DNA of 64,000 bases from Devosia sp. Leaf420. Its GTDB lineage: Bacteria > Pseudomonadota > Alphaproteobacteria > Rhizobiales > Devosiaceae. The notes beneath the pieces were generated by a model. It was not told the origin of the DNA. It made no database searches and saw nothing but the letters and a program-made list of their open reading frames with translations. The DNA lies in NCBI RefSeq assembly GCF_001425445.1, contig NZ_LMQU01000013.1:1-64000 (forward strand). Reading direction: 5' to 3'. Shown here in pieces: positions 1 to 64,000 of this stretch (positions are counted from its first letter, which is position 1; each line of letters opens with the position of its first letter). The translations under genes and the position numbers were made by a program.

Positions 1-99
1 AACCTAGACCCTTGACCGCAGCAGCCGACCCGAAACAAAACTAACAGGCGGGTCACTTCTCAATGGAAAACCCGGGGCACTTCTCGGCGGAAATCAACA
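1..99. mobile_element. Terminus of an IS21-family insertion sequence
   Basis: The outer end lies at position 99. Read on the minus strand it begins TGTTGATTTCCGCCGAGAAG, and the core GAGAAGTG(A/C)CCC recurs about 25 bp further in (around 50-60). A TGT...ACA end with several short direct repeats inside it is the hallmark of IS21-family termini. No transposase gene is visible, because the rest of the element lies left of the window. The end sits inside the umuD reading frame next door, so this is an insertion event. The family call comes from remembered terminus structure, not a search. Confidence 0.7.
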
Positions 100-392
100 G
101 CCAGCACGATGCTGCGGTGCTTCGGCTGCACGCTGCGATCGACGATGACGACGTCTCCCGGGAATATGCGGACATCAATCATGCAATCGCCAACCACGCG
201 CCAGAGGAACGTGGCGGTCGGGTTGGCGATCAAGACCTGGTTCAGATCGATCATATCTTCGATAAAATCGTCCGCAGGGCTGGGGAAGCCCGCGTGGACG
301 GCCTGACCGACGAGAGGCACGCGCAGCGCGATCATGCTCGAGACGGGCACTGGCATGCCGCCGGGTGCCATTACAATTCTCGAGATGCGCAT
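60..392 (-). pseudogene. umuD: UmuD-like S24 protease remnant, 3' end lost to an IS21 element
   Basis: UmuD is the SOS-induced, self-cleaving subunit of the translesion polymerase PolV. The first 97 codons match the family. An Ala-Gly cleavage site is at residues 34-35 followed by FPSPADDF, then the helix IDLNQVLIANP, then the active-site segment VVGDCMID. In the family that segment is GDSM, with the Ser as nucleophile; here residue 70 is Cys (codon TGC). The frame meets the IS21 end at position 99 and closes with about 12 foreign residues, so the strand carrying the catalytic Lys is missing. A perfect LexA box lies 47 bp upstream of the ATG. No umuC is visible; it would lie beyond the IS. 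Probably inactive. Confidence 0.8.
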
Positions 393-438
393 TCCGACTC
401 CTTGGCGGGGGCTGTTGCCAAGGCTCGGATATAGGCAC

Positions 439-453
439 GAACAAATGGAGAAC
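439..453 (-). promoter_or_regulatory. LexA (SOS) box upstream of the umuD remnant
   Basis: The plus strand reads GAAC-AAATGGA-GAAC, which is a perfect GTTC-N7-GTTC on the minus strand, the alphaproteobacterial LexA operator. It sits 47 bp upstream of the umuD ATG at 392, a normal place for an SOS promoter operator. The match and the gene identity support each other. Confidence 0.8.
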
Positions 454-599
454 GAAAGTCACGATTGCAGTCTGTGGAGAACTCCATCCTATGAATACAA
501 ATTATTTTCAAAACGCCCTTGAACCTCGCATCGATTGAATACATTTTATATTCAAGAGCGACGGAGAGGCCGGCGCGAGGCATCTGAAAGGGCCATAGT

Positions 600-1301
600 G
601 TGACTGAAAATGCATCCATCGAATCCATCCAGATCGGCCGCTGCACGATCACCGAAAGTCTCATTTTCGTTGGGGAAGTCATCGGGGGCGGGACGGGCGG
701 ACCGGGAAAGGTTACGAAGTTTGTGGACTTCAATCGGACCGCCCCGCTGTATTTTTTCAAGGACAACCGGAGTGGGTCTAAGCGTTCGGGAACCTGCCTC
801 TGGCAGCTTGAAGCTGACGCGCTTTACCGCATCGATAACGTGGCCATCTCCAGCCGCAACACGGACACATTTTATGTCTCGACGATTGGCGGACAGCCGA
901 AGGAACTGAGCCGGGACGAGTTCAATGCCGAGCGTGCTCGTATCTGGCCGTTGGGCGCTCAACTGGCTGCCGAGGCAGCTGCGCAGTTCAAGATCGACGA
1001 AGCGGCACGGATCGAGCGTGAAGCTGCCGAGGCCGAGCGTCGCCGGATCGAAATGGAGGCTCGGCAGGTCGAGACCGAAGCGCTTAAGGAAATCAACGCA
1101 GAACGCGCTGCCGAGATCGCCGAGAAGGGGCAGCCTGTCGTCGATGGGTTGCCGGAACTTTCTGGAACACCGAAGCAGATCGCGTATGCGTTGAACATCA
1201 GAGCCGCATATGCTGAGAAGCATCCGGACAGCCCATCACTTAAGAAGGGCACCACGGCCAAATACTGGATCGAAAATTATCGCTCGATCCTTTTTAGGTG
1301 A
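600..1301 (+). CDS. Hypothetical protein with central charged coiled coil
   Basis: I do not recognise a named family. The 233-residue product has a compact N-terminal half (about residues 1-115) rich in aromatic and beta-type segments. A strongly charged Glu/Arg/Ala stretch (about 118-178) should form a helix or coiled coil. The C-terminal segment LSGTPKQIAYALNIRAAYAE, followed by a WIENY-like end, resembles a short tail often seen in phage or plasmid-borne proteins. The start is GTG; no strong ribosome site is evident. The next gene follows after 9 bp and is probably cotranscribed. The position next to an IS end and tRNA genes suggests accessory DNA. Confidence 0.55.
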   Translation: MTENASIESIQIGRCTITESLIFVGEVIGGGTGGPGKVTKFVDFNRTAPLYFFKDNRSGSKRSGTCLWQLEADALYRIDNVAISSRNTDTFYVSTIGGQPKELSRDEFNAERARIWPLGAQLAAEAAAQFKIDEAARIEREAAEAERRRIEMEARQVETEALKEINAERAAEIAEKGQPVVDGLPELSGTPKQIAYALNIRAAYAEKHPDSPSLKKGTTAKYWIENYRSILFR

Positions 1302-1310
1302 GGATCGGTC

Positions 1311-1550
1311 ATGACTCCCGAATACATCGAGGAGATCGCCCGCGCAGTCGTGGGCGATCATAAGGGCTGGCAGGCGCGGTTCGCCGAATCTTCCGGCATC
1401 AGTCCAGCCCACCTTAGCAATGTCCTGAAAGGCACCAGACCGGTAACCTCTGATTTCAAAGCAAGGGTGCGCGGCGTCTGTATCGTTCAATCGCTGGCGC
1501 TGCGGGAAAGAGCGGATAAAGTCGAGCGCTTCGCGATCGACCTAGGATAG
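1311..1550 (+). CDS. Small helix-turn-helix-like protein
   Basis: A 79-residue protein. The stretch from about residue 18 to 45 (WQARFAESSGISPAHLSNVL) has the spacing of a helix-turn-helix with a Ser-Pro-Ala-His-Leu recognition helix, as in Cro/XRE-type repressors, so DNA binding is plausible. It has no other domain. It lies 9 bp after the preceding gene, suggesting an operon, and ends 11 bp before the 3' end of an opposing tRNA gene. No partner or target can be read from the sequence. Confidence 0.5.
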   Translation: MTPEYIEEIARAVVGDHKGWQARFAESSGISPAHLSNVLKGTRPVTSDFKARVRGVCIVQSLALRERADKVERFAIDLG

Positions 1551-1560
1551 TTGAGGGAAG

Positions 1561-1636
1561 TGGTGGGCGCGGAGGGACTTGAACCCCCAACCAGAGTGTT
1601 ATGAGCACTCGGCTCTAACCATTGAGCTACACGCCC
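1561..1636 (-). tRNA. tRNA with anticodon CAU (Ile2 or elongator Met)
   Basis: A full cloverleaf is visible on the minus strand. The 7-bp acceptor pairs GGGCGTG with CGCGCCC, the anticodon stem is GAGTG/CACTC around CTCATAA, the T loop is TTCAAGT, and CCA is encoded (1561-1563). Anticodon CAU is read by tRNA-Met, or by tRNA-Ile2 after lysidine modification; sequence alone does not settle which. The D loop is one base shorter than in the neighbouring CAU tRNA at 1763-1839. Confidence 0.9.
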
Positions 1637-1762
1637 GCCGGAGGCCTTGTGCGATATCCGGGGGGATGTCGCAAGACCCCATAAATTGAGCCTACCGGTC
1701 CCCGTACTGGTCCCCGAAGTCCTCGAAAGTGGCACCGTGAAGCTTGGAAATCCCAGAAATCA

Positions 1763-1839
1763 TGGTGCGCCCAGAGGGACTTGAACCCCCAACCAGACCG
1801 TTATGAGCGGTCGGCTCTAACCAATTGAGCTATAGGCGC
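1763..1839 (-). tRNA. tRNA with anticodon CAU (Ile2 or elongator Met), second copy
   Basis: The acceptor pairs GCGCCTA with TGGGCGC, the anticodon stem is GACCG/CGGTC around CTCATAA, and CCA is encoded at 1763-1765. The T arm and variable region are identical to the tRNA at 1561-1636, but acceptor and anticodon stems differ with pairing kept in both. The two are therefore divergent functional copies, not a gene plus an integration scar. The 126 bp between them hold no gene I can support. Confidence 0.9.
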
Positions 1840-2079
1840 GTTGCGTGCCTCTTAGCAGGGTCGGGGCCGCTGTCAAAGGGGGAAGAGGACAGGCTTGTGT
1901 CCTTTTCCCGAGCGCGCTAATTTGCGGAACGGTCTGCAGTTCACCGAGGCGTCGCCGTCCCCAAGAGGGAAGCTAAACCTGCGTTCAAATAGAATTCGAC
2001 GACACCTTGTGCCTCGTCGAAAGCCGGTGACCATCGAGCCGCCCCCATGCGGTTGAGGCATGTTCAGCAAGGATGTGTC

Positions 2080-2616
2080 ATGTCGCGCGAAATTCACGCA
2101 CTCACTATTTCGGATCTGTCTTCTTTTGCCCGCGCCCTGCGCGAAAGTCTTGGTAAGCGCGAGGCACCGCCGAGCCATGTCGAGATGGTCAATCTTTTGA
2201 GCAAGTCGGCAGGGTATCGAAACTATCAGCATTTTCGGGCGCAGGAGGAGCGGCGGAGCGAGGTGCCTAGGCCTGAGCCGGTCGATCATGATTTGATCGA
2301 ACGGGTGGCTCGGCATTTCGACGGGGCTGGGGTGTTGATGCGCTGGCCGGCCAAGAACAGTCTGCAACCGCTTTGCCTTTGGGCCCTGTGGAGCCGGATG
2401 GAGGCGGGGCGGACCTATCCGGACGCGGAGATGACGGCGCTGCTCAATCGCTGGGCGAGTTTTGGCGATCATGCGCTGTTGCGGCGGGCGCTTGTCTCGC
2501 TGGGGTATGCCGTGCGCAGCAAGGACGGGCGGATTTATCGCCGGATCGAGCAGAAGCCGCCGGCGGAATTGTCGCCGCTGTTGCGCAGGGTGATGAGAAC
2601 GCAGGGAGCTGTCTAG
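2080..2616 (+). CDS. DUF2087 domain protein
   Basis: A 178-residue soluble protein. The C-terminal part (about residues 80-155) fits DUF2087: an RWPAKNS start, a helix ending LWSRMEAGRTYPDAEM, then LNRW..FGDHALLRRALVSLGY and a final R.DGRIYRR strand. That fold resembles a winged helix and is found in putative transcription regulators. The N-terminal 60 residues contain NLLSKSAGYRNYQHFRA, as in toxin- or regulator-associated proteins. I chose ATG 2080 over an in-frame ATG at 2047 because AAGGA at 2069-2073 sits at the right distance. It converges with the next gene, overlapping at the stop codons. Function unknown. Confidence 0.7.
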   Translation: MSREIHALTISDLSSFARALRESLGKREAPPSHVEMVNLLSKSAGYRNYQHFRAQEERRSEVPRPEPVDHDLIERVARHFDGAGVLMRWPAKNSLQPLCLWALWSRMEAGRTYPDAEMTALLNRWASFGDHALLRRALVSLGYAVRSKDGRIYRRIEQKPPAELSPLLRRVMRTQGAV

Positions 2617-2819
2617 GCGGTTTTCTTGACGCCACGCTGGTAGGCGATCTTGGCGGCAAGATTGCCCATGCCCTGAGATTCGCTGAGCTTTACTGTCATC
2701 AATCCGGTGGCCTGGCTGCTCATGGATTGGACCTGCGCGAGAGCGGCGGTGCGCTTCTCGCGGTAGTACTTCATCTGCTCATAGCGCGACATCTGGGAGA
2801 TGGTGCTGATACTGGCCAT
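2613..2819 (-). CDS. Small conserved-looking hypothetical protein
   Basis: A 68-residue protein beginning MASISTISQMSRYEQMKYYREKR, with a basic C-terminus ending GVKKTA. It has no signal peptide or membrane segment and looks wholly helical. It overlaps the convergent DUF2087 gene by 4 bp at the stop codons. I do not recognise a family. The intact frame and the sensible Met-Ala start favour a real gene, but the evidence is thin. Confidence 0.5.
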   Translation of the reverse strand: MASISTISQMSRYEQMKYYREKRTAALAQVQSMSSQATGLMTVKLSESQGMGNLAAKIAYQRGVKKTA

Positions 2820-2853
2820 GGAGAAAGCATGGCAAGAAATGGTTAGCCGGCCC

Positions 2854-3465
2854 TTAATGCTGCATGACGACGAGGCCGGCGGCGGCGGCCATCATGGCGC
2901 CGGCGGTCTTGTTGAGACGGCCAAGAGCCTTTTCGCTGCGGAACATGTCACGGGCGGCTGAGGCGAGCCAAGCATAGCCGCAGCCGATCATCAGCAGAAC
3001 CACGACGACGATGGCGGTGAGCTCGATGAAGGCGATGGGGTTCATCTGATCGAGCGGGATCACCGTTGGCAGGATGGCGAGATAAAAGACGATGGTCTTG
3101 GGATTGCCCATGGTGAGCGAGAAACCAGCAAGGAAGGTCTTGAGCGGGGCTTCGCTCTTCGGCTTCATCTGCTCGGCGCCGGGTTTGGCAGTCCAGAATT
3201 TGTACGCGATGTAAAGAAGATAGGCGGCGCCGGCACAGCGGATGATGACGAAGACCGGGCCAAACCAGGTGGCGATGGCCGCGAGGCCGAAAACGGCGAA
3301 GACGAAATAGACGAGATCGCCAGCCAAAATCCCCAGAACCATGGGGAAGGCGCCCTTGAAGCCCCCGCCGAGGGCGCGTGCAACGACGGCCGCAACGCCG
3401 GGGCCGGGCACGAGCACGGCAATGGCATAGGCAAGGGTGAAGGCGGCGAGGGTGAAGAGGTCCAT
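2854..3465 (-). CDS. LysE/RhtB-family amino acid exporter
   Basis: An inner-membrane exporter of amino acids or related metabolites, about 203 residues, the usual family length. The N-terminal hydrophobic helix contains the family motif VPGPGVAAVVARALGGGFKG (about residues 19-38). A later loop has LTMGNPKTIVFYLAILPTV, the second LysE signature. Five to six membrane segments can be drawn. I prefer the start at 3465 (MDLFTLAAF); an upstream ATG at 3480 adds only MPDCP. The substrate cannot be told from sequence. It is a single gene, divergent from the ABC-F gene. Confidence 0.85.
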   Translation of the reverse strand: MDLFTLAAFTLAYAIAVLVPGPGVAAVVARALGGGFKGAFPMVLGILAGDLVYFVFAVFGLAAIATWFGPVFVIIRCAGAAYLLYIAYKFWTAKPGAEQMKPKSEAPLKTFLAGFSLTMGNPKTIVFYLAILPTVIPLDQMNPIAFIELTAIVVVVLLMIGCGYAWLASAARDMFRSEKALGRLNKTAGAMMAAAAGLVVMQH

Positions 3466-3646
3466 GGGGCAGTCCGGCAAATGATGCCGGACACTACTCC
3501 CGCGCCCGGGGCTTGACCAGTGGGGCGGTTGACGCCCGCGCTGGCCGCGCTATCGTAAAGGGATCGTAACTCGACCGGATGGTGCCGAATGGAACGCTTC
3601 TCCACTGCAATGCCGACCTGCCTTGCTCTTGGAGAAACTCTTGTCC

Positions 3647-5233
3647 ATGCCCGTTTCCGTAACGATTGCGAACCTTTCTTATACCGGCCCTGACGGCCAC
3701 AAACTCTTTTCCGATCTCGATCTGACGTTTGGCCAAGGCCGCACAGGCCTTGTGGGGCGCAATGGCGTGGGCAAAACCACGCTGCTGCGGTTGATCGCGG
3801 GCGAACTGACGCCCAGCGCCGGCACGATCGGCGGTACCGGGCGCCTGGGCGTGTTGCGCCAGCAGGTGCAGCCGCGGGAAGGCGAGACCATCGCCGATCT
3901 CTTCGGGGTGCGTGCGGCGCTGGCTTTGCTCGCCAAGGCGGTCAGCGGTGATGCGGATATAGATGAACTGGCCGAGGTAGATTGGACGCTCGAGGCGCGG
4001 CTCGATGCGGCGCTGGCGCAGTTGGGTCTGCCGGTGACGGCGGAAACGCCGCTCTCTACGCTGTCGGGTGGTCAGCGGACGCGGGCTGCGCTGGCGGCCT
4101 TGGTTTTTGTTGAGCCCGATCTGATTCTTCTCGATGAGCCGACCAACAATCTCGATGTCGAGGGGCGACAGGCTGTCGCAGGCTTGCTGAAGGGCTGGCG
4201 CGGTGCGGCCCTGATCGTGAGTCACGATCGTGGTTTGCTCGAGGAAGTTGATGCGATTGTTGAGCTGACAAGCCTTGGCGCCAAGACTTATGGCGGCGGG
4301 TGGAGCCACTATCGTGAACGCAAGGCGCTGGAGCTCCAGGTGGCGGAGCGGGATCGCGATGTGGCCGAGCGGCAGGTGCGCGATGTGGCGCGCAAAGCGC
4401 AGGAGGCGCGGGAGAAGCAGGCCCAGCGCGATGCCGGCGGGCGCCGAAAGGCGGCCAAGGGCGATATGCCGAAAATCATGATGGGTGGCCTGAAGCGCCG
4501 CGCGGAAGAAACGGCAGGTGGGCTCGATACGCTGGCTGAGAAAATGGCTGGCGCAGCGCAGGAGCAGGCCGCGGCGGCGCGCGCGAAGATCGAGGTTTTG
4601 ACGCCGTTCTCGGTGAAGCTGGCGCCAAGCAATCTGCCGCAGGGCAAGGTGGTGTTGCGGGCCAAGGGGGTGAGCGGAGGCTACGAGCCTGAGGCGCCGG
4701 TGATCCGCAGTGTGGATCTTGAGATCATCGGGCCGGAGCGGGTGGCTGTAGTTGGGCCAAATGGTTCGGGCAAGACGACGCTGATCAAAATGCTGACCGG
4801 GGAATTGACGCCTTTTACCGGGTCGGTGGAGCTTGGCGGGCCACTGGCGCTGCTCGACCAGCAGGTGGGGCTGCTGGATCGGCAGGAGAGCATTGTCGAG
4901 AATTTTCGAAGGCTCAATCCCGAGAGTTCGGAGAATGATTGCCGGTCGGTGCTGGCGGCGTTCGGGTTCCGGGCCGATGCGGCGCTGCAGCTGGCGGGCA
5001 CGCTGAGCGGTGGCGAGATGCTGCGGGCCGGGCTCGCGGCCGCGCTCGGCGGCAAGACGCCGCCGATGCTGCTGGTACTCGATGAACCGACAAACCATCT
5101 GGATGTCGAGGCAATCGAGAAGATCGAAGCAGGGCTGCGGGCCTATGATGGCGCGCTGCTGGTCATCAGCCACGATGCGGTATTTTTGGAGAATATCGGG
5201 ATGACGCGGGAGGTGCGGCTGACCCCCACCTAA
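3647..5233 (+). CDS. ABC-F family ATPase
   Basis: A soluble protein with two ATP-binding cassettes and no membrane segment, about 528 residues. ABC-F proteins act on ribosomes. Cassette 1 has GRNGVGKT (residues 37-44), LSGGQRT and LILLDEPTNNLDV. Cassette 2 has GPNGSGKT, LSGGEMLR and LLVLDEPTNHLDV. The charged linker between them (about 230-330, rich in Glu, Arg, Ala and Gln) corresponds to the P-site tRNA interaction motif region. It is close to the Uup/YheS-like group but not assigned to one. Both Walker B motifs carry the catalytic Glu. The ATG at 3647 is favoured; a TTG at 3641 lies nearer to GGAG at 3631. Confidence 0.88.
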   Translation: MPVSVTIANLSYTGPDGHKLFSDLDLTFGQGRTGLVGRNGVGKTTLLRLIAGELTPSAGTIGGTGRLGVLRQQVQPREGETIADLFGVRAALALLAKAVSGDADIDELAEVDWTLEARLDAALAQLGLPVTAETPLSTLSGGQRTRAALAALVFVEPDLILLDEPTNNLDVEGRQAVAGLLKGWRGAALIVSHDRGLLEEVDAIVELTSLGAKTYGGGWSHYRERKALELQVAERDRDVAERQVRDVARKAQEAREKQAQRDAGGRRKAAKGDMPKIMMGGLKRRAEETAGGLDTLAEKMAGAAQEQAAAARAKIEVLTPFSVKLAPSNLPQGKVVLRAKGVSGGYEPEAPVIRSVDLEIIGPERVAVVGPNGSGKTTLIKMLTGELTPFTGSVELGGPLALLDQQVGLLDRQESIVENFRRLNPESSENDCRSVLAAFGFRADAALQLAGTLSGGEMLRAGLAAALGGKTPPMLLVLDEPTNHLDVEAIEKIEAGLRAYDGALLVISHDAVFLENIGMTREVRLTPT

Positions 5234-5254
5234 CCTCCCCCTGGCAGGGGGAGG
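5234..5254. repeat. CCTCCCCC palindromic repeat element
   Basis: CCTCCCCCT-GGC-AGGGGGAGG is a near-perfect palindrome just after the ABC-F stop codon and between two convergent genes. The same arms occur twice in the urtB-urtA gap (34178-34303). It is probably a dispersed repeat that also acts as a transcription-blocking hairpin; no T tract follows. Confidence 0.65.
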
Positions 5255-5270
5255 GACGGACCGGGATTGG

Positions 5271-6212
5271 CTATGGCAGCCGTGCCAGCCGTTCGGTCAG
5301 CAGATCGTAGAAGCGATCGGCGTTGCCGGAGCGGATGTAGCTGGCGTTTTTGGGTTTGTCGGTGACGTGCCAATAGTCGGTGACGGTCATCCCGATCGTG
5401 AGTTCGCTTGTCGTTTCGATGGTCACGTTGCACTCGCGGCCTTCGAAGATGGTGGGGTCGATGAGGTAGGCGATGACGGTGGGGTCGTGGAGGGGCGCGC
5501 CTTCCCAGCCGTATTTCTTGAGATCGAAGCCTTCGGAGAAGGTCAGCATGTCGTAGACCGCCTGGCCTGACTTGTTGCCGATGGCCTTGATGGCGTTGAG
5601 GCGGGCGGGGGTCGACTGCATCTGGTGGGTTACGTCGAGCGGCAAGACGGTGAGCTTGATGCCGCTGCGGAAGACGATATCGGCGGCGTCGGGATCGACA
5701 TAGATGTTGAATTCGGCCGCCGGGGTGATGTTGCCGACTTCGAAATAGGCGCCGCCCATCATGACGAGTTCGGCGATGCGCTCGGCGATGCGCGGCTCCT
5801 TGACGAGGGCCATGGCGATATTGGTCAGGGGCCCGAGTGTGCAAAGGGTGATCGATTTGGGCTTGGCGCTCATCAGTGCATCGATGATGTAATCGACGCC
5901 GTGCTGGGGCTGGAGCTCTATCTTGGGGGCTGGAAGGTCGGGGCCGTTGAGACCGGTGTCGCCGTGAACGTGCTCAGCGGTGACGAGGGTGCGGCGCATC
6001 GGGCGGGAGCAGCCGGCATAGACGGGGACATCCGGACGGCCCGCAAGTTCGACGATCTTGCGGGCATTGGTGGCGTTGTGGTGGAGCCCGACATTGCCCG
6101 CGACGGCAACAACGCCGACGACTTCGAAATCCTCCGGGGAGGCCAGCGCGAGGAGAATGGCGACGGCGTCGTCCTGACCTGGATCGGTGTCGATGATGAT
6201 CTTGCGCGGCAT
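5271..6212 (-). CDS. Inosine/uridine-preferring nucleoside hydrolase
   Basis: Cleaves the N-glycosidic bond of nucleosides to ribose and free base. The hallmark IIIDTDPGQDDAVAILLAL is at residues 5-21, with Ca2+-binding Asp in the DTDPGQDD cluster. Further family motifs are the central MMGGAYFEVGNITPAAEFN segment, VDPDAADIVF, and a C-terminal LHDPTVIAYLIDP carrying the conserved His-Asp pair. The 313 residues match the family. MPRKIII at 6212 is preferred over an upstream ATG at 6242, whose extra residues are not family-like. There is no signal peptide, so it should be cytosolic. It fits purine or pyrimidine salvage; there is no obvious operon partner. Confidence 0.9.
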   Translation of the reverse strand: MPRKIIIDTDPGQDDAVAILLALASPEDFEVVGVVAVAGNVGLHHNATNARKIVELAGRPDVPVYAGCSRPMRRTLVTAEHVHGDTGLNGPDLPAPKIELQPQHGVDYIIDALMSAKPKSITLCTLGPLTNIAMALVKEPRIAERIAELVMMGGAYFEVGNITPAAEFNIYVDPDAADIVFRSGIKLTVLPLDVTHQMQSTPARLNAIKAIGNKSGQAVYDMLTFSEGFDLKKYGWEGAPLHDPTVIAYLIDPTIFEGRECNVTIETTSELTIGMTVTDYWHVTDKPKNASYIRSGNADRFYDLLTERLARLP

Positions 6213-6341
6213 GGTCTGTCCCTGAAAGCGAAGCGAAAACAAGGGGACATTAGCTGGCGGAGCGGCAATGGTCGACTATCTGGAACAACGGGGGGAGCGT
6301 GACGTTGTAGGTGCATAATTTCCAGCACCCAGAAAGAGATC

Positions 6342-7589
6342 ATGCGCACAGGGCCTGCAGGCGAAGACATGGACGAAAGCCAATTCGAGCGCGTGCTCAA
6401 TAATGCCGCGCGACTCGCGGTGGTGGCGATTGGCGTCGTCGTGCTCCTATTCGTGCTGCAGGCCGGGCAGGTTTTTCTCGCGCCGGTCACGCTCGCGATC
6501 GTCATGGGTCTGATGTTTGGGCCGGTTGCGGATCGACTGGAAGCCATCGGCATTCCGCCGGCGCTGTCGGCCGCGGTCGTCGTGCTGTTGCTGCTCGCAA
6601 TCATTGCGTCGGGGATCGTGCTATTTGCCTTGCCATTGAGCGAATGGGTGGCGCGGGCACCGCTCATCTGGGACAAGCTGCAGGGCCAGTTGGCTAATCT
6701 CAAGGAGCCGATGGAGAGCCTTTCAGGGCTGCAGACGCAGATCACCGAGATCTTTGGCGGTGGCGCGGCGATGAGCGTCAATGTCGAGGATGGGAGCGCC
6801 ATGGCCAGCGTTGCCATGCTCGCGCCGGCGCTTTTGGCGCAAATCCTGATTTTTCTCGCCAGCCTCTATTTCTTCGTTGCGACACGCGACCATATCCGCA
6901 TCTCGGTGCTGGCGCTTTGCGTGACGCGGCGGATGCGGTGGCGCACGGCCCATGTGTTTCGGGACGTCGAGGCCAAGGTCAGCCGGTTCCTCCTCTCCAT
7001 AACGTTCATCAATGCCTGCGTCGGCATTGCTGTGACGACCGTGATGTGGCTGATCGGAATGCCATCGCCCATCCTCTGGGGCGCGCTTGCCGCGGTGCTG
7101 AACTATATCCCCTATGTGGGACAGGGCACGATGATCCTGATCCTTCTCGCGGTCGGTCTCGGCACGCAAACCGAGTTGCAGCACATCCTGATGCCGGCGC
7201 TTTGCTATATGGGCATCAACTTCATCGAGGGGCAGATCGTGACGCCGCACTTCATCGGCCGCACGATGACGCTCAATCCCTTCATTATCTTTCTCTCGAT
7301 CACCTTCTGGCTTTGGGCCTGGGGACCGGTAGGTGGGCTTGTCGCCGTTCCGACCCTGTTGATTGCGACGTCCATCCTGACGCATGCGCTGCCGAGCAAG
7401 CCGGTCAAGCCCAAGCGGCCGGTGCGGCGCACGCGCTATATGAGCGAACGCGAGGTGGTGCTGGCCAATGCTGCGCAGGCGATCCACGAGCAGAAGGAAG
7501 AGGCCGAAGACGGCAACGAAAAGCGCAAGCAGGAACGGCTGGAGCCGCCGGACGGCACAGCGCCGACTGGCGTTGAAGCATCGAGCTAG
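6342..7589 (+). CDS. AI-2E family transporter (permease)
   Basis: An inner-membrane protein of the AI-2E/TqsA/PerM superfamily. The start is ATG 6342 (an alternative MDESQ start lies at 6369). Two N-terminal helices (about residues 25-90) are followed by a helix near 95, a cytoplasmic stretch, and a C-terminal half holding GMPSPILWGALAAVLNYIPYVG and TPHFIGRTMTLNPFIIFLS, both family signatures. A hydrophilic charged tail follows the last helix. Family members export quorum signals, act as Na+/H+ antiporters or have unknown substrates, so no substrate is claimed here. It is followed after 99 bp by a second transporter gene on the same strand. Confidence 0.88.
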   Translation: MRTGPAGEDMDESQFERVLNNAARLAVVAIGVVVLLFVLQAGQVFLAPVTLAIVMGLMFGPVADRLEAIGIPPALSAAVVVLLLLAIIASGIVLFALPLSEWVARAPLIWDKLQGQLANLKEPMESLSGLQTQITEIFGGGAAMSVNVEDGSAMASVAMLAPALLAQILIFLASLYFFVATRDHIRISVLALCVTRRMRWRTAHVFRDVEAKVSRFLLSITFINACVGIAVTTVMWLIGMPSPILWGALAAVLNYIPYVGQGTMILILLAVGLGTQTELQHILMPALCYMGINFIEGQIVTPHFIGRTMTLNPFIIFLSITFWLWAWGPVGGLVAVPTLLIATSILTHALPSKPVKPKRPVRRTRYMSEREVVLANAAQAIHEQKEEAEDGNEKRKQERLEPPDGTAPTGVEASS

Positions 7590-7688
7590 TTTCGTCCGCG
7601 CGTGGCTCGTCTGCGTGCAGCCGCCTTGACGGCGCAGGGCCTGCGGCACAAGTGTCTCCCCTAAACGTGCCTTTGGGGGACTAGAATC

Positions 7689-9542
7689 ATGGCAGGTGAA
7701 GCAGTGGCGCAGGCCGCCGAGGCGGCACACCACGGGATCGACCTTTTCCCCATCGTTGCCTTGCTGGCGGCCGGTGTCATTGCCGTGCCGATCTTTCGCC
7801 GGATCGGTCTTGGGTCCGTATTGGGCTACCTGGCGGCTGGGCTTTTGCTTGGGCCATCGGGCATCGGTTTGATCCGCGATCCGGCCTCGGTGCTGCAATT
7901 GGCCGAGCTTGGCGTCGTGATGTTCCTCTTCATTATCGGGCTCGAAATGGAGCCCAGCAAACTCTGGGCGCTGCGCAAGCAGATCTTTGGGCTGGGCGTG
8001 ATTCAAGTCGTGAGTTGCGGATTGTTGCTGACCGGGGTGGGCGTCGTCCTTGGGTTTTCGCCCGTTGTCGCCTTCATTTTCGGCATGGGCTTCGTGCTGA
8101 CATCGACGGCCATCGTCATGCAGATCTTGGGCGAGCGGGGCGAACTTGCGAGCGAGGGTGGACAGAAGATGGTCTCCATTCTTCTCCTCGAAGATCTCGC
8201 GATCGTGCCGCTGCTCGCCATCGTGGCGCTCTTGGCGCCGACGGGCGAGGACCAGTCGACGGTGACGCGATTGATCGGAGTCGCTGGCGCGATCGGCGCG
8301 ATCCTTTTGCTGATCTGGCTTGGGCGCCGCGTGATGAACCCCTTCTTTGCGGTTTTGGCCTCGGTCAAGGTGCGCGAAGTGATGACGGCGGCGGCGCTGC
8401 TGGTGGTTTTGGGCGCGGCGCTGCTGTTTCAGGTCAGCGGCCTTTCCATGGCCATGGGCGCATTCCTAGCCGGTGTGCTGCTCTCGACCTCGGCCTTTCG
8501 GCATCAGCTTGAAGCGGATGTGGAGCCGTTCCGCGGGCTTCTCTTGGGGTTGTTCTTTCTGGCGGTCGGCATGTCGCTCGATCTCGCGACGGTGTCGGAC
8601 AATTGGCAGATCATCGCGACCTGTGTCGTGCTGTTCATGGCGATCAAGGCGATCGCGATCTATGTCATCGCGCGGGTGTTGAAGTCGGACCATGGCGAGG
8701 CGCTGGAGCGCGCGGTGCTGATGGGGCAGGGCGGCGAATTCGCCTTCGTGCTCTACACAACCGCTGTTTCGGCCGGAATCATCGACGCGCCAAGCAATGC
8801 GATTTTTACCGCGACCGTCATCATTTCAATGGTGGTGACGCCGTTTGCGCTGATCCTGATGCGCCAGTTCATGCCCAAGAAGGTCGTTTCTTTCGACGGC
8901 ATCGAAAGGGCCAATGGGCTGTCGAGCCGCGTGCTGATCATCGGTTTCGGCCGCTTTGGCCAAATCGCCAGCCAGCCTCTCTTGGCGATGCACCACTCGG
9001 TCTCGATCATCGACAACGACACGGAAATGATCCGTGCTGCAGCTTCAATCGGGTTCAAGGTCTATTATGGTGATGGCACGCGTCTCGACGTGTTGCGCGC
9101 TGCGGGCGCCGGGACGGCCGATCTGATCCTTCTTTGCACCGACGACAAGGCACAGACCAACCGGATCGCCGAATTGGTACGGGATCAGTTCCCATTGGCG
9201 CGGGTAATGGCGCGCGCTTATGATCGTCAGCACGGCATCGAACTTCTGAGGGCAGGGGTCGAGTATCAGATCCGCGAGACCTTCGAATCGGCCGTCGCAT
9301 TCGGCGGTGAAGCGGCGGAAATGCTCGGCGCCAGCGAGGAAGAAGCGCACGAAGTGATCGAGGGCGTGCGTGAGCGCGACCGTCGCCGGTTTGAACTGCA
9401 GTTCAACGGCGAGGACTGGCGCAACCTTGGACGGCTTCTCCTCAGCAATGCCGAGGATCAGGCCCGCGAAAGCGGAATTACCGTTTCAGAACAAAACGCT
9501 GAGGAGGCAGTCGCACAATCGACGCCTCGTACAGGTAACTAA
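7689..9542 (+). CDS. CPA2 cation:proton antiporter with TrkA-N domain (KefB/KefC-like)
   Basis: A monovalent cation/H+ antiporter or K+ efflux system of 617 residues. About 12 membrane helices (residues 20-400) include the antiporter stretch MEPSKLWALRKQIFGLG, GFVLTSTAIVMQILGERGEL and GQGGEFAFVLYT. A Rossmann TrkA-N domain follows (about 415-530), with VLIIGFGRFGQ and a later IIDNDTE acidic turn expected to bind NAD(H) or AMP. The C-terminus is charged. KefB/C proteins of enterics are gated by glutathione adducts; whether this one is cannot be read. The product may help K+ or pH homeostasis. The next coding region on this strand is the glycogen operon. Confidence 0.88.
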   Translation: MAGEAVAQAAEAAHHGIDLFPIVALLAAGVIAVPIFRRIGLGSVLGYLAAGLLLGPSGIGLIRDPASVLQLAELGVVMFLFIIGLEMEPSKLWALRKQIFGLGVIQVVSCGLLLTGVGVVLGFSPVVAFIFGMGFVLTSTAIVMQILGERGELASEGGQKMVSILLLEDLAIVPLLAIVALLAPTGEDQSTVTRLIGVAGAIGAILLLIWLGRRVMNPFFAVLASVKVREVMTAAALLVVLGAALLFQVSGLSMAMGAFLAGVLLSTSAFRHQLEADVEPFRGLLLGLFFLAVGMSLDLATVSDNWQIIATCVVLFMAIKAIAIYVIARVLKSDHGEALERAVLMGQGGEFAFVLYTTAVSAGIIDAPSNAIFTATVIISMVVTPFALILMRQFMPKKVVSFDGIERANGLSSRVLIIGFGRFGQIASQPLLAMHHSVSIIDNDTEMIRAAASIGFKVYYGDGTRLDVLRAAGAGTADLILLCTDDKAQTNRIAELVRDQFPLARVMARAYDRQHGIELLRAGVEYQIRETFESAVAFGGEAAEMLGASEEEAHEVIEGVRERDRRRFELQFNGEDWRNLGRLLLSNAEDQARESGITVSEQNAEEAVAQSTPRTGN

Positions 9543-9618
9543 TTTCCCTGCCCTTCGAGGGGGCTTTCCGATGCACAAATTAAGTGCAAGAGTGATGCTT
9601 CTAGAGGGGAACATCGTC

Positions 9619-9699
9619 ATGAACACTGGATTGCGATATGCCGCAAAAGCCGATCGTCTACGATGCTCCGACGCCAGAGCCCCGCGCCACTACCGTTGA
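9619..9699 (+). CDS. Possible 26-residue leader ORF ahead of glgP
   Basis: An ATG at 9619 lies 8 bp after AGGGGA (9605-9610), the only good ribosome site here. The glgP ATG at 9638 is 28 bp from that site and has none of its own. The frame runs through the glgP start and ends at 9699 inside it. It may be a translated leader that delivers ribosomes to glgP, or a chance frame. The peptide is Arg-rich and matches nothing I know. Confidence 0.25.
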   Translation: MNTGLRYAAKADRLRCSDARAPRHYR

Positions 9700-12109
9700 A
9701 GCGATTCAAGCCGAGATCCTTGAAAGGCTGATCTATTCAGTCGGTAAGGACCCGATTGTCGCTCGCCCGCATGACTGGCTGCGCGCCGCGATCCTCGCTG
9801 TTCGCGACCGGATCATGGACCGCTGGATGGAGAGTTCTCGCGAGACATGGCGGACTTCGCACAAGCGCGTCTATTATCTCAGCCTTGAATTCCTGATCGG
9901 CCGGCTCATGCGCGATGCGATGAGCAATGTGGGCCTGATGGAGCCGGTGGCTCAGGCGCTCAAGAACCTCAATGTCGATCTTGGCGACCTGATCAATCTC
10001 GAGCCCGACGCAGCGCTGGGCAATGGTGGCCTCGGCCGTCTTGCGGCGTGTTTCCTTGAGTCCATGTCGTCGCTGAAAATCCCGGCTTACGGCTATGGCA
10101 TTCGCTATGTGCACGGGCTGTTCCGGCAGGAAATGAGCGAGGGCTGGCAGGTCGAATTGCCTGAAGACTGGCTCGCTCACGGCAATCCTTGGGAATTCGA
10201 GCGCCGCGAAAGCGCCTATGAAGTCGGCTTTGGCGGTCATGTCGAGCCGGTGACCGATGCCGACGGCACCGTGCGCCAGGAATGGCGACCGAATGAGCAT
10301 CTGCTTGCGGTGGCCTATGATACGCCGATCGTTGGCTGGCGCGGTTCGCGCGTCAACACGCTGCGACTCTGGAGCGCGCAGCCGATCGATCCGATCCTGC
10401 TCGACAAGTTCAACTCGGGCGACCACATCGGCGCGCTTGAAGAAAGCTCGCGCGCAGAAGCGATTACCCGGGTTCTCTACCCCGCCGATTCAACGCCGGC
10501 TGGGCAGGAATTGCGGCTGCGGCAGGAGTTCTTCTTCTCCTGCGCCTCGCTCCAGGACATCGTTCGCCGGCATCTTCAGCAATATGGCGATCTCGGCTCG
10601 CTGCCGGATAAGGTCGCGATCCAGCTCAATGATACTCACCCCGCGATTTCTGTGGCCGAACTCATGCGCATTCTCGTCGATGAGAATGGCCTTAAATGGG
10701 AAGAGGCGTGGAAGCTGACCAAGGGCACGTTTGGTTACACCAACCATACGCTCCTTCCAGAGGCGCTCGAAAGCTGGCCGGTGGCGCTGCTCGAGCGACT
10801 GCTGCCCCGGCACATGCAGATCGTCTACCAGATCAACGCTGCGGTTCTGACCGAAGCGCGGGCCAAGGCGTCATTCAGCGACCAGCAGGTTGCGGCAGTG
10901 TCGCTCATCGACGAGCATGGCGGGCGTCGCGTCCGCATGGGGCAGTTGGCCTTCGTCGGCTCGCATTCGATCAATGGCGTTTCTGCGCTTCATACCGAAC
11001 TCATGAAACAGACGGTGTTTGCCGATCTGCACAAGCTCTATCCCGAGCGCATCAACAACAAGACGAACGGCATCACGCCGCGGCGCTGGTTGATGCAGTG
11101 CAATCCCGGGCTGACCAAGCTGATCACCGAGCGCATCGGCCCTGAATTCCTCGACGATATCGAGAAGCTGCATCAGCTCGACGCCCATGCGCAGGATCCC
11201 GGTTTCCAGAAGCAGTTTGCGGCCGTCAAGCACGCGAACAAAGAGCGGCTGGTCAAGCTCATCAAGGATCGTGTCAACGTCAAGGTTTCGCCCGACGCGC
11301 TGTTCGACGTGCAAATCAAGCGCATCCACGAATACAAACGGCAATTGCTCAACATCATTCACGCCGTGGCGCTCTATGATGAAATCCGGGCGCATCCGGA
11401 GCGGAACTGGGTGCCTCGAGTCAAGATTTTCGCAGGCAAGGCCGCACCGAGCTACTGGAATGCCAAGCTGATCATCAAGCTTATCAATGACGTGGCACGC
11501 GTGATCAACAATGATCCGGCGGTGCGCGGGCTGCTCAAGGTGGTGTTCCTGCCCAATTACAATGTCAGCCTTGCCGAGCTGATCGTGCCGGCCGCCGATC
11601 TGTCCGAGCAGATTTCGACGGCGGGCATGGAAGCATCGGGCACCGGCAACATGAAGTTCATGGCCAATGGCGCCTTGACCATCGGCACGATGGACGGCGC
11701 CAATGTCGAAATGCACAAGGAAGTCGGCGACGACAACATCTTCATCTTCGGACTTACGACCGAACAGGTGGATGAAAAGCGGGCCAAGGGCGAGGCACCG
11801 GCTGAGGTGCTCCAGAGCACGCACCGGCTGCGCGAGGCGCTTGACGCCATATCGTCGGGTGTCTACTCGCCGGACGATCCGAACCGCTATCGCGATCTGA
11901 TCGGTGGGCTGCGCGACCATGACTGGTTCATGGTGGCCCGCGATTTCGACGCCTATTGGGATGCTCAGGCCAAGGTCGAGAAAACCTGGCTCGACCGATC
12001 GCGTTGGGATGCCATGGCCATCCGAAACACCGCCAATGTGGGCTTCTTCTCGTCCGACCGGACCATCAGGCAATATGCCCATGACATCTGGGATGTGCAG
12101 ACGGCTTGA
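9638..12109 (+). CDS. glgP: Glycogen phosphorylase
   Basis: Releases glucose 1-phosphate from glycogen ends by phosphorolysis, using pyridoxal phosphate. The 823 residues are full length for the GT35 family. Visible are YLSLEFLIGRLMRDAMSN near the N-terminus, GNGGLGRLAACFLES, QLNDTHPAISVAELMRILVD, KTNGITPRRWL and the cofactor site EASGTGNMKFMANGALTIG, with the PLP Lys at about residue 673. It is the first gene of the operon glgP-glgB-glgC-glgA-pgm-glgX. A stop codon in frame at 9620 excludes a longer start, and translation initiation looks weak unless coupled to the small ORF at 9619. Confidence 0.96.
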   Translation: MPQKPIVYDAPTPEPRATTVEAIQAEILERLIYSVGKDPIVARPHDWLRAAILAVRDRIMDRWMESSRETWRTSHKRVYYLSLEFLIGRLMRDAMSNVGLMEPVAQALKNLNVDLGDLINLEPDAALGNGGLGRLAACFLESMSSLKIPAYGYGIRYVHGLFRQEMSEGWQVELPEDWLAHGNPWEFERRESAYEVGFGGHVEPVTDADGTVRQEWRPNEHLLAVAYDTPIVGWRGSRVNTLRLWSAQPIDPILLDKFNSGDHIGALEESSRAEAITRVLYPADSTPAGQELRLRQEFFFSCASLQDIVRRHLQQYGDLGSLPDKVAIQLNDTHPAISVAELMRILVDENGLKWEEAWKLTKGTFGYTNHTLLPEALESWPVALLERLLPRHMQIVYQINAAVLTEARAKASFSDQQVAAVSLIDEHGGRRVRMGQLAFVGSHSINGVSALHTELMKQTVFADLHKLYPERINNKTNGITPRRWLMQCNPGLTKLITERIGPEFLDDIEKLHQLDAHAQDPGFQKQFAAVKHANKERLVKLIKDRVNVKVSPDALFDVQIKRIHEYKRQLLNIIHAVALYDEIRAHPERNWVPRVKIFAGKAAPSYWNAKLIIKLINDVARVINNDPAVRGLLKVVFLPNYNVSLAELIVPAADLSEQISTAGMEASGTGNMKFMANGALTIGTMDGANVEMHKEVGDDNIFIFGLTTEQVDEKRAKGEAPAEVLQSTHRLREALDAISSGVYSPDDPNRYRDLIGGLRDHDWFMVARDFDAYWDAQAKVEKTWLDRSRWDAMAIRNTANVGFFSSDRTIRQYAHDIWDVQTA

Positions 12110-12171
12110 AAAATAAGTCAGGCCGCGGATCGAATTTCGCTCTGCGGCCTTACCGAATGACGACCACCTGA

Positions 12172-14394
12172 ATGAATTTGGCTGGTCATGGGGGGATGCA
12201 AGGCGTGGCAAAAGAAGCTTGGCAGGCTGAGGGCAGGGATATCGAAGACATCGTGGCGGGTCGCCACGGCAATGCCTTCGGCGTTCTCGGACTGCACGAG
12301 ATAGGCGGGGACTGGGTGCTGCGCGCCTTTATTCCGCATGCGGAGTCAGTCGAGGCCTTCACGCTCGACGACAAGCCGCTTGGCAATCTCTATCCCCGGC
12401 ATGGCGGTGGTTTTTTCGAAGGCAAGGTGAGCATCGACGCGCGCCAGCCGATCCGGTTCGAGGCCAAGAACGCCGGCGGCGTTTGGACGGTGTTCGATCC
12501 GTTTTCCTTCGGTCCCGTGCTCGGGCCGATGGATGATTATTACATCAAGGAAGGCAGCCACCTCAGGCTCTTCGACAAGCTCGGCGCGCACGAGATGGAA
12601 TTCGAGGGCATCCACGGGACGCATTTTGCGGTGTGGGCGCCTAATGCGAGACGCGTTTCCGTCGTCGGACCGTTCAACCAGTGGGATGGGCGCCGCCACC
12701 CGATGCGCAATCGCGATGGGATCTGGGAAGTATTCATCCCGGTTTTGGGCACGGGGACGATCTATAAATATGAAATCGTCGGCGCCGACGGGCAGGTCTT
12801 GCCGTTGAAGGCCGATCCGATGGCGCGGCAGGCTGAACTGCGGCCGCGCAATGCGTCGGTGGTTCCTGATCCGACGCCGTTCACCTGGACAGACGATCGC
12901 TACATGGAAGAACGGGCCAAGCGCGATTGGCGCCGCTCGCCCATGTCGATCTATGAAGTGCATCTGGGTTCGTGGCGGCGGCGGCCGGATGGCTCGTTCA
13001 TGAGCTATGACCAGCTTGCCGAGCAGCTTGTGCCCTACGCCGCTGATATGGGTTACACCCATCTCGAATTCATGCCGGTCAGCGAGCACCCCTATGATCC
13101 GAGCTGGGGCTATCAGCCGACGGGCATGTTTGCGCCCACGGCGCGCTTTGGCGATCCGGCCGGATTTGCGCGGCTGGTGAACGCGGCGCATGAGGCGGGG
13201 CTCGGGGTCATTCTCGATTGGGTGCCGGCGCATTTCCCGACCGACGAATTCGGCCTGGCGCATTTTGACGGCACCGCGCTTTATGAGCATGCCGATCCGC
13301 GGCAGGGCTATCATCCTGACTGGAACACCGCGATCTACAATTTTGGGCGCAAGGAGGTTTCCGCCTTCCTGACCAATAGCGCGCTCTATTGGTTCGAGAC
13401 GTTCCATATCGACGGCATGCGCGTCGATGCGGTGGCGTCCATGCTTTATCTCGATTACTCGCGGCAGGCGGGGCAGTGGGTGCCAAACCAGCATGGCGGC
13501 AACGAGAACCTCGATGCGGTGGCGTTCTTGCAGCGCGTCAATGCCGAAGTTTACCGGCAATTCCCCGGCGCTTTCATGATTGCCGAGGAATCGACTTCGT
13601 GGCCGGGCGTCAGTGCGCCGACCTATGCGGGCGGGTTGGGGTTCGGGTTCAAGTGGAACATGGGCTTCATGAACGATACGCTGCGGTTCATGAGCCGCAA
13701 CGCGATCCATCGCCGCTATCACCACAGCGACATGACCTTCGGGTTAGTCTACGCCTTCAGCGAAAACTTCGTCCTGCCGCTCAGCCATGATGAGGTGGTG
13801 CATGGCAAGGGTGCGCTCCTGACCAAGATGCCGGGAGACGATTGGCAGCAATTTGCCAATCTGCGGGCCTATCTCGCCTTCATGTGGGGGCACCCGGGCA
13901 AGAAGCTTTTGTTCATGGGCCAGGAGTTTGCGCAGCGCGAAGAATGGACCGAGAGCCGCAGCCTTGACTGGTGGCTGCTCGATTCAGCGCCGCACGAAGG
14001 GATGCGCCGCCTCGTGGCCGATCTCAATGCGGCCTATCGCAGCCTGCCGGCCTTGCATGAGCGCGATTGCGAGCCGGATGGCTTCGAATGGCTGATCGGC
14101 AACGATCAGACCAATACGGTTTTTGCCTGGCTGAGAAAGGCCGAAGGCGCCGACCCGGTCGTCGTCATCTCCAATATGACGCCTGTTCCACGCAGCGGCT
14201 ATAAAGTGCCGGTGCCGCTGACCGGGCGCTGGGTTGAACGGATCAATACCGATGCGGGTTGGTATGCCGGGGGCAATACCGGCAACCAAGGCGCCGTGAC
14301 CGCGTATCCCGTCGAGGGCCGACATCTGCCTGCAGAGATGGAAGTTTTCCTGCCGCCGCTGGCGACAGTTTTCCTGAAATACGAGCCTGAATAA
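12172..14394 (+). CDS. glgB: 1,4-alpha-glucan branching enzyme
   Basis: Makes the alpha-1,6 branches of glycogen (GH13). The 740-residue protein has the long bacterial form: an N1 domain, a CBM48 (about 120-220, FAVWAPNARRVSVVGPFNQW), a catalytic barrel and a C-terminal beta domain. Catalytic features are DGMRVDAV with the nucleophile Asp near residue 419, the acid Glu near 472 in MIAEEST, and LSHDEVVHGK with the third carboxylate. The ATG at 12172 gives a normal length; an ATG at 12196 is possible. It follows glgP after 62 bp that include an imperfect GGCCGC/GCGGCC hairpin, which could tune expression between the two genes. Confidence 0.95.
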   Translation: MNLAGHGGMQGVAKEAWQAEGRDIEDIVAGRHGNAFGVLGLHEIGGDWVLRAFIPHAESVEAFTLDDKPLGNLYPRHGGGFFEGKVSIDARQPIRFEAKNAGGVWTVFDPFSFGPVLGPMDDYYIKEGSHLRLFDKLGAHEMEFEGIHGTHFAVWAPNARRVSVVGPFNQWDGRRHPMRNRDGIWEVFIPVLGTGTIYKYEIVGADGQVLPLKADPMARQAELRPRNASVVPDPTPFTWTDDRYMEERAKRDWRRSPMSIYEVHLGSWRRRPDGSFMSYDQLAEQLVPYAADMGYTHLEFMPVSEHPYDPSWGYQPTGMFAPTARFGDPAGFARLVNAAHEAGLGVILDWVPAHFPTDEFGLAHFDGTALYEHADPRQGYHPDWNTAIYNFGRKEVSAFLTNSALYWFETFHIDGMRVDAVASMLYLDYSRQAGQWVPNQHGGNENLDAVAFLQRVNAEVYRQFPGAFMIAEESTSWPGVSAPTYAGGLGFGFKWNMGFMNDTLRFMSRNAIHRRYHHSDMTFGLVYAFSENFVLPLSHDEVVHGKGALLTKMPGDDWQQFANLRAYLAFMWGHPGKKLLFMGQEFAQREEWTESRSLDWWLLDSAPHEGMRRLVADLNAAYRSLPALHERDCEPDGFEWLIGNDQTNTVFAWLRKAEGADPVVVISNMTPVPRSGYKVPVPLTGRWVERINTDAGWYAGGNTGNQGAVTAYPVEGRHLPAEMEVFLPPLATVFLKYEPE

Positions 14395-14450
14395 CACGTT
14401 ATCGAGTGAATACGTCCCGCGGGAGCGGCGGGCACTAGTGGAGGAAGTGA

Positions 14451-15718
14451 ATGGCTGATTATCGGGCACCGTCGCCATTGGCGCGTGAGGCTATGGCCTA
14501 TGTTCTGGCTGGCGGACGCGGCACGCGTCTGATGGAACTGACCGACCGGCGCGCCAAGCCCGCCGTCTATTTTGGCGGCAAGTCGCGTATCATCGACTTC
14601 GCGCTCTCCAATGCCATCAATTCGGGCATTCGACGCATTTCTGTGGCGACGCAATATCAGGCGCACAGCCTCATTCGCCACCTGCAGCGCGGCTGGAACT
14701 TCCTGCGCACCGAGCGCAACGAAAGCTTCGACGTGCTGCCCGCGAGCCAGCGCGTCAAGGAAGACATGTGGTACGCCGGCACGGCCGACGCCGTGTATCA
14801 GAACATGGACATCATCGAGGATTACGGTCCGCGCTATATCGTGCTCCTGGCCGGCGACCACATCTACAAGATGGACTACGAAATCATGCTGCGGCAGCAC
14901 GTCGATACGGGCGCCGACGTGACCATCGGCTGTCTCGAAGTGCCGCGCATGGAAGCGACGGGCTTTGGCGTGATGCATGTCGACGGGCGCGACCGCGTCG
15001 TCGATTTCGTCGAAAAGCCCAAAGATCCGCCGGGTATTCCGGACAAGCCGGATATGGCTTTGGCATCAATGGGCATCTATGTGTTCGAGACGCGTTTCCT
15101 CATGGAACAGCTCCGTCGCGACGCGGCGACCGAAGGGTCTAGCCGCGATTTCGGCAAGGACATCATCCCCTATATCGTCAAGAACGGCACGGCCTGGGCA
15201 CACCGATTCCCGCGCTCCTGCGTGCGCTCGAGCAACGAGACGGTTTCCTATTGGCGCGACGTCGGCACGGTCGATGCCTATTGGAAAGCCAATATCGATC
15301 TCACCGACATCAATCCGCAGCTCGATCTCTATGATCGCGACTGGCCAATCTGGACCTATGCCGAGATTACGCCGCCGGCCAAGTTCGTGCACGACTTCGA
15401 CGGACGTCGCGGCTCGGCGGTCAATTCGCTGGTTTCGGGCGATTGCATCATTTCGGGTGGCCATCTGCAGCGCACACTGATGTCGACGGGTTCGCGCGTG
15501 CATTCCTATTCAGCGCTCGATGAGGCCGTGGTGCTGCCCTATTGCGATATCGGGCAGAATGCGAGGCTGAGAAAGGTCGTCATTGACCGCGGCGTCAATA
15601 TCCCGGCGGGTCTCGTCGTGGGCGAAGATCCGGAATTCGATGCCAAGTGGTTCCGGCGGACGGAAGAGGGCGTGACCTTGATCACCCAGGCCATGGTCAA
15701 CCGCTATCTGGCCGATCG

Positions 15719-15722
<4 letters not shown>
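14451..15722 (+). CDS. glgC: Glucose-1-phosphate adenylyltransferase (ADP-glucose synthase)
   Basis: Forms ADP-glucose from ATP and glucose 1-phosphate, the committed step of glycogen synthesis. At 423 residues it is full length. It has the nucleotide-binding signature [20 protein letters not shown] at about residues 13-32, [30 protein letters not shown], and the Asp/Lys sugar site [14 protein letters not shown] and FVEKP. A left-handed helix domain ends the protein. It has a strong ribosome site (GGAGGAAG, 8 bp before ATG). The last base triplet overlaps the glgA start in an ATGA arrangement. Activation by fructose 6-phosphate or pyruvate is usual for alphaproteobacterial enzymes but not readable here. 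Confidence 0.96.
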
Positions 15723-18794
<3,072 letters not shown>

Positions 18795-18801
18795 GACCAG
18801 T

Positions 18802-20805
18802 TTGTTGAGCGAACCAACACTCGTTCCGGGCGCCGGGAGCATTGCAAAGCTCGGCGCCACCATCACGGAGAACGGCGTCAATTTCGCCGTTTACTCCGAA
18901 ACTGCCAGTGCCATCTGGGTTTCGCTCTTTGATGAGCAGGACCAGGAAATCGCGCGGGTCGAACTCGACGTACACGAGGACAATATTCGGGCTGGCCTGA
19001 TTGCCGGCCTTGGCGCTGGTGCCCGCTATGGGCTGCGCGCCGATGGAAGGTATGACGAGGAGCAGGGGTTCTTCTTCGATCCGCAAAAGCTGCTGGTCGA
19101 TCCCTATGCACGGCGGCTCGACCGGGTCTTTGTGCGCTCGCCGCGTTTGCGGCTTCGACGAGAAGAGGCGGTGGATACGGCGCCGCTGATCCCCAAGGCG
19201 ATCGTCGTCGGGGAAGGCAATGAAAATGCACTGCCACGTGGGGAGCCGCCGGGCCTTTTTTATGAGCTCAATGTTCGCGGCTTCTCCATGCGCCATCCGA
19301 GCGTGCAGGGGCCGCTGCGCGGCACGATCGCGGCGCTGACGACGCAACGTGTAATCGATCATTTCAAGTATCTCGGTGTCGACACCTTGCAGTTGATGCC
19401 AGTGGCCGCGTGGATCGACGAAGGGCATCTGCCGGCTCTGGGGCTTACCAATGCCTGGGGTTATAACCCCGTGGCTTATTTCGCCATAGACCCGCGCCTC
19501 GCGCCGCGCGGGCCGCAAGAATTGCGCGTGATGACCGATCTCTACCGGGAGAACGGCATCTCGGTGATCCTCGACGTCGTCTATAACCACACCGGCGAAA
19601 GCGATGCCGAAGGGCCGATGCTGAGCATGATGGGGCTCGACGCGCAGACCTATTATCGCTTCGTTGAGGTCGATGGGAAGAAGGTGCTGGTCAACGATAC
19701 CGGCACTGGCAATACGCTGCGGTGCGATCATCCGGCGGTGCAGCGGCTCGTCATCGAGAGCCTCCGCTATTGGGTCGAAGAGCTTGGCGTTTCAGGCTTC
19801 CGCTTCGATCTCGCGACAATTTTGGGCCGCGAGCCCGGCTTCAATCCGGACGCCGAAATGCTGCGGCTGATCAAGACCGATCCGGTGTTGAGCCAGTGCA
19901 TTCTTGTCGCTGAGCCGTGGGACCCCGGGCCGGGCGGCTATGGCTTAGGAAAATTTGGGCCCGAATTCCAGGAACACAACGACACGTTTCGCGATGAGGT
20001 GCGTTCGTTCTGGAAGGGCGAGCCCTATACAATAGGGGCGCTGGCGGGGAAGCTTTCTGGATCGGCAGAGGTTTTCAATACGCCGGGCAGGAGCCCGAGC
20101 GACAGCGTCAATATGCTGGCGGTGCATGACGGTTTCACGCTGCGCGATCTCGTCAGCTACAACGACAAGCACAATGAGGCCAATGGCGAGAACAATCGCG
20201 ATGGGCACGGCAACAACCATTCGTGGAATTGCGGCGTCGAGGGCGAGACGGAGGACGAGGGCATCAATGCCGTGCGGCGCCGGGACGTCCGGGCACTGCT
20301 CGCGACGCTGTTCTTTTCGCGCGGAACACCGCTGATCCAGCAGGGCGACGAGCTTTATCGCACGCAGCAAGGCAACAATAATGCCTATGCGCAGGACAAT
20401 GAGATCACGTGGCTCGATTGGGACAATGCCGATGGGGCACTGGTGGATTTCGTCGCGGCTGTGAATGCCTTTCGCAAGGCGCATCCAGCGTTGAGCGCGG
20501 ACGCGTTCTTCACGGGCCAGGACAAGGACGGCGGGCGCGATGTCGTCTGGCTGCACCCGGACGGGCGCGAGATGACCGAGGGCGACTGGAACGATGCCGG
20601 CGCCTCGGTGCTCGGCATGCACCTGCGCTATGAGGGTGACGAGGTGCTGGTGTGGTTCAACCGGCGAATCGATCCTGTGGAAGCCAGGCTGCCGGAGGGC
20701 GATTGGGCGCTGGGCATCCAGTCGGATCCGGGATTTGAGGTTTCGGTGTCCGAGAGCGTCGCGAAAGTTGGGCCCCGGTCGGTCGTGGCGCTGGTTCGGC
20801 CGTAA
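18802..20805 (+). CDS. glgX: Glycogen debranching enzyme GlgX
   Basis: A GH13 isoamylase-type enzyme that hydrolyses alpha-1,6 branches of phosphorylase-limited glycogen. It is about 667 residues, close to E. coli GlgX (657). The N-terminal CBM48-like region (about 5-110) is followed by the barrel with YNPVAYFAIDPR, ILDVVYNHTGE, GVSGFRFDLAT (nucleophile Asp), LVAEPWDPGPGG (acid Glu) and VHDGFTLRDLVSYNDKHNEAN. The start is TTG; 18802 and 18805 are both possible and neither has a strong ribosome site. It ends the operon, with a palindromic repeat downstream but no T-tract terminator. Confidence 0.94.
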   Translation: MLSEPTLVPGAGSIAKLGATITENGVNFAVYSETASAIWVSLFDEQDQEIARVELDVHEDNIRAGLIAGLGAGARYGLRADGRYDEEQGFFFDPQKLLVDPYARRLDRVFVRSPRLRLRREEAVDTAPLIPKAIVVGEGNENALPRGEPPGLFYELNVRGFSMRHPSVQGPLRGTIAALTTQRVIDHFKYLGVDTLQLMPVAAWIDEGHLPALGLTNAWGYNPVAYFAIDPRLAPRGPQELRVMTDLYRENGISVILDVVYNHTGESDAEGPMLSMMGLDAQTYYRFVEVDGKKVLVNDTGTGNTLRCDHPAVQRLVIESLRYWVEELGVSGFRFDLATILGREPGFNPDAEMLRLIKTDPVLSQCILVAEPWDPGPGGYGLGKFGPEFQEHNDTFRDEVRSFWKGEPYTIGALAGKLSGSAEVFNTPGRSPSDSVNMLAVHDGFTLRDLVSYNDKHNEANGENNRDGHGNNHSWNCGVEGETEDEGINAVRRRDVRALLATLFFSRGTPLIQQGDELYRTQQGNNNAYAQDNEITWLDWDNADGALVDFVAAVNAFRKAHPALSADAFFTGQDKDGGRDVVWLHPDGREMTEGDWNDAGASVLGMHLRYEGDEVLVWFNRRIDPVEARLPEGDWALGIQSDPGFEVSVSESVAKVGPRSVVALVRP

Positions 20806-20833
20806 CGACCGAGTTACGAAAGCTTAGGATAGG

Positions 20834-20855
20834 CCCCGGCTTTCGCCGGGGTGAC
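20834..20855. repeat. Dispersed palindrome (CCCCGGC-TTTC-GCCGGGG-TGAC)
   Basis: A perfect 7-bp stem with a TTTC loop followed by TGAC. The same half occurs at the right side of the longer repeat at 46609-46677, so it belongs to a dispersed family, probably a degenerate half copy. It lies between convergent glgX and ureG and may stop transcription from either side. Confidence 0.7.
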
Positions 20856-20876
20856 GATCTGGGGGTAGGGTGGCGG

Positions 20877-21509
20877 CTATTCGGCGGCCATGGCCTGGAA
20901 GCCGCCGTGTTTTTCGATGAAGCCGATGATCTGGTCGAGGCTTTCGCGGCGGAGGAGGTCGGTGAAGACGTAGGGACGGCCTTCGCGGACTTTTTGGGTG
21001 TCGCTTTCCATCACGTCGAGGCTGGCGCCGACATGGGGCGCGAGGTCGGTGTGGGTGATGACCAGAAGATCCGAGCGAGAGATGGCCGGGCCGCCCTTGC
21101 GCGGGATTTTTTCGCCCTGGGCGACCGAGATCACATAAATCGTGAGGTCAGCGAGATCGGGCGAGAAGGTCGCGGCGAGATTGTCGCCGCCGCTTTCGAT
21201 AAGAATGATGTCGAGATCGGGGAATTTGCGGTTGAGATCGTCGATCGCCGCAAGGTTGAGCGAGGCATCTTCGCGGATGGCGGTGTGGGGGCAGCCGCCG
21301 GTTTCGACGCCGACGATACGGTCTTCGGAAATGGCCTGGACGCGGGCGAGGATCAGCGCGTCCTCGCGCGTGTAGATGTCATTGGTGACGACGGCCATGG
21401 AATAGCGGGTGCGCATGGCCTTTAGCAGCATTTCGCAGAGGGTCGTCTTGCCCGAGCCGACTGGCCCGCCGATGCCGATGCGAAGGGGACCGTTAAGGCT
21501 TTTGGTCAT
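20877..21509 (-). CDS. ureG: Urease accessory GTPase UreG
   Basis: A SIMIBI GTPase that delivers nickel to urease with UreD and UreF. In its 210 residues are the P-loop [10 protein letters not shown] (14-23), the [12 protein letters not shown] switch region, the metal-binding Cys-Pro-His in [13 protein letters not shown], and an [17 protein letters not shown] segment. It lacks the His-rich N-terminal extension of some homologues. It is the last gene of the minus-strand urease operon and follows the DUF3995 gene after 15 bp. Confidence 0.96.
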
Positions 21510-21524
21510 GAAATGCTCCGGGGT

Positions 21525-21956
21525 TCAAAGGAAGCGCAGGACGACAAGGGCGAGAAAGCCGAGGCCGATGGCGAGGCAAAGCGGGGAATAGACGCGGCGG
21601 TCGTTGAGCCGGAAATTGGGTTCTGGCGTGAGCTCGGCCCACTTGGCGGTGTAGCCGAGAATGCCGCGGCCAAGGAAAACCACCGCGATAGCCAAGCCGC
21701 CGAGATTGAGCAGGGTGCCACCGGAATCGTGGTCGGCCAGCGCCAGGGCGTAGATCGCGGCGGCGGCCGTGGCGAGGGCGATGGAGAGCGAGGCGAGGCG
21801 CGGGGGCATGCGCTCGATATCGCGGAAGCCGACGACGGTTTGCGCGAGGAGCTTTTCGTTGCGGATCGGCCAGGTGCGCCCGATCGACCAGACGAAATGG
21901 GCGAGCGACACGGTGAAGAGCGCAATGAACAGGAGGGACGCGATGAACATGTTCAC
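21525..21956 (-). CDS. DUF3995-like membrane protein in the urease operon
   Basis: A 143-residue protein with four predicted membrane helices (about 4-22, 58-75, 84-100 and 124-142) and a short loop [20 protein letters not shown] after the first helix. The WSIG.TWP pattern fits DUF3995-type small membrane proteins; the family call is from memory. It overlaps ureF by 4 bp (ATGA-type) and precedes ureG by 15 bp, so it is locked into the urease operon. A role in nickel, urea or ammonia handling would be a guess. It is not a UreH-type permease. Confidence 0.65.
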
Positions 21957-22609
21957 GAGCGGAAAATCCTTGTGGGCAGCGTTTCGTGCTGCATCTGGGC
22001 GATATCGGCGCCATAGGCGACGCTACCGATTTCGTCCAGTGTGGCATGCTGGCACAGATCGGCGAGTTGGGCGATCTGTGGCTCAAGCGCAGCCATAATG
22101 GCAAGGCCATCTGTCTGGCCAATGGGCACGAGGCGCACGGCGACCGAGACCTGGCCGTGCACGGTCGCGGTGAGATAGCCGACGAGTGTGTCGCGCAAAG
22201 CAATGGCATGCACGCCGGCAAGGGCGCCAACCGCGATGGGATAGGGGCAGGGTTTCGGGAGGTCGAACGGCGGGTCGACGGGCCATGCCGCAGCAGCGGT
22301 AACGAAGGCATTGCCGGTCATCGTGGTTTCGGCGTGGCGTTCGCGGGCTGGGGTTAGGGCGAGGCAGAGATCGGCGAGATCGCGCAGGGTTCTGGGGTCG
22401 CGCGGAGCGCGGTGGGCGTGCGCCATGAGGATGGCGTCGGTGCGGAGGGCACCGTGAAGGAGTGCGCCGCTGATCCAATCCTGTGCCGTCAGGCGATCGT
22501 GCACCGCGCGGGAGACGATCGCGGTTTCGAGGCCAGCAGACCAGGCAAAGGCCCCGACCGGGAAGGCCGGCGAGAGCCAGGTTAGAAGTTTCTGAAGATC
22601 GGCGCTCAC
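21953..22609 (-). CDS. ureF: Urease accessory protein UreF
   Basis: An all-helical chaperone that joins UreD and gates UreG GTPase activity during nickel insertion. Its 218 residues show the N-terminal signature [21 protein letters not shown] (shown here as seen across residues 8-28), then [16 protein letters not shown] and a C-terminal [21 protein letters not shown]. It starts 3 bp after the ureE stop and overlaps the DUF3995 gene by 4 bp. Translation of all three is therefore probably coupled. Confidence 0.93.
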
Positions 22610-22612
22610 GGT

Positions 22613-23083
22613 CTACCGCGCGAGCAGGGCATGGCCGGGTTCGGCATGGTTGTGACTGTGATAGGCGCCATGTTCGGCAAAGAACGGTTCGGTGACGTCG
22701 GTCACCTTCGCGCCGAGGCCTTCAAGCATGCCTTTGAGGACATGGTCGCGCTTGATGAGGATGCGGTCGGCGTCGAGCTGGGCGGGGGTGTGGCGATTGC
22801 CGATATGCCAAGCGAGGCGCAGCAGATGAGCCGCGTCCTTGGCGGTCACGGCGTAGAGGATTTCTTTCGCAGCCAGCACTTCGATGATGCGGCCGTCTCC
22901 GAGTTCAAGGCCGCCTTGATGGTCAAGCGTCACGGAATTTGGGAAGTCGACCATGACTTCCGTGCCGTTCTTGCCCGTCAGCAGCTTGCGGCGCACCCGG
23001 CGCTCGTCATGCGCCAGAGTGATCGTGTCGATGGGGGCGCCGCGGCCGTGATTGGCAGGAAGATGGGCGACGGCACGGTGCAT
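22613..23083 (-). CDS. ureE: Urease accessory nickel chaperone UreE
   Basis: A dimeric nickel carrier supplying UreG. Of its 156 residues, the N-terminal peptide-binding domain spans about 15-85 and contains ITLAHDERRVRRKLLTG. The metal-binding domain (about 85-155) contains VTAKDAAHLLRLAWHIGNRH and the conserved metal site His in WHIGNRH. The tail is short, HGAYHSHNHAEPGHALLAR, with five His rather than the long His-rich tail of Klebsiella UreE. It starts 20 bp after the secreted MliC-like gene. Confidence 0.93.
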   Translation of the reverse strand: MHRAVAHLPANHGRGAPIDTITLAHDERRVRRKLLTGKNGTEVMVDFPNSVTLDHQGGLELGDGRIIEVLAAKEILYAVTAKDAAHLLRLAWHIGNRHTPAQLDADRILIKRDHVLKGMLEGLGAKVTDVTEPFFAEHGAYHSHNHAEPGHALLAR

Positions 23084-23103
23084 GGACGGCTTATCCTTGG
23101 AAA

Positions 23104-23544
23104 TTACGGGGTGTTGCTGGCGGCAAGGCAGGTGGCGAGCGGCGGGGCGCCTTCTTCGGCCTGTAGATCGCTGAGTGTCGCGTCATCGCCCTTGGTCGAC
23201 CACTCATAGGGGCCAGAGACATAGCGGGCTCCGGACGCGGATACGGTCGTTACGAAGACATGGACTTCGCCTTCGACCGGCACGAGCGCCAGGAAATTGG
23301 GCGCGGCGTTGATATATTGGACGCGGAAACCTTCGCCATTGTCGCACTGATAGATGGCGACGGTGCGCTCGATGTCGCTGGCGCTCGAAAGGGTCAGGGT
23401 CATGTCGGCGACCGCTGCAGGCGGCGCGACGGGCACCGCGGCTGGCGCGGCTTCGGCCGGAGCTTCGGTCGTGTCCTGAGCCAGCAGCGGAGCGCTGCCG
23501 AGGCTGAGCAAGGCGACGGCGAGAATTGTGCGCGCTGAGATCAT
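23104..23544 (-). CDS. Exported MliC-like (lysozyme-inhibitor type) protein
   Basis: A 146-residue protein with a clear signal peptide (about 1-22, ending LLAQD) and an Ala/Pro/Val linker. The C-terminal domain (about 55-140) runs YQCDNGEGFRVQYINAAPNF, VEGEVHVFVTTVSASGARYVSG and YEWSTKGDDATLSD. This matches the small beta-barrel of MliC/PliC inhibitors of C-type lysozyme, with two Cys (CDN... and near the end TCL) able to bridge. It is inserted between ureE and the methyltransferase gene, in the same direction, 20 bp from ureE. A link to urease is not evident. Confidence 0.65.
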   Translation of the reverse strand: MISARTILAVALLSLGSAPLLAQDTTEAPAEAAPAAVPVAPPAAVADMTLTLSSASDIERTVAIYQCDNGEGFRVQYINAAPNFLALVPVEGEVHVFVTTVSASGARYVSGPYEWSTKGDDATLSDLQAEEGAPPLATCLAASNTP

Positions 23545-23630
23545 GGTCTTCCCTCCAATGATGTCGTGATGTCGAACCGTGTCGAACTCAAGCGCACAAT
23601 CATGGTGTTCGGATGTTCTGGCAACGTCGA

Positions 23631-24761
23631 TCAGGCCCGTCGCAGGAGAAATATCGCGCCGGGAAGCGGCACTTCGCGCTCGAGGCGAATGGGCTGATCG
23701 CGCTCGGCGATGATGGTGAGGTCATGGCGGGCCGCGAGGTCGCGAATATAGGCGGCGCCGTGGGCGAAACGGCCGCTGGAGCGGACGGCGATGCCGTCGC
23801 CGTCATGGGTTTCGATTGAGAAGGCGATGTGCGCGCCGGGTGAAAGGCGCGGCATGAGCGCCTGAAACAGTGGTTCGATGTCGCCGATATAAATGAACAC
23901 GTCTGTCGCGACGACGAGGGCATAGGGACCGGCGAGGGCGTCATTGGTAGCGAGAACCGTTGCGGCGTCGCCGACGACGAGGTGACGATAGAGGCCTCGC
24001 GCTTCGGCCTTCGCCACCATTTTGTGCGCGATGTCGATCCCGTCGATCGGGTAGGCTGACTGCGGCAGTGCGGCGCCCATGAGGCCGGTGCCGCAGCCGA
24101 GATCGAGGGTGGGACCGGTTTGGGCATTGTTCGTGGCCAGAAGATCGGCGATGGCCTGCGGCACGCGATATTCAAGTTTGTCAGTCAGGTGCTCATCGAA
24201 GGTTTCGGCGTAGGAATCGAAGAGTTCTGCGACATAGGTTTTGTCGGGCGCGCCCTCTTTGGAAAGCGCGGCCACCATGTGGGCTGCGTAGAGGTCCTTG
24301 GGCTGCAATTTGACGGCGCGGGAGAAGCTCTTTAGCGCAGCGTCACTTTGGCCGAGATCGAGCTGGGCCTGGGCGAGTTCGCGGAAAATGCCGCCATCAT
24401 TTGGGTGCAGCGTCCGACCTTTGTTGAGAAGGTCGAGCGCGTCTTGCGGTTGCTTTAACGCGAGCAGCGCCTGAGCCAGTGCGATGTGGAGTTCGCCCGA
24501 GCGGGGCTGCAGTGCAAGGGCCCGGCGGAAGCTGACGGCTGCGATCTCCGCCGCGCCTGTACGCATGGCAAGGCTCCCCATGAGCTTGTGCCCCTGCGGC
24601 AGGCCAGGCGCGACATTGACGAGCTCGGCGCTGAGCCGCGCGGCATCGGCAATCTTGCCCTGCCGCTCAAGCTCCTGGCCCTTGGCCAGAAGCTCGGTCG
24701 CGCGGAGGGCGAGGATAGGGTTGGTGGGGAGGCCTTTGAGTGTGCCGGTCGGCTTCTTCAT
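23631..24761 (-). CDS. TPR protein with SAM-dependent methyltransferase domain
   Basis: A 376-residue cytosolic protein. Residues about 20-165 contain four tetratricopeptide-like repeats. Residues 178-376 form a class I methyltransferase: FDSYAETFDEHL entry, the SAM loop TLDLGCGTGLMG (218-229), GIDIAHKMVAKAEARG, VVGDAATVL and LVVATDVFIYIGD. The start overlaps the ureC stop by one base (TGATG), so translation should be coupled to the catalytic subunit. Methyl acceptor unknown; similar TPR-methyltransferases occur outside urease loci, so a urease role is only suggested by position. Confidence 0.8.
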   Translation of the reverse strand: MKKPTGTLKGLPTNPILALRATELLAKGQELERQGKIADAARLSAELVNVAPGLPQGHKLMGSLAMRTGAAEIAAVSFRRALALQPRSGELHIALAQALLALKQPQDALDLLNKGRTLHPNDGGIFRELAQAQLDLGQSDAALKSFSRAVKLQPKDLYAAHMVAALSKEGAPDKTYVAELFDSYAETFDEHLTDKLEYRVPQAIADLLATNNAQTGPTLDLGCGTGLMGAALPQSAYPIDGIDIAHKMVAKAEARGLYRHLVVGDAATVLATNDALAGPYALVVATDVFIYIGDIEPLFQALMPRLSPGAHIAFSIETHDGDGIAVRSSGRFAHGAAYIRDLAARHDLTIIAERDQPIRLEREVPLPGAIFLLRRA

Positions 24762-26470
24762 CAGAACAGGAAATATCGTTGCGCCATGGGCAGCACCGTA
24801 GCTGGTTCGCAGGTGAGAAGTACACCGTCGGCGCGCACTTCGTAGGTTTCGGGATGCACGTCGATATTGGGGGTGGCGGTGTTGAGCTTCATCGAGGCTT
24901 TGCCGATGCCGCCGCGGGTGTTTTGGACCGGGAGAAGGTCCTTGTCGACGCCGAGGCGGTTGCGGAGGCCGGCGTCGTGGGCGGCCTGCGAGATGAAGGT
25001 GACCGAAGAGCGGCTGACCAGTTTGCCATAAGCGCCGAACATCGGGCGGTAGTGCATCGGCTGCGGCGTTGGGATCGAAGCGTTTGGGTCGCCCATGGGG
25101 GCGGCAGCGATGGAGCCGCCGAGGATAACCATTTCGGGCTTTACGCCGAAGAAGGCCGGGTTCCAGAGGACGAGGTCTGCGCGCTTGCCGACTTCGATAG
25201 AGCCGATGTGCTGGCTGAGGCCGTGGGCGATGGCGGGATTGATCGTGTATTTGGCGATGTAGCGGCGGACGCGATAATTGTCGTTGTCGCCGGTTTCCTC
25301 GGCGAGCTTGCCGCGCTGGCGCTTCATCTTGTCGGCCGTCTGCCAGGTGCGGATCAAGACTTCACCGACGCGGCCCATGGCCTGGCTGTCGGAGGAGATG
25401 ACCGAAAGAGCGCCCATATCGTGGAGAATGTCTTCGGCCGCGATCGTTTCCTTGCGGATGCGGCTTTCGGCGAAGGCGACGTCTTCCGGGATCGACTGAT
25501 CGAGGTGGTGGCAGACCATGAGCATATCGAGATGCTCGGCGATGGTGTTGACCGTGTAGGGGCGCGTCGGATTGGTCGAGGAGGGGATGACGGTCGGGAG
25601 GCCCGCGACCTTGAGGATATCCGGAGCGTGACCGCCGCCGGCGCCTTCGGTGTGGAAGGCGTGGATGGTGCGGCCCTTGAAGGCGCCGACCGTATCTTCG
25701 ACGAAGCCGGATTCATTGAGCGTGTCGGTGTGGATCATTACCTGCACGTCATACTCATCGGCGACCGAGAGGCAATTGTCGATGGCGGCGGGGGTCGTGC
25801 CCCAATCCTCGTGTAGCTTGAGCGCAGAGGCGCCGGAAAGGATCATCTCGACGAGTGGGGCAGGGACCGAGGCATTGCCCTTGCCGGCCAGCGCCAGGTT
25901 CATCGGGAAAGCATCAAAACTTTCGATCATGCGCTCGACATGCCAGGCGCCGGTGCATGTGGTGGCAAGGGTGCCATGGGCCGGGCCCGAACCGCCGCCG
26001 AGCATGGTGGTGACGCCCGACATCAGAGCTTCTTCGATCTGCTGGGGGCAGATGAAGTGAATGTGGGCATCCATGCCGCCAGCGGTCAGGATCTTGCCTT
26101 CGCCGGCAATGGCTTCGGTCGAGGGGCCGATAATGATGTCGACGCCCGATTGCGTGTCCGGATTGCCAGCCTTGCCGATGCCGACGATGCGGCCGTTCTT
26201 GAGGCCAATATCGGCCTTGAAGATGCCGGTATAATCGACGACGAGCGCATTGGTGATGACGGTATCGACGGCCCCCTCGGCGCGGGTGCGCTGGGACTGG
26301 CCCATGCCATCGCGGATCACCTTGCCGCCGCCGAATTTTACCTCTTCGCCGTATGTGGTGAAATCCTTTTCGACCTCGATGAAGAGTTCGGTATCGGCCA
26401 GGCGCACCTTGTCGCCGGTGGTGGGACCGTACATGTCGGCATAGGTGTCGCGGGAAATACGGGCGGGCAT
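24761..26470 (-). CDS. ureC: Urease catalytic subunit alpha
   Basis: Hydrolyses urea to ammonia and carbamate at a dinuclear nickel site. At 569 residues it is full length. Nickel ligands and catalytic residues are in place: His136 and His138 in DAHIHF, Lys218 (to be carbamylated) in ALKLHEDWG with His220, His247 in MIHTDT, His273 in AFHTEG, and the mobile-flap Cys320-His321 in LMVCHHLDQ. The true start is MPARISRD at 26470; an upstream in-frame ATG at 26524 adds residues unlike the family. The stop overlaps the next gene (TGATG). Subunits A, B and C are separate, the usual bacterial form. Confidence 0.97.
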
Positions 26471-26572
26471 GGCGGCTCCGGTATCAGGAGAAACGGGACG
26501 GCAACGGCAAAAGCGCCCGGCCAAGTTTGGCCGTGCGTCTAAGCTGCGTGAAAGCTGTGGTTTTAGAGTCGG

Positions 26573-26998
26573 TTAGTGTGCGGTCTTGCGAGATTGAGTC
26601 TGGTAGACCGCGACCGAGCGATCGATGATGGCATCGAGAATTTTCTCGCCCTCGGCAATTTGCATATCCGAGCGCATGGTCGCCGCGATCAGCGACATGG
26701 CGAGCGCCTGAATAGCATAGGCGTGCTTGGTCTTGTCCGCTTGATGGTATTCGTTGCCGCGCTTCTCGAAGATCTTCAGCAGGTCGTTGTAGACCTCTGA
26801 TGTCATATTGGCTTTCGCCGTGACCCAGTTTTGCTGCTGCAGGCTGGCGGCAATATCGGAGGCCAGATGGCCGATCATGGCCATGGCTTGGCCGTCCTCG
26901 CCGCCCGATGTCACGATGTCGCTGACAACCGCTGTAAAGCGCTGCTTGAATTCGGCATTGCGGGCGGCGTTGTCTTTGGTCTGGGCAGTCATGGTCAT
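26573..26998 (-). CDS. Hypothetical protein between ureB and ureC
   Basis: A 141-residue cytosolic helical protein with an acidic/Gln-rich character. It begins MTMTAQTKDNAARNAEF and has no signal peptide, membrane segment or Cys. I recognise no family. It lies between ureB and ureC (96 and 102 bp gaps, wider than elsewhere in the operon) and in the same direction. Its place between two structural subunits that must be made together is unusual and suggests a urease-linked role, but nothing in the sequence shows what it is. Confidence 0.6.
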   Translation of the reverse strand: MTMTAQTKDNAARNAEFKQRFTAVVSDIVTSGGEDGQAMAMIGHLASDIAASLQQQNWVTAKANMTSEVYNDLLKIFEKRGNEYHQADKTKHAYAIQALAMSLIAATMRSDMQIAEGEKILDAIIDRSVAVYQTQSRKTAH

Positions 26999-27094
26999 CC
27001 AGGCAAATGGCAGTGGAATTGGTGGTGGTTAAACCATCAATCGCTGCCGATTGCCACGACGAAGACCGGAAAATGCCCAGACGTCTGCGCATGG

Positions 27095-27400
27095 TTAGAG
27101 GGCGCCCATAATCTTTTGGCGGAAGCCGAAAACTTGGCGGTCACCCCCGATCGGGATCAGGCGTACTTTACGGGCTTGGCCTGGCTCAAAGCGCACCGCG
27201 GTGCCTGCAGCTATGTCGAGCCGCATGCCGCGGGTCTTTTCCCGATCAAAGCGAAGGCCGGCATTGGTTTCATAGAAGTGGTAGTGCGAGCCGACCTGGA
27301 TCGGCCGGTCGCCGGTGTTCGCCACTTCGAGGGTCAGTTGCTCTAGCCCTGCATTGAGTTCGATCGTGCCTTGGGCGGGGATGATTTGTCCGGGTATCAT
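27095..27400 (-). CDS. ureB: Urease subunit beta
   Basis: A small structural subunit of 101 residues, the normal length. It begins [18 protein letters not shown] and has the family core [19 protein letters not shown] and [16 protein letters not shown], ending [20 protein letters not shown]. The ATG at 27400 is chosen; a longer open frame running upstream across ureJ is an antisense-like artefact. It follows ureJ after 7 bp. Confidence 0.96.
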
Positions 27401-27407
27401 GCCGACC

Positions 27408-27986
27408 TCACGCTGCAAAAGCGAGCCACAGGCCGCCGAGCGCGGTTGCTGCGCCAGCAATGCGGCCGAGTGTCTTGCCACCGAGGCGGGAGAGCGACAG
27501 GCCGGCCCCGATGCCGACGAGGTGCAGCACAGCAGTGGCGATGACAAAGCCCAGCGCGAATTGCCAAGCGCCCGCTTCGCCAAGCTCGCCGCCATGGGCA
27601 TGACCATGGAAGAAGGCGAAGAAGCCGACCATTGCCGCAACGCCCGCGGTCGGGACCGGGAGGGCGAGTGCCACGGCGATGCCGATGAAGATAACCGAGG
27701 CGAGGATGACGGGCTCTACGAAGGGCAAGGGCACGCCAGCAATGGCAGCGGCAAAGCCGACGGCCATGGTGCCGACGAAGGCTGCGGGAACAATCCATAC
27801 CGCGCGGCCGCCCTGCATGGCGGCCCAGAGCCCGACAGCGACCATGGCAAGGATATGGTCGAGGCCGAAAAGGGGATGGCTGAAGCCGGCAGCGAGGGAA
27901 CCATGTTCGCCGGGGTCAAGATGAGCAAAAGCGGGCATGGTGGCGGCCGCCAGAATGGATAGAGCGATCAGCGCGCGTTTGAACAT
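27408..27986 (-). CDS. ureJ: HupE/UreJ-family membrane protein
   Basis: A 192-residue membrane protein, probably a nickel transporter or metal-supply protein. It starts with a signal-like helix (to AFAHLDP) and then shows the family's His-bearing motif [20 protein letters not shown] at about residues 35-54. Five further helices follow, with a second His cluster [11 protein letters not shown] in between. The His pairs are the presumed metal ligands. It sits between ureA and ureB, where UreJ is usually found in rhizobial operons. Confidence 0.88.
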
Positions 27987-27996
27987 TTTTGCCTCT

Positions 27997-28299
27997 TCAG
28001 CGAATGGGTTGGTGAACGGTGACGAGCTTGGTGCCGTCTGGGAAAGTGGCTTCGACCTGCACGTCGTGGATCATCTCGGCAATGCCCTCCATGACCTGGG
28101 CGCGCGTGATGACATGGGCGCCGGCTTCCATAAGCTCGGATACGGCGCGGCCATCGCGGGCGCCTTCGACGACGAAATCGGTAATCAGTGCAATGGCTTC
28201 GGGATGATTGAGTTTGACGCCGCGTTCGAGCCGCTTGCGCGCGACGATCGCGGCCATGGCGATGAGAAGCTTGTCTTTTTCGCGGGGGGTCAGGTTCAT
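27997..28299 (-). CDS. ureA: Urease subunit gamma
   Basis: A 100-residue structural subunit. Diagnostic stretches are [20 protein letters not shown] at the start, [13 protein letters not shown], the catalytic-trimer segment [18 protein letters not shown], and [13 protein letters not shown] at the end. The ATG at 28299 gives the exact family length; a longer open frame reaching 28803 is not family-like upstream. It lies 11 bp after ureD and 10 bp before ureJ. Confidence 0.97.
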
Positions 28300-28310
28300 C
28301 GGCCGTTTTC

Positions 28311-29165
28311 CTAAAGGTGCCAGAGACGCGGCAGATCGCCGGCGCCAGTCAATTCGATTAGAGTTGGTACAATAAGGCGGCGCAAGGCAAGCCCAGTTGG
28401 CGCCATGGCGCGGATGACGAGACGTTCGCCATTGGCGCTGGCCGCGATCATGTCTTTTCCGGTGTGCTGAAGGCGAAGGCGGTCCAATACGATGTTGGCC
28501 ATATCCGCATTGGCGGCCAAATGGAGAATGGAGGCGAACGCTCGGCAGCCGTCTAGCAGGGACAAACCATCGCGCTCGCTGCCATCGCCCGTCAGGCGGG
28601 TTGCTTCGGCATGGAGCAGGCGGTCTCCGCGATAGATGCGCCAATTGTCGGAGAACATGGCATCGCGGGCTTCCTCGCCCATGGCATCGCGGCCGAGAAG
28701 GACCGCCTCGATCGCCGTCAGCGTTGCGGCAGGTTCGAGCGTGATGTCGAGCGTACGGCTCAGTTTGCTGCCAGCAAACAGGATTGTCTCTTGCGGCAGC
28801 CAATCGAGATGAGCGCCCGCGCCCACGTGGAGTTTGGCTCGGACAAGCGCCGTATCTCCGGTCGAGCGATAGCTGCGTTCGCAGGCCTGAGTGGTGACAA
28901 CCAGTTTGCCGCGGGGCGAAACTTCGGCGGACCAGTCAATTTGGTCTCCGCCAGTAATACCGCCCGCTGTATTTATCAGCACGGCTTCGAGTGCTTGGGA
29001 GTGCGTATGAGGCAGACGTATCTTGCCGCAGCCTTCTTGGAAAAGCGTATCGAGGCAAGTCTTGCCGTCGCGCTGTTTGGTTTTAATGCGCCCAATGCCC
29101 CGCGCTCGTTGCATGAGCGAGGTTGGACGAACTGCCTCTAAATTTGGCTTTACGGCGAAATTCAT
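28311..29165 (-). CDS. ureD: Urease accessory protein UreD
   Basis: The apo-urease chaperone that holds the enzyme during nickel insertion, 284 residues. It shows [49 protein letters not shown] and [19 protein letters not shown], which are family signatures. First gene of the operon, divergent from the small secreted-protein gene at 29242 with a 76-bp gap that must hold both promoters. I saw no good NtrC or sigma-54 site in that gap. Confidence 0.95.
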
Positions 29166-29241
29166 TGCAACGATCTGGCCTCAGCCCCGTTATTTAGGCG
29201 AGCAAGCGCTCTTTCATAAAGAATTTTCAAGAGGGTTATAA

Positions 29242-29586
29242 ATGATCAAGTCCGCTCTTTCTGTTCTCGCTCTTACCGTTGCTTTCTCTGGCGCTGCTTT
29301 TGCCCAGGGCATGATGATCAATGGCGTCGCTGTTTCCGAAGCCGACCAGCCGGCTGTTCAGGAACGTTGCGACCAGCTTTCCAATGCTGAGGCAACTGAG
29401 TCGCTGAGCCCCACCACCAACGCCACCGATGCTTCTTCTGACGCCTCTAGCTCGGGTACCGCAGGTCTCGACGCTACTGTTGATAGCGCTCCTGCTGTTA
29501 ACGAAGCTCAGGCAGTTACCGCATCGATCGATCTTGACACCATTTCGCTTCAGGCTTGCATCGACGGTGGCTTCACCACCAAGTAA
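29242..29586 (+). CDS. Small secreted Ser/Thr/Ala-rich protein
   Basis: A 114-residue protein with a clean signal peptide (1-22, ending AFAQGM) and a low-complexity Ser/Thr/Asp/Ala middle (about 50-90). It has two Cys (in QERCDQLS and QACIDGG) that could bridge. I do not recognise a family. It is the only plus-strand gene between the urease operon and urtE and ends 24 bp before a strong intrinsic terminator. AGAGGG lies about 8 bp before the ATG. The codon bias is simpler than in neighbours (many GCT codons), which hints at strong expression. Confidence 0.7.
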   Translation: MIKSALSVLALTVAFSGAAFAQGMMINGVAVSEADQPAVQERCDQLSNAEATESLSPTTNATDASSDASSSGTAGLDATVDSAPAVNEAQAVTASIDLDTISLQACIDGGFTTK

Positions 29587-29610
29587 AAGTTCGCTCATCA
29601 GCGTCTTTTG

Positions 29611-29641
29611 GGCACCTGACTTCGGTCAGGTGCCTTTTTTT
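29611..29641 (+). terminator. Strong intrinsic terminator
   Basis: A perfect 10-bp stem GGCACCTGAC/GTCAGGTGCC closed by a TTCG tetraloop and followed by at least seven T. It ends the small secreted-protein transcript and abuts the urtE stop codon, so the hairpin may also shield the convergent urt mRNA end. Confidence 0.92.
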
Positions 29642-30344
29642 ATACCATCAGGTGCTTGCGTACGTCCGGCCGGTCGAGATCACTGGCCGGGCCCTGATGC
29701 ATGATTTCGCCGCGGTCCATGACGTAGATGTTGTCGGAGATTTCGCGGCAGAAATCGAGGAATTGTTCGACCAGCAGTATGGTCATGCCCTTTTCGTCGC
29801 GGAGAAACTGCAGGGCGCGGCCGATGTCCTTGATGATCGAGGGCTGAATGCCTTCCGTGGGTTCATCGAGAACCAGAACTTTGGGTCGGGTGACCAGAGC
29901 GCGACCGATAGCGAGCTGCTGCTGCTGGCCTCCCGAGAGATCGCCGCCCCGCCGTCCAAGCATGGATTTCAGGACAGGGAACAGCTCGAAGATGTAGTCG
30001 GGAATGTTTCTGTCGCTGCGGGCGAGGCCGGCATAACCGGTTTCAAGGTTTTCCTTTACCGTCAGCAGCGGGAAAATTTCGCGCCCTTGCGGCACGTAGC
30101 CGATGCCCATGCGGGCGCGCTTGTATGGTGGCGTTTTTTTGAGCACGTCGCTGCCGAAAGTTATGGCACCCGATGAGATGTGGTTGATGCCGGTAATGGC
30201 GCGGAGGGTCGAGGACTTGCCGACGCCGTTGCGGCCGAGGACGGCCGTGATCTTGCCCGGCTGGCAGTCGATGGAGACGCCCTTGAGCGCCTGCGCGGCT
30301 CCGTAATGAAGGTCGATGGTTGAGATCGAGAGTGCTGCGGTCAT
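29640..30344 (-). CDS. urtE: Urea ABC transporter ATPase UrtE
   Basis: The second cytoplasmic ATPase of the urea importer, 234 residues, LivF-like. It has VLGRNGVGKSSTLRAIT (Walker A), LSGGQQQQLAIGRALV (signature) and VLVLDEPTEGIQPS (Walker B). The MTAALSI start at 30344 overlaps the urtD stop by 4 bp (ATGA). The upstream continuation of this frame is Arg-rich noise and was excluded. It is the last gene of urtABCDE. Confidence 0.95.
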   Translation of the reverse strand: MTAALSISTIDLHYGAAQALKGVSIDCQPGKITAVLGRNGVGKSSTLRAITGINHISSGAITFGSDVLKKTPPYKRARMGIGYVPQGREIFPLLTVKENLETGYAGLARSDRNIPDYIFELFPVLKSMLGRRGGDLSGGQQQQLAIGRALVTRPKVLVLDEPTEGIQPSIIKDIGRALQFLRDEKGMTILLVEQFLDFCREISDNIYVMDRGEIMHQGPASDLDRPDVRKHLMV

Positions 30345-31090
30345 CGTCCAAGATACCTTTCGATCACGACGGGATTCGCGCTCACCTGGTCGAGTGTCCC
30401 CTCCGCCAGGACGGCGCCTTCGGCGAGGCAAACCACGCGCGAACCGAGCTCGCGCACGAAGCTCATGTCGTGCTCGACCACGACCACCGATCTGGTTTGG
30501 GCGATTTCGCGCAGCAGTTTCGCGGTCTCCTCGGTTTCGCTGTCGGTCATGCCGGCGACGGGTTCGTCGACGAGCAGGAGCTTAGGATCTTGTGCAACCA
30601 GCATGCCAATTTCGAGCCATTGCTTCTGGCCGTGGCTGAGATTGGCCGCTAGCTCGTCCTTGCGGTGGAGCAGGCGAACGGTTTCGAGGATCTCGGTGAT
30701 GCGGGCCACGTCATCGTCGCTGGCGGTGTAAAACAGCGTTGCAAAGATGCCGCGGGGTTTTCTGAGCGCCATTTCGAGATTGTGCCAAACTGTGTGACTC
30801 TCGAAGACGGTGGGCTTTTGAAATTTCCGACCGATGCCGAGATTGGCAATCGCGGCTTCGTCCAACTTGGTAAGGTCCGTGCGACCGTCGAACATGACGT
30901 CGCCCGCATCCGGACGCGTCTTGCCGGTGATGATATCCATCATCGTCGTCTTGCCCGCGCCGTTAGGGCCGATGATGGCCAGCATTTCGGTGGGGCGGAC
31001 GATGATCGAGAGATTGTTGATGGCCTTGAAGCCGTCGAAGGCAACCGAGACGCCGTCGAGATAGAGCATCGTGTCTTGGGCTTTGCTCAT
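30341..31090 (-). CDS. urtD: Urea ABC transporter ATPase UrtD
   Basis: The first cytoplasmic ATPase of the urea importer, 249 residues, LivG-like. It has IIGPNGAGKTTMMDIITGKT (Walker A), LSHGQKQWLEIGMLV (signature, with the UrtD-typical KQW) and LLLVDEPVAGMTDSE (Walker B). It follows urtC after 3 bp and overlaps urtE by 4 bp. UrtD is told from LivG by the shorter loop and the VAGMTDSE sequence. Confidence 0.95.
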   Translation of the reverse strand: MSKAQDTMLYLDGVSVAFDGFKAINNLSIIVRPTEMLAIIGPNGAGKTTMMDIITGKTRPDAGDVMFDGRTDLTKLDEAAIANLGIGRKFQKPTVFESHTVWHNLEMALRKPRGIFATLFYTASDDDVARITEILETVRLLHRKDELAANLSHGQKQWLEIGMLVAQDPKLLLVDEPVAGMTDSETEETAKLLREIAQTRSVVVVEHDMSFVRELGSRVVCLAEGAVLAEGTLDQVSANPVVIERYLGR

Positions 31091-31093
31091 GGC

Positions 31094-32287
31094 TTACTCC
31101 GCCGGCCGGGGTTGGGGATTGTCGAAAGTCGACGGGTCTTCGCCGCGTTCGATGTCAGCGGATTGGGTCGGGGTCGGTGCAGCCGGTTCTGCCTTGCGTC
31201 GATTGCCGAAGAGTTGCTTCCAGAGCCCGACAATGCCCTTGGGTAGGAACAGGGTGACGAAGATGAAGAGGGCGCCGAGGGCGAAAAGCCAGAATTCGGG
31301 CAGGGCGCTGGTGAACCAGGATTTGCCCAGGTTGACGACGATGGCGCCGATGATCGGGCCGATCAGGGTGCCGCGGCCGCCGACGGCGGTCCAGATGACG
31401 ACTTCGATCGAATTTCCGGGCTCGAATTCGCCGGGATTGATGATGCCGACCTGCGGAACATAGAGGGCGCCGGCAATGCCAGCCATGATGGCCGAGACGG
31501 TGAAGGCAAAGAGTTTTACGTATTCGACGCGGTAGCCGATGAAGCGCGTGCGGCTTTCGGCGTCGCGCACGGCGACCATGACTTTTCCCAGTTTGGAATT
31601 GACGATCATCGAGCAGACGAGGACTGAAAGCGCGAGAGCGATGGCGGTGGCGGCGAAGAGGACTACGCGAGTTGATTGGGCCTGAACCGGGGCGCCGAGG
31701 ATGTCCTTGAAGTCGGTAAGGCCGTTATTGCCCCCAAAGCCCATGTCGTTGCGGAAGAAAGCCAGGAGCAGAGCGAAAGTCATCGCCTGGGTGATGATGG
31801 AGAGATAGACGCCGGTTACGCGGCTGCGGAAGGCGAAGAAGCCGAAGATGAAAGCGAGGAGGCCGGGCACCAGCACAACCATGGCCATGGCGAACCAGAA
31901 ATTGTCAAAGCCCATCCAGTACCAGGGCAGCTCCTTCCAATTGAGGAAGACCATGAAGTCGGGGAGCGTCGGATTACCATAGACGCCACGGGTGCCGATC
32001 TGGCGCATGAGATACATGCCCATGGCATAGCCGCCGAGCGCGAAGAAGGCGCTGTGGCCGAGCGAGAGAATGCCGCAATAGCCCCAGACGAGGTCCAGCG
32101 CGAGGGCGAGGATAGCGTAGCTGAGATATTTGCCGAGAAGCGAGACGAGATAGGTCGGGACATGGCCGAACTGGCCCGGCGGGATGAGGAGGTTGGCCAT
32201 GGGCACGAAAATCGCCACGGCGAGCAAGATGCCGATAACCCAGATGGCCTTTTTATCGAGGGCGCGGAACAGGGCTTGGGTCAGCAT
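31094..32287 (-). CDS. urtC: Urea ABC transporter permease UrtC
   Basis: An inner-membrane permease of 397 residues with about ten helices. The LivM-type signatures are LGHSAFFALGGYAMGMYL, GVYLSIITQAMTFALLLAF, NNGLTDFKDILG and a late GRGTLIGPIIGAIVVN. A charged tail (about 370-397) follows the last helix. It is separated from urtB by 232 bp that carry a large inverted repeat (32391-32514), yet the order urtA-B-C-D-E is kept. Confidence 0.94.
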   Translation of the reverse strand: MLTQALFRALDKKAIWVIGILLAVAIFVPMANLLIPPGQFGHVPTYLVSLLGKYLSYAILALALDLVWGYCGILSLGHSAFFALGGYAMGMYLMRQIGTRGVYGNPTLPDFMVFLNWKELPWYWMGFDNFWFAMAMVVLVPGLLAFIFGFFAFRSRVTGVYLSIITQAMTFALLLAFFRNDMGFGGNNGLTDFKDILGAPVQAQSTRVVLFAATAIALALSVLVCSMIVNSKLGKVMVAVRDAESRTRFIGYRVEYVKLFAFTVSAIMAGIAGALYVPQVGIINPGEFEPGNSIEVVIWTAVGGRGTLIGPIIGAIVVNLGKSWFTSALPEFWLFALGALFIFVTLFLPKGIVGLWKQLFGNRRKAEPAAPTPTQSADIERGEDPSTFDNPQPRPAE

Positions 32288-32390
32288 TTTTTTGTACCTT
32301 TCATCTGGGCCATTCGAGCGTAGCTCTCATGGCCTTCGCCCCTAAAATCGCTCCACCGGAGCGATTTTGCCTTCCCGGCCGGGTCGAAGC

Positions 32391-32514
32391 CCCTCATCCG
32401 GCGCTGCGCGCCACCTTCTCCCCGAGAGGGAGAAGAATAAGAGGGGAGCACCATTCCTCTCCCACTCGGGGAGAGGGTGGATCGGGCGAAGCCCGAGACA
32501 GGTGAGGGGGCTTT
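32391..32514. repeat. Large rhizobial-type dispersed inverted repeat in the urtC-urtB gap
   Basis: The left arm CCCCTCATCCGGCGC...TTCTCCCC and the right arm GGGGAGAGGGTGGATC...AGGTGAGGGGG are inverted, about 40 bp each, with a short AT-richer centre (AGAAGAATAAGAGG). This matches a repeat type common in Rhizobiales intergenic regions. It would fold on the mRNA between two operon genes and may weaken or protect it. Confidence 0.75.
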
Positions 32515-32519
32515 AGAAC

Positions 32520-34124
32520 TCATTGCTCGATCGCCCTTCCCTTGAGGGCAAACAGCCCTCTTGGGCGCCGCTGGATGAAGAGGATGATCAGCACGAGGAT
32601 CAGGATTTTGCCGAGCACCGCGCCGGCATAGGGTTCGAGGAATTTGTTGGCGACGCCGAGCGTCAGCGCGCCGACAAAGGTGCCCCAGAGATTGCCCACG
32701 CCACCGAAGACCACGACCATAAAGCTGTCGATGATGTAGTTCTGGCCGAGATTGGGCGAGATGTTATCGATCTGGGTGAGGGCGACACCCGCAAGGCCCG
32801 CGATGCCTGAGCCGAGGCCAAACGTCATGGCGTCGACGAAGGGGGTGCGGATGCCCATGGCCGAGGCCATGCGACGGTTCTGGGTGACGGCGCGCATCTG
32901 GAGGCCGAGCGGCGTGCGATTGAGGATCAGCAGCAGCATGAAGAAGACGATGAGCGCAAAGATGACGATCCAGAAGCGGTTGTAGGTGATGGCGAGGCCG
33001 AAGAAATCGGTGGAGCCGGACATCCAGGTTGGGGCGATGACCATCTGGTTGGTCGGCCCGAAGATCGAGCGCACGGTTTGCTGCAGGATCAGCGACAGGC
33101 CCCAAGTAGCGAGGAGCGTTTCAAGCGGACGGCCATAGAGCCAGCGGATGATGCCGCGCTCGATGCCGACGCCGATGGCACCGGTAACGAGGAAGGCGAC
33201 GGGCAGGGCGATGAGCAGGGAATAGTCGATGAGGCCCGGGAATGACTGGCGGATAACGAGTTGGGTGAGGAAGGTCGTGTACGCGCCAAGCATGACCATT
33301 TCGCCATGCGCCATGTTGATGACGCCCATGACACCGAAGGTGATGGCGAGACCGATGGCGGCGAGGAGAAGGACGGAGCCAAGCGAGACGCCGAACCAGA
33401 CATTTTGTAGCGCAGCCCAGACGGCGCGGCTTTGTTCGAGGCCGGCAATAGCGGATTGGATGATGGGCTTGACCTCGTCGGGCGCGCTGGCAAGGGCGCT
33501 GGTGAGGACCGTGATGGCACCGCGGCCGGCGCCCGAGACGATCTGCGGCACAGCAGCCTGCTTTTCTTCGATCGACGCGTCTTCGCTCGATAGGACGGTG
33601 ATGGCGCGCGCGGTCTGCATGACGCCGAGCACATTGGCATCGGTCTCGGCGGCAATGGCCTCATCGAGGAGCGGTAGCGCGGCCGGATCGGGATTGGCGA
33701 GGAAACCCTGCGCCGCGGACAGGCGGGTGCGCGGATTGTCGCTCATCAGCGTCAGGCCACCGAGAGCCGCGGAAATATCGCGCCTGAGGCCGTTGTTGAC
33801 GCGAATGCGCGAGAGGTCGGCATCGGCGCCGAGGTCCACCGCTTCGCCAGTGAGGGGATCGGTGATGGCGGAGCCGGTCTGGATGACGACGCGGCCGGAG
33901 GTTTCGTCGAGATAAAGGTTGCCGTCGCCGAGAGCGGTGAGGACGGGGACAACGGCGGGGTCGCCGGTTGCTGCGAGGTCAGTCACGATCTGGGTAAGTT
34001 CGCGCAAATTGGCTTCGCCCATGGCAGCGATGCGGGCGGGAATATCGGTGGTCTGGGCCTGTGCCAAAGTGGAAATGAGAAGCGACAGGGTGAGTAGCGC
34101 CAGGCGGAGAAGTTGAGTCAGCAT
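32520..34124 (-). CDS. urtB: Urea ABC transporter permease UrtB
   Basis: An inner-membrane permease of 534 residues. The N-terminal signal-like helix and the following 220 residues (Ala-rich, GDGNLYLDETSGRVV, repeated helical pairs) form the periplasmic/HEAT-like extension typical of UrtB. The LivH-type permease core begins near 235: FGVMGVINMAHGEMVMLGAY, IRWLYGRPLETLLATWGLSL, GSGIAGLAGVALTQ and VFGGVGNLWGTFVGAL. This pattern separates UrtB from amino acid LivH proteins, which lack the extension. Confidence 0.94.
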   Translation of the reverse strand: MLTQLLRLALLTLSLLISTLAQAQTTDIPARIAAMGEANLRELTQIVTDLAATGDPAVVPVLTALGDGNLYLDETSGRVVIQTGSAITDPLTGEAVDLGADADLSRIRVNNGLRRDISAALGGLTLMSDNPRTRLSAAQGFLANPDPAALPLLDEAIAAETDANVLGVMQTARAITVLSSEDASIEEKQAAVPQIVSGAGRGAITVLTSALASAPDEVKPIIQSAIAGLEQSRAVWAALQNVWFGVSLGSVLLLAAIGLAITFGVMGVINMAHGEMVMLGAYTTFLTQLVIRQSFPGLIDYSLLIALPVAFLVTGAIGVGIERGIIRWLYGRPLETLLATWGLSLILQQTVRSIFGPTNQMVIAPTWMSGSTDFFGLAITYNRFWIVIFALIVFFMLLLILNRTPLGLQMRAVTQNRRMASAMGIRTPFVDAMTFGLGSGIAGLAGVALTQIDNISPNLGQNYIIDSFMVVVFGGVGNLWGTFVGALTLGVANKFLEPYAGAVLGKILILVLIILFIQRRPRGLFALKGRAIEQ

Positions 34125-34177
34125 CGCTTGGGAAGTCCTTGTCGCGGTTTAGGAAGTTGAGGGGGTGGTGTATGCCG

Positions 34178-34303
34178 CCACCCCCTCCCAGCCTCCCCCA
34201 TCTAGGGGGAGGTGCAGATTTGTGATTGGGGCTAGATCATGCCCACGTCACCAGCCCTACACCTCCCCCTTTGATGGGGGAGGATGGAGGGTGTGACCCC
34301 TTT
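34178..34303. repeat. Two inverted CCTCCCCC palindromes (BIME-like pair) between urtB and urtA
   Basis: Copy A (34178-34215) and copy B (34254-34303) are each a CCTCCCCC...GGGGGAGG palindrome, and B is an inverted copy of A including flanking CACC/CTCC bases. They are about 40 bp apart. Copy B reaches the urtA stop codon. The arms match the repeat at 5234-5254, so this is a dispersed family arranged here as a head-to-head pair. Confidence 0.7.
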
Positions 34304-35609
34304 ACTGCGCTGGCGTGCCGCCGCAGGTTTTGGTTTCGGTGTTGTAGTTGCCGCAGTTGATGGGGGCGGTCCAATCGGCTTCCAGCATCTTGGATTCCGG
34401 CAGGTAGTCGGACCAGGCGTCACCGGCGACGAGGTCGTCGGTCTGCCAGACCACGAAGAACTGGCCGTCGTCCTGGATTTCACCAATCAGCACGGGCTTG
34501 GTGATGTGGTGGTTCGGGAGCATCTTGGCCATGCCACCGGTCAGGTTCGGCGTTTCGAGGCCGACGATGTTCTCGATCACGGCGTCGGCGTCGGTCGAGT
34601 TGGCCTTTTCGACGGCAGCAACCCAGAGGTTGAAGCCGATCATGTGGGCTTCCATCGGGTCGTTGGTGACGCGGGTGTCCGAGCCGATGAACTTGTGCCA
34701 ATCGGCGATGAACTTTTCATTTTCGGGCGTATCGACCGACATGAAGTAGTTCCAGGCAGCAAGGTGACCCACGAGCGGGGTGGTATCGAAGCCGGAGAGT
34801 TCTTCTTCGCCGACCGAGAAGGCGACGACCGGGATATCTTCGGCCTTGATGCCCTGATTGCCCAGTTCGCGATAGAACGGCACGTTGGCGTCGCCGTTGA
34901 TGGTCGAAACCACGGCGGTCTTCTTGCCTTCCGAACCAAAGGCCTTGATGTCGGAGACGATGGTCTGCCAATCGGAATGACCGAAGGGCGTGTAGTTGAT
35001 CATGATGTCTTCTTTGGCGACGCCCTTGTCGAGCAGGTACTGCTCAAGGATCTTGTTGGTCGTCTGCGGATAGACATAGTCGGTGCCGGCGAGGACCCAG
35101 CGCTTCACCGAGCCGCCATCTTCGCTCATCAGATAGTCGACGGCCGGGATAGCCTGCTGGTTCGGGGAGGCGCCGGTGTAGAACACGTTGCGCTGGGATT
35201 CTTCGCCTTCGTACTGGACGGGGTAGAAGAGCAGCGAGTTCAGTTCTTCAAAGACCGGCAGAACCGATTTACGGCAGACCGAGGTCCAGCAGCCAAAAAC
35301 CACGTCGACATCGTCGACTTCGATCAGCTGGCGAGCGAGTTCGGCGGCCAGCGGCCAATCCGAAGCGATATCGACCACGACCGGCTCAAGCTGCTTGCCG
35401 AGAACGCCGCCCTTGGCATTTTGCTGTTCGATGAGGAACAGCATGGTGTCCTTAAGGGTGGTTTCGGAAATCGCCATCGTGCCCGAGAGCGAGTGAAGAA
35501 TACCGACCTTGATGGTGTCGTCCTGCGCCTGGGCAGGCACCATTGGCATTGTGAGGCTGCCGGCGAGTGCCGCAGCGAGCAAGGCGCTTTTGGCGCGCGA
35601 GAAATTCAT
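34302..35609 (-). CDS. urtA: Urea ABC transporter substrate-binding protein UrtA
   Basis: The periplasmic urea-binding protein, 435 residues. The signal peptide spans about 1-29 (ending PAQAQDD). The mature N-terminus VGILHSLSGTMAISETTLKD and the block GCWTSVCRKSVLPVFEELNS are the UrtA/AmiC-like signatures. LFYPVQYEGEESQRNVFYTG and AGTDYVYPQTTNKILEQYL are also typical of UrtA. The C-terminal region has a Cys pair (NCGNYNTETKTCGG). It heads the urt operon; upstream lies a perfect 16-bp palindrome. Confidence 0.95.
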   Translation of the reverse strand: MNFSRAKSALLAAALAGSLTMPMVPAQAQDDTIKVGILHSLSGTMAISETTLKDTMLFLIEQQNAKGGVLGKQLEPVVVDIASDWPLAAELARQLIEVDDVDVVFGCWTSVCRKSVLPVFEELNSLLFYPVQYEGEESQRNVFYTGASPNQQAIPAVDYLMSEDGGSVKRWVLAGTDYVYPQTTNKILEQYLLDKGVAKEDIMINYTPFGHSDWQTIVSDIKAFGSEGKKTAVVSTINGDANVPFYRELGNQGIKAEDIPVVAFSVGEEELSGFDTTPLVGHLAAWNYFMSVDTPENEKFIADWHKFIGSDTRVTNDPMEAHMIGFNLWVAAVEKANSTDADAVIENIVGLETPNLTGGMAKMLPNHHITKPVLIGEIQDDGQFFVVWQTDDLVAGDAWSDYLPESKMLEADWTAPINCGNYNTETKTCGGTPAQ

Positions 35610-35702
35610 GTGTTCGTCCCTCTAGTTTCGTTGAGCCCCAGGAGACAGCCAAGGGAGGCGCCTCGATGGGGTCAACTGAGACGATTTCGGCTTCGCGCCC
35701 TA

Positions 35703-35718
35703 TACGTCGATTGACGTA
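35703..35718. promoter_or_regulatory. Perfect 16-bp palindrome upstream of urtA
   Basis: TACGTC-GATT-GACGTA is a perfect 6-bp inverted repeat with a 4-bp spacer, 94 bp upstream of the urtA ATG and 118 bp before the divergent phosphatase start. A dimeric activator such as the receiver-LuxR protein encoded at 41238 would bind this kind of site. The link is inference; I did not find a second copy in the ureD gap. Confidence 0.4.
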
Positions 35719-35779
35719 ACTGCCGGCACGGGCACCGCGGGGAGGTGGAAAACCACTTTGATCAAACGATGTAGCATGG

Positions 35780-35786
35780 CTGTCAT
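35780..35786 (+). promoter_or_regulatory. Possible PhoB half-site upstream of the PAP2 phosphatase
   Basis: CTGTCAT is an exact PhoB half-site, 50 bp upstream of the chosen ATG. The partner half, expected 11 bp on (GACCTTT), matches poorly, and the one 11 bp before (ATGTAGC) matches 3 of 7. Noted because the gene encodes a phosphatase; on its own it is weak. Confidence 0.22.
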
Positions 35787-35835
35787 ATGAGACCTTTATG
35801 GGCGGGCCGCGAAACCTAACTCAGTGAGGCCGTTC

Positions 35836-37764
35836 ATGATTTCTCTCAAAACCCTGATACGCTCCAGCGCGCTGGGGCTGCTGCTGGCCACGGGCGCCGT
35901 GGCCCAGGATGCGCCAGCGCGGCCGACAGGTCTCGGCTTTGAAGGCACAGCGCCGACCGCTGAGAACGTCCCCGCCTATATCGAAAACGGCGCCACCAAC
36001 CAGCGCGGCGACGCTTGCATGGCAACGGTCGATACCAATGCCGGCGTGCGGCTGCTGTCGGGCTTTCTGAAGGTTTGGGAACCGTCGACGTTGCTGGTCG
36101 ATGCGGGTGTTGAGGCCGAGGCAAATGGCGATTGCCCCGCGATCGTCAAAAGTGATTGGGACGGCATTCCAGGCTCCGCGACCGATGGCAAAATCCTCGA
36201 TCAGGCTGTGCATGATCACAACATGGATTATGTCGTGCAGGTGACGGCGTCGCGCAGCGCCCAGCAGGCAATCGGCGCCTATCTCGATGACCGCCGCGGC
36301 AAGAATATCAGCATGCTCGATGGGCTCGGCCCGCTTGCAGACGCGTGGAAGAACGGCGCGCATCAGTTCACGACGATCACGCAGGTGCAGCCGGACGCGA
36401 CGAGCGTCAAATATGATGACCATGGCAATAATCGCGGTCTCGGCAGCGTTGGAAACGAAGAGGCCGAGGTCGATGCCAATGAAGATCTTGGCCTCGCAGT
36501 CGATTTCATCAATGCGATGAGCGGCGCTGGTTCGACCGAGCCGGCAAAGCGCTTTTACAAGTATGGCCGTCCGTGGCGTTGGGACAGCGACGTGTTCGTC
36601 GTGCCCGCGCTCGAGCCGGCCAAGAGCGGTTCGGCTGGGACGGATGGCGGGTTCCCGAGTGGTCACACGGCTGAAGCCTGGCGCGATGGCCTGGCCATGT
36701 CCTATCTGGTGCCGGAGCGTTTTCAGGAAATTCTGACGCGGTCCGTGGAGATGGGCGATAGTCGGATCATCGCCGGCATGCATTCGCCGCTCGATGTGAT
36801 CGGCGGTCGTATGCTGGGGACGGCGACGGTCGTCTATAATCTCAATCTTGCGGATAATGCCGAGCTCAAGGTCAGCGCCCGCGCACAGGCACTGGCTTGG
36901 TTGCAGCGCCAGACCGGCACGGAAACTGAGGCCCAGCTCTATACGGCGGCTCACGCTTGGCCGCTGACCGAGGATCGCTTTGCCGATGCTGAGCTGAACG
37001 TCGCCTATGTCGCGCCGCGCCAGTCCTATGGCTTTGAGGCTGTGGCTTCAGACGCAGGGGCCAAGGATGTCGTGCCGACCGGGGCCGAGGTTATGCTCGA
37101 AACCCGCCAGCCGTATCTCACTGCCGAACAGCGTCGCGTGGTGATCAAGTCGACGCTGCTGCCAGCCGGTTTCCCGGTCATGGATGATGCCGAGGGTTTT
37201 GGCCGTCTCGACTATATCCGTGCGGCTGATGGCTATGGTGCCTTCGATGGGGATGTTACAGTTACCATGGATGCGAGCCTTGGTGGCTTCAATGCCCGTG
37301 ACACCTGGCGGAATGATATCGTTGGTGCAGGCATGCTGACCAAGGCCGGGAGCGGCGCGCTTACACTTGCGGGTGACAACGGCTTTACCGGTGGTGTTGT
37401 CGTCGAAGGCGGCGAACTCGTCGCGGCAAGCCGTTCTGCGCTGGGTGCGGGCGACGTCTATGTCGCGGGCGGCACGCTTGCAGTTGGTGCGAGGGGAGTC
37501 GACGTCGGTGGCGATCTGACTGTGCTCGACGATGCCGGTTTGGCGATCCGTGGCCTTGCGGATGAGGCGGTTGCGGTGGCCGTCGAAGGGAATGTGACGC
37601 TGCTCGGCGGGACACTCGACATCACGCTTCCTGAATCGGCAGAAGGCGTTACGCTGGTTTCTGCAAGCGGTATCGAAGGCACCTTCAACGAAGTCCGTCT
37701 CAATGGCGCGGCTGTCGAAGTGACCTATAGCGCGGATGCCATCACGCTGGCTGCTGCCCAGTAA
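35836..37764 (+). CDS. Secreted PAP2 acid phosphatase fused to autotransporter-type strand repeats
   Basis: A 642-residue exported protein; signal peptide 1-24 (ending VAQDA). Residues about 50-345 form a PAP2/class A acid phosphatase with all three motifs: K-X6-RP in KRFYKYGRP (238-246), PSGH in GGFPSGHTAEAW (274-277), and SR-X5-H-X3-D in SRIIAGMHSPLD (309-320). Residues about 475-560 hold a PATR-type unit (LTKAGSGALTLAGDNGFTGG), followed by further strand-rich sequence to the end. No outer-membrane barrel follows, so export beyond the periplasm is not explained. ATG 35836 is chosen over GTG 35824 for the cleaner signal peptide. A PhoB half-site lies upstream. Confidence 0.8.
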   Translation: MISLKTLIRSSALGLLLATGAVAQDAPARPTGLGFEGTAPTAENVPAYIENGATNQRGDACMATVDTNAGVRLLSGFLKVWEPSTLLVDAGVEAEANGDCPAIVKSDWDGIPGSATDGKILDQAVHDHNMDYVVQVTASRSAQQAIGAYLDDRRGKNISMLDGLGPLADAWKNGAHQFTTITQVQPDATSVKYDDHGNNRGLGSVGNEEAEVDANEDLGLAVDFINAMSGAGSTEPAKRFYKYGRPWRWDSDVFVVPALEPAKSGSAGTDGGFPSGHTAEAWRDGLAMSYLVPERFQEILTRSVEMGDSRIIAGMHSPLDVIGGRMLGTATVVYNLNLADNAELKVSARAQALAWLQRQTGTETEAQLYTAAHAWPLTEDRFADAELNVAYVAPRQSYGFEAVASDAGAKDVVPTGAEVMLETRQPYLTAEQRRVVIKSTLLPAGFPVMDDAEGFGRLDYIRAADGYGAFDGDVTVTMDASLGGFNARDTWRNDIVGAGMLTKAGSGALTLAGDNGFTGGVVVEGGELVAASRSALGAGDVYVAGGTLAVGARGVDVGGDLTVLDDAGLAIRGLADEAVAVAVEGNVTLLGGTLDITLPESAEGVTLVSASGIEGTFNEVRLNGAAVEVTYSADAITLAAAQ

Positions 37765-37876
37765 ACTCCGGAGAGGGGCCGGTTCGCCGGCCCATCTTCT
37801 CTGCTTGCCAAGTGGCGCTTTTGCCGAGACAATGCCTAAGCGATAACCAATCCTTGGCTTCGGTACTTCTTTAGGC

Positions 37877-40800
37877 ATGCCTCCTCGCCAGCGCATCATT
37901 CCCATTCGGCGCGACTATAATCGCTGGGTCGCAAACCAGACTTTGGAAGATTATGCGCTGCGCTTTACCGCGAAATCGGCACGGCGATTCTCGAATGATC
38001 GCATCTCGCAGACGGCGATCGGGGCGATATCGTTCCTCGCTTTGGAGGCCATAGGCGGTAGCATTACGTTATCGTATGGGACAACCAATGCGCTGATCGC
38101 GATATTCGTCGCGTCCATCGCCATCCTCCTCGTCGGCGTGCCGATTTCGCGTTATGCGACCCGGCATGGGGTGGACGTCGATCTCCTCACCCGTGGCGCG
38201 AGTTTTGGCTATATCGGCTCCACCGTCACCTCACTGATCTATGCGAGCTTCACCTTCATACTTTTCGCCATAGAAGCCTCGATCATGTCGAGCGCCTTGC
38301 AACTGGCTTTCGGTATTCCGCTCTGGATCGGGCACATCATCTCGGCGCTGATCGTTATTCCGCTGGTGACGCATGGGATCAGGATGATCTCGAGTTTTCA
38401 GGTGCTGACGCAGCCGATCTGGATCGTGCTCAATGTCCTGCCCTTCATCTTCATCGCCTTCATGGATTGGGAAAAGTTTGATCTCTGGCGCGCCTTTGCC
38501 GGGCTTGGTCAGCCAGAGGGTGCGGCGGGGACGATTTCGCCGTTCGATATCGCCAAGTTCGGCGCGGCCTCGGCGGTCATCCTGGCGCTGATGACCCAGA
38601 TCGGCGAGCAGGTGGACTTCCTGCGCTTCCTGCCGGCCGAGGGGGCGCCGAAGTGGCGGCAGAAGATCGGGATTTTTCTGGCTGGGGCAGGGTGGGTCGT
38701 CGTCGGCGCGCCGAAACTGATCGCGGGGTCGTTCCTGGCGTTTCTGGCACTGTCGACCGGCGTGTCGCCGGATCACGCGTCAGAACCCGGTTACATGTAT
38801 GCCGTGGCCTTCGACTACATGATCCCCAACCAGTTTGTGGCGCTGATGCTGATGGCGGTGTTCGTCGTCGTCAGCCAGCTCAAGATCAATGTGATGAATG
38901 CTTATGCTGGGTCGCTGGCCTGGTCGAATTTCTTCTCGCGGCTGACGCATAGCCATCCCGGGCGGGTGGTGTGGCTCTTGTTCAATGTGGCCATCGCGCT
39001 GTTGCTGATGGAGCTCGGGATCTATCGGCTGCTTGAAGAGACGCTGGGGATTTTCTCGATCATTGCCATGGCCTGGCTCTGTTCGATTTCTGCCGATCTA
39101 TTCGTCAATAAACCGCTCGGGTTGGCGCCGCCGGGGATCGAGTTCAAGCGGGCTCATCTCTATGACATCAATCCCGTTGGTGTGGGGTCGATGGTGCTCT
39201 CGGTGAGCATTGCGCTGGCCGCGCACTTTGGAGCCTTTGGCGACATGGCTGCGGCGCTGGCGCCTTATATCGCGCTTATCGTCTGCTTCATTGCCTCGCC
39301 CGCCATCGCCTGGGCGACCAAGGGGAAATATTATCTGGCGCGCAAACCGCGAAAGTCTTGGCAGTCGAAAACATCGCTGACCTGCTCGATCTGCGAGCAT
39401 CCATTCGAGCCCGAAGACATGGCCTGGTGCCCGGCCTATGCGGCGCCGATCTGCTCGCTGTGCTGTTCGCTCGATGCGCGCTGCCATGACATGTGCAAGC
39501 CGCATGCGCATTTTCGCGCGCAGACGCATGCTGTGGCCTCAAGCGTGTTGCCGCAATGGGCGATCGAGAAGTTGCAGACGCGGCTCGGGCGCTATGGGAT
39601 TTCCATGGGGATCGCCACGGCGATCCTGGCCAGCATTCTGGCGCTGATTTATTCGTTCGCGAGCCAATCGGCGCCGGAGACGGCGGAGGTAGTGGGCGGA
39701 ACGCTCTTGGTCGTCTTCTTCGTCTTTGCGGTGGCGGCGGGGATCATGACTTGGTTCCTGGTGTTGGCGCATGACAGCCGCTTGGTCGCCGAAGAAGAGA
39801 GCACGCGGCAGAATACGCTGCTGCTCAAGGAAATCGATGCGCACGGAAAGACAGACGCTGAACTCCAGCGCGCCAAGGAGAAGGCCGAGGCGGCCAATCA
39901 GGCAAAGTCGCGCTATGTCGTGGGCCTGAGCCACGAGCTTCGCACGCCACTCAATTCGGTGATGGGCTATGCGCAGATCCTCGAGCGCGATCCGGACGTG
40001 CCGGAAAACCGGCGCGGATCTGTGCAGGTGATCAAACGCAGCGCCGAGCATCTGTCCGGGCTGATCGATGGGCTCCTCGATATTTCCAAGATTGAGGCAG
40101 GGCGGCTGCACGTCTATTCCAACGAGATCAATATCCAGGATTTTCTCGATCAGATCGTCGACATGTTCAGTCTGCAAGCCGCCGCCAAGGGGCTCGAATT
40201 CCGGCATGCACGCGCCAAGGCGCTGCCGCTTTATGTGCGGACCGACGAAAAGCGGCTGCGGCAGATTTTGGTCAATCTCCTGTCCAATGCCATAAAGTTC
40301 ACCCAGTCAGGGCATGTGAACTTTGACGTCGGCTATCGCATGCAGGTGGCAATATTTACGGTGAGCGATACCGGCAGCGGCATTTCCGCTGACGATCTCG
40401 ACCATATTTTCGAGCCCTTCGTGCGGGGCGAGGCGGAGCATAACCGGTTCACGCCGGGGCTTGGCCTGGGGCTGACCATTACCAAGCTGCTGACCGAGAC
40501 GCTGGGCGGCGAGATCACCGTTAGGAGTGCTGTGGGTGAGGGGACCCGATTCCAGGCGCGATTGATGCTGTCCAAGGTCGAGCGGCCGGCTTTGCGACGG
40601 GCCGACCCGCGACGCATCACGGGCTATATGGGTGCGGCGCGGACTGTCATGGTTGTCGATGACAATGATGATCATCGCGAGCTGGTGCGCGAAATGCTGT
40701 CGCCGCTTGGCTTTGTGGTGCTGATGGCGGAGAGCGGATCGGCATGTCTTGATATGCTGGATGCGGCGGAGCCTGATATGTTCTTCGTCGATATTCGGAT

Positions 40801-41251
40801 GCCGGGGATGAGCGGTTGGGAGCTGGTTTCGGCCCTCAGAGCCCGCGCCATTGCCGCGCCGATCGTCATGCTCTCGGCCAATATTGGCGACGGGGCAGGG
40901 CCGGCAAGCGCCGATGCCGGGCACAGTGATACGCTCGCCAAGCCATTTGATCTTGCGCAATTGCTCGACAAGATCAACGCGCACCTGGCGCTTGATTGGG
41001 TCTATGACGAGGCCGTGTCGGCAGTGCAGGAGGCCGAAAAGCCCCTGCACTCGCCGGGGATCGAGCACTTGCGCGAATTGGCCAATCTGGGGCAAATCGG
41101 GCATGTACGGGGGATAGAGGCGAAGTTGGCGGAATTGGCGAACGAGCCAGACAACGCACCGCTTGTCGCCGCGCTGCGCAAGCGGATGGAAACGTTCGAC
41201 TTCGACGGCTATGCCGATATTTTGGAGCGGGTCGGTCATGAGCCGCATTGA
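37877..41251 (+). CDS. Hybrid histidine kinase with NCS1-permease-like sensor and Cys-rich linker
   Basis: A 1124-residue membrane protein. Residues about 35-485 form a 12-helix NCS1 (nucleobase/hydantoin permease) module. A cytosolic cysteine cluster follows: Cys503, 506, 518, 526, 529, 530, 536 and 540, looking like a zinc-binding fold. Two more helices span 575-635. The kinase core has SHELRTPLNS with phospho-His686, N-box LLSNAIKF, DTGSGIS and GLGLGLTITK. The receiver (920-1035) has VDDN, Asp972 and Lys1022. A helical tail (1060-1118) ends it. The stop overlaps the response-regulator gene by 14 bp. The module next to urt/ure suggests sensing of urea, a pyrimidine or a hydantoin-type compound; not shown. 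CbrA (SSS transporter-kinase) is the known analogue. Confidence 0.85.
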   Translation: MPPRQRIIPIRRDYNRWVANQTLEDYALRFTAKSARRFSNDRISQTAIGAISFLALEAIGGSITLSYGTTNALIAIFVASIAILLVGVPISRYATRHGVDVDLLTRGASFGYIGSTVTSLIYASFTFILFAIEASIMSSALQLAFGIPLWIGHIISALIVIPLVTHGIRMISSFQVLTQPIWIVLNVLPFIFIAFMDWEKFDLWRAFAGLGQPEGAAGTISPFDIAKFGAASAVILALMTQIGEQVDFLRFLPAEGAPKWRQKIGIFLAGAGWVVVGAPKLIAGSFLAFLALSTGVSPDHASEPGYMYAVAFDYMIPNQFVALMLMAVFVVVSQLKINVMNAYAGSLAWSNFFSRLTHSHPGRVVWLLFNVAIALLLMELGIYRLLEETLGIFSIIAMAWLCSISADLFVNKPLGLAPPGIEFKRAHLYDINPVGVGSMVLSVSIALAAHFGAFGDMAAALAPYIALIVCFIASPAIAWATKGKYYLARKPRKSWQSKTSLTCSICEHPFEPEDMAWCPAYAAPICSLCCSLDARCHDMCKPHAHFRAQTHAVASSVLPQWAIEKLQTRLGRYGISMGIATAILASILALIYSFASQSAPETAEVVGGTLLVVFFVFAVAAGIMTWFLVLAHDSRLVAEEESTRQNTLLLKEIDAHGKTDAELQRAKEKAEAANQAKSRYVVGLSHELRTPLNSVMGYAQILERDPDVPENRRGSVQVIKRSAEHLSGLIDGLLDISKIEAGRLHVYSNEINIQDFLDQIVDMFSLQAAAKGLEFRHARAKALPLYVRTDEKRLRQILVNLLSNAIKFTQSGHVNFDVGYRMQVAIFTVSDTGSGISADDLDHIFEPFVRGEAEHNRFTPGLGLGLTITKLLTETLGGEITVRSAVGEGTRFQARLMLSKVERPALRRADPRRITGYMGAARTVMVVDDNDDHRELVREMLSPLGFVVLMAESGSACLDMLDAAEPDMFFVDIRMPGMSGWELVSALRARAIAAPIVMLSANIGDGAGPASADAGHSDTLAKPFDLAQLLDKINAHLALDWVYDEAVSAVQEAEKPLHSPGIEHLRELANLGQIGHVRGIEAKLAELANEPDNAPLVAALRKRMETFDFDGYADILERVGHEPH

Positions 41252-42161
41252 GAAAGACCAGGACATTGTCCTTCTCGTTGACGACTCGCCAGAATCACTT
41301 GGCTTTCTGACCGAGGCGCTGGAGGCTGCGGGCGTTACGGTGCTGGTGGCGCGAAGCGGCGAGATGGCGCTCAATATCGTGCAGCGCGTGGTTCCCGATG
41401 TCGTCCTTATGGACGCAGTCATGCCGGGGCTCGACGGGTTCGAGACTTGCCAGAGGCTCAAGTCCATGGCGCCGCTGGCGCATGTCCCCGTTATCTTCAT
41501 GACTGGTCTGACGGAAACCGAGCATATCGTTCACGCGCTCGAAAGCGGTGGGGTCGACTACTTGGCCAAACCGATCAATGTCGATGAATTGCGGGCGCGG
41601 ATCCGGGTACATCTTGCCAATGCACGGCGGGCGCAAAGCGCGCGGATCGCGCTCGATGCGGCAGGCCGCCATCTCGTCGCCTTTGGTGCCGATGGGACCG
41701 TGTTGTGGTCGACGCCGCAAGCAACGAAGCTGCTTGAAAGCTCGAGCCTTGATCTTGGCCGCGCCGATCGACTCTCGCCAGGATTTTTGCACTGGCTGCT
41801 CGAACACGGCGATGGCGCGCCGGGCAGTGGTTTCGATCTTGAAATCGAGAGTGGGCCAAATCTGCAATTTTCGTTTCTGGGTCTCGTTGGTGGGGCCGAA
41901 TATCTGTTCCGGCTGTCGCACGCCCAGGTGGCCGGACAAGAGGATAATCTGCGCCAGCATTTCAGCCTGACCCAACGCGAGAGCGAGGTGTTGCTCTGGA
42001 TCGCGCGGGGGAAATCGAACCGCGATATCGGCGAGATTTTGGGCCTTAGCCCACGCACCGTGAACAAGCACCTCGAACAGGTCTACACCAAGCTCGGCGT
42101 GGAAAATCGCGCCTCCGCGGCGATCAAGGCTATTCAGGCCATGCAGGCGCTCGACCTCTAA
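41238..42161 (+). CDS. Response regulator: receiver plus LuxR-type HTH
   Basis: A 307-residue transcription regulator. The receiver (1-125) has VDDS acidic residues 15-16, phospho-Asp59 in VVLMDAVMPG, the Thr in FMTG and Lys111 in YLAKPIN. A middle domain (about 130-235) is not recognised. The C-terminal LuxR HTH (about 240-305) has LTQRESEVLLWIARGKSNRD and SPRTVNKHLEQVYTKLGVEN. The ATG at 41238 overlaps the end of the kinase gene by 14 bp, so the two are translationally coupled and form one system. Likely target: the palindrome upstream of urtA (inference). Confidence 0.88.
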   Translation: MSRIEKDQDIVLLVDDSPESLGFLTEALEAAGVTVLVARSGEMALNIVQRVVPDVVLMDAVMPGLDGFETCQRLKSMAPLAHVPVIFMTGLTETEHIVHALESGGVDYLAKPINVDELRARIRVHLANARRAQSARIALDAAGRHLVAFGADGTVLWSTPQATKLLESSSLDLGRADRLSPGFLHWLLEHGDGAPGSGFDLEIESGPNLQFSFLGLVGGAEYLFRLSHAQVAGQEDNLRQHFSLTQRESEVLLWIARGKSNRDIGEILGLSPRTVNKHLEQVYTKLGVENRASAAIKAIQAMQALDL

Positions 42162-42198
42162 CGATCCGCGCAGATCCATTCATGTGAACGGTTTAGCG

Positions 42199-42223
42199 GG
42201 AACCCAACAACACATCTGTCGTT
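42199..42223 (+). promoter_or_regulatory. EcfG-type (general stress sigma factor) promoter
   Basis: GGAAC-N16-CGTT, a perfect match to the consensus of alphaproteobacterial EcfG promoters (GGAAC-N16/17-CGTT). Transcription would start near 42230, in a region with no gene, and run to the terminator at 42364. A second, poorer match (GGAAC-N17-CGTC, 42438-42463) lies 41 bp before the collagen-like gene. Confidence 0.6.
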
Positions 42224-42229
42224 GTGCAG

Positions 42230-42364
42230 ACGAACCGCAATTAACGCGGGACGGGAAATCGTCGCGATCGCTATCGCGGCATGAAAATCGGTTGCGGCGA
42301 GGAGGCTGACGCTCCTTCTTGTAGCTCCCGATGGGGCGCGGAACTTCGGTTCCGCGCCTTTTTT
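42230..42364 (+). ncRNA. Candidate stress-induced small RNA
   Basis: About 135 nt from the predicted EcfG start to an intrinsic terminator. It contains a perfect hairpin CGCGAT-CGCT-ATCGCG (42263-42278), a second AGGAG...CTCCT hairpin (42300-42316) and the terminator. A single-stranded CTCCTTCTT stretch could pair with ribosome sites. This three-hairpin layout resembles alpha-r type trans-acting RNAs of Rhizobiales, though I do not claim membership. The only ATG frame inside (from 42281) reads on through the terminator and has no ribosome site. Confidence 0.5.
42335..42364 (+). terminator. Intrinsic terminator of the candidate small RNA
   Basis: A perfect 10-bp stem GGCGCGGAAC/GTTCCGCGCC with a TTCG loop and six T. 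It lies 173 bp after the regulator stop codon, farther than expected for the terminator of that gene, which supports a separate short transcript. Confidence 0.9.
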
Positions 42365-42503
42365 GTTCGCCGTCTTACTTTAAAATTTCCAATATTTAAA
42401 ATCGTTAACCAGTTCATTTTTGTGTAAGTGTTAGTGCGGAACTAGAAGGCGATTTGAATCGTCCCTTCTATGCGGCAATTGGTCGCTAAGATGGAGACGA
42501 GTT

Positions 42504-43271
42504 ATGAAAACATCCAAATTTTCGTTGCTTCCTCTGGTCTTGCTTGCGAGTGCAGTAGTACCTGCACACGGCCAGAACTTGCTTGGTGTCATCGGGGCTA
42601 GTGGTGAGAATGCTCTCATCACGATTGGCTCCGGCGACGCGTCAGATACCGGCCTCGTCAATGTTGGCGTTGGCGGGGGAAATCAGGTCCTCGATGTTCA
42701 AGTCGGTGGCCAACATTCCGATATCGCGCGGACCACTGTCGGGGTCGGTGGCGATAGTCTAGTCGATGCCAATGCGGGCCTGTTGAACGATACTGTGAAA
42801 GCCAATGCCACTGTGGGCGGTAGCAGTCTCGCAAATGTGGGCGTGACGATCGGCAATCCGGGAACGCCGGGGAATCCTGGCAACCCGGGGAATCCCGGTA
42901 ACCCAGGTAACCCTGGCAATCCCGGTAACCCTGGTGGACCGGGCACGATGTTCCCGCCCTCTTTGTCTGCATCCAATGGCGGGAACATGCCGAGCTGCAG
43001 CGGGACCAACCCGCGCGAGGTCGAACGCCTGATCCGCAACACGCAGATCGGCGGCAGCTGGCAGAGCGCCAGCAATGTCACGATCCGTCGGGTCGACCTC
43101 TGCCCGGAACTGCAGGCCTGGCTTGCTGCCGCCCTGCAGGGTTCGAACCTGCGGTCGGCCATTGCTTCGGACAGCCTACTCAGCGCTTCGCTCGATCGCT
43201 CGTCCTATAACACCGATCGTGTGTTTGCGGTCCAGCAGCGCGGCAACCAGTTGACGATGTTCGTTTACTGA
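42504..43271 (+). CDS. Secreted collagen-like Gly-Asn-Pro repeat protein
   Basis: A 255-residue exported protein; signal peptide 1-23 (ending PAHGQN). Residues about 28-115 are Gly/Val/Asn-rich with repeated VGVGG.. and VNVGVGGG.. turns, suggesting a strand-repeat domain. Residues 117-147 are about ten consecutive Gly-X-Pro triplets, mostly Gly-Asn-Pro, followed by PSLSASNGGNMPSCSG. The C-terminal domain (about 165-255) is globular, with two Cys and an NTDRVFAVQQRGNQLTMFVY end. Collagen-like segments need three chains to form a triple helix, so a trimeric stalk is plausible. Possible EcfG-like promoter upstream. Role unknown; surface or matrix use is a guess. Confidence 0.75.
   Translation: MKTSKFSLLPLVLLASAVVPAHGQNLLGVIGASGENALITIGSGDASDTGLVNVGVGGGNQVLDVQVGGQHSDIARTTVGVGGDSLVDANAGLLNDTVKANATVGGSSLANVGVTIGNPGTPGNPGNPGNPGNPGNPGNPGNPGGPGTMFPPSLSASNGGNMPSCSGTNPREVERLIRNTQIGGSWQSASNVTIRRVDLCPELQAWLAAALQGSNLRSAIASDSLLSASLDRSSYNTDRVFAVQQRGNQLTMFVY
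42852..42944 (+). repeat. Tandem 9-nt repeat encoding Gly-Asn-Pro
   Basis: Ten 9-bp units of the form GGN-AAY-CCN with synonymous changes at third positions; one unit reads GTP and the last GGP. Because third positions differ, the array is old rather than a fresh slippage. Copy number may vary between strains and change the length of the collagen-like rod. Confidence 0.85.
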
Positions 43272-43280
43272 TCCGACGAG

Positions 43281-43302
43281 GTGGGCCGTGCGCGGCCCAC
43301 CT
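43281..43302 (+). terminator. Hairpin after the collagen-like gene
   Basis: A perfect 9-bp stem GGTGGGCCG/CGGCCCACC with a TGCG loop, 10 bp after the stop codon and followed by TTCTC rather than a full T run. Probably an intrinsic terminator of moderate strength. Confidence 0.6.
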
Positions 43303-43345
43303 TCTCAAGTGGTGCGAAAGACCGCATAACGGCTCTGCGCGGCGC

Positions 43346-43363
43346 TTGTCACAAAACTGCAAT
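43346..43363 (+). promoter_or_regulatory. PhoB-box-like site upstream of ppk2
   Basis: TTGTCAC-AAAA-CTGCAAT matches the Pho box pattern CTGTCAT-N4-CTGTCAT: five of seven in each half with exact 11-bp spacing between halves. It ends 40 bp before the ppk2 GTG, a suitable place for an activator. Since PPK2 handles polyphosphate, control by phosphate starvation is plausible. This is a pattern match only. Confidence 0.4.
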
Positions 43364-43403
43364 CCGGTTGTGGCCAATGGAGCCGCACCCGGAGGGACCC
43401 GCT

Positions 43404-44339
43404 GTGAACGACTTCGACCAAAACGCGCGTTTCGAGCAATTCGAGGCTGAACTCAACCGCATCCGCGCCGAGATCACCGACAGTTTCGACGAAGAACTCG
43501 AACTACAGTTCGAAGACGACCAGCTTGAAGCCTTAGCCGAAGACGGCGAGCGCGCCGGTCGAAAGTCCCTCGACCGCAATGTCTATTTCCGCGAACTGTT
43601 TCGCCTGCAGCACGAACTCGTGCGGCTGCAAGACTGGATTGTGCATAATAAACTGAAGGTTGCGGTCATTTTCGAAGGCCGCGATTCTGCCGGCAAGGGC
43701 GGGGCGATCAAGCGCATCACCCAGCGGCTCAATCCGCGCGTTTGCCGCGTCGTCGCGCTTCCCGCGCCATCCGACCGAGAAAAGACCCAATGGTATTTCC
43801 AGCGCTATGTGCCGCACCTGCCGGCGGCTGGCGAAATGGTGCTGTTCGATCGCTCCTGGTACAATCGTGCGGGCGTCGAGCGTGTCATGGGGTTCTGCAA
43901 TCCCGACGAACTGGAAGAGTTCTTCCGTACGGTGCCCGAATTCGAAAAGATGCTGATCCGCTCGGGGATCATCCTGATAAAATTCTGGTTCTCCATCACC
44001 AATGAAGAACAGGAATTCCGCTTCCGCATGCGCATCCAAGATCCGCTGAAGCAATGGAAACTATCGCCCATGGACATGGAATCACGCCGCCATTGGGAGG
44101 ATTATACCAAGGCCAAGGAAGATATGTTGGCGCGGACCCACACGGAAGATTCGCCCTGGTGGGTGGTGCAGGCCGACGACAAGAAGCGCGCACGCCTCAA
44201 CTGCATCGCCCATCTTCTTGAAGCTATTCCCTATGCCGAAGTGCCCAAGCAGGAAGTCGTGCTGCCCGAGCGCATCCGCCATCCTGACTATCACCGTGGA
44301 CCCGTGCCGCAGGATATGTATGTGAAGTCGATCTACTAA
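43404..44339 (+). CDS. ppk2: Polyphosphate kinase 2 family protein
   Basis: Transfers phosphate between polyphosphate and nucleotides (GDP/ADP or NMP). It has 311 residues. The core has FEGRDSAGKGGAIKRITQRL (Walker A), ALPAPSDREKTQWYFQRYV, FDRSWYNRAGVERVMGFC (Walker B and lid) and LIKFWFSITNEEQEFRFRMR. An acidic helical N-terminus (about 1-70) precedes it. I chose GTG at 43404: GGAGGG at 43391-43396 is 7 bp away. ATG 43377 lies upstream but has no such site. Single-domain class I PPK2. Pho-box-like site 40 bp before the start. Confidence 0.92.
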   Translation: MNDFDQNARFEQFEAELNRIRAEITDSFDEELELQFEDDQLEALAEDGERAGRKSLDRNVYFRELFRLQHELVRLQDWIVHNKLKVAVIFEGRDSAGKGGAIKRITQRLNPRVCRVVALPAPSDREKTQWYFQRYVPHLPAAGEMVLFDRSWYNRAGVERVMGFCNPDELEEFFRTVPEFEKMLIRSGIILIKFWFSITNEEQEFRFRMRIQDPLKQWKLSPMDMESRRHWEDYTKAKEDMLARTHTEDSPWWVVQADDKKRARLNCIAHLLEAIPYAEVPKQEVVLPERIRHPDYHRGPVPQDMYVKSIY

Positions 44340-44406
44340 AGCGCAACGACTTGCCTGCGCTGGCTGAAAAGTCGAAAATGCTGGCGCAGCAAGTCGGAGA
44401 CCGGTT

Positions 44407-46578
44407 TTGGCCGAAACCAGCGATATCGTGGGCGGTGGGCCCAAGAAGGTTCTTTATACGCTTTCCACCATCAGCAAGATCGGGGTGGGCAAGGCGGCCA
44501 AAGCGCTGACGGCCAAGAATACCTGCAAGGCCTGTGCCTATGGCATGGGTGGCCAGCATGGCGGCATGACCAACGAACTCGATGAGTTTCCCTCGGTCTG
44601 CAACAAGTCGGTCCAGGCGCAATCGACCGATATCCAGCCGGCCATTCCTGAGCCGGTGTTTCAGCACACGATTGCGGAACTGGCCGAACTTTCGGGGCGT
44701 GAAATGGAGCGTCTGGGGCGGCTCGGCACGCCGCTATTCCGGCGGACGGGATCGGATCGGTTTGAGCCATTGGATTGGGAAGCGGCGCTTGATCATGCCG
44801 CGCATCGGCTAGCCGAGACCGATCCGCAGCGGACGTTCTTTTATTCGTCGGGCCGCTCGTCCAATGAGGCCGGGTTTCTGTTCCAACTTCTGGCGCGGGC
44901 CTATGGGACGAACAACGTCAACAACTGCTCCTATTATTGCCACCAGGCGACGAGCGAAGGGCTGGCGACTACGATCGGCAAGGGTACGGCGACGGTCGAG
45001 CTTGAGGACCTGACGGGCGCGGACCTGATCTTCGTTATCGGGGCCAATCCATCGTCGAACCATCCGCGCTTCATCCACATGCTCAAGAACTGCCGCGAGC
45101 GCGGCGGGCAGGTGATCGTCATCAATCCGGCCAAGGAGCCGGGGCTGGTGAGGTTTTCCGTGCCGAAATCGCCCCTCTCCATGCTCAAAGGCGGCAGCGA
45201 GATCGCGTCGGATTATCTGCAGCCGCGCATCGGCTCGGACATTGCGCTCCTCAAGGGACTGGTGAAGGCGGTGCTGGAGCAGGGTGCGGAGGACGCGGAT
45301 TTTATCGCTCGGCATGGGGCGGATTTTGAGGCGTTCGCGCAGGATATCTCGGCGCTGACTTGGGATGAGGTGGTTGCGGCCACTGGTATTGCGCAGAGCG
45401 ATATCGAGCGCGTCGCGGCGGCCTATGGGCGCTCGAAGGCGGCGGTGTTCGCTTGGGGCATGGGCATGACCCACCATGTTCATGGCACGGCCAATGTCGA
45501 GGCCATCGCCAATCTGGCGCTTGTCCGCGGCATGATCGGCAAGCGGTTTGCAGGGCTTTTGCCGCTGCGTGGGCATTCCAATGTGCAGGGGATCGGCACG
45601 ATCGGGGTGAAGCCTGTGCTGGCCAAAGATGTGCTCAAGCGCATGGAAGAGGTGTTTGGCGTCAGCTTTCCGGAAGAAAAAGGCCTCGATACCATGGCCT
45701 GCCTCAAGCGGGCTGAGGCCGGTGAGGTAGATGCGGCCGTGATCATGGGCGGCAATCTTTGGGCTGCGACGCCGAACACGGGCTTCTCGACCCGCGCCAT
45801 GGGCGCTATCGGGTTCAAGCTCTTTCTCACGACGACGCTCAATCAGGGCCATGTCCATGGGCTGGGCGAGGGCGAGGTGATGATCCTGCCCGTGACGGCA
45901 CGCGACGAGGAATGGGAGTCGACGACGCAGGAATCGATGTTCAACTTCGTGCGTCTCTCCGATGGCGGTATCAAGCGCATCGGTACGGTACGGCCGGAAA
46001 GCTGGATCCTGGGGCAGTTGGGCAAGCGCATGCTGCCCGGTTCACCGATCGATTTCTATGCCTTCTCGGGCCATGCCAAACTGCGCGACGCCATCGCTGC
46101 GATCGTACCGGGCATGGAAGAGCTGGCGGACATCGATGTCGCCAAGCGCGAATTCCACATCCGCAATCGCGTGCTGCATGTGCCCGAGTTCGGCACGGCG
46201 GACGGGCGCGCGCATTTCGTGGTGACACCGATCCCGCAGCGGCAGGCCGGGGAGTTGATGCTCGCCTCGGTGCGTAGCGAGGGGCAGTTCAATTCGATCA
46301 TCTACGAAGAAACCGACAGCTATCGCGGCAAGGCGGGACGCTATGCCGTGTTTCTCAGTGCGGGCGATATGGAGGCACGCGGACTGAGCGAGGGGCAAAG
46401 GGTGCGGGTTCGCTCTTCAGTGGGCGAGATGGAGGGCGTCGCGACGCGCTTTGATCTGCCGGCAGGCTCGGTGCTGGCCTATTATCCGGAGGCCAATGTG
46501 CTGATCGGCACCGAGGTCGATCCGCGTAGCAAAACGCCGGCGTTCAAGTCGGTGCCGGTGAGTGTTGTGGCGGCGTAG
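44407..46578 (+). CDS. FdhF/YdeP-type molybdopterin oxidoreductase
   Basis: A formate-dehydrogenase-like enzyme of 723 residues, YdeP type. The N-terminal NTCKACAYGMGGQHGGMTNE and PSVCNKSVQ carry the Cys set. The molybdopterin domain spans about 110-600: FYSSGRSSNEAGFLFQLLARAYG, GANPSSNHPRFIHMLKNC, INPAKEPG and GLLPLRGHSNVQGIGTIG. The C-terminal molydopterin-dinucleotide-binding domain is about 600-720. Start codon TTG with GGAGA 6 bp before it; no ATG is in frame nearby. It stands alone, without an FdhD or small subunit beside it. Substrate unknown; YdeP is tied to acid resistance in E. coli. Confidence 0.85.
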   Translation: MAETSDIVGGGPKKVLYTLSTISKIGVGKAAKALTAKNTCKACAYGMGGQHGGMTNELDEFPSVCNKSVQAQSTDIQPAIPEPVFQHTIAELAELSGREMERLGRLGTPLFRRTGSDRFEPLDWEAALDHAAHRLAETDPQRTFFYSSGRSSNEAGFLFQLLARAYGTNNVNNCSYYCHQATSEGLATTIGKGTATVELEDLTGADLIFVIGANPSSNHPRFIHMLKNCRERGGQVIVINPAKEPGLVRFSVPKSPLSMLKGGSEIASDYLQPRIGSDIALLKGLVKAVLEQGAEDADFIARHGADFEAFAQDISALTWDEVVAATGIAQSDIERVAAAYGRSKAAVFAWGMGMTHHVHGTANVEAIANLALVRGMIGKRFAGLLPLRGHSNVQGIGTIGVKPVLAKDVLKRMEEVFGVSFPEEKGLDTMACLKRAEAGEVDAAVIMGGNLWAATPNTGFSTRAMGAIGFKLFLTTTLNQGHVHGLGEGEVMILPVTARDEEWESTTQESMFNFVRLSDGGIKRIGTVRPESWILGQLGKRMLPGSPIDFYAFSGHAKLRDAIAAIVPGMEELADIDVAKREFHIRNRVLHVPEFGTADGRAHFVVTPIPQRQAGELMLASVRSEGQFNSIIYEETDSYRGKAGRYAVFLSAGDMEARGLSEGQRVRVRSSVGEMEGVATRFDLPAGSVLAYYPEANVLIGTEVDPRSKTPAFKSVPVSVVAA

Positions 46579-46608
46579 AGTTATCTAACCATCACTAAGC
46601 CACCGGGT

Positions 46609-46677
46609 GTCATCCCGGCCTTGAGCCGGGATCCATCTTGAGATCTCAGGATGGGCCTCGGCCTTCGCCGGGGTGAC
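46609..46677. repeat. Full-length dispersed palindrome (GTCATCCCGGC...GCCGGGGTGAC)
   Basis: The ends are inverted (GTCATCCCGGC and GCCGGGGTGAC) and the inside holds a second stem around ATCTTGAGATCTCAGGAT. The GCCGGGGTGAC half recurs at 20834-20855. The element lies between convergent genes and is of the type common in rhizobial intergenic DNA. Confidence 0.75.
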
Positions 46678-46691
46678 AGCCGATGGTTGGG

Positions 46692-48038
46692 CTACTTCGC
46701 AGCGTCCTCTTCTTTGGCGCCGGGGCCGACGATCAGGACGCTTGGCTCGGCTTCGAAAATGCGCTTGGCGACGGCTTGGACTTGTTCGGCCGTGACAGCC
46801 TCGATCGATTGCTGGCGCTCCACCACGTAGTCGAGGGGAAGGCCTTCGATCTGCTGGCTAACCATGGTCGTGGCGATAGCGACCGAAGAGCGGAGCTGAT
46901 TGATCGGATAGGCGCCGACGAGATAGCGCTTGGTGCGTTCGAGCGCTGCCGGATCGGGACCGTCCGCCGCCATCTTGGCGAGGGTCGTCCGCATCACCTC
47001 GATGGCCTCGTTGGCCTGATCGGGGCGGGTCGAGGTGCCGATGGTGAGCGCTTCGGCCTCGGCCAGATTGACGAGGCCACCGGACACGCCATAGCTGAGG
47101 CCGCGCTTTTCGCGCACTTCGACATTGAGCTCGGAGAGTAGACTGCCACCGGCCAGCATTTCGGTCATGACGAAGGCGGGGAAGTAGTCCGGGTCGGTTT
47201 CGACCACGCCGGGATAGGCGAGGTTGATTGAAGTCTGCGGCAGAGGATAGTCCACCGCAACTTCCTGGCCGAAGCTGAGGGGCGCCGGGGGGATTTCAGC
47301 CAGCTTTGGCTCAGCCGGAAGCTTGCTAAAGATCGCGTCGATCATCTTGCCTGCGGCTGCTTCATCGAGTGCGCCGACAATGCCGACCTTGAGCGTCTTG
47401 CGGGCAAAAATATCCTTGTGGAACTGGCGCAGGTCGTCCGCCGTGATTGTCTTCAGGCTTGCCTCTGTGCCTTCGAGCGGGCGCGCATATGGATGATTGC
47501 CGAAGAGCGTTTCGTTCCACAACCGGCCGGCGGCATAGCCGGGGTCCTGCTTGCGGGCGGCGAGACCGGCGAGGATCTGGTCGCGCATGCGATCGATTGC
47601 CGATTGGTCGAAGCGCGGTTCGTTGACGGCCAGCGCCAGCAGATTGGTCGCGTCATCCTTCTGATCGGTCAGCATGCGAGCAAAGCCGGCGAAATAGTCA
47701 AAATTGGCGGAAAAGCCCATTTCGAGGCCAGCTTCATCGAGCTTGATCTGGAAAGCGTCACTATCGAGGTCGCCGGCGCCTTCATCGAACAGCGAGGACA
47801 TCAGCGTTGCAAGGCCCACCTTGTCGGTCGGGTCCTGTGCGGCGCCCCCTTCGAAGGCAAAGCCGATTGTGACGATGGGAACGGTATAGTCTTCGACCAT
47901 CCAGGCTTCGATGCCGCCGGGGGAGGTGATGGACTTGAAGGCCACCTCGGCCTGGGCCGGCAGGGCAAGGGCGAGCGCGAGGAGCGGCGCCACCAGTGCG
48001 GGCAGGGCGCGACGGGTATTCTTGAAAATCGCGATCAT
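46692..48038 (-). CDS. M16-family protein without the zinc motif (inactive partner)
   Basis: A 448-residue secreted or periplasmic protein; signal peptide about 1-30 (ending PAQAEV). It has the M16 two-domain fold, with YTVPIVTIGFAFEGGAAQD at the N-domain and RGLSYGVSGGLVNLAEAEAL in the C-domain. The HXXEH zinc site is absent: the expected place reads GLATLMSSLFDEGAG. It pairs with the next-door HFLEH enzyme, whose stop overlaps its start by 4 bp. The pattern matches active/inactive M16 dimers. Confidence 0.9.
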   Translation of the reverse strand: MIAIFKNTRRALPALVAPLLALALALPAQAEVAFKSITSPGGIEAWMVEDYTVPIVTIGFAFEGGAAQDPTDKVGLATLMSSLFDEGAGDLDSDAFQIKLDEAGLEMGFSANFDYFAGFARMLTDQKDDATNLLALAVNEPRFDQSAIDRMRDQILAGLAARKQDPGYAAGRLWNETLFGNHPYARPLEGTEASLKTITADDLRQFHKDIFARKTLKVGIVGALDEAAAGKMIDAIFSKLPAEPKLAEIPPAPLSFGQEVAVDYPLPQTSINLAYPGVVETDPDYFPAFVMTEMLAGGSLLSELNVEVREKRGLSYGVSGGLVNLAEAEALTIGTSTRPDQANEAIEVMRTTLAKMAADGPDPAALERTKRYLVGAYPINQLRSSVAIATTMVSQQIEGLPLDYVVERQQSIEAVTAEQVQAVAKRIFEAEPSVLIVGPGAKEEDAAK

Positions 48039-49384
48039 GGCTTGGTCTCCGCGGCAGGAGGCAACAGGTAGCCCGTCACCGCAACGGCAGGGCGCAGATA
48101 TTTGACGGCAACGGCTTTGACCTGTTCGGGCGTTACCGCGCGGATGCGATCGGGCCAGAGCGCGACGTCTTCAACCGAGCGTTCGGTCGTCAGCCACGTG
48201 CCATAGGTCTGGGCCATGGCAGACTGATCGTCCTGGGCGAAAATCGTGCTGCGGATGAAGCGGGTTTTGACGCGCTCGAGCTCGGCCTCGGAAATTCCGT
48301 TGGCGATCAGTTCGTCCACCTCGGTTGCAACGGCCTTTTCGAGATCGTCGAGCGTATTGCCGGGGCGCGGCACGCCATAGAGCGTGAAGGTGCCATCGTC
48401 GAGGGCGCTGCCCCCATAGGCGGCGCCGACCTGGGCGGCCATGCCGGTCTTGACGACAAGCGCCTGATACAGCCGGCTCTGCGGCCCATCGCTCAGAATG
48501 GCGGAGAGCACGTCGAGGGCCTCCGCCTCGCCGTTTTCGGCCTGGCGATAGCTCGGGACGAGCCAGGAGCGCGCGAAGTTCGGCAGCGAGACGCGGGCGT
48601 CTTCAAGGGTAACGGTGCGGCTCGTGGTAGCAGCCGGCTCCTCGGGGCGGTGGCGTGGCGGCAGGTCCGGACCGCGTTCGACCTTGCCATAGGTGGTCTC
48701 GGCCATTGCCTTAACGGCTTCGGCATCGACATCGCCAGCTACGATGACGAGCGCATTGTTGGGCGCGTAAAAGCGATCATAAAAGGCCAGCGCGTCTTCG
48801 CGGCTCAGCGTTTCGATCTCGTGTTCCCAGCCGATGACCGGAATACGATAGGGGTGGTTCTGGTAGAGCGTGGCGTTGACCGCTTCGGAGAGAATGGTCC
48901 GCGGCTGGGAATCGACGCGCTGGCGCCGCTCGTCGAGGACCACGGCGCGCTCGGAATCGATGACTTCGGGAGCCAGCACGAGGTTCCTCATGCGGTCGGC
49001 CTCGATATCCATCATCTCGGCGAGCGCATCGGGCGGGACGGTCTGGAAATAGACGGTCACATCGGCATTGGTGAAGGCGTTGGTTTCCCCGCCAAGTTCG
49101 TTGACCTTGCTTTCGAGCGTTCCGGCCGGATATTTCGCCGTCCCCTTGAACATCAGGTGTTCAAGGAAATGCGCGACGCCCGATTGCCCCGCCGGATCGT
49201 CGGCGGCGCCCGTGCGATACCACACCATATGGGTCACGACCGGCGCGCGCCGATCGGGAATCACCACGAGTTCAAGTCCATTTTCGAGCATGAAGTGGCT
49301 CACCGTAGGCAGCGGAGTTTCCTCAGCTGCCACGGGCAGGGCCGTGAATAGGGCGGCCACAAGGGCAATCATCGGGCGGTGCAT
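48035..49384 (-). CDS. M16-family zinc peptidase
   Basis: A 449-residue exported peptidase; signal peptide about 1-20 (ending PVAAEE). The zinc and catalytic site HFLEH is in VAHFLEHLMFKGT, with the third ligand Glu in the following helix (ESKVNELGGETNAFT). The N-domain also shows VPPDALAEMMDIEADRM. A C-terminal domain spans about 235-449. It forms an operon with the zinc-free partner through a 4-bp overlap. Substrate unknown; peptide clearance in the periplasm is the usual guess. Confidence 0.93.
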   Translation of the reverse strand: MHRPMIALVAALFTALPVAAEETPLPTVSHFMLENGLELVVIPDRRAPVVTHMVWYRTGAADDPAGQSGVAHFLEHLMFKGTAKYPAGTLESKVNELGGETNAFTNADVTVYFQTVPPDALAEMMDIEADRMRNLVLAPEVIDSERAVVLDERRQRVDSQPRTILSEAVNATLYQNHPYRIPVIGWEHEIETLSREDALAFYDRFYAPNNALVIVAGDVDAEAVKAMAETTYGKVERGPDLPPRHRPEEPAATTSRTVTLEDARVSLPNFARSWLVPSYRQAENGEAEALDVLSAILSDGPQSRLYQALVVKTGMAAQVGAAYGGSALDDGTFTLYGVPRPGNTLDDLEKAVATEVDELIANGISEAELERVKTRFIRSTIFAQDDQSAMAQTYGTWLTTERSVEDVALWPDRIRAVTPEQVKAVAVKYLRPAVAVTGYLLPPAAETKP

Positions 49385-49646
49385 GGTTCGGCGCGTTCTC
49401 CGTCGGTGGATTTGGCGGCGGCGAGGTTATCCAGATCGGACACAAGCGCAACCGGCAATCCCGTTGCTTATGAAACGATCACGTGTGATCGCCATGAACG
49501 CGCACAAGCGCAGATATTGGGCGTGATGATCAAACAACGGGCAGGCTTGGACGTGCTAAATATTTGGGATAGAACAAATATTTACGCAGTGCTTACCATG
49601 AGTTGTTAGACTCAATTACAGTCCATCGCGCTGTTCCGAGAATTCC

Positions 49647-50735
49647 ATGTCCAAGCCGGAAGTCCCCGCTTCTCCACGCGCCATGCGCATCGTGATGGAC
49701 GGCATCAGCCGCGAACTCCATACTTACTCGATCGGCAATCAGCAGATCGTCAAACAAACCAAGCTCCTGGCGGTCAATGCCATTATCGAGGCGGCGCGGG
49801 CAGGCGATGCGGGCAAGGGGTTTGCCGTCGTCGCCAATGAAGTCCAGCGGCTCGCTGATAGCGCCGCCGATATCGCGGCGCGGTTTCAGGATGTGCTGGC
49901 TGGAAGGCTCAGCATGGGCCGGACCATGTCGGGTACGCTTGTCGATGAAATGGAAGGCGCGCGGCTGACCGATCTGGCGCAGACCCTCGTCCAGCTCATT
50001 GTCCGCAATCTCTATGAGCGGACGGCGGACGTGCGCTGGTGGGCGACGGACACGGCCTTTTGGCAAGCGCTGGCGGGTGACGATGCTGCGGCGCGCGATT
50101 TTGCCGGTCAGCGGCTCGCAGCGATAAACCGGTTCTATTCGGTCTATTCCGATCTGGTGCTGGCGGACGCGCGGGGCAGGGTGATCGCGAGCGCCAATTC
50201 CGCCTTTTCACGCACTATCATTGGCGCGGATTTCTCGCGCGAAACCTGGTTTCGCGAAGCCCTGAAAACGCGGGCGGGCGACGAGTACGCTGTGGGCGAG
50301 GTGATGGAAAGCCCGCACCACGATCGCCGCGAAGTGCTGGTCTATTCGACCGCCGTGCGCAGCAATGGCCGCAATGATGGATCGGCCGTCGGCGCGCTCG
50401 GCGTCTATTTCGACTGGCAGGCGCAGGGCCGCTCCATCGTCGAGACCGAAGCAGCCTTGCCGCCACAGGTCGCCGAACGAACCGAGGTGATGCTGATAGA
50501 TGCCAAGGGCCGTGTTATCGCGACCACGCGGCCGCAAAACCGTTTCAGCACATTTTCCCTCCAGAACAATGGCGCCAAGCGCGGCAGTTACCTCTCGCCC
50601 AATGGCGATATTGTCGCCTTCGCCCAGACGCTTGGATATCAGGAATATGATGGCCTCGGCTGGTGGGGCGTCATCGTGCAGCGCACCGATTCCGACGACG
50701 CGCTGAGGCGCCAGCTCGGGATGGACCGGGGCTGA
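49647..50735 (+). CDS. Chemoreceptor-tip / Cache protein (soluble MCP-like sensor)
   Basis: A 362-residue protein without signal peptide or membrane helix. Residues 38-71 ([20 protein letters not shown], then [13 protein letters not shown]) are the hairpin tip of methyl-accepting chemotaxis proteins, but only the tip is kept, without the long coiled-coil arms. A Cache-type sensor domain follows (about 100-350): [57 protein letters not shown] and [12 protein letters not shown]. Output before sensor reverses the usual receptor order, and both parts are cytosolic. It may signal through a CheA/CheW system encoded elsewhere. No other chemotaxis gene is near. Confidence 0.72.
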
Positions 50736-50853
50736 AAGCAGCCATACAGAGCATCATCGCGCGGAATGACAGGTTCGTGCCCGTTGCTCCCGAATGCTGC
50801 TTGCCCTACATAGGCGCCAACTCCCGAAACACCGTCGAAGAGGTTCTTCGCCT

Positions 50854-52509
50854 ATGGCCCGCCAGTTCATCTATCACATGCACGGAATGTCGAAGTCCTA
50901 TGCGGGCGGCAAGAAGGTGCTCGATAACATCCACCTCTCCTTCTACCCCGATGCCAAGATCGGCATTCTCGGGCCGAATGGCTCGGGTAAATCGACGCTC
51001 CTCAAGATCATGGCCGGCATCGACACCGAATTTTCTGGCGAAGCCTGGGCGGCCGATGGCGCCAAGGTCGGCTATCTGCCGCAGGAGCCGCAGCTCGATC
51101 CGACGCTGAACGTGCTCGGCAACGTCATGATCGGCGTCAAGGAAAAGAAGGCCATCGTCGACCGGTACAACGAGTTGATGATGGAATACTCGGACGAGAC
51201 GGCCGACGAAGCCTCCAAGCTCCAGGACCAGATCGACGCGCAGAACCTGTGGGATCTGGAATCGCAGGTCGAAGTCGCCATGGAAGCTCTCGGCTGCCCT
51301 CCGGGCGACGCCGAAGTCACCAATCTTTCGGGTGGCGAAAAGCGTCGCGTGGCGCTGTGTGCGCTGCTGCTGTCCAAGCCCGACCTGCTGCTGCTCGACG
51401 AACCGACCAACCATCTCGACGCCGAAACCACCGCATGGCTCGAACGCCACCTGCGCGAATTCGAAGGCGCCGTGCTGATCATTACCCACGACCGCTACTT
51501 CCTCGACAATGTCACGGGCTGGATTCTCGAGCTCGATCGCGGTCGCGGCGTGCCCTATGAAGGCAACTACTCAGCCTATCTCGATGCCAAGGCCAAGCGC
51601 TTTGCGCAGGAAAAGAGCGAAGACGCAGCGCGTGCAAAAGTGCTCGAGCGTGAACGCGAATGGATGGGCCAGAGCCCGCAGGCGCGCCAGTCCAAGTCCA
51701 AGGCCCGTCTCAAGGCCTATGACGAATTGGTCAAGATCAACGACGCCCGCACCCAGTCGCACACGGCGCAGATCATCATTCCGCCCGGCGAGCGCTTGGG
51801 CCACAACGTCATTGACGTCGAGAACATCTCGAAGTCGTTCGGCGATCGCGTGCTGATCGAAAACCTCAGCTTCAAGCTGCCGCCCGGCGGCATTGTCGGC
51901 ATCATCGGGCCCAACGGTGCGGGCAAGACCACGCTGTTCAAGATGCTTACCGGCCAGGAGAAGCCCGATAGCGGCTCCGTCACGGTCGCTGAAAACGTGC
52001 ACCTCGGCTATGTCGACCAGAGCCGCGATACGCTGAGCGCCAACAAGACCGTTTGGGAAGAAATCTCGGGCGGCGACGAAGTGCTGATGCTCGGCAAGCG
52101 CGAAATGAACTCGCGCGCTTACACGTCCACCTTCAATTTCAAGGGCGGCGATCAGCAGCAGAAGGTCGGCAATCTTTCGGGTGGCCAGCGCAACCGCGTG
52201 CACCTTGCCAAGATGCTGAAGTCGGGGTCGAACGTGCTGCTCCTTGACGAGCCGACCAACGATCTCGACACCGAAACCCTTGCAGCCCTCGAAGAAGCGC
52301 TCGAGGAATTCGCCGGCTGCGCCGTGATCATCAGCCACGATCGCATGTTCCTCGATCGTCTGGCGACCCACATGTTGGCCTTTGAAGGCGACAGCCATGT
52401 CGAATGGTTCGAAGGCAACTTCCAGGACTACGAAGCGGACAAGGTCCGTCGTCTCGGCGCCGACGCGGTGAACCCGAAGCGGGCGACGTACAAGCCGCTG
52501 ACGCGGTAA
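50854..52509 (+). CDS. ettA: Energy-dependent translational throttle EttA (ABC-F)
   Basis: An ABC-F ATPase of 551 residues that acts in the ribosomal E site. Cassette 1 has GPNGSGKSTLLKIMAG and LSGGEKRRVALCALLLSK followed by LLLLDEPTNHLDAET. The arm and linker region is present (KERE..SPQARQSKSKARL). Cassette 2 has GPNGAGKTTLFKMLTG, LSGGQRNRVHLAKMLKSG and LLLDEPTNDLDTET. The start MARQFIYHMHGMSKSY at 50854 is the classic EttA N-terminus; upstream residues in the open frame are not. A strong terminator follows. Confidence 0.95.
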   Translation: MARQFIYHMHGMSKSYAGGKKVLDNIHLSFYPDAKIGILGPNGSGKSTLLKIMAGIDTEFSGEAWAADGAKVGYLPQEPQLDPTLNVLGNVMIGVKEKKAIVDRYNELMMEYSDETADEASKLQDQIDAQNLWDLESQVEVAMEALGCPPGDAEVTNLSGGEKRRVALCALLLSKPDLLLLDEPTNHLDAETTAWLERHLREFEGAVLIITHDRYFLDNVTGWILELDRGRGVPYEGNYSAYLDAKAKRFAQEKSEDAARAKVLEREREWMGQSPQARQSKSKARLKAYDELVKINDARTQSHTAQIIIPPGERLGHNVIDVENISKSFGDRVLIENLSFKLPPGGIVGIIGPNGAGKTTLFKMLTGQEKPDSGSVTVAENVHLGYVDQSRDTLSANKTVWEEISGGDEVLMLGKREMNSRAYTSTFNFKGGDQQQKVGNLSGGQRNRVHLAKMLKSGSNVLLLDEPTNDLDTETLAALEEALEEFAGCAVIISHDRMFLDRLATHMLAFEGDSHVEWFEGNFQDYEADKVRRLGADAVNPKRATYKPLTR

Positions 52510-52518
52510 TGAGCAAGA

Positions 52519-52543
52519 GGCGCGGTGAGAACCGCGCCTTTTT
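52519..52543 (+). terminator. Intrinsic terminator of ettA
   Basis: A perfect 8-bp stem GGCGCGGT/ACCGCGCC with a GAGA loop followed by five T, 9 bp after the ettA stop codon. Confidence 0.9.
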
Positions 52544-52688
52544 CTTTAGCGCCTGAGGATAATCTTTTCTCTTTGGCCGACCGATTAGGCCATTTTTGTC
52601 TTATCGCCGAGACATTTGGGCCGTCCTCCGTCGCTTTCTCGACCTGGCCTGTCTAGTATCATGCCAATTCATGTCTTGGAGGATTGCC

Positions 52689-53594
52689 GTGCGTCTCGCA
52701 TCATTCGCCGCTGCTGCCGCTTTTGTCGTTGCTGCTCCCGTTTTCGCTCATGCTCAGGATGTCACGCCGCTCGTGACGGCTCAGTGGTTGCTTGAACATG
52801 CGGGCGATGAGAATGTGAAGATCATCGACATTCGCGACGAAATCGAAGGCACCGATCTTGGCGATCTGCCTTATGTGGCGGGTGCGGCGGTGGCGCCTTA
52901 TGCGAGCTATGGCTGGCGCACCGAAGTAGAGGGCGTGCCCGCGCAGATCCCGCCGCCCGAACAGATCGGCAAGCTGATCGGCGATCTCGGCATCGATGGC
53001 GACGACCATGTCATCATCCTGCCCTGGGGCACGGATTCGTCCGAGTTCGGCGGTGCGACGCGCGTATACTGGACCTTTAAATATCTCGGCTACGACGCGG
53101 TTTCGATCCTTGATGGCGGTTGGCGCCAGTATGATGCGGCGGGCGGCGAGCGCGTTGCCGAAGCGGCTGTGCCGGCCAAGGCCGAATTCCCGGTCAATGT
53201 GCGTCCGGAACTGCGCGCTACGACGCCTGATGTGGAAGCGGCGCTGGCTGCAGGTACCAAGCTGATCGATGGACGTCCGGAAGCGCAGTATCTGGGCCAG
53301 TCGAAGAGCCCCGTCGTGCGGATCGAAGGCACGATCCCCGGCGCGATCAACCTGCCGCATTCCAAGCTCTACAGCGCTGAATTTGCGAGCTTTGCGCAGC
53401 CTGAAACGGTTGCTGCGCTCGAACAGGCGATAGGCCTTGGCAAGGACGAGAAGAATATCGTCTTCTGCAATACCGGCCACTGGGCGTCGATTGCCTGGTT
53501 TGCCCTCCATGAAGTGGGCGGTAACAAGAACACAGCCATGTATGACGGCTCGATGGCCGAATGGGCTGCCGATCCGGCCCGTCCGATCCAGTAA
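52689..53594 (+). CDS. Exported two-domain rhodanese (sulfurtransferase)
   Basis: 301 residues. Signal peptide about 1-24 (VRLASFAAAAAF..HAQD). Two rhodanese folds: the first (about 30-155) lacks a catalytic Cys, with VIILPWGTDSS in its place; the second (about 165-300) has the active Cys260 in VFCNTGHWASIAW. Moves sulfane sulfur from thiosulfate or similar donors to acceptors in the periplasm. GTG at 52689 is chosen because GGAGGA lies 5 bp before it; an ATG at 52671 would add MSWRIA. It leads into the thiosulfate transporter gene after 94 bp with a strong hairpin. Confidence 0.9.
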   Translation: MRLASFAAAAAFVVAAPVFAHAQDVTPLVTAQWLLEHAGDENVKIIDIRDEIEGTDLGDLPYVAGAAVAPYASYGWRTEVEGVPAQIPPPEQIGKLIGDLGIDGDDHVIILPWGTDSSEFGGATRVYWTFKYLGYDAVSILDGGWRQYDAAGGERVAEAAVPAKAEFPVNVRPELRATTPDVEAALAAGTKLIDGRPEAQYLGQSKSPVVRIEGTIPGAINLPHSKLYSAEFASFAQPETVAALEQAIGLGKDEKNIVFCNTGHWASIAWFALHEVGGNKNTAMYDGSMAEWAADPARPIQ

Positions 53595-53625
53595 GATCGC
53601 GACACTTCATCACTGATCGGGATTT

Positions 53626-53654
53626 GGATGTTGCACCGCAAGGCTGCAGCATCC
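53626..53654 (+). promoter_or_regulatory. Stable hairpin between the rhodanese and transporter genes
   Basis: GGATGTTGCA pairs over ten positions with TGCAGCATCC (one G-T pair), loop of nine, followed by AAACCTTTTAG. It may slow transcription or protect the 5' end of the downstream mRNA. No T run long enough for a firm terminator. Confidence 0.45.
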
Positions 53655-53688
53655 AAACCTTTTAGACGACCCGAAATAATCGAGAATC

Positions 53689-54903
53689 ATGAGCGATATT
53701 TCCGCATCCGTGCCCAAGTTTCTGCCGCCAGCGGCGGTGGATCGATCTCCGCTGTTCATCGCCGCAGCCATGCTGCTTGTCGGCTTTGCCTTCATCACCT
53801 GGCAGGTGGACCTGCGTCAGGGCGCGCTGTTCCTGATCGGCGGCGGGCTGGGCGTCGCGCTTTACCATGGCTCGTTCGGCTTTACCGGCGGCTGGAAGCG
53901 TATGGTCGTCGAGAAGCGCGGGCGCGGCATGCGGGCGCAGATGCTGACGATCGGCGTTGCAGCGCTCGCCATGATCCCACTCGTCGCGGCAGGCAATATC
54001 GGCGGTCAATCCATGGTCGGTGCGATGGCGCCCGTCGGTGTCTCGGTGCTTTTGGGCGCCGGTATTTTTGGCCTTGGCATGCAGCTTGGCGGCGGGTGCG
54101 GCTCGGGCACGCTCTTTACTGTCGGCGGCGGCTCGGCGCGCATGCTGGTGACGCTCGTTTTCTTTATCGTCGGTGCGCTGCTGGGCACGGCGCATTTGCC
54201 GTTTTGGTTGCAGCAGCCGGCGCTGCCCGCGATCAGCCTTGGCGCCGAACTCGGCGTAGCCTTTGCTCTCGCCGTCACGATCGCCGTACTGGCGCTTGTC
54301 GCGCTGATTACGGCGCTGATCGAAAAACGCGTCCACGGTTCGATCGAGGCCGAACCGGCGCCAGCGCGGCAGGGTTGGAACTGGGTTCTTTATGGTCCAT
54401 GGCCGCTGGTCGGGGCAGGGCTGGTGCTGGCGCTTCTCAATATCGCGACGCTGCTTTTGGCCGGGCACCCCTGGTCGATCACCTATGGGTTTGGGCTCTG
54501 GGGCGCCAAGATCGCTTCGGCCGTCGGTATTCCCATCGGTACTTGGGAGTTCTGGACCTGGCCCGCGCAGGCGCAGGCGCTCAATTCGAGCGTCTTGGCC
54601 GATAGTGTTTCGGTGATGGATTTCGGTCTGGTTCTGGGCGCGGCCTTAGCGGCGGCGGTTGCCGGCAAATTCGCACCGAAGGCCAAGCTGCCGCTCGGTT
54701 CGCTGATTGCGGCCATCATCGGCGGCTTGTTGATGGGGTATGGCGCGCGCCTCTCCTTCGGCTGCAATATCGGGGCGCTTTTCTCCGGTATCGCGACGGG
54801 CAGCCTTCATGGCTGGCTGTGGTTCGCTGCGGCCTTTGTCGGCTCGTTCGCGGGTGTGTGGCTGCGGCCGGTTTTTGGTCTTGATGGATTTGCCAAGAAA
54901 TGA
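53689..54903 (+). CDS. YeeE/YedE-family thiosulfate transporter (TsuA-like)
   Basis: An inner-membrane protein of 404 residues, about 11 helices. The Cys-bearing repeats GLGMQLGGGCGSGTLFTVGGG and YGARLSFGCNIGALFSGIA are the YeeE/TsuA signature; in TsuA the conserved Cys line the thiosulfate path. Starting with a Ser-rich N-terminus. The last 4 bp overlap the start of the next gene (ATGA). With the exported rhodanese upstream it fits uptake or processing of thiosulfate-type sulfur. Which sulfur compound is carried is inference. Confidence 0.88.
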   Translation: MSDISASVPKFLPPAAVDRSPLFIAAAMLLVGFAFITWQVDLRQGALFLIGGGLGVALYHGSFGFTGGWKRMVVEKRGRGMRAQMLTIGVAALAMIPLVAAGNIGGQSMVGAMAPVGVSVLLGAGIFGLGMQLGGGCGSGTLFTVGGGSARMLVTLVFFIVGALLGTAHLPFWLQQPALPAISLGAELGVAFALAVTIAVLALVALITALIEKRVHGSIEAEPAPARQGWNWVLYGPWPLVGAGLVLALLNIATLLLAGHPWSITYGFGLWGAKIASAVGIPIGTWEFWTWPAQAQALNSSVLADSVSVMDFGLVLGAALAAAVAGKFAPKAKLPLGSLIAAIIGGLLMGYGARLSFGCNIGALFSGIATGSLHGWLWFAAAFVGSFAGVWLRPVFGLDGFAKK

Positions 54904-55316
54904 GCACGCGCAACACTCTGCTTTTCGGCGCGGCTCTCGCAGTCACTACCGCTGCCGTGGCCTATGATCATGTGACCAATCCTGTGCCGGCGCGACCATC
55001 CGCTCAGGTCGCGGCGAGCAGCGGCTCGGCTGCCCCTTGTGCAGCCGGCGCGGCGCCGTGCGCCGCGGGTGCCGTCGCGCCTTGTGCGGCCGGGGCGCCC
55101 GCTGCTCCATGCGCTGCAGGTGCGCCGATGAAGGCTGCGCCTCCGCCGCCGCCAGCCGTGCCGCAGGCAACAAGTCAGAAGGCTTCGCCGCCACCGCCCC
55201 CGGCGCAAAGACCGGTTGCGGAGACGAGCGAGCCGGCAAAAGCCGCACCGCCGCCGCCACCCAAGGTGAAGCCTGAGGGTGAAGAAGCGCCCGAGCTCGT
55301 CGTGGACGCAAACTGA
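54900..55316 (+). CDS. Exported PCAAGA-repeat protein
   Basis: A 138-residue protein with one N-terminal helix (about 5-22; signal or anchor). Four PCAAGA units follow, giving evenly spaced Cys47, 54, 62 and 71, then a Pro-rich tail with three runs of five Pro. Low-complexity, low in charge, apparently unstructured. It overlaps the thiosulfate transporter gene by 4 bp and the next gene by 1 bp (TGATG). Regular Cys in a flexible exported chain next to a sulfurtransferase suggests a sulfur carrier or metal ligand, which is a guess. I know of no characterised family. Confidence 0.75.
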   Translation: MSTRNTLLFGAALAVTTAAVAYDHVTNPVPARPSAQVAASSGSAAPCAAGAAPCAAGAVAPCAAGAPAAPCAAGAPMKAAPPPPPAVPQATSQKASPPPPPAQRPVAETSEPAKAAPPPPPKVKPEGEEAPELVVDAN

Positions 55317-55882
55317 TGGACAGCGAGCGGGATCGCGCGTTGGCGGAGATCGCCTATTGCGAAAGCATCCTCGCCAAGGGCGGTCTCACCGTTCTCAGCG
55401 ATCTCTTTCGCGGCGTATCGGACATCGCTGCCTGGGATCATTATCCGGCGGGCGATGTGTTCGATCCCGTCAGCGGGTCGCAGTGGTATTATCATTGTCA
55501 CCCTGCGGAAGAGGGCTCAAGCGAGCACGGCCACTTTCATTGCTTCATCCGCCCCAAGGGTGCGCAAGGGCCAATCCATCATCTCATCGCCGTCGGCGTC
55601 GATCAGAACGGCAAGATGTTGCGGCTCTTCACGGTGAACCAGTGGGTCGTCGGTGACGATTGGGCGGATGCTGTTACCATCGTCGGATTACTCGACCGCT
55701 TTGATATGGCCATGCCCAGCCCGTCCTACCTCGTCAATCGCTGGCTGACCGCCGTGCTCGTCGCTTACAAGACGGAGATTGAGGGGCTGCTGAATGAGCG
55801 CGATAGAGTCCTTGCGGCGCATCCTAATGCCGATGTGCATAACGATCGCAGTCTTGAAGTCACGTCCTCTTTCAGCGTCTAA
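55316..55882 (+). CDS. DUF6969-type protein
   Basis: A 188-residue soluble protein. The core WDHYPAGDVFDP, then GSQWYYHCHPAEEG and EHGHFHCFIRP, is rich in His and has two Cys, which suggests a metal site. The family name DUF6969 is from memory. It starts one base inside the preceding gene (TGATG), so it closes a four-gene unit: rhodanese, thiosulfate transporter, PCAAGA protein and this one. No signal peptide, so it should stay cytosolic. Function unknown. Confidence 0.65.
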   Translation: MDSERDRALAEIAYCESILAKGGLTVLSDLFRGVSDIAAWDHYPAGDVFDPVSGSQWYYHCHPAEEGSSEHGHFHCFIRPKGAQGPIHHLIAVGVDQNGKMLRLFTVNQWVVGDDWADAVTIVGLLDRFDMAMPSPSYLVNRWLTAVLVAYKTEIEGLLNERDRVLAAHPNADVHNDRSLEVTSSFSV

Positions 55883-55976
55883 TTAATCTTGCGCTAGGCG
55901 GAACCGCAGCGCGGATTCGGCGTTTCGTCGAATGGCTAAGTGGTTTGTGCGTGGCTTTTCTGGGGATGGGGTACAC

Positions 55977-57422
55977 ATGGGCGAGGTTGACTACGCACGC
56001 ATATTCGACGTGCTCCCCAGCCCGTTCATGGTCGTCGATAAAGAACTTCGCTACATCGCGGCAAACCGTGCCTATCTCGAAACAACCGGTCGCAGCTTCG
56101 ACGAAATCGCTGGGCAAAAGGTTTTCGAACTTTTTCCAAATCCAGGAGAGAGCGGCGATCGCTTAAGGGCATCGATCGATAAGGTTATGGCCACGGGCCA
56201 GCCCGATACGCTCGCGTATCTGGCCTATCCCATTTCGCGGAGCTCTGGCGGGGAAGTCGAGAACCGCTATTGGACGGCAGTGCATGTCCCGGTGCTCGAT
56301 GCCGATGGTTCCGTGAAATACGTGATGCAGAACACGGTCGATGTCACAGAATTCGCGCGCATTCGCGCCGCCGCGACGGTGCCGTTTACCTCGCTCTCCG
56401 CCGAGACGCGGTTGATCGAGCGCACGCGCGAAGTCGAAGCGGCCAATGCCGATTTCCGCCGGCTGTTTCAGCAAGCGCCCGCGTTCTTCGCGATTCTGTC
56501 CGGGCCCACCCACGTTTTCACCTTTGCATCGGATTCCTACCTACGCCTAGTCGGTGGACGACGCCTTTTGGGCTGTTCTGTCGGCGAGGCGATGCCTGAG
56601 GTGCGCGATCAGGGCTTTATCGAATTGCTCGATCGGGTCTTCGTCGAAGGCTATGTGCATCAGGCAGAAGGCGCGCGGCTCATGCTGGTGCGCGACGAGG
56701 GCAAAGCGCCAGAGGAGACGTTCCTCGATTTTTCCTATCACCCTATTCGCGATCCCTCGGGCGAGATCACCGGTGTGTTCGTGCAGGGCACGGACCGTAC
56801 GGAATCCGTGCGTGCGGCACGGCGCCAGCGTCTCTTGATCGATGAGCTCAATCATAGGGTGAACAATACGCTGGCAACCGTGCAGTCGATTGCCGCGCAG
56901 ACGCTGCGCAGCACCGCCGATACGATCAAGGCGCGGGAAGCGTTTCAGGCGCGCATCCAGGCATTGTCGAAGGCACACAGCATGCTCAGCGACCGAAGCT
57001 GGCACGATACCGAGATCGGCCGGCTCGTCTGCCAGGAACTGAGCGCCTATGAAGGCGCGCAGGTGCGCTATGCCGGGCCCGAACTGGTGGTCAATTCCAA
57101 ATGCACCATCGCGCTGGCCCTGCTGTTGCATGAGCTGGCGACCAATGCGGCAAAGCACGGTGCGCTTTCCGTGCCCGATGGGGTCGTGGCGGTGTCGTGG
57201 CGGGAAGATCCTGAAAAGAATTTGGTTTTGGAGTGGTCCGAGAACGGAGGTCCCGCCGTATCCGCCCCGTCACGTCGTGGCTTCGGATCGCGACTTCTCG
57301 ACACAGTCGTAACCGGTGAACTTGGCGGGCAACTCGATGTCCGCTATGAGCCCACGGGTATCTTCGCGCGCCTCGTCATTCCGCCGGCCGCCTACATCGC
57401 TCAGGAGTTGGCCCTTGGCTAA
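55977..57422 (+). CDS. HWE-type histidine kinase with PAS domains
   Basis: A 481-residue soluble sensor kinase. PAS domain 1 (about 5-125): ARIFDVLPSPFMVVDKELRY and YVMQNTVDVTEF. PAS domain 2 (about 155-280): FFAILSGPTHVFTFASDSYL and VFVQGTDRTE. The kinase begins with the HWE/HisKA_2 box LLIDELNHRVNNTLATVQSI, phospho-His293, and ends with LLLHELATNAAKHGALS and RRGFGSRLLDT. The start MGEVDYARIFDV follows GGGG; an upstream ATG at 55932 is less likely. The receiver gene overlaps its end by 8 bp. Signal unknown; HWE kinases commonly sense light or redox state through PAS. Confidence 0.9.
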   Translation: MGEVDYARIFDVLPSPFMVVDKELRYIAANRAYLETTGRSFDEIAGQKVFELFPNPGESGDRLRASIDKVMATGQPDTLAYLAYPISRSSGGEVENRYWTAVHVPVLDADGSVKYVMQNTVDVTEFARIRAAATVPFTSLSAETRLIERTREVEAANADFRRLFQQAPAFFAILSGPTHVFTFASDSYLRLVGGRRLLGCSVGEAMPEVRDQGFIELLDRVFVEGYVHQAEGARLMLVRDEGKAPEETFLDFSYHPIRDPSGEITGVFVQGTDRTESVRAARRQRLLIDELNHRVNNTLATVQSIAAQTLRSTADTIKAREAFQARIQALSKAHSMLSDRSWHDTEIGRLVCQELSAYEGAQVRYAGPELVVNSKCTIALALLLHELATNAAKHGALSVPDGVVAVSWREDPEKNLVLEWSENGGPAVSAPSRRGFGSRLLDTVVTGELGGQLDVRYEPTGIFARLVIPPAAYIAQELALG

Positions 57423-57783
57423 ATTTGCTGGAAGCCGGATATTCGTCGTCGAAGACGAGACGCTGGTCCTCTTCAACCTCGAGGACATCCTTACCGATCT
57501 CGGCTGCGAAGTTGCCGGGCAGGCCATGCGGCTCGACAAGGCTGTCGAATTGGCAAAGACGGTCGGCGAAGTCGACGCGGCCATTCTCGACGTTAATATC
57601 GGCGGGACCACGGTGTTTCCCGCCGCGCAGATCCTCGCGGAGCGGGGCGTGCCATTGCTGTTTGCCACGGGCTATGGCCGCGATGGGCTTCCCGATGAGT
57701 GGCAGGGCCATGCCGTCATCGTCAAACCCTATTCGCCGCAGGATGTCGAACGCGCACTCGGACCGCTGCTCGACAAGCAATAG
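57415..57783 (+). CDS. Single-domain response regulator
   Basis: A 122-residue receiver with no output domain: VEDETLVLFNLEDI at the start, phospho-Asp in AAILDVNIGG, Thr in FATGYG and Lys in IVKPYSP. TTG at 57415 is the start; AGGAG lies 7 bp before, and it overlaps the kinase stop by 8 bp, so translation is coupled. Such stand-alone receivers with HWE kinases act as phosphate sinks or relays. The long upstream extension of the open frame is inside the kinase gene and was rejected. Confidence 0.88.
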   Translation: MAKFAGSRIFVVEDETLVLFNLEDILTDLGCEVAGQAMRLDKAVELAKTVGEVDAAILDVNIGGTTVFPAAQILAERGVPLLFATGYGRDGLPDEWQGHAVIVKPYSPQDVERALGPLLDKQ

Positions 57784-57908
57784 TCGCCTTCGCTTTTACC
57801 GTTCGACGCAAAATCCAAGAAAACCCATTGGTTCTGCTGCCATTTCTGCCATAAGCTCGACAGTTAAGGCTCAATGGGCCTTAAAGATCCGGCGTTCTGG
57901 GGGAATGC

Positions 57909-58247
57909 ATGAACATCTATTTGACGGGGGCTGCGCTTGCACTTGGCCTTGCCCTCGCGTCACCGTCACTCGCGGCCACCGGCCAATGTTCGCTTACCGG
58001 CTTTGGCACCTTCGATTGCGATGTCGAAACCGATGGTAGCGGCCTGACTTTTGGCCTTCCCGATGGCCAGACATTTGCCTTTGCAGCCGTAAACGAAAGC
58101 GAAGGCCTCGGCTATCTGATCGCCGCCGATGCTTCACCAGGTCAGCGGCCAGAGGAGCTAGGCGAATTTGCGCCGCTCGCCAATGAGGCTGGTTGCTGGC
58201 AGTCCCAGAAGGACGAGACGAAATTCTGCGCCGCGGTGTCGCAATGA
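57909..58247 (+). CDS. Small secreted Cys protein, paralogue A
   Basis: A 112-residue exported protein; signal peptide about 1-22 (ending SLAATG). Cys pattern QCSLTGFGTFDCDVE ... GCWQSQKDETKFCA. The next gene has the same pattern (RCF..GEYDCDFE ... ACWVSDATETQICA), so the two are diverged tandem copies. Four Cys could form two disulfides. The stop overlaps the next start (ATGA). Family not recognised. Confidence 0.75.
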   Translation: MNIYLTGAALALGLALASPSLAATGQCSLTGFGTFDCDVETDGSGLTFGLPDGQTFAFAAVNESEGLGYLIAADASPGQRPEELGEFAPLANEAGCWQSQKDETKFCAAVSQ

Positions 58248-58567
58248 TCGGCCGCGTTGCCTGCGTGTGCTTCGTTCTTGTCGCAGGAGCCACGGGTGCT
58301 TTCGCCAAGGACGCGCGCTGTTTCACCACCGATGACGGCGAATATGATTGCGACTTTGAAGCCACCGACGATGCGGGCAGTTTCCGCATTTCTGCCGAAG
58401 GCAAGCCCACCTTCGAGGTCTTTATCGAGGGTGGTCAGGCCTATGCCGGTGCTGTCTTTGAACCGGGTGGTCGCAGTGTTTCGCTGCCGGGGACTTATTT
58501 TCGCTCCGAAGAAGATCCAGCCTGCTGGGTGAGCGATGCGACCGAAACCCAAATCTGTGCGTGGTAA
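58244..58567 (+). CDS. Small secreted Cys protein, paralogue B
   Basis: A 107-residue exported protein; signal peptide about 1-21 (ending AFAKDA). It shares the Cys framework and the DC(D) and CW motifs of paralogue A. ATG at 58244 is chosen (overlap with the preceding stop); a longer upstream frame adds residues lacking a signal. The hydrolase gene starts at its stop codon (TAATG). The three form one translationally coupled unit. Confidence 0.75.
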   Translation: MIGRVACVCFVLVAGATGAFAKDARCFTTDDGEYDCDFEATDDAGSFRISAEGKPTFEVFIEGGQAYAGAVFEPGGRSVSLPGTYFRSEEDPACWVSDATETQICAW

Positions 58568-59427
58568 TGGACGAATTCAGTATTGAGATCGATGGCGCCG
58601 AACTGACCGGCGTCGAGCTTGGTGATGGCCTGCCGGTGGTTTTTCTTCACGCCGGCGTTTGCGACAATCGCATGTGGCACGAACAGATGCGTGTGGCCGC
58701 CGAGAGTGGCTGGCACGCGATTGCCTATGATCGGCGCGGCTATGGCGACAGCACCAGCCCCGACGAGCCCTTTAGCCATGTCGACGATCTCGAAGCTCTT
58801 CTAGACGCCTTCGACATTCACGCCGCCATTTTTGTCGGCTGTTCGCTCGGCGGTGGTCTCGCCATAGATTTTGCCCTGCGCCATCCCGGCCGCGTCATCG
58901 GCCTCGTCTTGATCGGCACATCGGTCACCGGCGCACCATGGAGCGCCACCGAGGAAGAGCGCGCCATCGAGATGGTGGAGGAAGACGCCTGGGAGCGGGG
59001 CGATCTAGAGTTCATGAACAAGGTGCAGGCGCATGAGTGGCTCGATGGGCCGCGCGCACAGAGCGGCCGTGTCGGCGGGGAGGCGCGGAAGCTCTTTCTC
59101 GATATGAACGCCAAGGCGCTGGCAAAGCCCGAACTGACCCAGATCGCGCGCGAGCCGGAGGCCTGGCCGCGCGTGCAGGAGATCACGGCGCCAACCATGC
59201 TGATCGTCGGCGATGAGGATTTCACCGCACTGATCGAGCGGCATGAGCATTTGTCCGAAACCATGCCCAATTCATTCGCGGCCGTTCTCGAAGGCGCTGC
59301 GCATATTCCGAGCATCGAACAGCCGGCCATGATCAACCGCATGCTCGAGGAGTTTCTCGATGCGTTGGCGGGCGATGAAGGCGAATTCGATGTGGATGAA
59401 GAGGGCGAGGAGCCGCTGCCGGAATGA
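58567..59427 (+). CDS. Alpha/beta hydrolase
   Basis: 286 residues, cytosolic. The oxyanion region VVFLHAGVCDNRMW, the nucleophile elbow VGCSLGGG with catalytic Ser, the Asp in LIVGDEDF and the His in GAAHIPSIEQP give a complete triad. A cap insertion lies about 130-190. The C-terminus is very acidic (DEEGEEPLPE). ATG 58567 lies in the stop of the previous gene. Substrate unknown. Confidence 0.88.
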   Translation: MDEFSIEIDGAELTGVELGDGLPVVFLHAGVCDNRMWHEQMRVAAESGWHAIAYDRRGYGDSTSPDEPFSHVDDLEALLDAFDIHAAIFVGCSLGGGLAIDFALRHPGRVIGLVLIGTSVTGAPWSATEEERAIEMVEEDAWERGDLEFMNKVQAHEWLDGPRAQSGRVGGEARKLFLDMNAKALAKPELTQIAREPEAWPRVQEITAPTMLIVGDEDFTALIERHEHLSETMPNSFAAVLEGAAHIPSIEQPAMINRMLEEFLDALAGDEGEFDVDEEGEEPLPE

Positions 59428-59462
59428 ATCCGCCCATGCAGTCAACAGATTGAAAGATAAAG

Positions 59463-59491
59463 AAAAGGCCGGAGTTTTGCTCCGGCCTTTT
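59463..59491. terminator. Bidirectional intrinsic terminator
   Basis: An 8-bp perfect stem GGCCGGAG/CTCCGGCC with a TTTTG loop, flanked by AAAA on the left and TTTT on the right. It serves both the hydrolase operon and the convergent host-attachment gene. Confidence 0.88.
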
Positions 59492-59494
59492 GCG

Positions 59495-59944
59495 TCAGAC
59501 GGCGATGATGCCATCGAGATGTTTGTCGATGGCAGGCGTCGGGATGTTGGTCAGGTCCTTGTCGAGTTCGGCGACGATTGTTTTCTTCACGTGGTCCGAC
59601 ATGACCTTGCGGAAATTACCCAGTGCGATCGGTGCTGCGGCCACGACGAGGCGGTCGTAGGCGCCTTCGAGGGCCTTTTTATCCAGTACAGCGGCAACGG
59701 AGCGCACGAATTCGGCTTCGCGGTGCTGAGCCGGATCGGTCTTGGGCTCCATGGAGGAGCGGGCAGAGCCGCCCGACGAATGGCCGCGGCCCGGCTTGTC
59801 GCTATCGATGTCCTGGCTCTGGAGCGGTTCGATGGACCAATCGAGCCCCTTGATGGTCGTTAGGCCCTTGCCTGGTCCATGGTGTTCGAGGACGCGGGCC
59901 TGGGTGCCATCGGCGATCAAGATCCAGGTGACGGTCTTTTTCAT
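59495..59944 (-). CDS. Host attachment-type protein
   Basis: 149 residues, cytosolic. N-terminal TWILIADGTQARVLEHHGPG is the family start, and the core has EAEFVRSVAAVLDKKALEGAYDRLVVAAAP followed by LGNFRKVMSDHVKKTIVAELDKDLTNIP. This matches the host-attachment family of Agrobacterium and relatives, also placed near eRF1-like baeRF folds. Function is uncertain despite the name. The ATG at 59944 has good context; the longer frame to 60058 lacks family residues. Confidence 0.85.
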   Translation of the reverse strand: MKKTVTWILIADGTQARVLEHHGPGKGLTTIKGLDWSIEPLQSQDIDSDKPGRGHSSGGSARSSMEPKTDPAQHREAEFVRSVAAVLDKKALEGAYDRLVVAAAPIALGNFRKVMSDHVKKTIVAELDKDLTNIPTPAIDKHLDGIIAV

Positions 59945-60129
59945 CTGCTGCTCCTGCAAGTATCTGGTGTGGTCCGCATTGCACGGACCACTCACCAAAC
60001 GCAGCCAAACGGCAAAAGGTTGGCGTCTCCGATCAGCAAAGGCGGTTGGTGCGATCACAAACTATGATTGGCGGCTCAGTTATTTGGCTGCTAGGTGTGC
60101 CTGGCGCCCAAGTGGGGCGGAGTCCTTCC

Positions 60130-61080
60130 ATGACCTTGCCTGAACAGGCTCCCGAAGTCGCCGCAACTACGGCCGCGCCTTTGGTTGCAGATCCCATCCA
60201 GAGCCGTAATGGCGTCCTCGCCGCCTTAGCCGCTTACCTCTTCTGGGGTTTCCTGCCGATCCTCTTCCGCGCGCTCGATTCCGTCGGGTCCGTGCTGATC
60301 GTGGCGGAGCGCACGCTGTTTTCGCTGGTGCTGCTTGGGATCATTCTTGCCGTCGGTGCAGGATTTCGCGAAGTGCGCCAGCTTCTGACCAATTGGAGGA
60401 CGCTGCGGATTATCGCGCTTTCGACAGCGCTTCTCGTCGCCAATTGGTTGCTCTATGTTTGGGCGGTCGAGACCGGGCAGGTGCTGGAAGCAAGTTTTGG
60501 CTATTTCATCAATCCGCTGGTCAATGTCGCCATCGGCATGATCTTTCTCGGCGAGCGGCAGAACCGGTTGCAGACCATCGCGATCGCAATTGCTGTGGTG
60601 GCGATTGGCATCCAAGCGGTTGGGCTCGGGAAATTTCCGTCCATCGCCGTCAGCCTCGCGCTGACCTTTGGGTTTTACGGCTTCTTCCGCAAGACCGCGC
60701 CATCGGGTCCGACGTCCGGGCTTTTCGCCGAGACCATGGTCGCCGCGCCGTTTGCACTGGCTTATGTGGCGTTCGATATCGCGACCAAGGGTTTGGGACC
60801 GCATGCCGATCCGACCATGATGACGCTGCTGGTGCTGACGGGTCCGGCGACCGCTGTGCCGCTCTTGCTCTTTGCTTATGGGGTGCGCCGCCTGCGTCTA
60901 ACGACCATCGGCATGTTCCAGTATCTCGCGCCGTCGATCCAGTTTTTGGTGGCGGTCATGCTGTTTGGCGAGCATCTCAACGGCACGCGCCTTGTCAGCT
61001 TCGGGCTGATCTGGCTGTCCCTGGCGGTCTTTTCCTATGACAGTTTCCGGCAGCGCGGTGCCAACCGCGCCGCCGCTTAG
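60130..61080 (+). CDS. rarD: EamA/RarD-family transporter
   Basis: Ten-helix inner-membrane permease of 316 residues. Two EamA repeats are readable; FWGFLPILFRALDSVGSVLI, EASFGYFINPLVNVAIGMIFLGER and PATAVPLLLFAYGVRRLRLTTIG are RarD type. The ATG at 60130 is chosen; upstream frame is not membrane-like. Substrate unknown; family members were named after chloramphenicol sensitivity in Pseudomonas. Ends 5 bp before the convergent gene. Confidence 0.87.
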   Translation: MTLPEQAPEVAATTAAPLVADPIQSRNGVLAALAAYLFWGFLPILFRALDSVGSVLIVAERTLFSLVLLGIILAVGAGFREVRQLLTNWRTLRIIALSTALLVANWLLYVWAVETGQVLEASFGYFINPLVNVAIGMIFLGERQNRLQTIAIAIAVVAIGIQAVGLGKFPSIAVSLALTFGFYGFFRKTAPSGPTSGLFAETMVAAPFALAYVAFDIATKGLGPHADPTMMTLLVLTGPATAVPLLLFAYGVRRLRLTTIGMFQYLAPSIQFLVAVMLFGEHLNGTRLVSFGLIWLSLAVFSYDSFRQRGANRAAA

Positions 61081-61085
61081 CGGTC

Positions 61086-61595
61086 TTAGAACGCCATCTT
61101 GGTTGCCGAATCCCAGTGCTCGTCGGCCTTGCCGTCGACGATGCGCCAGGTGTCGTACCAGGTTGTGGTGTATTTCTGGCCCGGATTTGCTGGATCGTCC
61201 TCGGTGCGCACTGTGCCGACGGTCACGAGATCGCCCTCGGCCGTCACGAAGACGACCGGTGACTTGATCTTGTCCTCGACCGCAGTCGGCTGAACCTTCA
61301 GCGTCTCGGTGAAGAATTTGACGACGCCATCGAGGCCGGAAGCGGCATTGGGATTGTGCTGGATATAGCGTTCGGTGAGCAGATCGCCGGCCTTGTCCCA
61401 ATTGTTGGCTTCGAGCAGCACGCGGAAGATATCGTAGACCACCTGCTTGTTGGCGTTGAGCTGCGGATCGGTGCTCGTAAAGAGCGCATCCTTGTCGGCG
61501 GCTTCCACCACTGCTTCCTGAGCATGGAGTGCGGTTACGCCGGTGATGCTCGTGACGGCCAGGGCAATGGCCATCATGCTGGTTTTCAAATTCAT
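61086..61595 (-). CDS. Secreted SnoaL/NTF2-like protein
   Basis: 169 residues with signal peptide about 1-25 (ending LHAQEA). The SnoaL-like fold (about 50-165) shows LLEANNWDKAGDLLTERYIQHNPNA, DGVVKFFTE, VVFVTAEGDLVTVGTV and TWYDTWRIVDGKADEHWDS. The ERYIQHNP and WRIVDGK.EHWD blocks are typical of predicted ester cyclase/SnoaL proteins. Enzyme activity not assured. Stands alone, convergent with rarD. Confidence 0.85.
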   Translation of the reverse strand: MNLKTSMMAIALAVTSITGVTALHAQEAVVEAADKDALFTSTDPQLNANKQVVYDIFRVLLEANNWDKAGDLLTERYIQHNPNAASGLDGVVKFFTETLKVQPTAVEDKIKSPVVFVTAEGDLVTVGTVRTEDDPANPGQKYTTTWYDTWRIVDGKADEHWDSATKMAF

Positions 61596-61670
61596 CGTTC
61601 TCTCCGTGTCGGCATTGGTCGACCCACGCAGAGAATTAGATATGACGAGGCGCTTCGTTAAGGAGGCACT

Positions 61671-62585
61671 TTACCGGCTAATAGGAACCTGAGGGTGCGT
61701 GCGTGCCGCGCGGATCACCCGGCCGATCTGCTCAAATGTGTCCGTCAGCGGGGTTGCCTCGCGCCAAACCAGAGCCAGTTGCCGCCCGGCCTGCGGGTCG
61801 TCGAGCCGGTGGACCGCAATGCGCGGGTCGCTGGCTTCCTTGCGCAGCGCAATCTGGGGCAGCAGCGTCACGCCTTGACCATTGGCGACGAATTCGACGA
61901 TCGTCGAGAGCGATGTCGCGGCGAAAGTGCGGGTCGAGCGCTCCCCTTCAAGGCGGCAGGCCGAAATAGTCTGGTCGCGAAAGCAGTGACCCTCGTCGAG
62001 CAGTAGAATACGCCCAGGCTCGAGAGCCTCGAGCGAAACGGGCCCATCTGGCATTTCCGACTGCGATGTCGCCAGAACGAATGGGTCTTCGAACAGTGGA
62101 AAGAGCGCGAGCTTCGGTCCGCCCGGCGGGGGCAGGGAGGCGATCAGCGCCAGGTCCAGCGCGCCGCTCTGCACGCTTTCGAGCATGGCTTCAGTGCGGC
62201 TCTCGCTGACGGTGAATTTGATCTGCGGCAGGGCTTCGGTCAGCGCCGGAAAAATCTCCGGCAGCAGATAGGGCGCCACCGTGGGAATGAGCCCGAAGCG
62301 GATCGGCCGATCGAGCCGCCCTCCGCGGCGCAAGGCGAAGTCATCGAGCGCTTCTGCAGCAGCTACCGCAGGTTTGGCGCGTTCGATGAAATCGCACCCA
62401 AACGGGGTCAGGCGGATGCCTGATTTCAACCGATCGAAAAGCTGTGTCCCGCAAAGCGTTTCGAGCGACAGGATCTGTTGGGAGAGGGCCGGTTGGGAGA
62501 CGGCGCATTCCTCGGCGGCCTGCCCGAAATGCCCTGTCCGTGCCACAGCCAGCGCGTATTTCATCTGCTTGAGCGTAATCGTCAC
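61671..62585 (-). CDS. oxyR: Hydrogen peroxide-sensing regulator OxyR
   Basis: A LysR-type regulator, 304 residues, with N-terminal winged helix (about 1-60) and effector domain. The redox Cys pair is preserved: Cys201 in DEGHCFRDQ and Cys210 in TISACRLEG, nine apart as in E. coli Cys199/208. The GTG at 62585 is chosen. It is divergent from katG with a 93-bp gap holding an OxyR-like site, so it probably activates katG and controls itself. Confidence 0.95.
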   Translation of the reverse strand: MTITLKQMKYALAVARTGHFGQAAEECAVSQPALSQQILSLETLCGTQLFDRLKSGIRLTPFGCDFIERAKPAVAAAEALDDFALRRGGRLDRPIRFGLIPTVAPYLLPEIFPALTEALPQIKFTVSESRTEAMLESVQSGALDLALIASLPPPGGPKLALFPLFEDPFVLATSQSEMPDGPVSLEALEPGRILLLDEGHCFRDQTISACRLEGERSTRTFAATSLSTIVEFVANGQGVTLLPQIALRKEASDPRIAVHRLDDPQAGRQLALVWREATPLTDTFEQIGRVIRAARTHPQVPISR

Positions 62586-62586
62586 G

Positions 62587-62622
62587 ATAACTTTTTCCTA
62601 TCGGTGGAGAAAGAATTATCGA

Positions 62623-62623
<1 letters not shown>
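62587..62623. promoter_or_regulatory. OxyR-like operator between oxyR and katG
   Basis: Four half-sites at exact OxyR spacing: ATAA-N7-CTAT-N7-GAAA-N7-CGAT (consensus ATAG-N7-CTAT repeated). The first two are strong and the last two partial. It overlaps the -35 of the katG promoter, fitting activation by contact with RNA polymerase. Confidence 0.6.

Positions 62624-64000
<1,377 letters not shown>

Follow-up and report, generated by a model that had tools for sequence, protein, structure and literature searches.

A hybrid histidine kinase with an NCS1-family transporter domain, found beside urea and amide genes in Pseudomonadota, is a probable sensor of urea or small amides

What does a sensor kinase detect if its membrane part resembles a transporter and its gene lies next to those for urea uptake and urease? 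This question is raised by a 64,000-nucleotide stretch of DNA from Devosia sp. Leaf420 (contig NZ_LMQU01000013.1, hereafter the window), in which an initial annotation made from the sequence pointed to such a protein. Our analysis suggests that the kinase and its partner regulator probably form a sensing system for urea or small amides that has not been described before.

Layout of the kinase and its partner regulator

The open reading frame at 37877-41251 (+ strand, as are all its parts) encodes 1124 amino acids and, judged by its sequence, is a complete hybrid histidine kinase fused to an NCS1-family transporter domain (Pfam HisKA, HATPase_c and Response_reg; hhalign for NCS1). The 12-TM transporter domain comes first (residues ~20-483, 37934-39325), delimited by hhalign, by hydropathy, which gives about 12 segments up to residue 483, and by a low-confidence AF2 core model searched with Foldseek. 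It is followed by a cytosolic cluster of eight cysteines (residues 503-540, 39383-39496), which may bind zinc and lies in a Lys/Arg-rich stretch (478-569), and by two further TM segments that lead into the kinase (residues ~572-634, 39590-39778; hydropathy places them at 572-600 and 599-634). The remainder consists of HisKA with the phospho-acceptor His686 (residues 677-742, 39905-40102; PF00512, E 2.6e-17), HATPase_c (789-898, 40241-40570; PF02518, E 5.5e-26), a REC domain with Asp972 that makes the kinase a hybrid (924-1033, 40646-40975; PF00072, E 1.5e-23), and a variable C-terminal tail (40979-41248), in which Pfam matches nothing at E<=10 over 41000-41248. Signature residues of a hybrid kinase are kept in diverse homologues: the phospho-acceptor His, the N-box Asn and the G1 Asp in 67 of 67 each, and the REC Asp in 65 of 67.

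The single fused protein, its hybrid kinase and its eight cysteines are thus as initially described, except that the last two TM segments were missing from that layout. The helical tail is present here, but it varies, and formamidase-linked Devosia copies of the kinase lack it. We found 537 relatives, most of which keep the long open frame, and this conservation rules out a chance ORF. A few copies are broken, for example those at loci L134 and L050. A scan of viral contigs found no homologue, and Pfam found no Hpt domain among the window's proteins.

The partner gene (41238-42161, +) encodes a response regulator with a REC domain (Pfam Response_reg, E 2.8e-27) and a LuxR-type HTH (GerE, E 2e-19), and is therefore of the NarL/FixJ type. 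It likely starts at the ATG at 41238, which gives an overlap of 14 nt with the kinase gene (kinase stop codon at 41249-41251).

The membrane domain is a diverged branch of the NCS1 family

Ordinary searches do not reveal what the membrane domain is. Pfam recognised nothing N-terminal of HisKA in the kinase; with the N-terminal 660 aa at E<=10 there was no PF02133 match, and the sole match, to DUF6594 (E 1.2), is of chance level. With phmmer there was no match among PDB sequences, a profile of 36 sensor domains gave only a chance match there, and NCBIfam did not reveal a transporter family when given the single kinase protein. The kinship is thus invisible to such searches and holds by profile: an 89-row profile of the sensor core matched 31 NCS1 proteins with a probability of 99.4% (hhalign, E 3.6e-21, 390 columns). 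The same profile reached 13.6% against SSF (the sodium/solute symporters, SSS or SLC5), 0.2% against UrtB and UrtC, and only 13.1% against the single CodB sequence. The sensors, NCS1 proteins and the chains of the NCS1 transporters Mhp1 (PDB 2jln) and CodB (PDB 7qoa) can be aligned through one profile, and kinase-free relatives exceed the Pfam cut-off for PF02133 (37.7 and 36.4 versus 23.5 bits). On these profile comparisons the membrane domain is a diverged branch of the NCS1 family (PF02133); the initial assignment to NCS1, and to a family other than the SLC5 family of CbrA, is upheld by profile, not by a direct Pfam match. PF02133 was found neither in the window's genome nor in 12 relatives, so the NCS1 reference proteins were drawn from a sample of the phylum. 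A weak stand-alone match in one genome (G689, locus L229), considered as a bridge to NCS1, was dropped, having no NCS1 match in Pfam.

A low-confidence fold model agrees with the NCS1 assignment. The model of the core (70 rows; pLDDT 62.0, pTM 0.59) ranked CodB first in Foldseek (E 1.7e-5), SGLT2 second and Mhp1 third (E 4.2e-5). An earlier model, built with 42 rows and covering residues 1-660, was of low quality (pLDDT 55.7); its leading Foldseek matches were to a symporter for sialic acid and to DUR3, a urea transporter, with Mhp1 in sixth place and no E value below 0.001. Both models are weak, their matches mix NCS1 with other LeuT-fold families, and they do not support claims about side chains.

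The substrate pocket is remodelled

The alignment of sensors, NCS1 proteins and the Mhp1 chain, from which the Mhp1 numbering is taken, allowed us to compare sites in the sensors with those of Mhp1. We take W117, Q121 and W220 of Mhp1 to be its Trp-Trp-Gln substrate clamp, and S312 and T313 to belong to its sodium-2 site. All five are replaced in the sensors. Among 67 diverse sensor homologues, the W117 position is F in 57 and L in 10, the W220 position is L in 65, and the Q121 position is E in all 67, while S312 becomes K and T313 becomes I. E133, K336, N338, N341 and F53 are each found in 67 of 67, and the eight cysteines (C503, C506, C518, C526, C529, C530, C536 and C540) are likewise invariant. 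As the aromatic clamp is missing, sensing of a nucleobase or hydantoin is less likely, which weakens the pyrimidine and hydantoin that were initially listed among possible ligands. Since the invariant Lys336 takes the place of a sodium-2 ligand, the domain need not be sodium-driven.

The kinase is associated with urea and amide genes

In the window, the genes facing the kinase lie on the minus strand. They encode UrtA, the urea ABC transporter binding protein and predicted target of the system (34302-35609; TIGR03407, 543 bits, above cut-off), UrtB (32520-34124; TIGR03409, 421 bits), a UrtC-type permease (31094-32287; Pfam BPD_transp_2, E 6.2e-43, its order after urtB being conserved), a UrtD-type ATPase (30341-31090; ABC_tran, E 1.6e-29) and UrtE (29640-30431; TIGR03410, 327 bits). 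UrtA above its NCBIfam cut-off, together with UrtB and UrtE, identifies this as a UrtABCDE system. Behind it lies the urease block (20877-29165, −; Pfam and NCBIfam), with ureD (28311-29165) and HupE/UreJ (27408-27986) from Pfam, and ureB (27095-27640), ureC (24761-26524), ureE (22613-23083) and ureG (20877-21509) from NCBIfam. Pfam and NCBIfam did not pin down ureA or ureF in this block; the ORF at 21493-22311 was considered as ureF and rejected, having no match in either. The kinase starts 2268 bp from the urtA start (35609), in line with the distance of about 2.3 kb first noted. The intervening gene (35824-37764, +) encodes a PAP2-phosphatase/autotransporter-repeat protein (Pfam PAP2 and PATR). 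No PAP2 match occurs in the Devosia-type loci (L039-L059), and this gene is outside the conserved system.

Co-occurrence with urt and ure genes across genomes, proposed initially as a check whose failure would refute the idea, was found. Among 136 genomes of the window's family (Devosiaceae), urtA is divergently adjacent to the kinase in all 47 that have the kinase (49 loci counting second copies); the gaps between the urtA and kinase matches are 294-744 bp in the family and 2364 bp in the window. Adjacency to urtA was seen in 78 of 80 loci kept from a scan of genome contigs. Of 68 further, diverse loci, 63 have urt, ure or formamidase genes near the kinase, urease being assigned there by ureC, ureG or ureD, as the ureF query was the rejected ORF; at the other five (L172, L175, L176, L178 and L184) the DNA examined contained no urea or amide gene.

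The kinase family occurs in about 13% of the Pseudomonadota genomes sampled (52 of 398); a 71% homologue lies on a plasmid of Rhizobium tropici CIAT 899. The association recurs across the phylum, involving two kinds of transporter as well as urease clusters that stand alone. The link to urea initially proposed therefore stands, with one correction: the pair is also found in clusters for short-chain amides (formamide), and we identified a formamidase-linked subfamily (FmdA, 767 bits). In a tree, urea-linked and formamidase-linked sensors form interleaved clades, so that ligands are not split by clade. There are also relatives that lack the kinase. One, in Klebsiella, lies after ureG in a urease cluster and keeps the pocket glutamate and only half of the cysteine cluster; its long branch makes its position in the tree unsure. 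Another stand-alone relative adjoins a nitrilase-like gene and a UrtA-like gene.

A palindrome upstream of urtA is a predicted operator

A predicted operator, TACGTCGATTGACGTA (35703-35718, unstranded), lies upstream of urtA, its centre about 102 bp from the start codon. The pattern TACGYN6RCGTA has a single match in the window (chance 0.01), and the strict form, TACGTCN4GACGTA, a single match in the host genome. Among the 136 family genomes, the strict palindrome is present in 44 of 47 kinase-positive and in 0 of 89 kinase-negative genomes, 52 of which have urtA above cut-off; these statistics come from this unselected family-wide set, a 20-genome set having been picked mostly in the knowledge that its loci carried the palindrome. 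Fisher values computed for this contrast disregard kinship and are no more than indicative. Most genomes tested have one strict palindrome each.

In 21 of 21 Devosia-type loci (partly from species also counted in the family set), the interval separating urtA from the kinase contains the palindrome, as it does in 57 of 57 Rhizobium-type loci and, among diverse divergent loci, in 28 of 44; shuffled sequences give counts near 0. With greater distance between the two genes, the palindrome tends to remain at the urtA end: where more than 600 bp separate them, it lies 89-278 bp from urtA in 25 of 28 cases and nearer the kinase in three (L179, L180 and L183). In S. meliloti it is likewise close to urtA. 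It is absent at 16 of the 44 diverse divergent loci and at 5 of 5 formamidase-linked Devosia loci, among which no shared operator was found; the motif would then be variable, or such loci would be under other regulators. The core of the TACGY-N6-RCGTA palindrome, CGTCA-N2-TGACG, occurs in 5 of 17 loci that lack the site and were analysed jointly. A sigma-70 promoter near urtA was sought by consensus scanning, with a negative result.

Proposed mechanism and alternatives

We consider it fairly likely that kinase and regulator form a two-component system sensing urea or short-chain amides, in which the LuxR-type partner switches on urtABCDE or, elsewhere, fmd or ure genes. Urea or a small amide would enter the central NCS1 pocket, with its invariant Glu133, Asn341 and Phe53 and its missing Trp clamp, and the resulting conformational change might reach the kinase by way of the cysteine cluster and the two TM helices that follow it. 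Phosphorylation of the regulator would come next, either directly or via the kinase's own REC domain and a phosphotransfer step. From the comparison of genomes, the TACGY-N6-RCGTA site some 100 bp upstream of urtA is the predicted binding site of the regulator, which would activate urtABCDE and the urease genes that follow. Relatives of the pair may instead control urease genes, or an operon that resembles urt and includes formamidase.

Adjacency would fit other signals as well: general nitrogen status, or another amide, may be what the kinase senses. An alternative in this vein is that the pair does regulate urt, fmd or ure genes through the palindrome, but that the signal is a general one (nitrogen state, redox, or a metal at the cysteine cluster), with the NCS1 domain serving as an anchor or modulator. 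Urease is a metal enzyme and the cysteines are invariant (67 of 67), which would suit a metal signal. The pocket residues E133, K336, N338, N341 and F53 are, however, just as invariant, and the kinase-free relative in the Klebsiella urease cluster has the pocket glutamate with only half of the cluster; we therefore regard a general signal as unlikely.

The domain might also be mainly a working urea or amide permease whose flux, rather than its binding of substrate, is reported by the kinase. This overlaps with direct sensing of urea or amides, and the likelihoods of the two are not exclusive. CbrA is described as combining transport with signalling (PMC7096432, in the text available), and stand-alone relatives lie in a urease cluster and beside the nitrilase-like and UrtA-like genes. 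On the other hand, a urea ABC transporter already adjoins the kinase, and Ks-Amt5, as far as the accessible account goes, binds ammonium without translocating it (PMC5764959), so that by analogy transport is not required; flux reporting seems decidedly unlikely.

We consider it quite improbable that a nucleobase, hydantoin or allantoin is what the sensor detects, so as to link purine or pyrimidine breakdown to urea uptake. Transport of such compounds is known within the NCS1 family (Pfam entry PF02133; Mhp1, CodB), and xanthine dehydrogenase genes lie downstream of the pair in A. ramasamyi, but both Mhp1 tryptophans are replaced, Q121 is E in 67 of 67 homologues, and the neighbouring clusters that were annotated, a set leaving out several clusters mainly from Rhizobium and one cluster present in 10 diverse loci (c23), are urt, ure and formamidase clusters. 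Finally, that the neighbourhood is a passive syntenic block, with the palindrome serving another regulator, is highly improbable: near relatives do share synteny by descent, so counts inside one family are not independent, but the association recurs across Pseudomonadota with two transporter types and lone urease clusters, the strict palindrome is found in none of the 89 kinase-negative genomes, 52 with urtA, and where the genes are far apart it is in most cases near urtA rather than near the kinase.

Relation to known systems

Mhp1 and CodB differ from the sensors in that, to our knowledge, neither has a kinase. Among the sensor kinases with a transporter domain compared here, CbrA, CrbS/MxtR and RpuS are SLC5-STAC histidine kinases (PMC7096432, PMC5715377, PMC9100948 and PMC13022988, in the portions available). 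The window system is like them in fusing a transporter domain to a sensor kinase; with CrbS the likeness extends to the hybrid architecture and to a LuxR-type partner, which in that system acts through an inverted repeat in the promoter. In this sense it works like CbrA and CrbS, from another transporter family. According to the same portions, CbrA and CrbS have SLC5 (SSS) and STAC domains, whereas here an NCS1 domain is followed by the eight-cysteine cluster and two TM segments, and CbrA, CrbS and RpuS are concerned with histidine, acetate or pyruvate, whereas here the genes are for urea and amides. Pfam matched no domain, STAC included, from the end of the TM core to residue 660 (E<=10), a search that a diverged STAC might escape.

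Ks-Amt5, described from an anammox bacterium, carries an Amt ammonium-transporter domain on a sensor kinase, and so is also a transporter of a nitrogen compound turned sensor (PMC5764959, accessible text). It differs from the present family in its Amt domain; the NCS1 kinases are linked to urea and amide genes and occur in about 13% of sampled Pseudomonadota. EupR of Chromohalobacter is a NarL/FixJ regulator for which a hybrid kinase carrying a transporter domain has been proposed (PMC2964678). It was considered as the same system and rejected: its kinase, Csal869, has SSF and PAS domains and is linked to ectoine uptake, no urea genes are involved, and neither "urea" nor "urt" appears in the text available.

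In Ectopseudomonas guguanensis G3, urtABCDE operon III includes an annotated hybrid kinase and LuxR regulator, with an fmdA locus tag nearby (PMC13296017), and is probably this system. The available part of that paper lists the operon as annotation, without mention of NCS1 and without describing an operator or function. In the literature searched, which left most subscription journals outside, we found no description of an NCS1-fused kinase.

On a fuller reading, this would be a first family of NCS1-derived receptors, in which the remodelled NCS1 pocket of a membrane histidine kinase (Glu for the Mhp1 Gln, no Trp clamp, Lys for sodium) is itself the binding site for urea or small amides. The kinase would control urea or formamide uptake, often via a single strict operator per genome, in about one in eight sampled Pseudomonadota genomes, and would have moved to Klebsiella plasmids with its transporter and formamidase. 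We judge the chances of this fuller reading to be evenly balanced.

Transporter-derived sensor kinases are few; those compared here are the SLC5-STAC kinases and one Amt kinase. If the reading is true, a separate origin from NCS1 would mean that the route from transporter to receptor has been taken repeatedly, with a cysteine cluster replacing STAC as the coupler. The regulon would be a small one, most genomes tested having a single strict site, so that its ligand, its operator and its output could be put to a direct test. The reading also predicts that urea or an amide is the true substrate of the 'cytosine permease' annotated next to the urease genes of Klebsiella. Many Pseudomonadota, root-nodule bacteria included, would then have a dedicated membrane sensor governing their uptake of urea and formamide.

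A transporter-like sensor kinase beside urea genes

The window encodes a sensor kinase of 1124 residues (37877-41251, + strand), in which Pfam recognizes HisKA (residues 677-742), HATPase_c (789-898) and receiver (924-1033) domains, and no domain N-terminal of HisKA; the first 660 residues have no match among PDB sequences. Hydropathy indicates about 12 transmembrane (TM) segments ending by residue 483, then eight cysteines (503-540) within a Lys/Arg-rich stretch, and two extra TM segments (572-600 and 599-634) between the cysteine stretch and the kinase domains. A gene for a REC-LuxR regulator follows directly, its probable ATG at 41238 overlapping the kinase stop by 14 nt. The TM core, cysteine stretch and hybrid kinase are thus fused in one protein, with the regulator overlap proposed in the initial annotation.

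The urtA-E genes and ureD, B, C, E and G, with a HupE/UreJ gene, lie on the opposite strand. In the window strain, urtA and the kinase are separated by a PAP2/autotransporter-repeat gene (35824-37764, + strand). No PAP2 hit occurs in 21 Devosia-type loci (L039-L059), where the aligned urtA and kinase starts are 189-306 bp apart, but 672 bp in one locus. Its 55-59% homologue occupies the same spot, on the opposite strand, in 12 Rhizobium loci (e.g. L091, L096, L105), and the family has landed between urtA and the kinase twice. Just downstream of the regulator, 42504-43271 (+ strand) encodes a short protein that looks secreted and contains a collagen-like GNPGNPG repeat.

Profiles place the membrane domain in the NCS1 family

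We compared a profile of 89 sensor domains, of which hhalign used 62 rows, with profiles of candidate transporter families. It matched 31 PF02133 transporters with a probability of 99.4% (E 3.6e-21, 390 columns), versus 13.6% for 30 transporters of the SSF (SLC5) family, to which CbrA belongs, and 0.2% for UrtB and UrtC. With CodB as a single sequence the probability was only 13.1%, and the NCS1 and SSF profiles, members of one fold, matched each other at 90%. The profile comparison supports the proposed NCS1-type core and its placement in a transporter family other than that of CbrA.

Two kinase-free proteins bridge the sensor domain to PF02133 in sequence comparisons: a 497-aa permease (L220:3949-5442; PF02133 36.4 bits, cut-off 23.5; sensor profile E 4.8e-25) and a 535-aa Klebsiella protein annotated as ‘cytosine permease’ (PF02133 37.7 bits; 41% identity to the window domain). 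An AF2 model of the core only is weak (pLDDT 62.0), and its best PDB matches were CodB (E 1.7e-5), SGLT2 and Mhp1 (E 4.2e-5), in that order, with other LeuT-fold proteins close after; this predicted model supports the fold.

Association with urea and amide genes

In the window's family, Devosiaceae, 47 of 136 genomes are sensor-positive, counting one broken kinase (G061) and one case split across two contigs (G050). Comparing match coordinates by hand, we found a divergently adjacent UrtA match in all 47 (49 loci with second copies), with gaps between the matches of 294-744 bp across the family loci and 2364 bp in the window. UrtA scored above its cut-off in 46 of the 47, versus 52 of the 89 sensor-negative genomes. 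In a scan of genome contigs, 78 of 80 loci kept (of 537) had urtA in the DNA covered, the exceptions being L077, at a contig end, and L102. At L134 (the G061 locus) several frames are all that is left of the kinase next to urtA; urtA and the predicted operator are retained, and urtB and urtC are fragmented.

More widely, the sensor profile matched 26 of 385 genomes in a class sample and 56 of 398 in an overlapping phylum sample, the 56 including short or permease-only matches (G577, G689, G730, G780); with the Klebsiella permease as query, 52 of the 398 matched. We then considered 68 loci with flanking DNA (five Devosia loci of a second type and 63 diverse loci, permease-only L220 and L229 excluded). 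Formamidase with a urt-like operon was present at 35, urtA alone at nine, urease genes alone at eight (ureC and ureG in every one), a second urtA type alone at five, urtA with urease at four and formamidase alone at two; five had no urt, ure or formamidase gene within the DNA covered. With formamidase counted as well as urt and ure, the co-occurrence to be checked according to the initial annotation extends to 63 of the 68. Formamidase was called from an NCBIfam match in L120 (767 bits) and elsewhere by similarity to that protein. The two urtA types share about 40% identity, and the second scores above the TIGR03407 cut-off in the Devosia genomes carrying it. From the same colocation, a genome paper proposes formamide transport for such a transporter, in a strain described as using formamide for nitrogen (PMC13209695), and the M. 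methylotrophus fmd cluster is reported to be induced by formamide and urea (PMC10781810).

Some loci depart from these arrangements. L214 and L247, beside formamidase, encode shorter relatives (about 880 aa) that end before the receiver domain, and L247 also has a separate receiver-kinase protein; by their sequences, these represent an alternative split architecture. L172, L175 and L176 retain the palindrome described below upstream of the kinase, and in the DNA covered they have neither urt nor ure nor formamidase genes. An Azospirillum plasmid locus (L315), with xanthine dehydrogenase genes downstream, lacks the palindrome, and no gene of these three kinds is listed there. At L220, the stand-alone NCS1-like permease is followed by a double nitrilase-like gene, read from translation, and a UrtA-like binding protein; judged from its genes, this cluster possibly serves amide or nitrile uptake.

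A predicted operator

A palindrome, TACGTC-GATT-GACGTA, is conserved between urtA and the kinase in Devosia-type loci. Its relaxed form (TACGY-N6-RCGTA) lies between the divergent genes in 21/21 Devosia-type, 57/57 Rhizobium-type and 28/44 diverse loci, and in 0/5 formamidase-linked Devosia loci. Counted in the 700 bp upstream of the kinase, it occurred in 21/21, 34/58, 31/64 (permease-only L220 included) and 0/5 loci, respectively, against shuffled means of 0.00-0.03. The window has a single match (chance 0.01).

Of the 136 family genomes, 44 contain the strict form (TACGTC-N4-GACGTA), each a single time; all 44 are sensor-positive, and it is missing from all 89 sensor-negative genomes (Fisher 1.5e-32, kinship ignored). 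The sensor-positive genomes without it (G010, G035, G051) have the formamidase-linked type only. Of the 44 matches, 43 fall at the urtA-kinase locus; the one in G034 is elsewhere. Among 20 selected genomes, 16 carry the strict site, in every case at the kinase locus, and three of these carry a second site.

Of 28 sites at loci with more than 600 bp between urtA and the kinase, 25 sit 89-278 bp from urtA; those nearer the kinase are in L179, L180 and L183. From the centre of the window palindrome it is about 102 bp to the urtA start and 2166 bp to the kinase, and in S. meliloti the palindrome immediately precedes urtA, the kinase being about 8 kb off. Ten sensor-negative urtA loci have no palindrome beside urtA; at one of them a match occurs at a distance of 2.7 kb. 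Such a pattern would be expected of a dedicated urtA operator for the partner regulator, as we predict the palindrome to be.

The binding pocket and the ligand

Mhp1 residues W117 (TM3) and W220 (TM6) presumably form an aromatic clamp for ring substrates, and we take S312 and T313 to be sodium-site residues. Using Mhp1 numbering from a PDB alignment and sensor equivalents from our alignment A3, W117 corresponds to L129, Q121 to E133, W220 to L238, N318 to N341, and S312 and T313 to K336 and I337; Q42 corresponds, less surely, to F53. E133, K336, N338, N341 and F53 are each invariant in 67 diverse sensors; position 129 holds F (57 sensors) or L (10), and 65 sensors have L at 238. The sensors therefore lack the TM6 part of the aromatic clamp and have an altered TM3 part, with a lysine in the would-be sodium position. 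These changes make nucleobases or hydantoin less likely, favouring a smaller ligand, and the domain would probably not depend on sodium. Thus, of the ligands initially suggested, the pyrimidines and hydantoin lose ground. The Glu and Lys are both retained in the kinase-free Klebsiella relative, and L220 has Glu and Arg, so they are traits of the subfamily and not decay in sensors.

This Klebsiella permease is the strongest single clue that the ligand may be urea. Its gene (L314:7944-9551) lies 153 bp downstream of ureG on the same strand, in a cluster recorded as ureD, two subunits, an IS element, ureE, ureF and ureG. Although labelled plasmid, the record has rpoD and dnaG, which suggests that this stretch is chromosomal. 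The permease C-terminus has a half cluster of two C-x2-C pairs resembling part of the sensor's eight-cysteine cluster; where the permease belongs in the tree is unsure (long branch). Judged by kinship, urea or an amide is a likelier substrate of this ‘cytosine permease’. Klebsiella also accounts for 342 of 525 plasmid records carrying the sensor domain; the one such region read holds kinase, regulator, urtA-E, formamidase and operator, its regulator (44%) being absent from the record's gene table.

A proposed mechanism and its relation to known sensors

From context, pocket and the urease-linked relative, the ligand entering the NCS1 pocket would be urea or a small amide. Going by domain order, the signal would pass through the cysteine cluster and TM13-14 to a kinase that, its residues being conserved, would be competent. 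The gene overlap suggests that phosphate would be passed to the regulator; no Hpt domain was seen. The regulator would then bind the palindrome and activate urt, a step strongly supported by co-occurrence.

CbrA, CrbS and RpuS are described as kinases fused to an SLC5 domain and STAC, CrbS being a hybrid kinase whose LuxR partner requires a promoter inverted repeat (PMC7096432, PMC5715377, PMC9100948, PMC13022988), and Ks-Amt5 is an ammonium-transporter kinase (PMC5764959). The present family resembles them in its way of working; unlike in CbrA, CrbS and RpuS, the match to SLC5 was poor (13.6%) and Pfam showed no STAC in the window protein. Genes for such a kinase and a LuxR regulator are listed next to urtABCDE in a genome paper of 2026, which in the part concerned goes no further (PMC13296017), and our literature search returned no described NCS1 kinase. 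The NCS1-domain sensor is a variant of the transceptor kinases, and the system is apparently undescribed so far. We predict with high confidence that the pair controls urt, fmd and ure, and consider it fairly probable that the NCS1 domain senses urea or an amide directly. The system, with its transporter-derived sensor and its link to the use of urea and formamide, is real and widespread.
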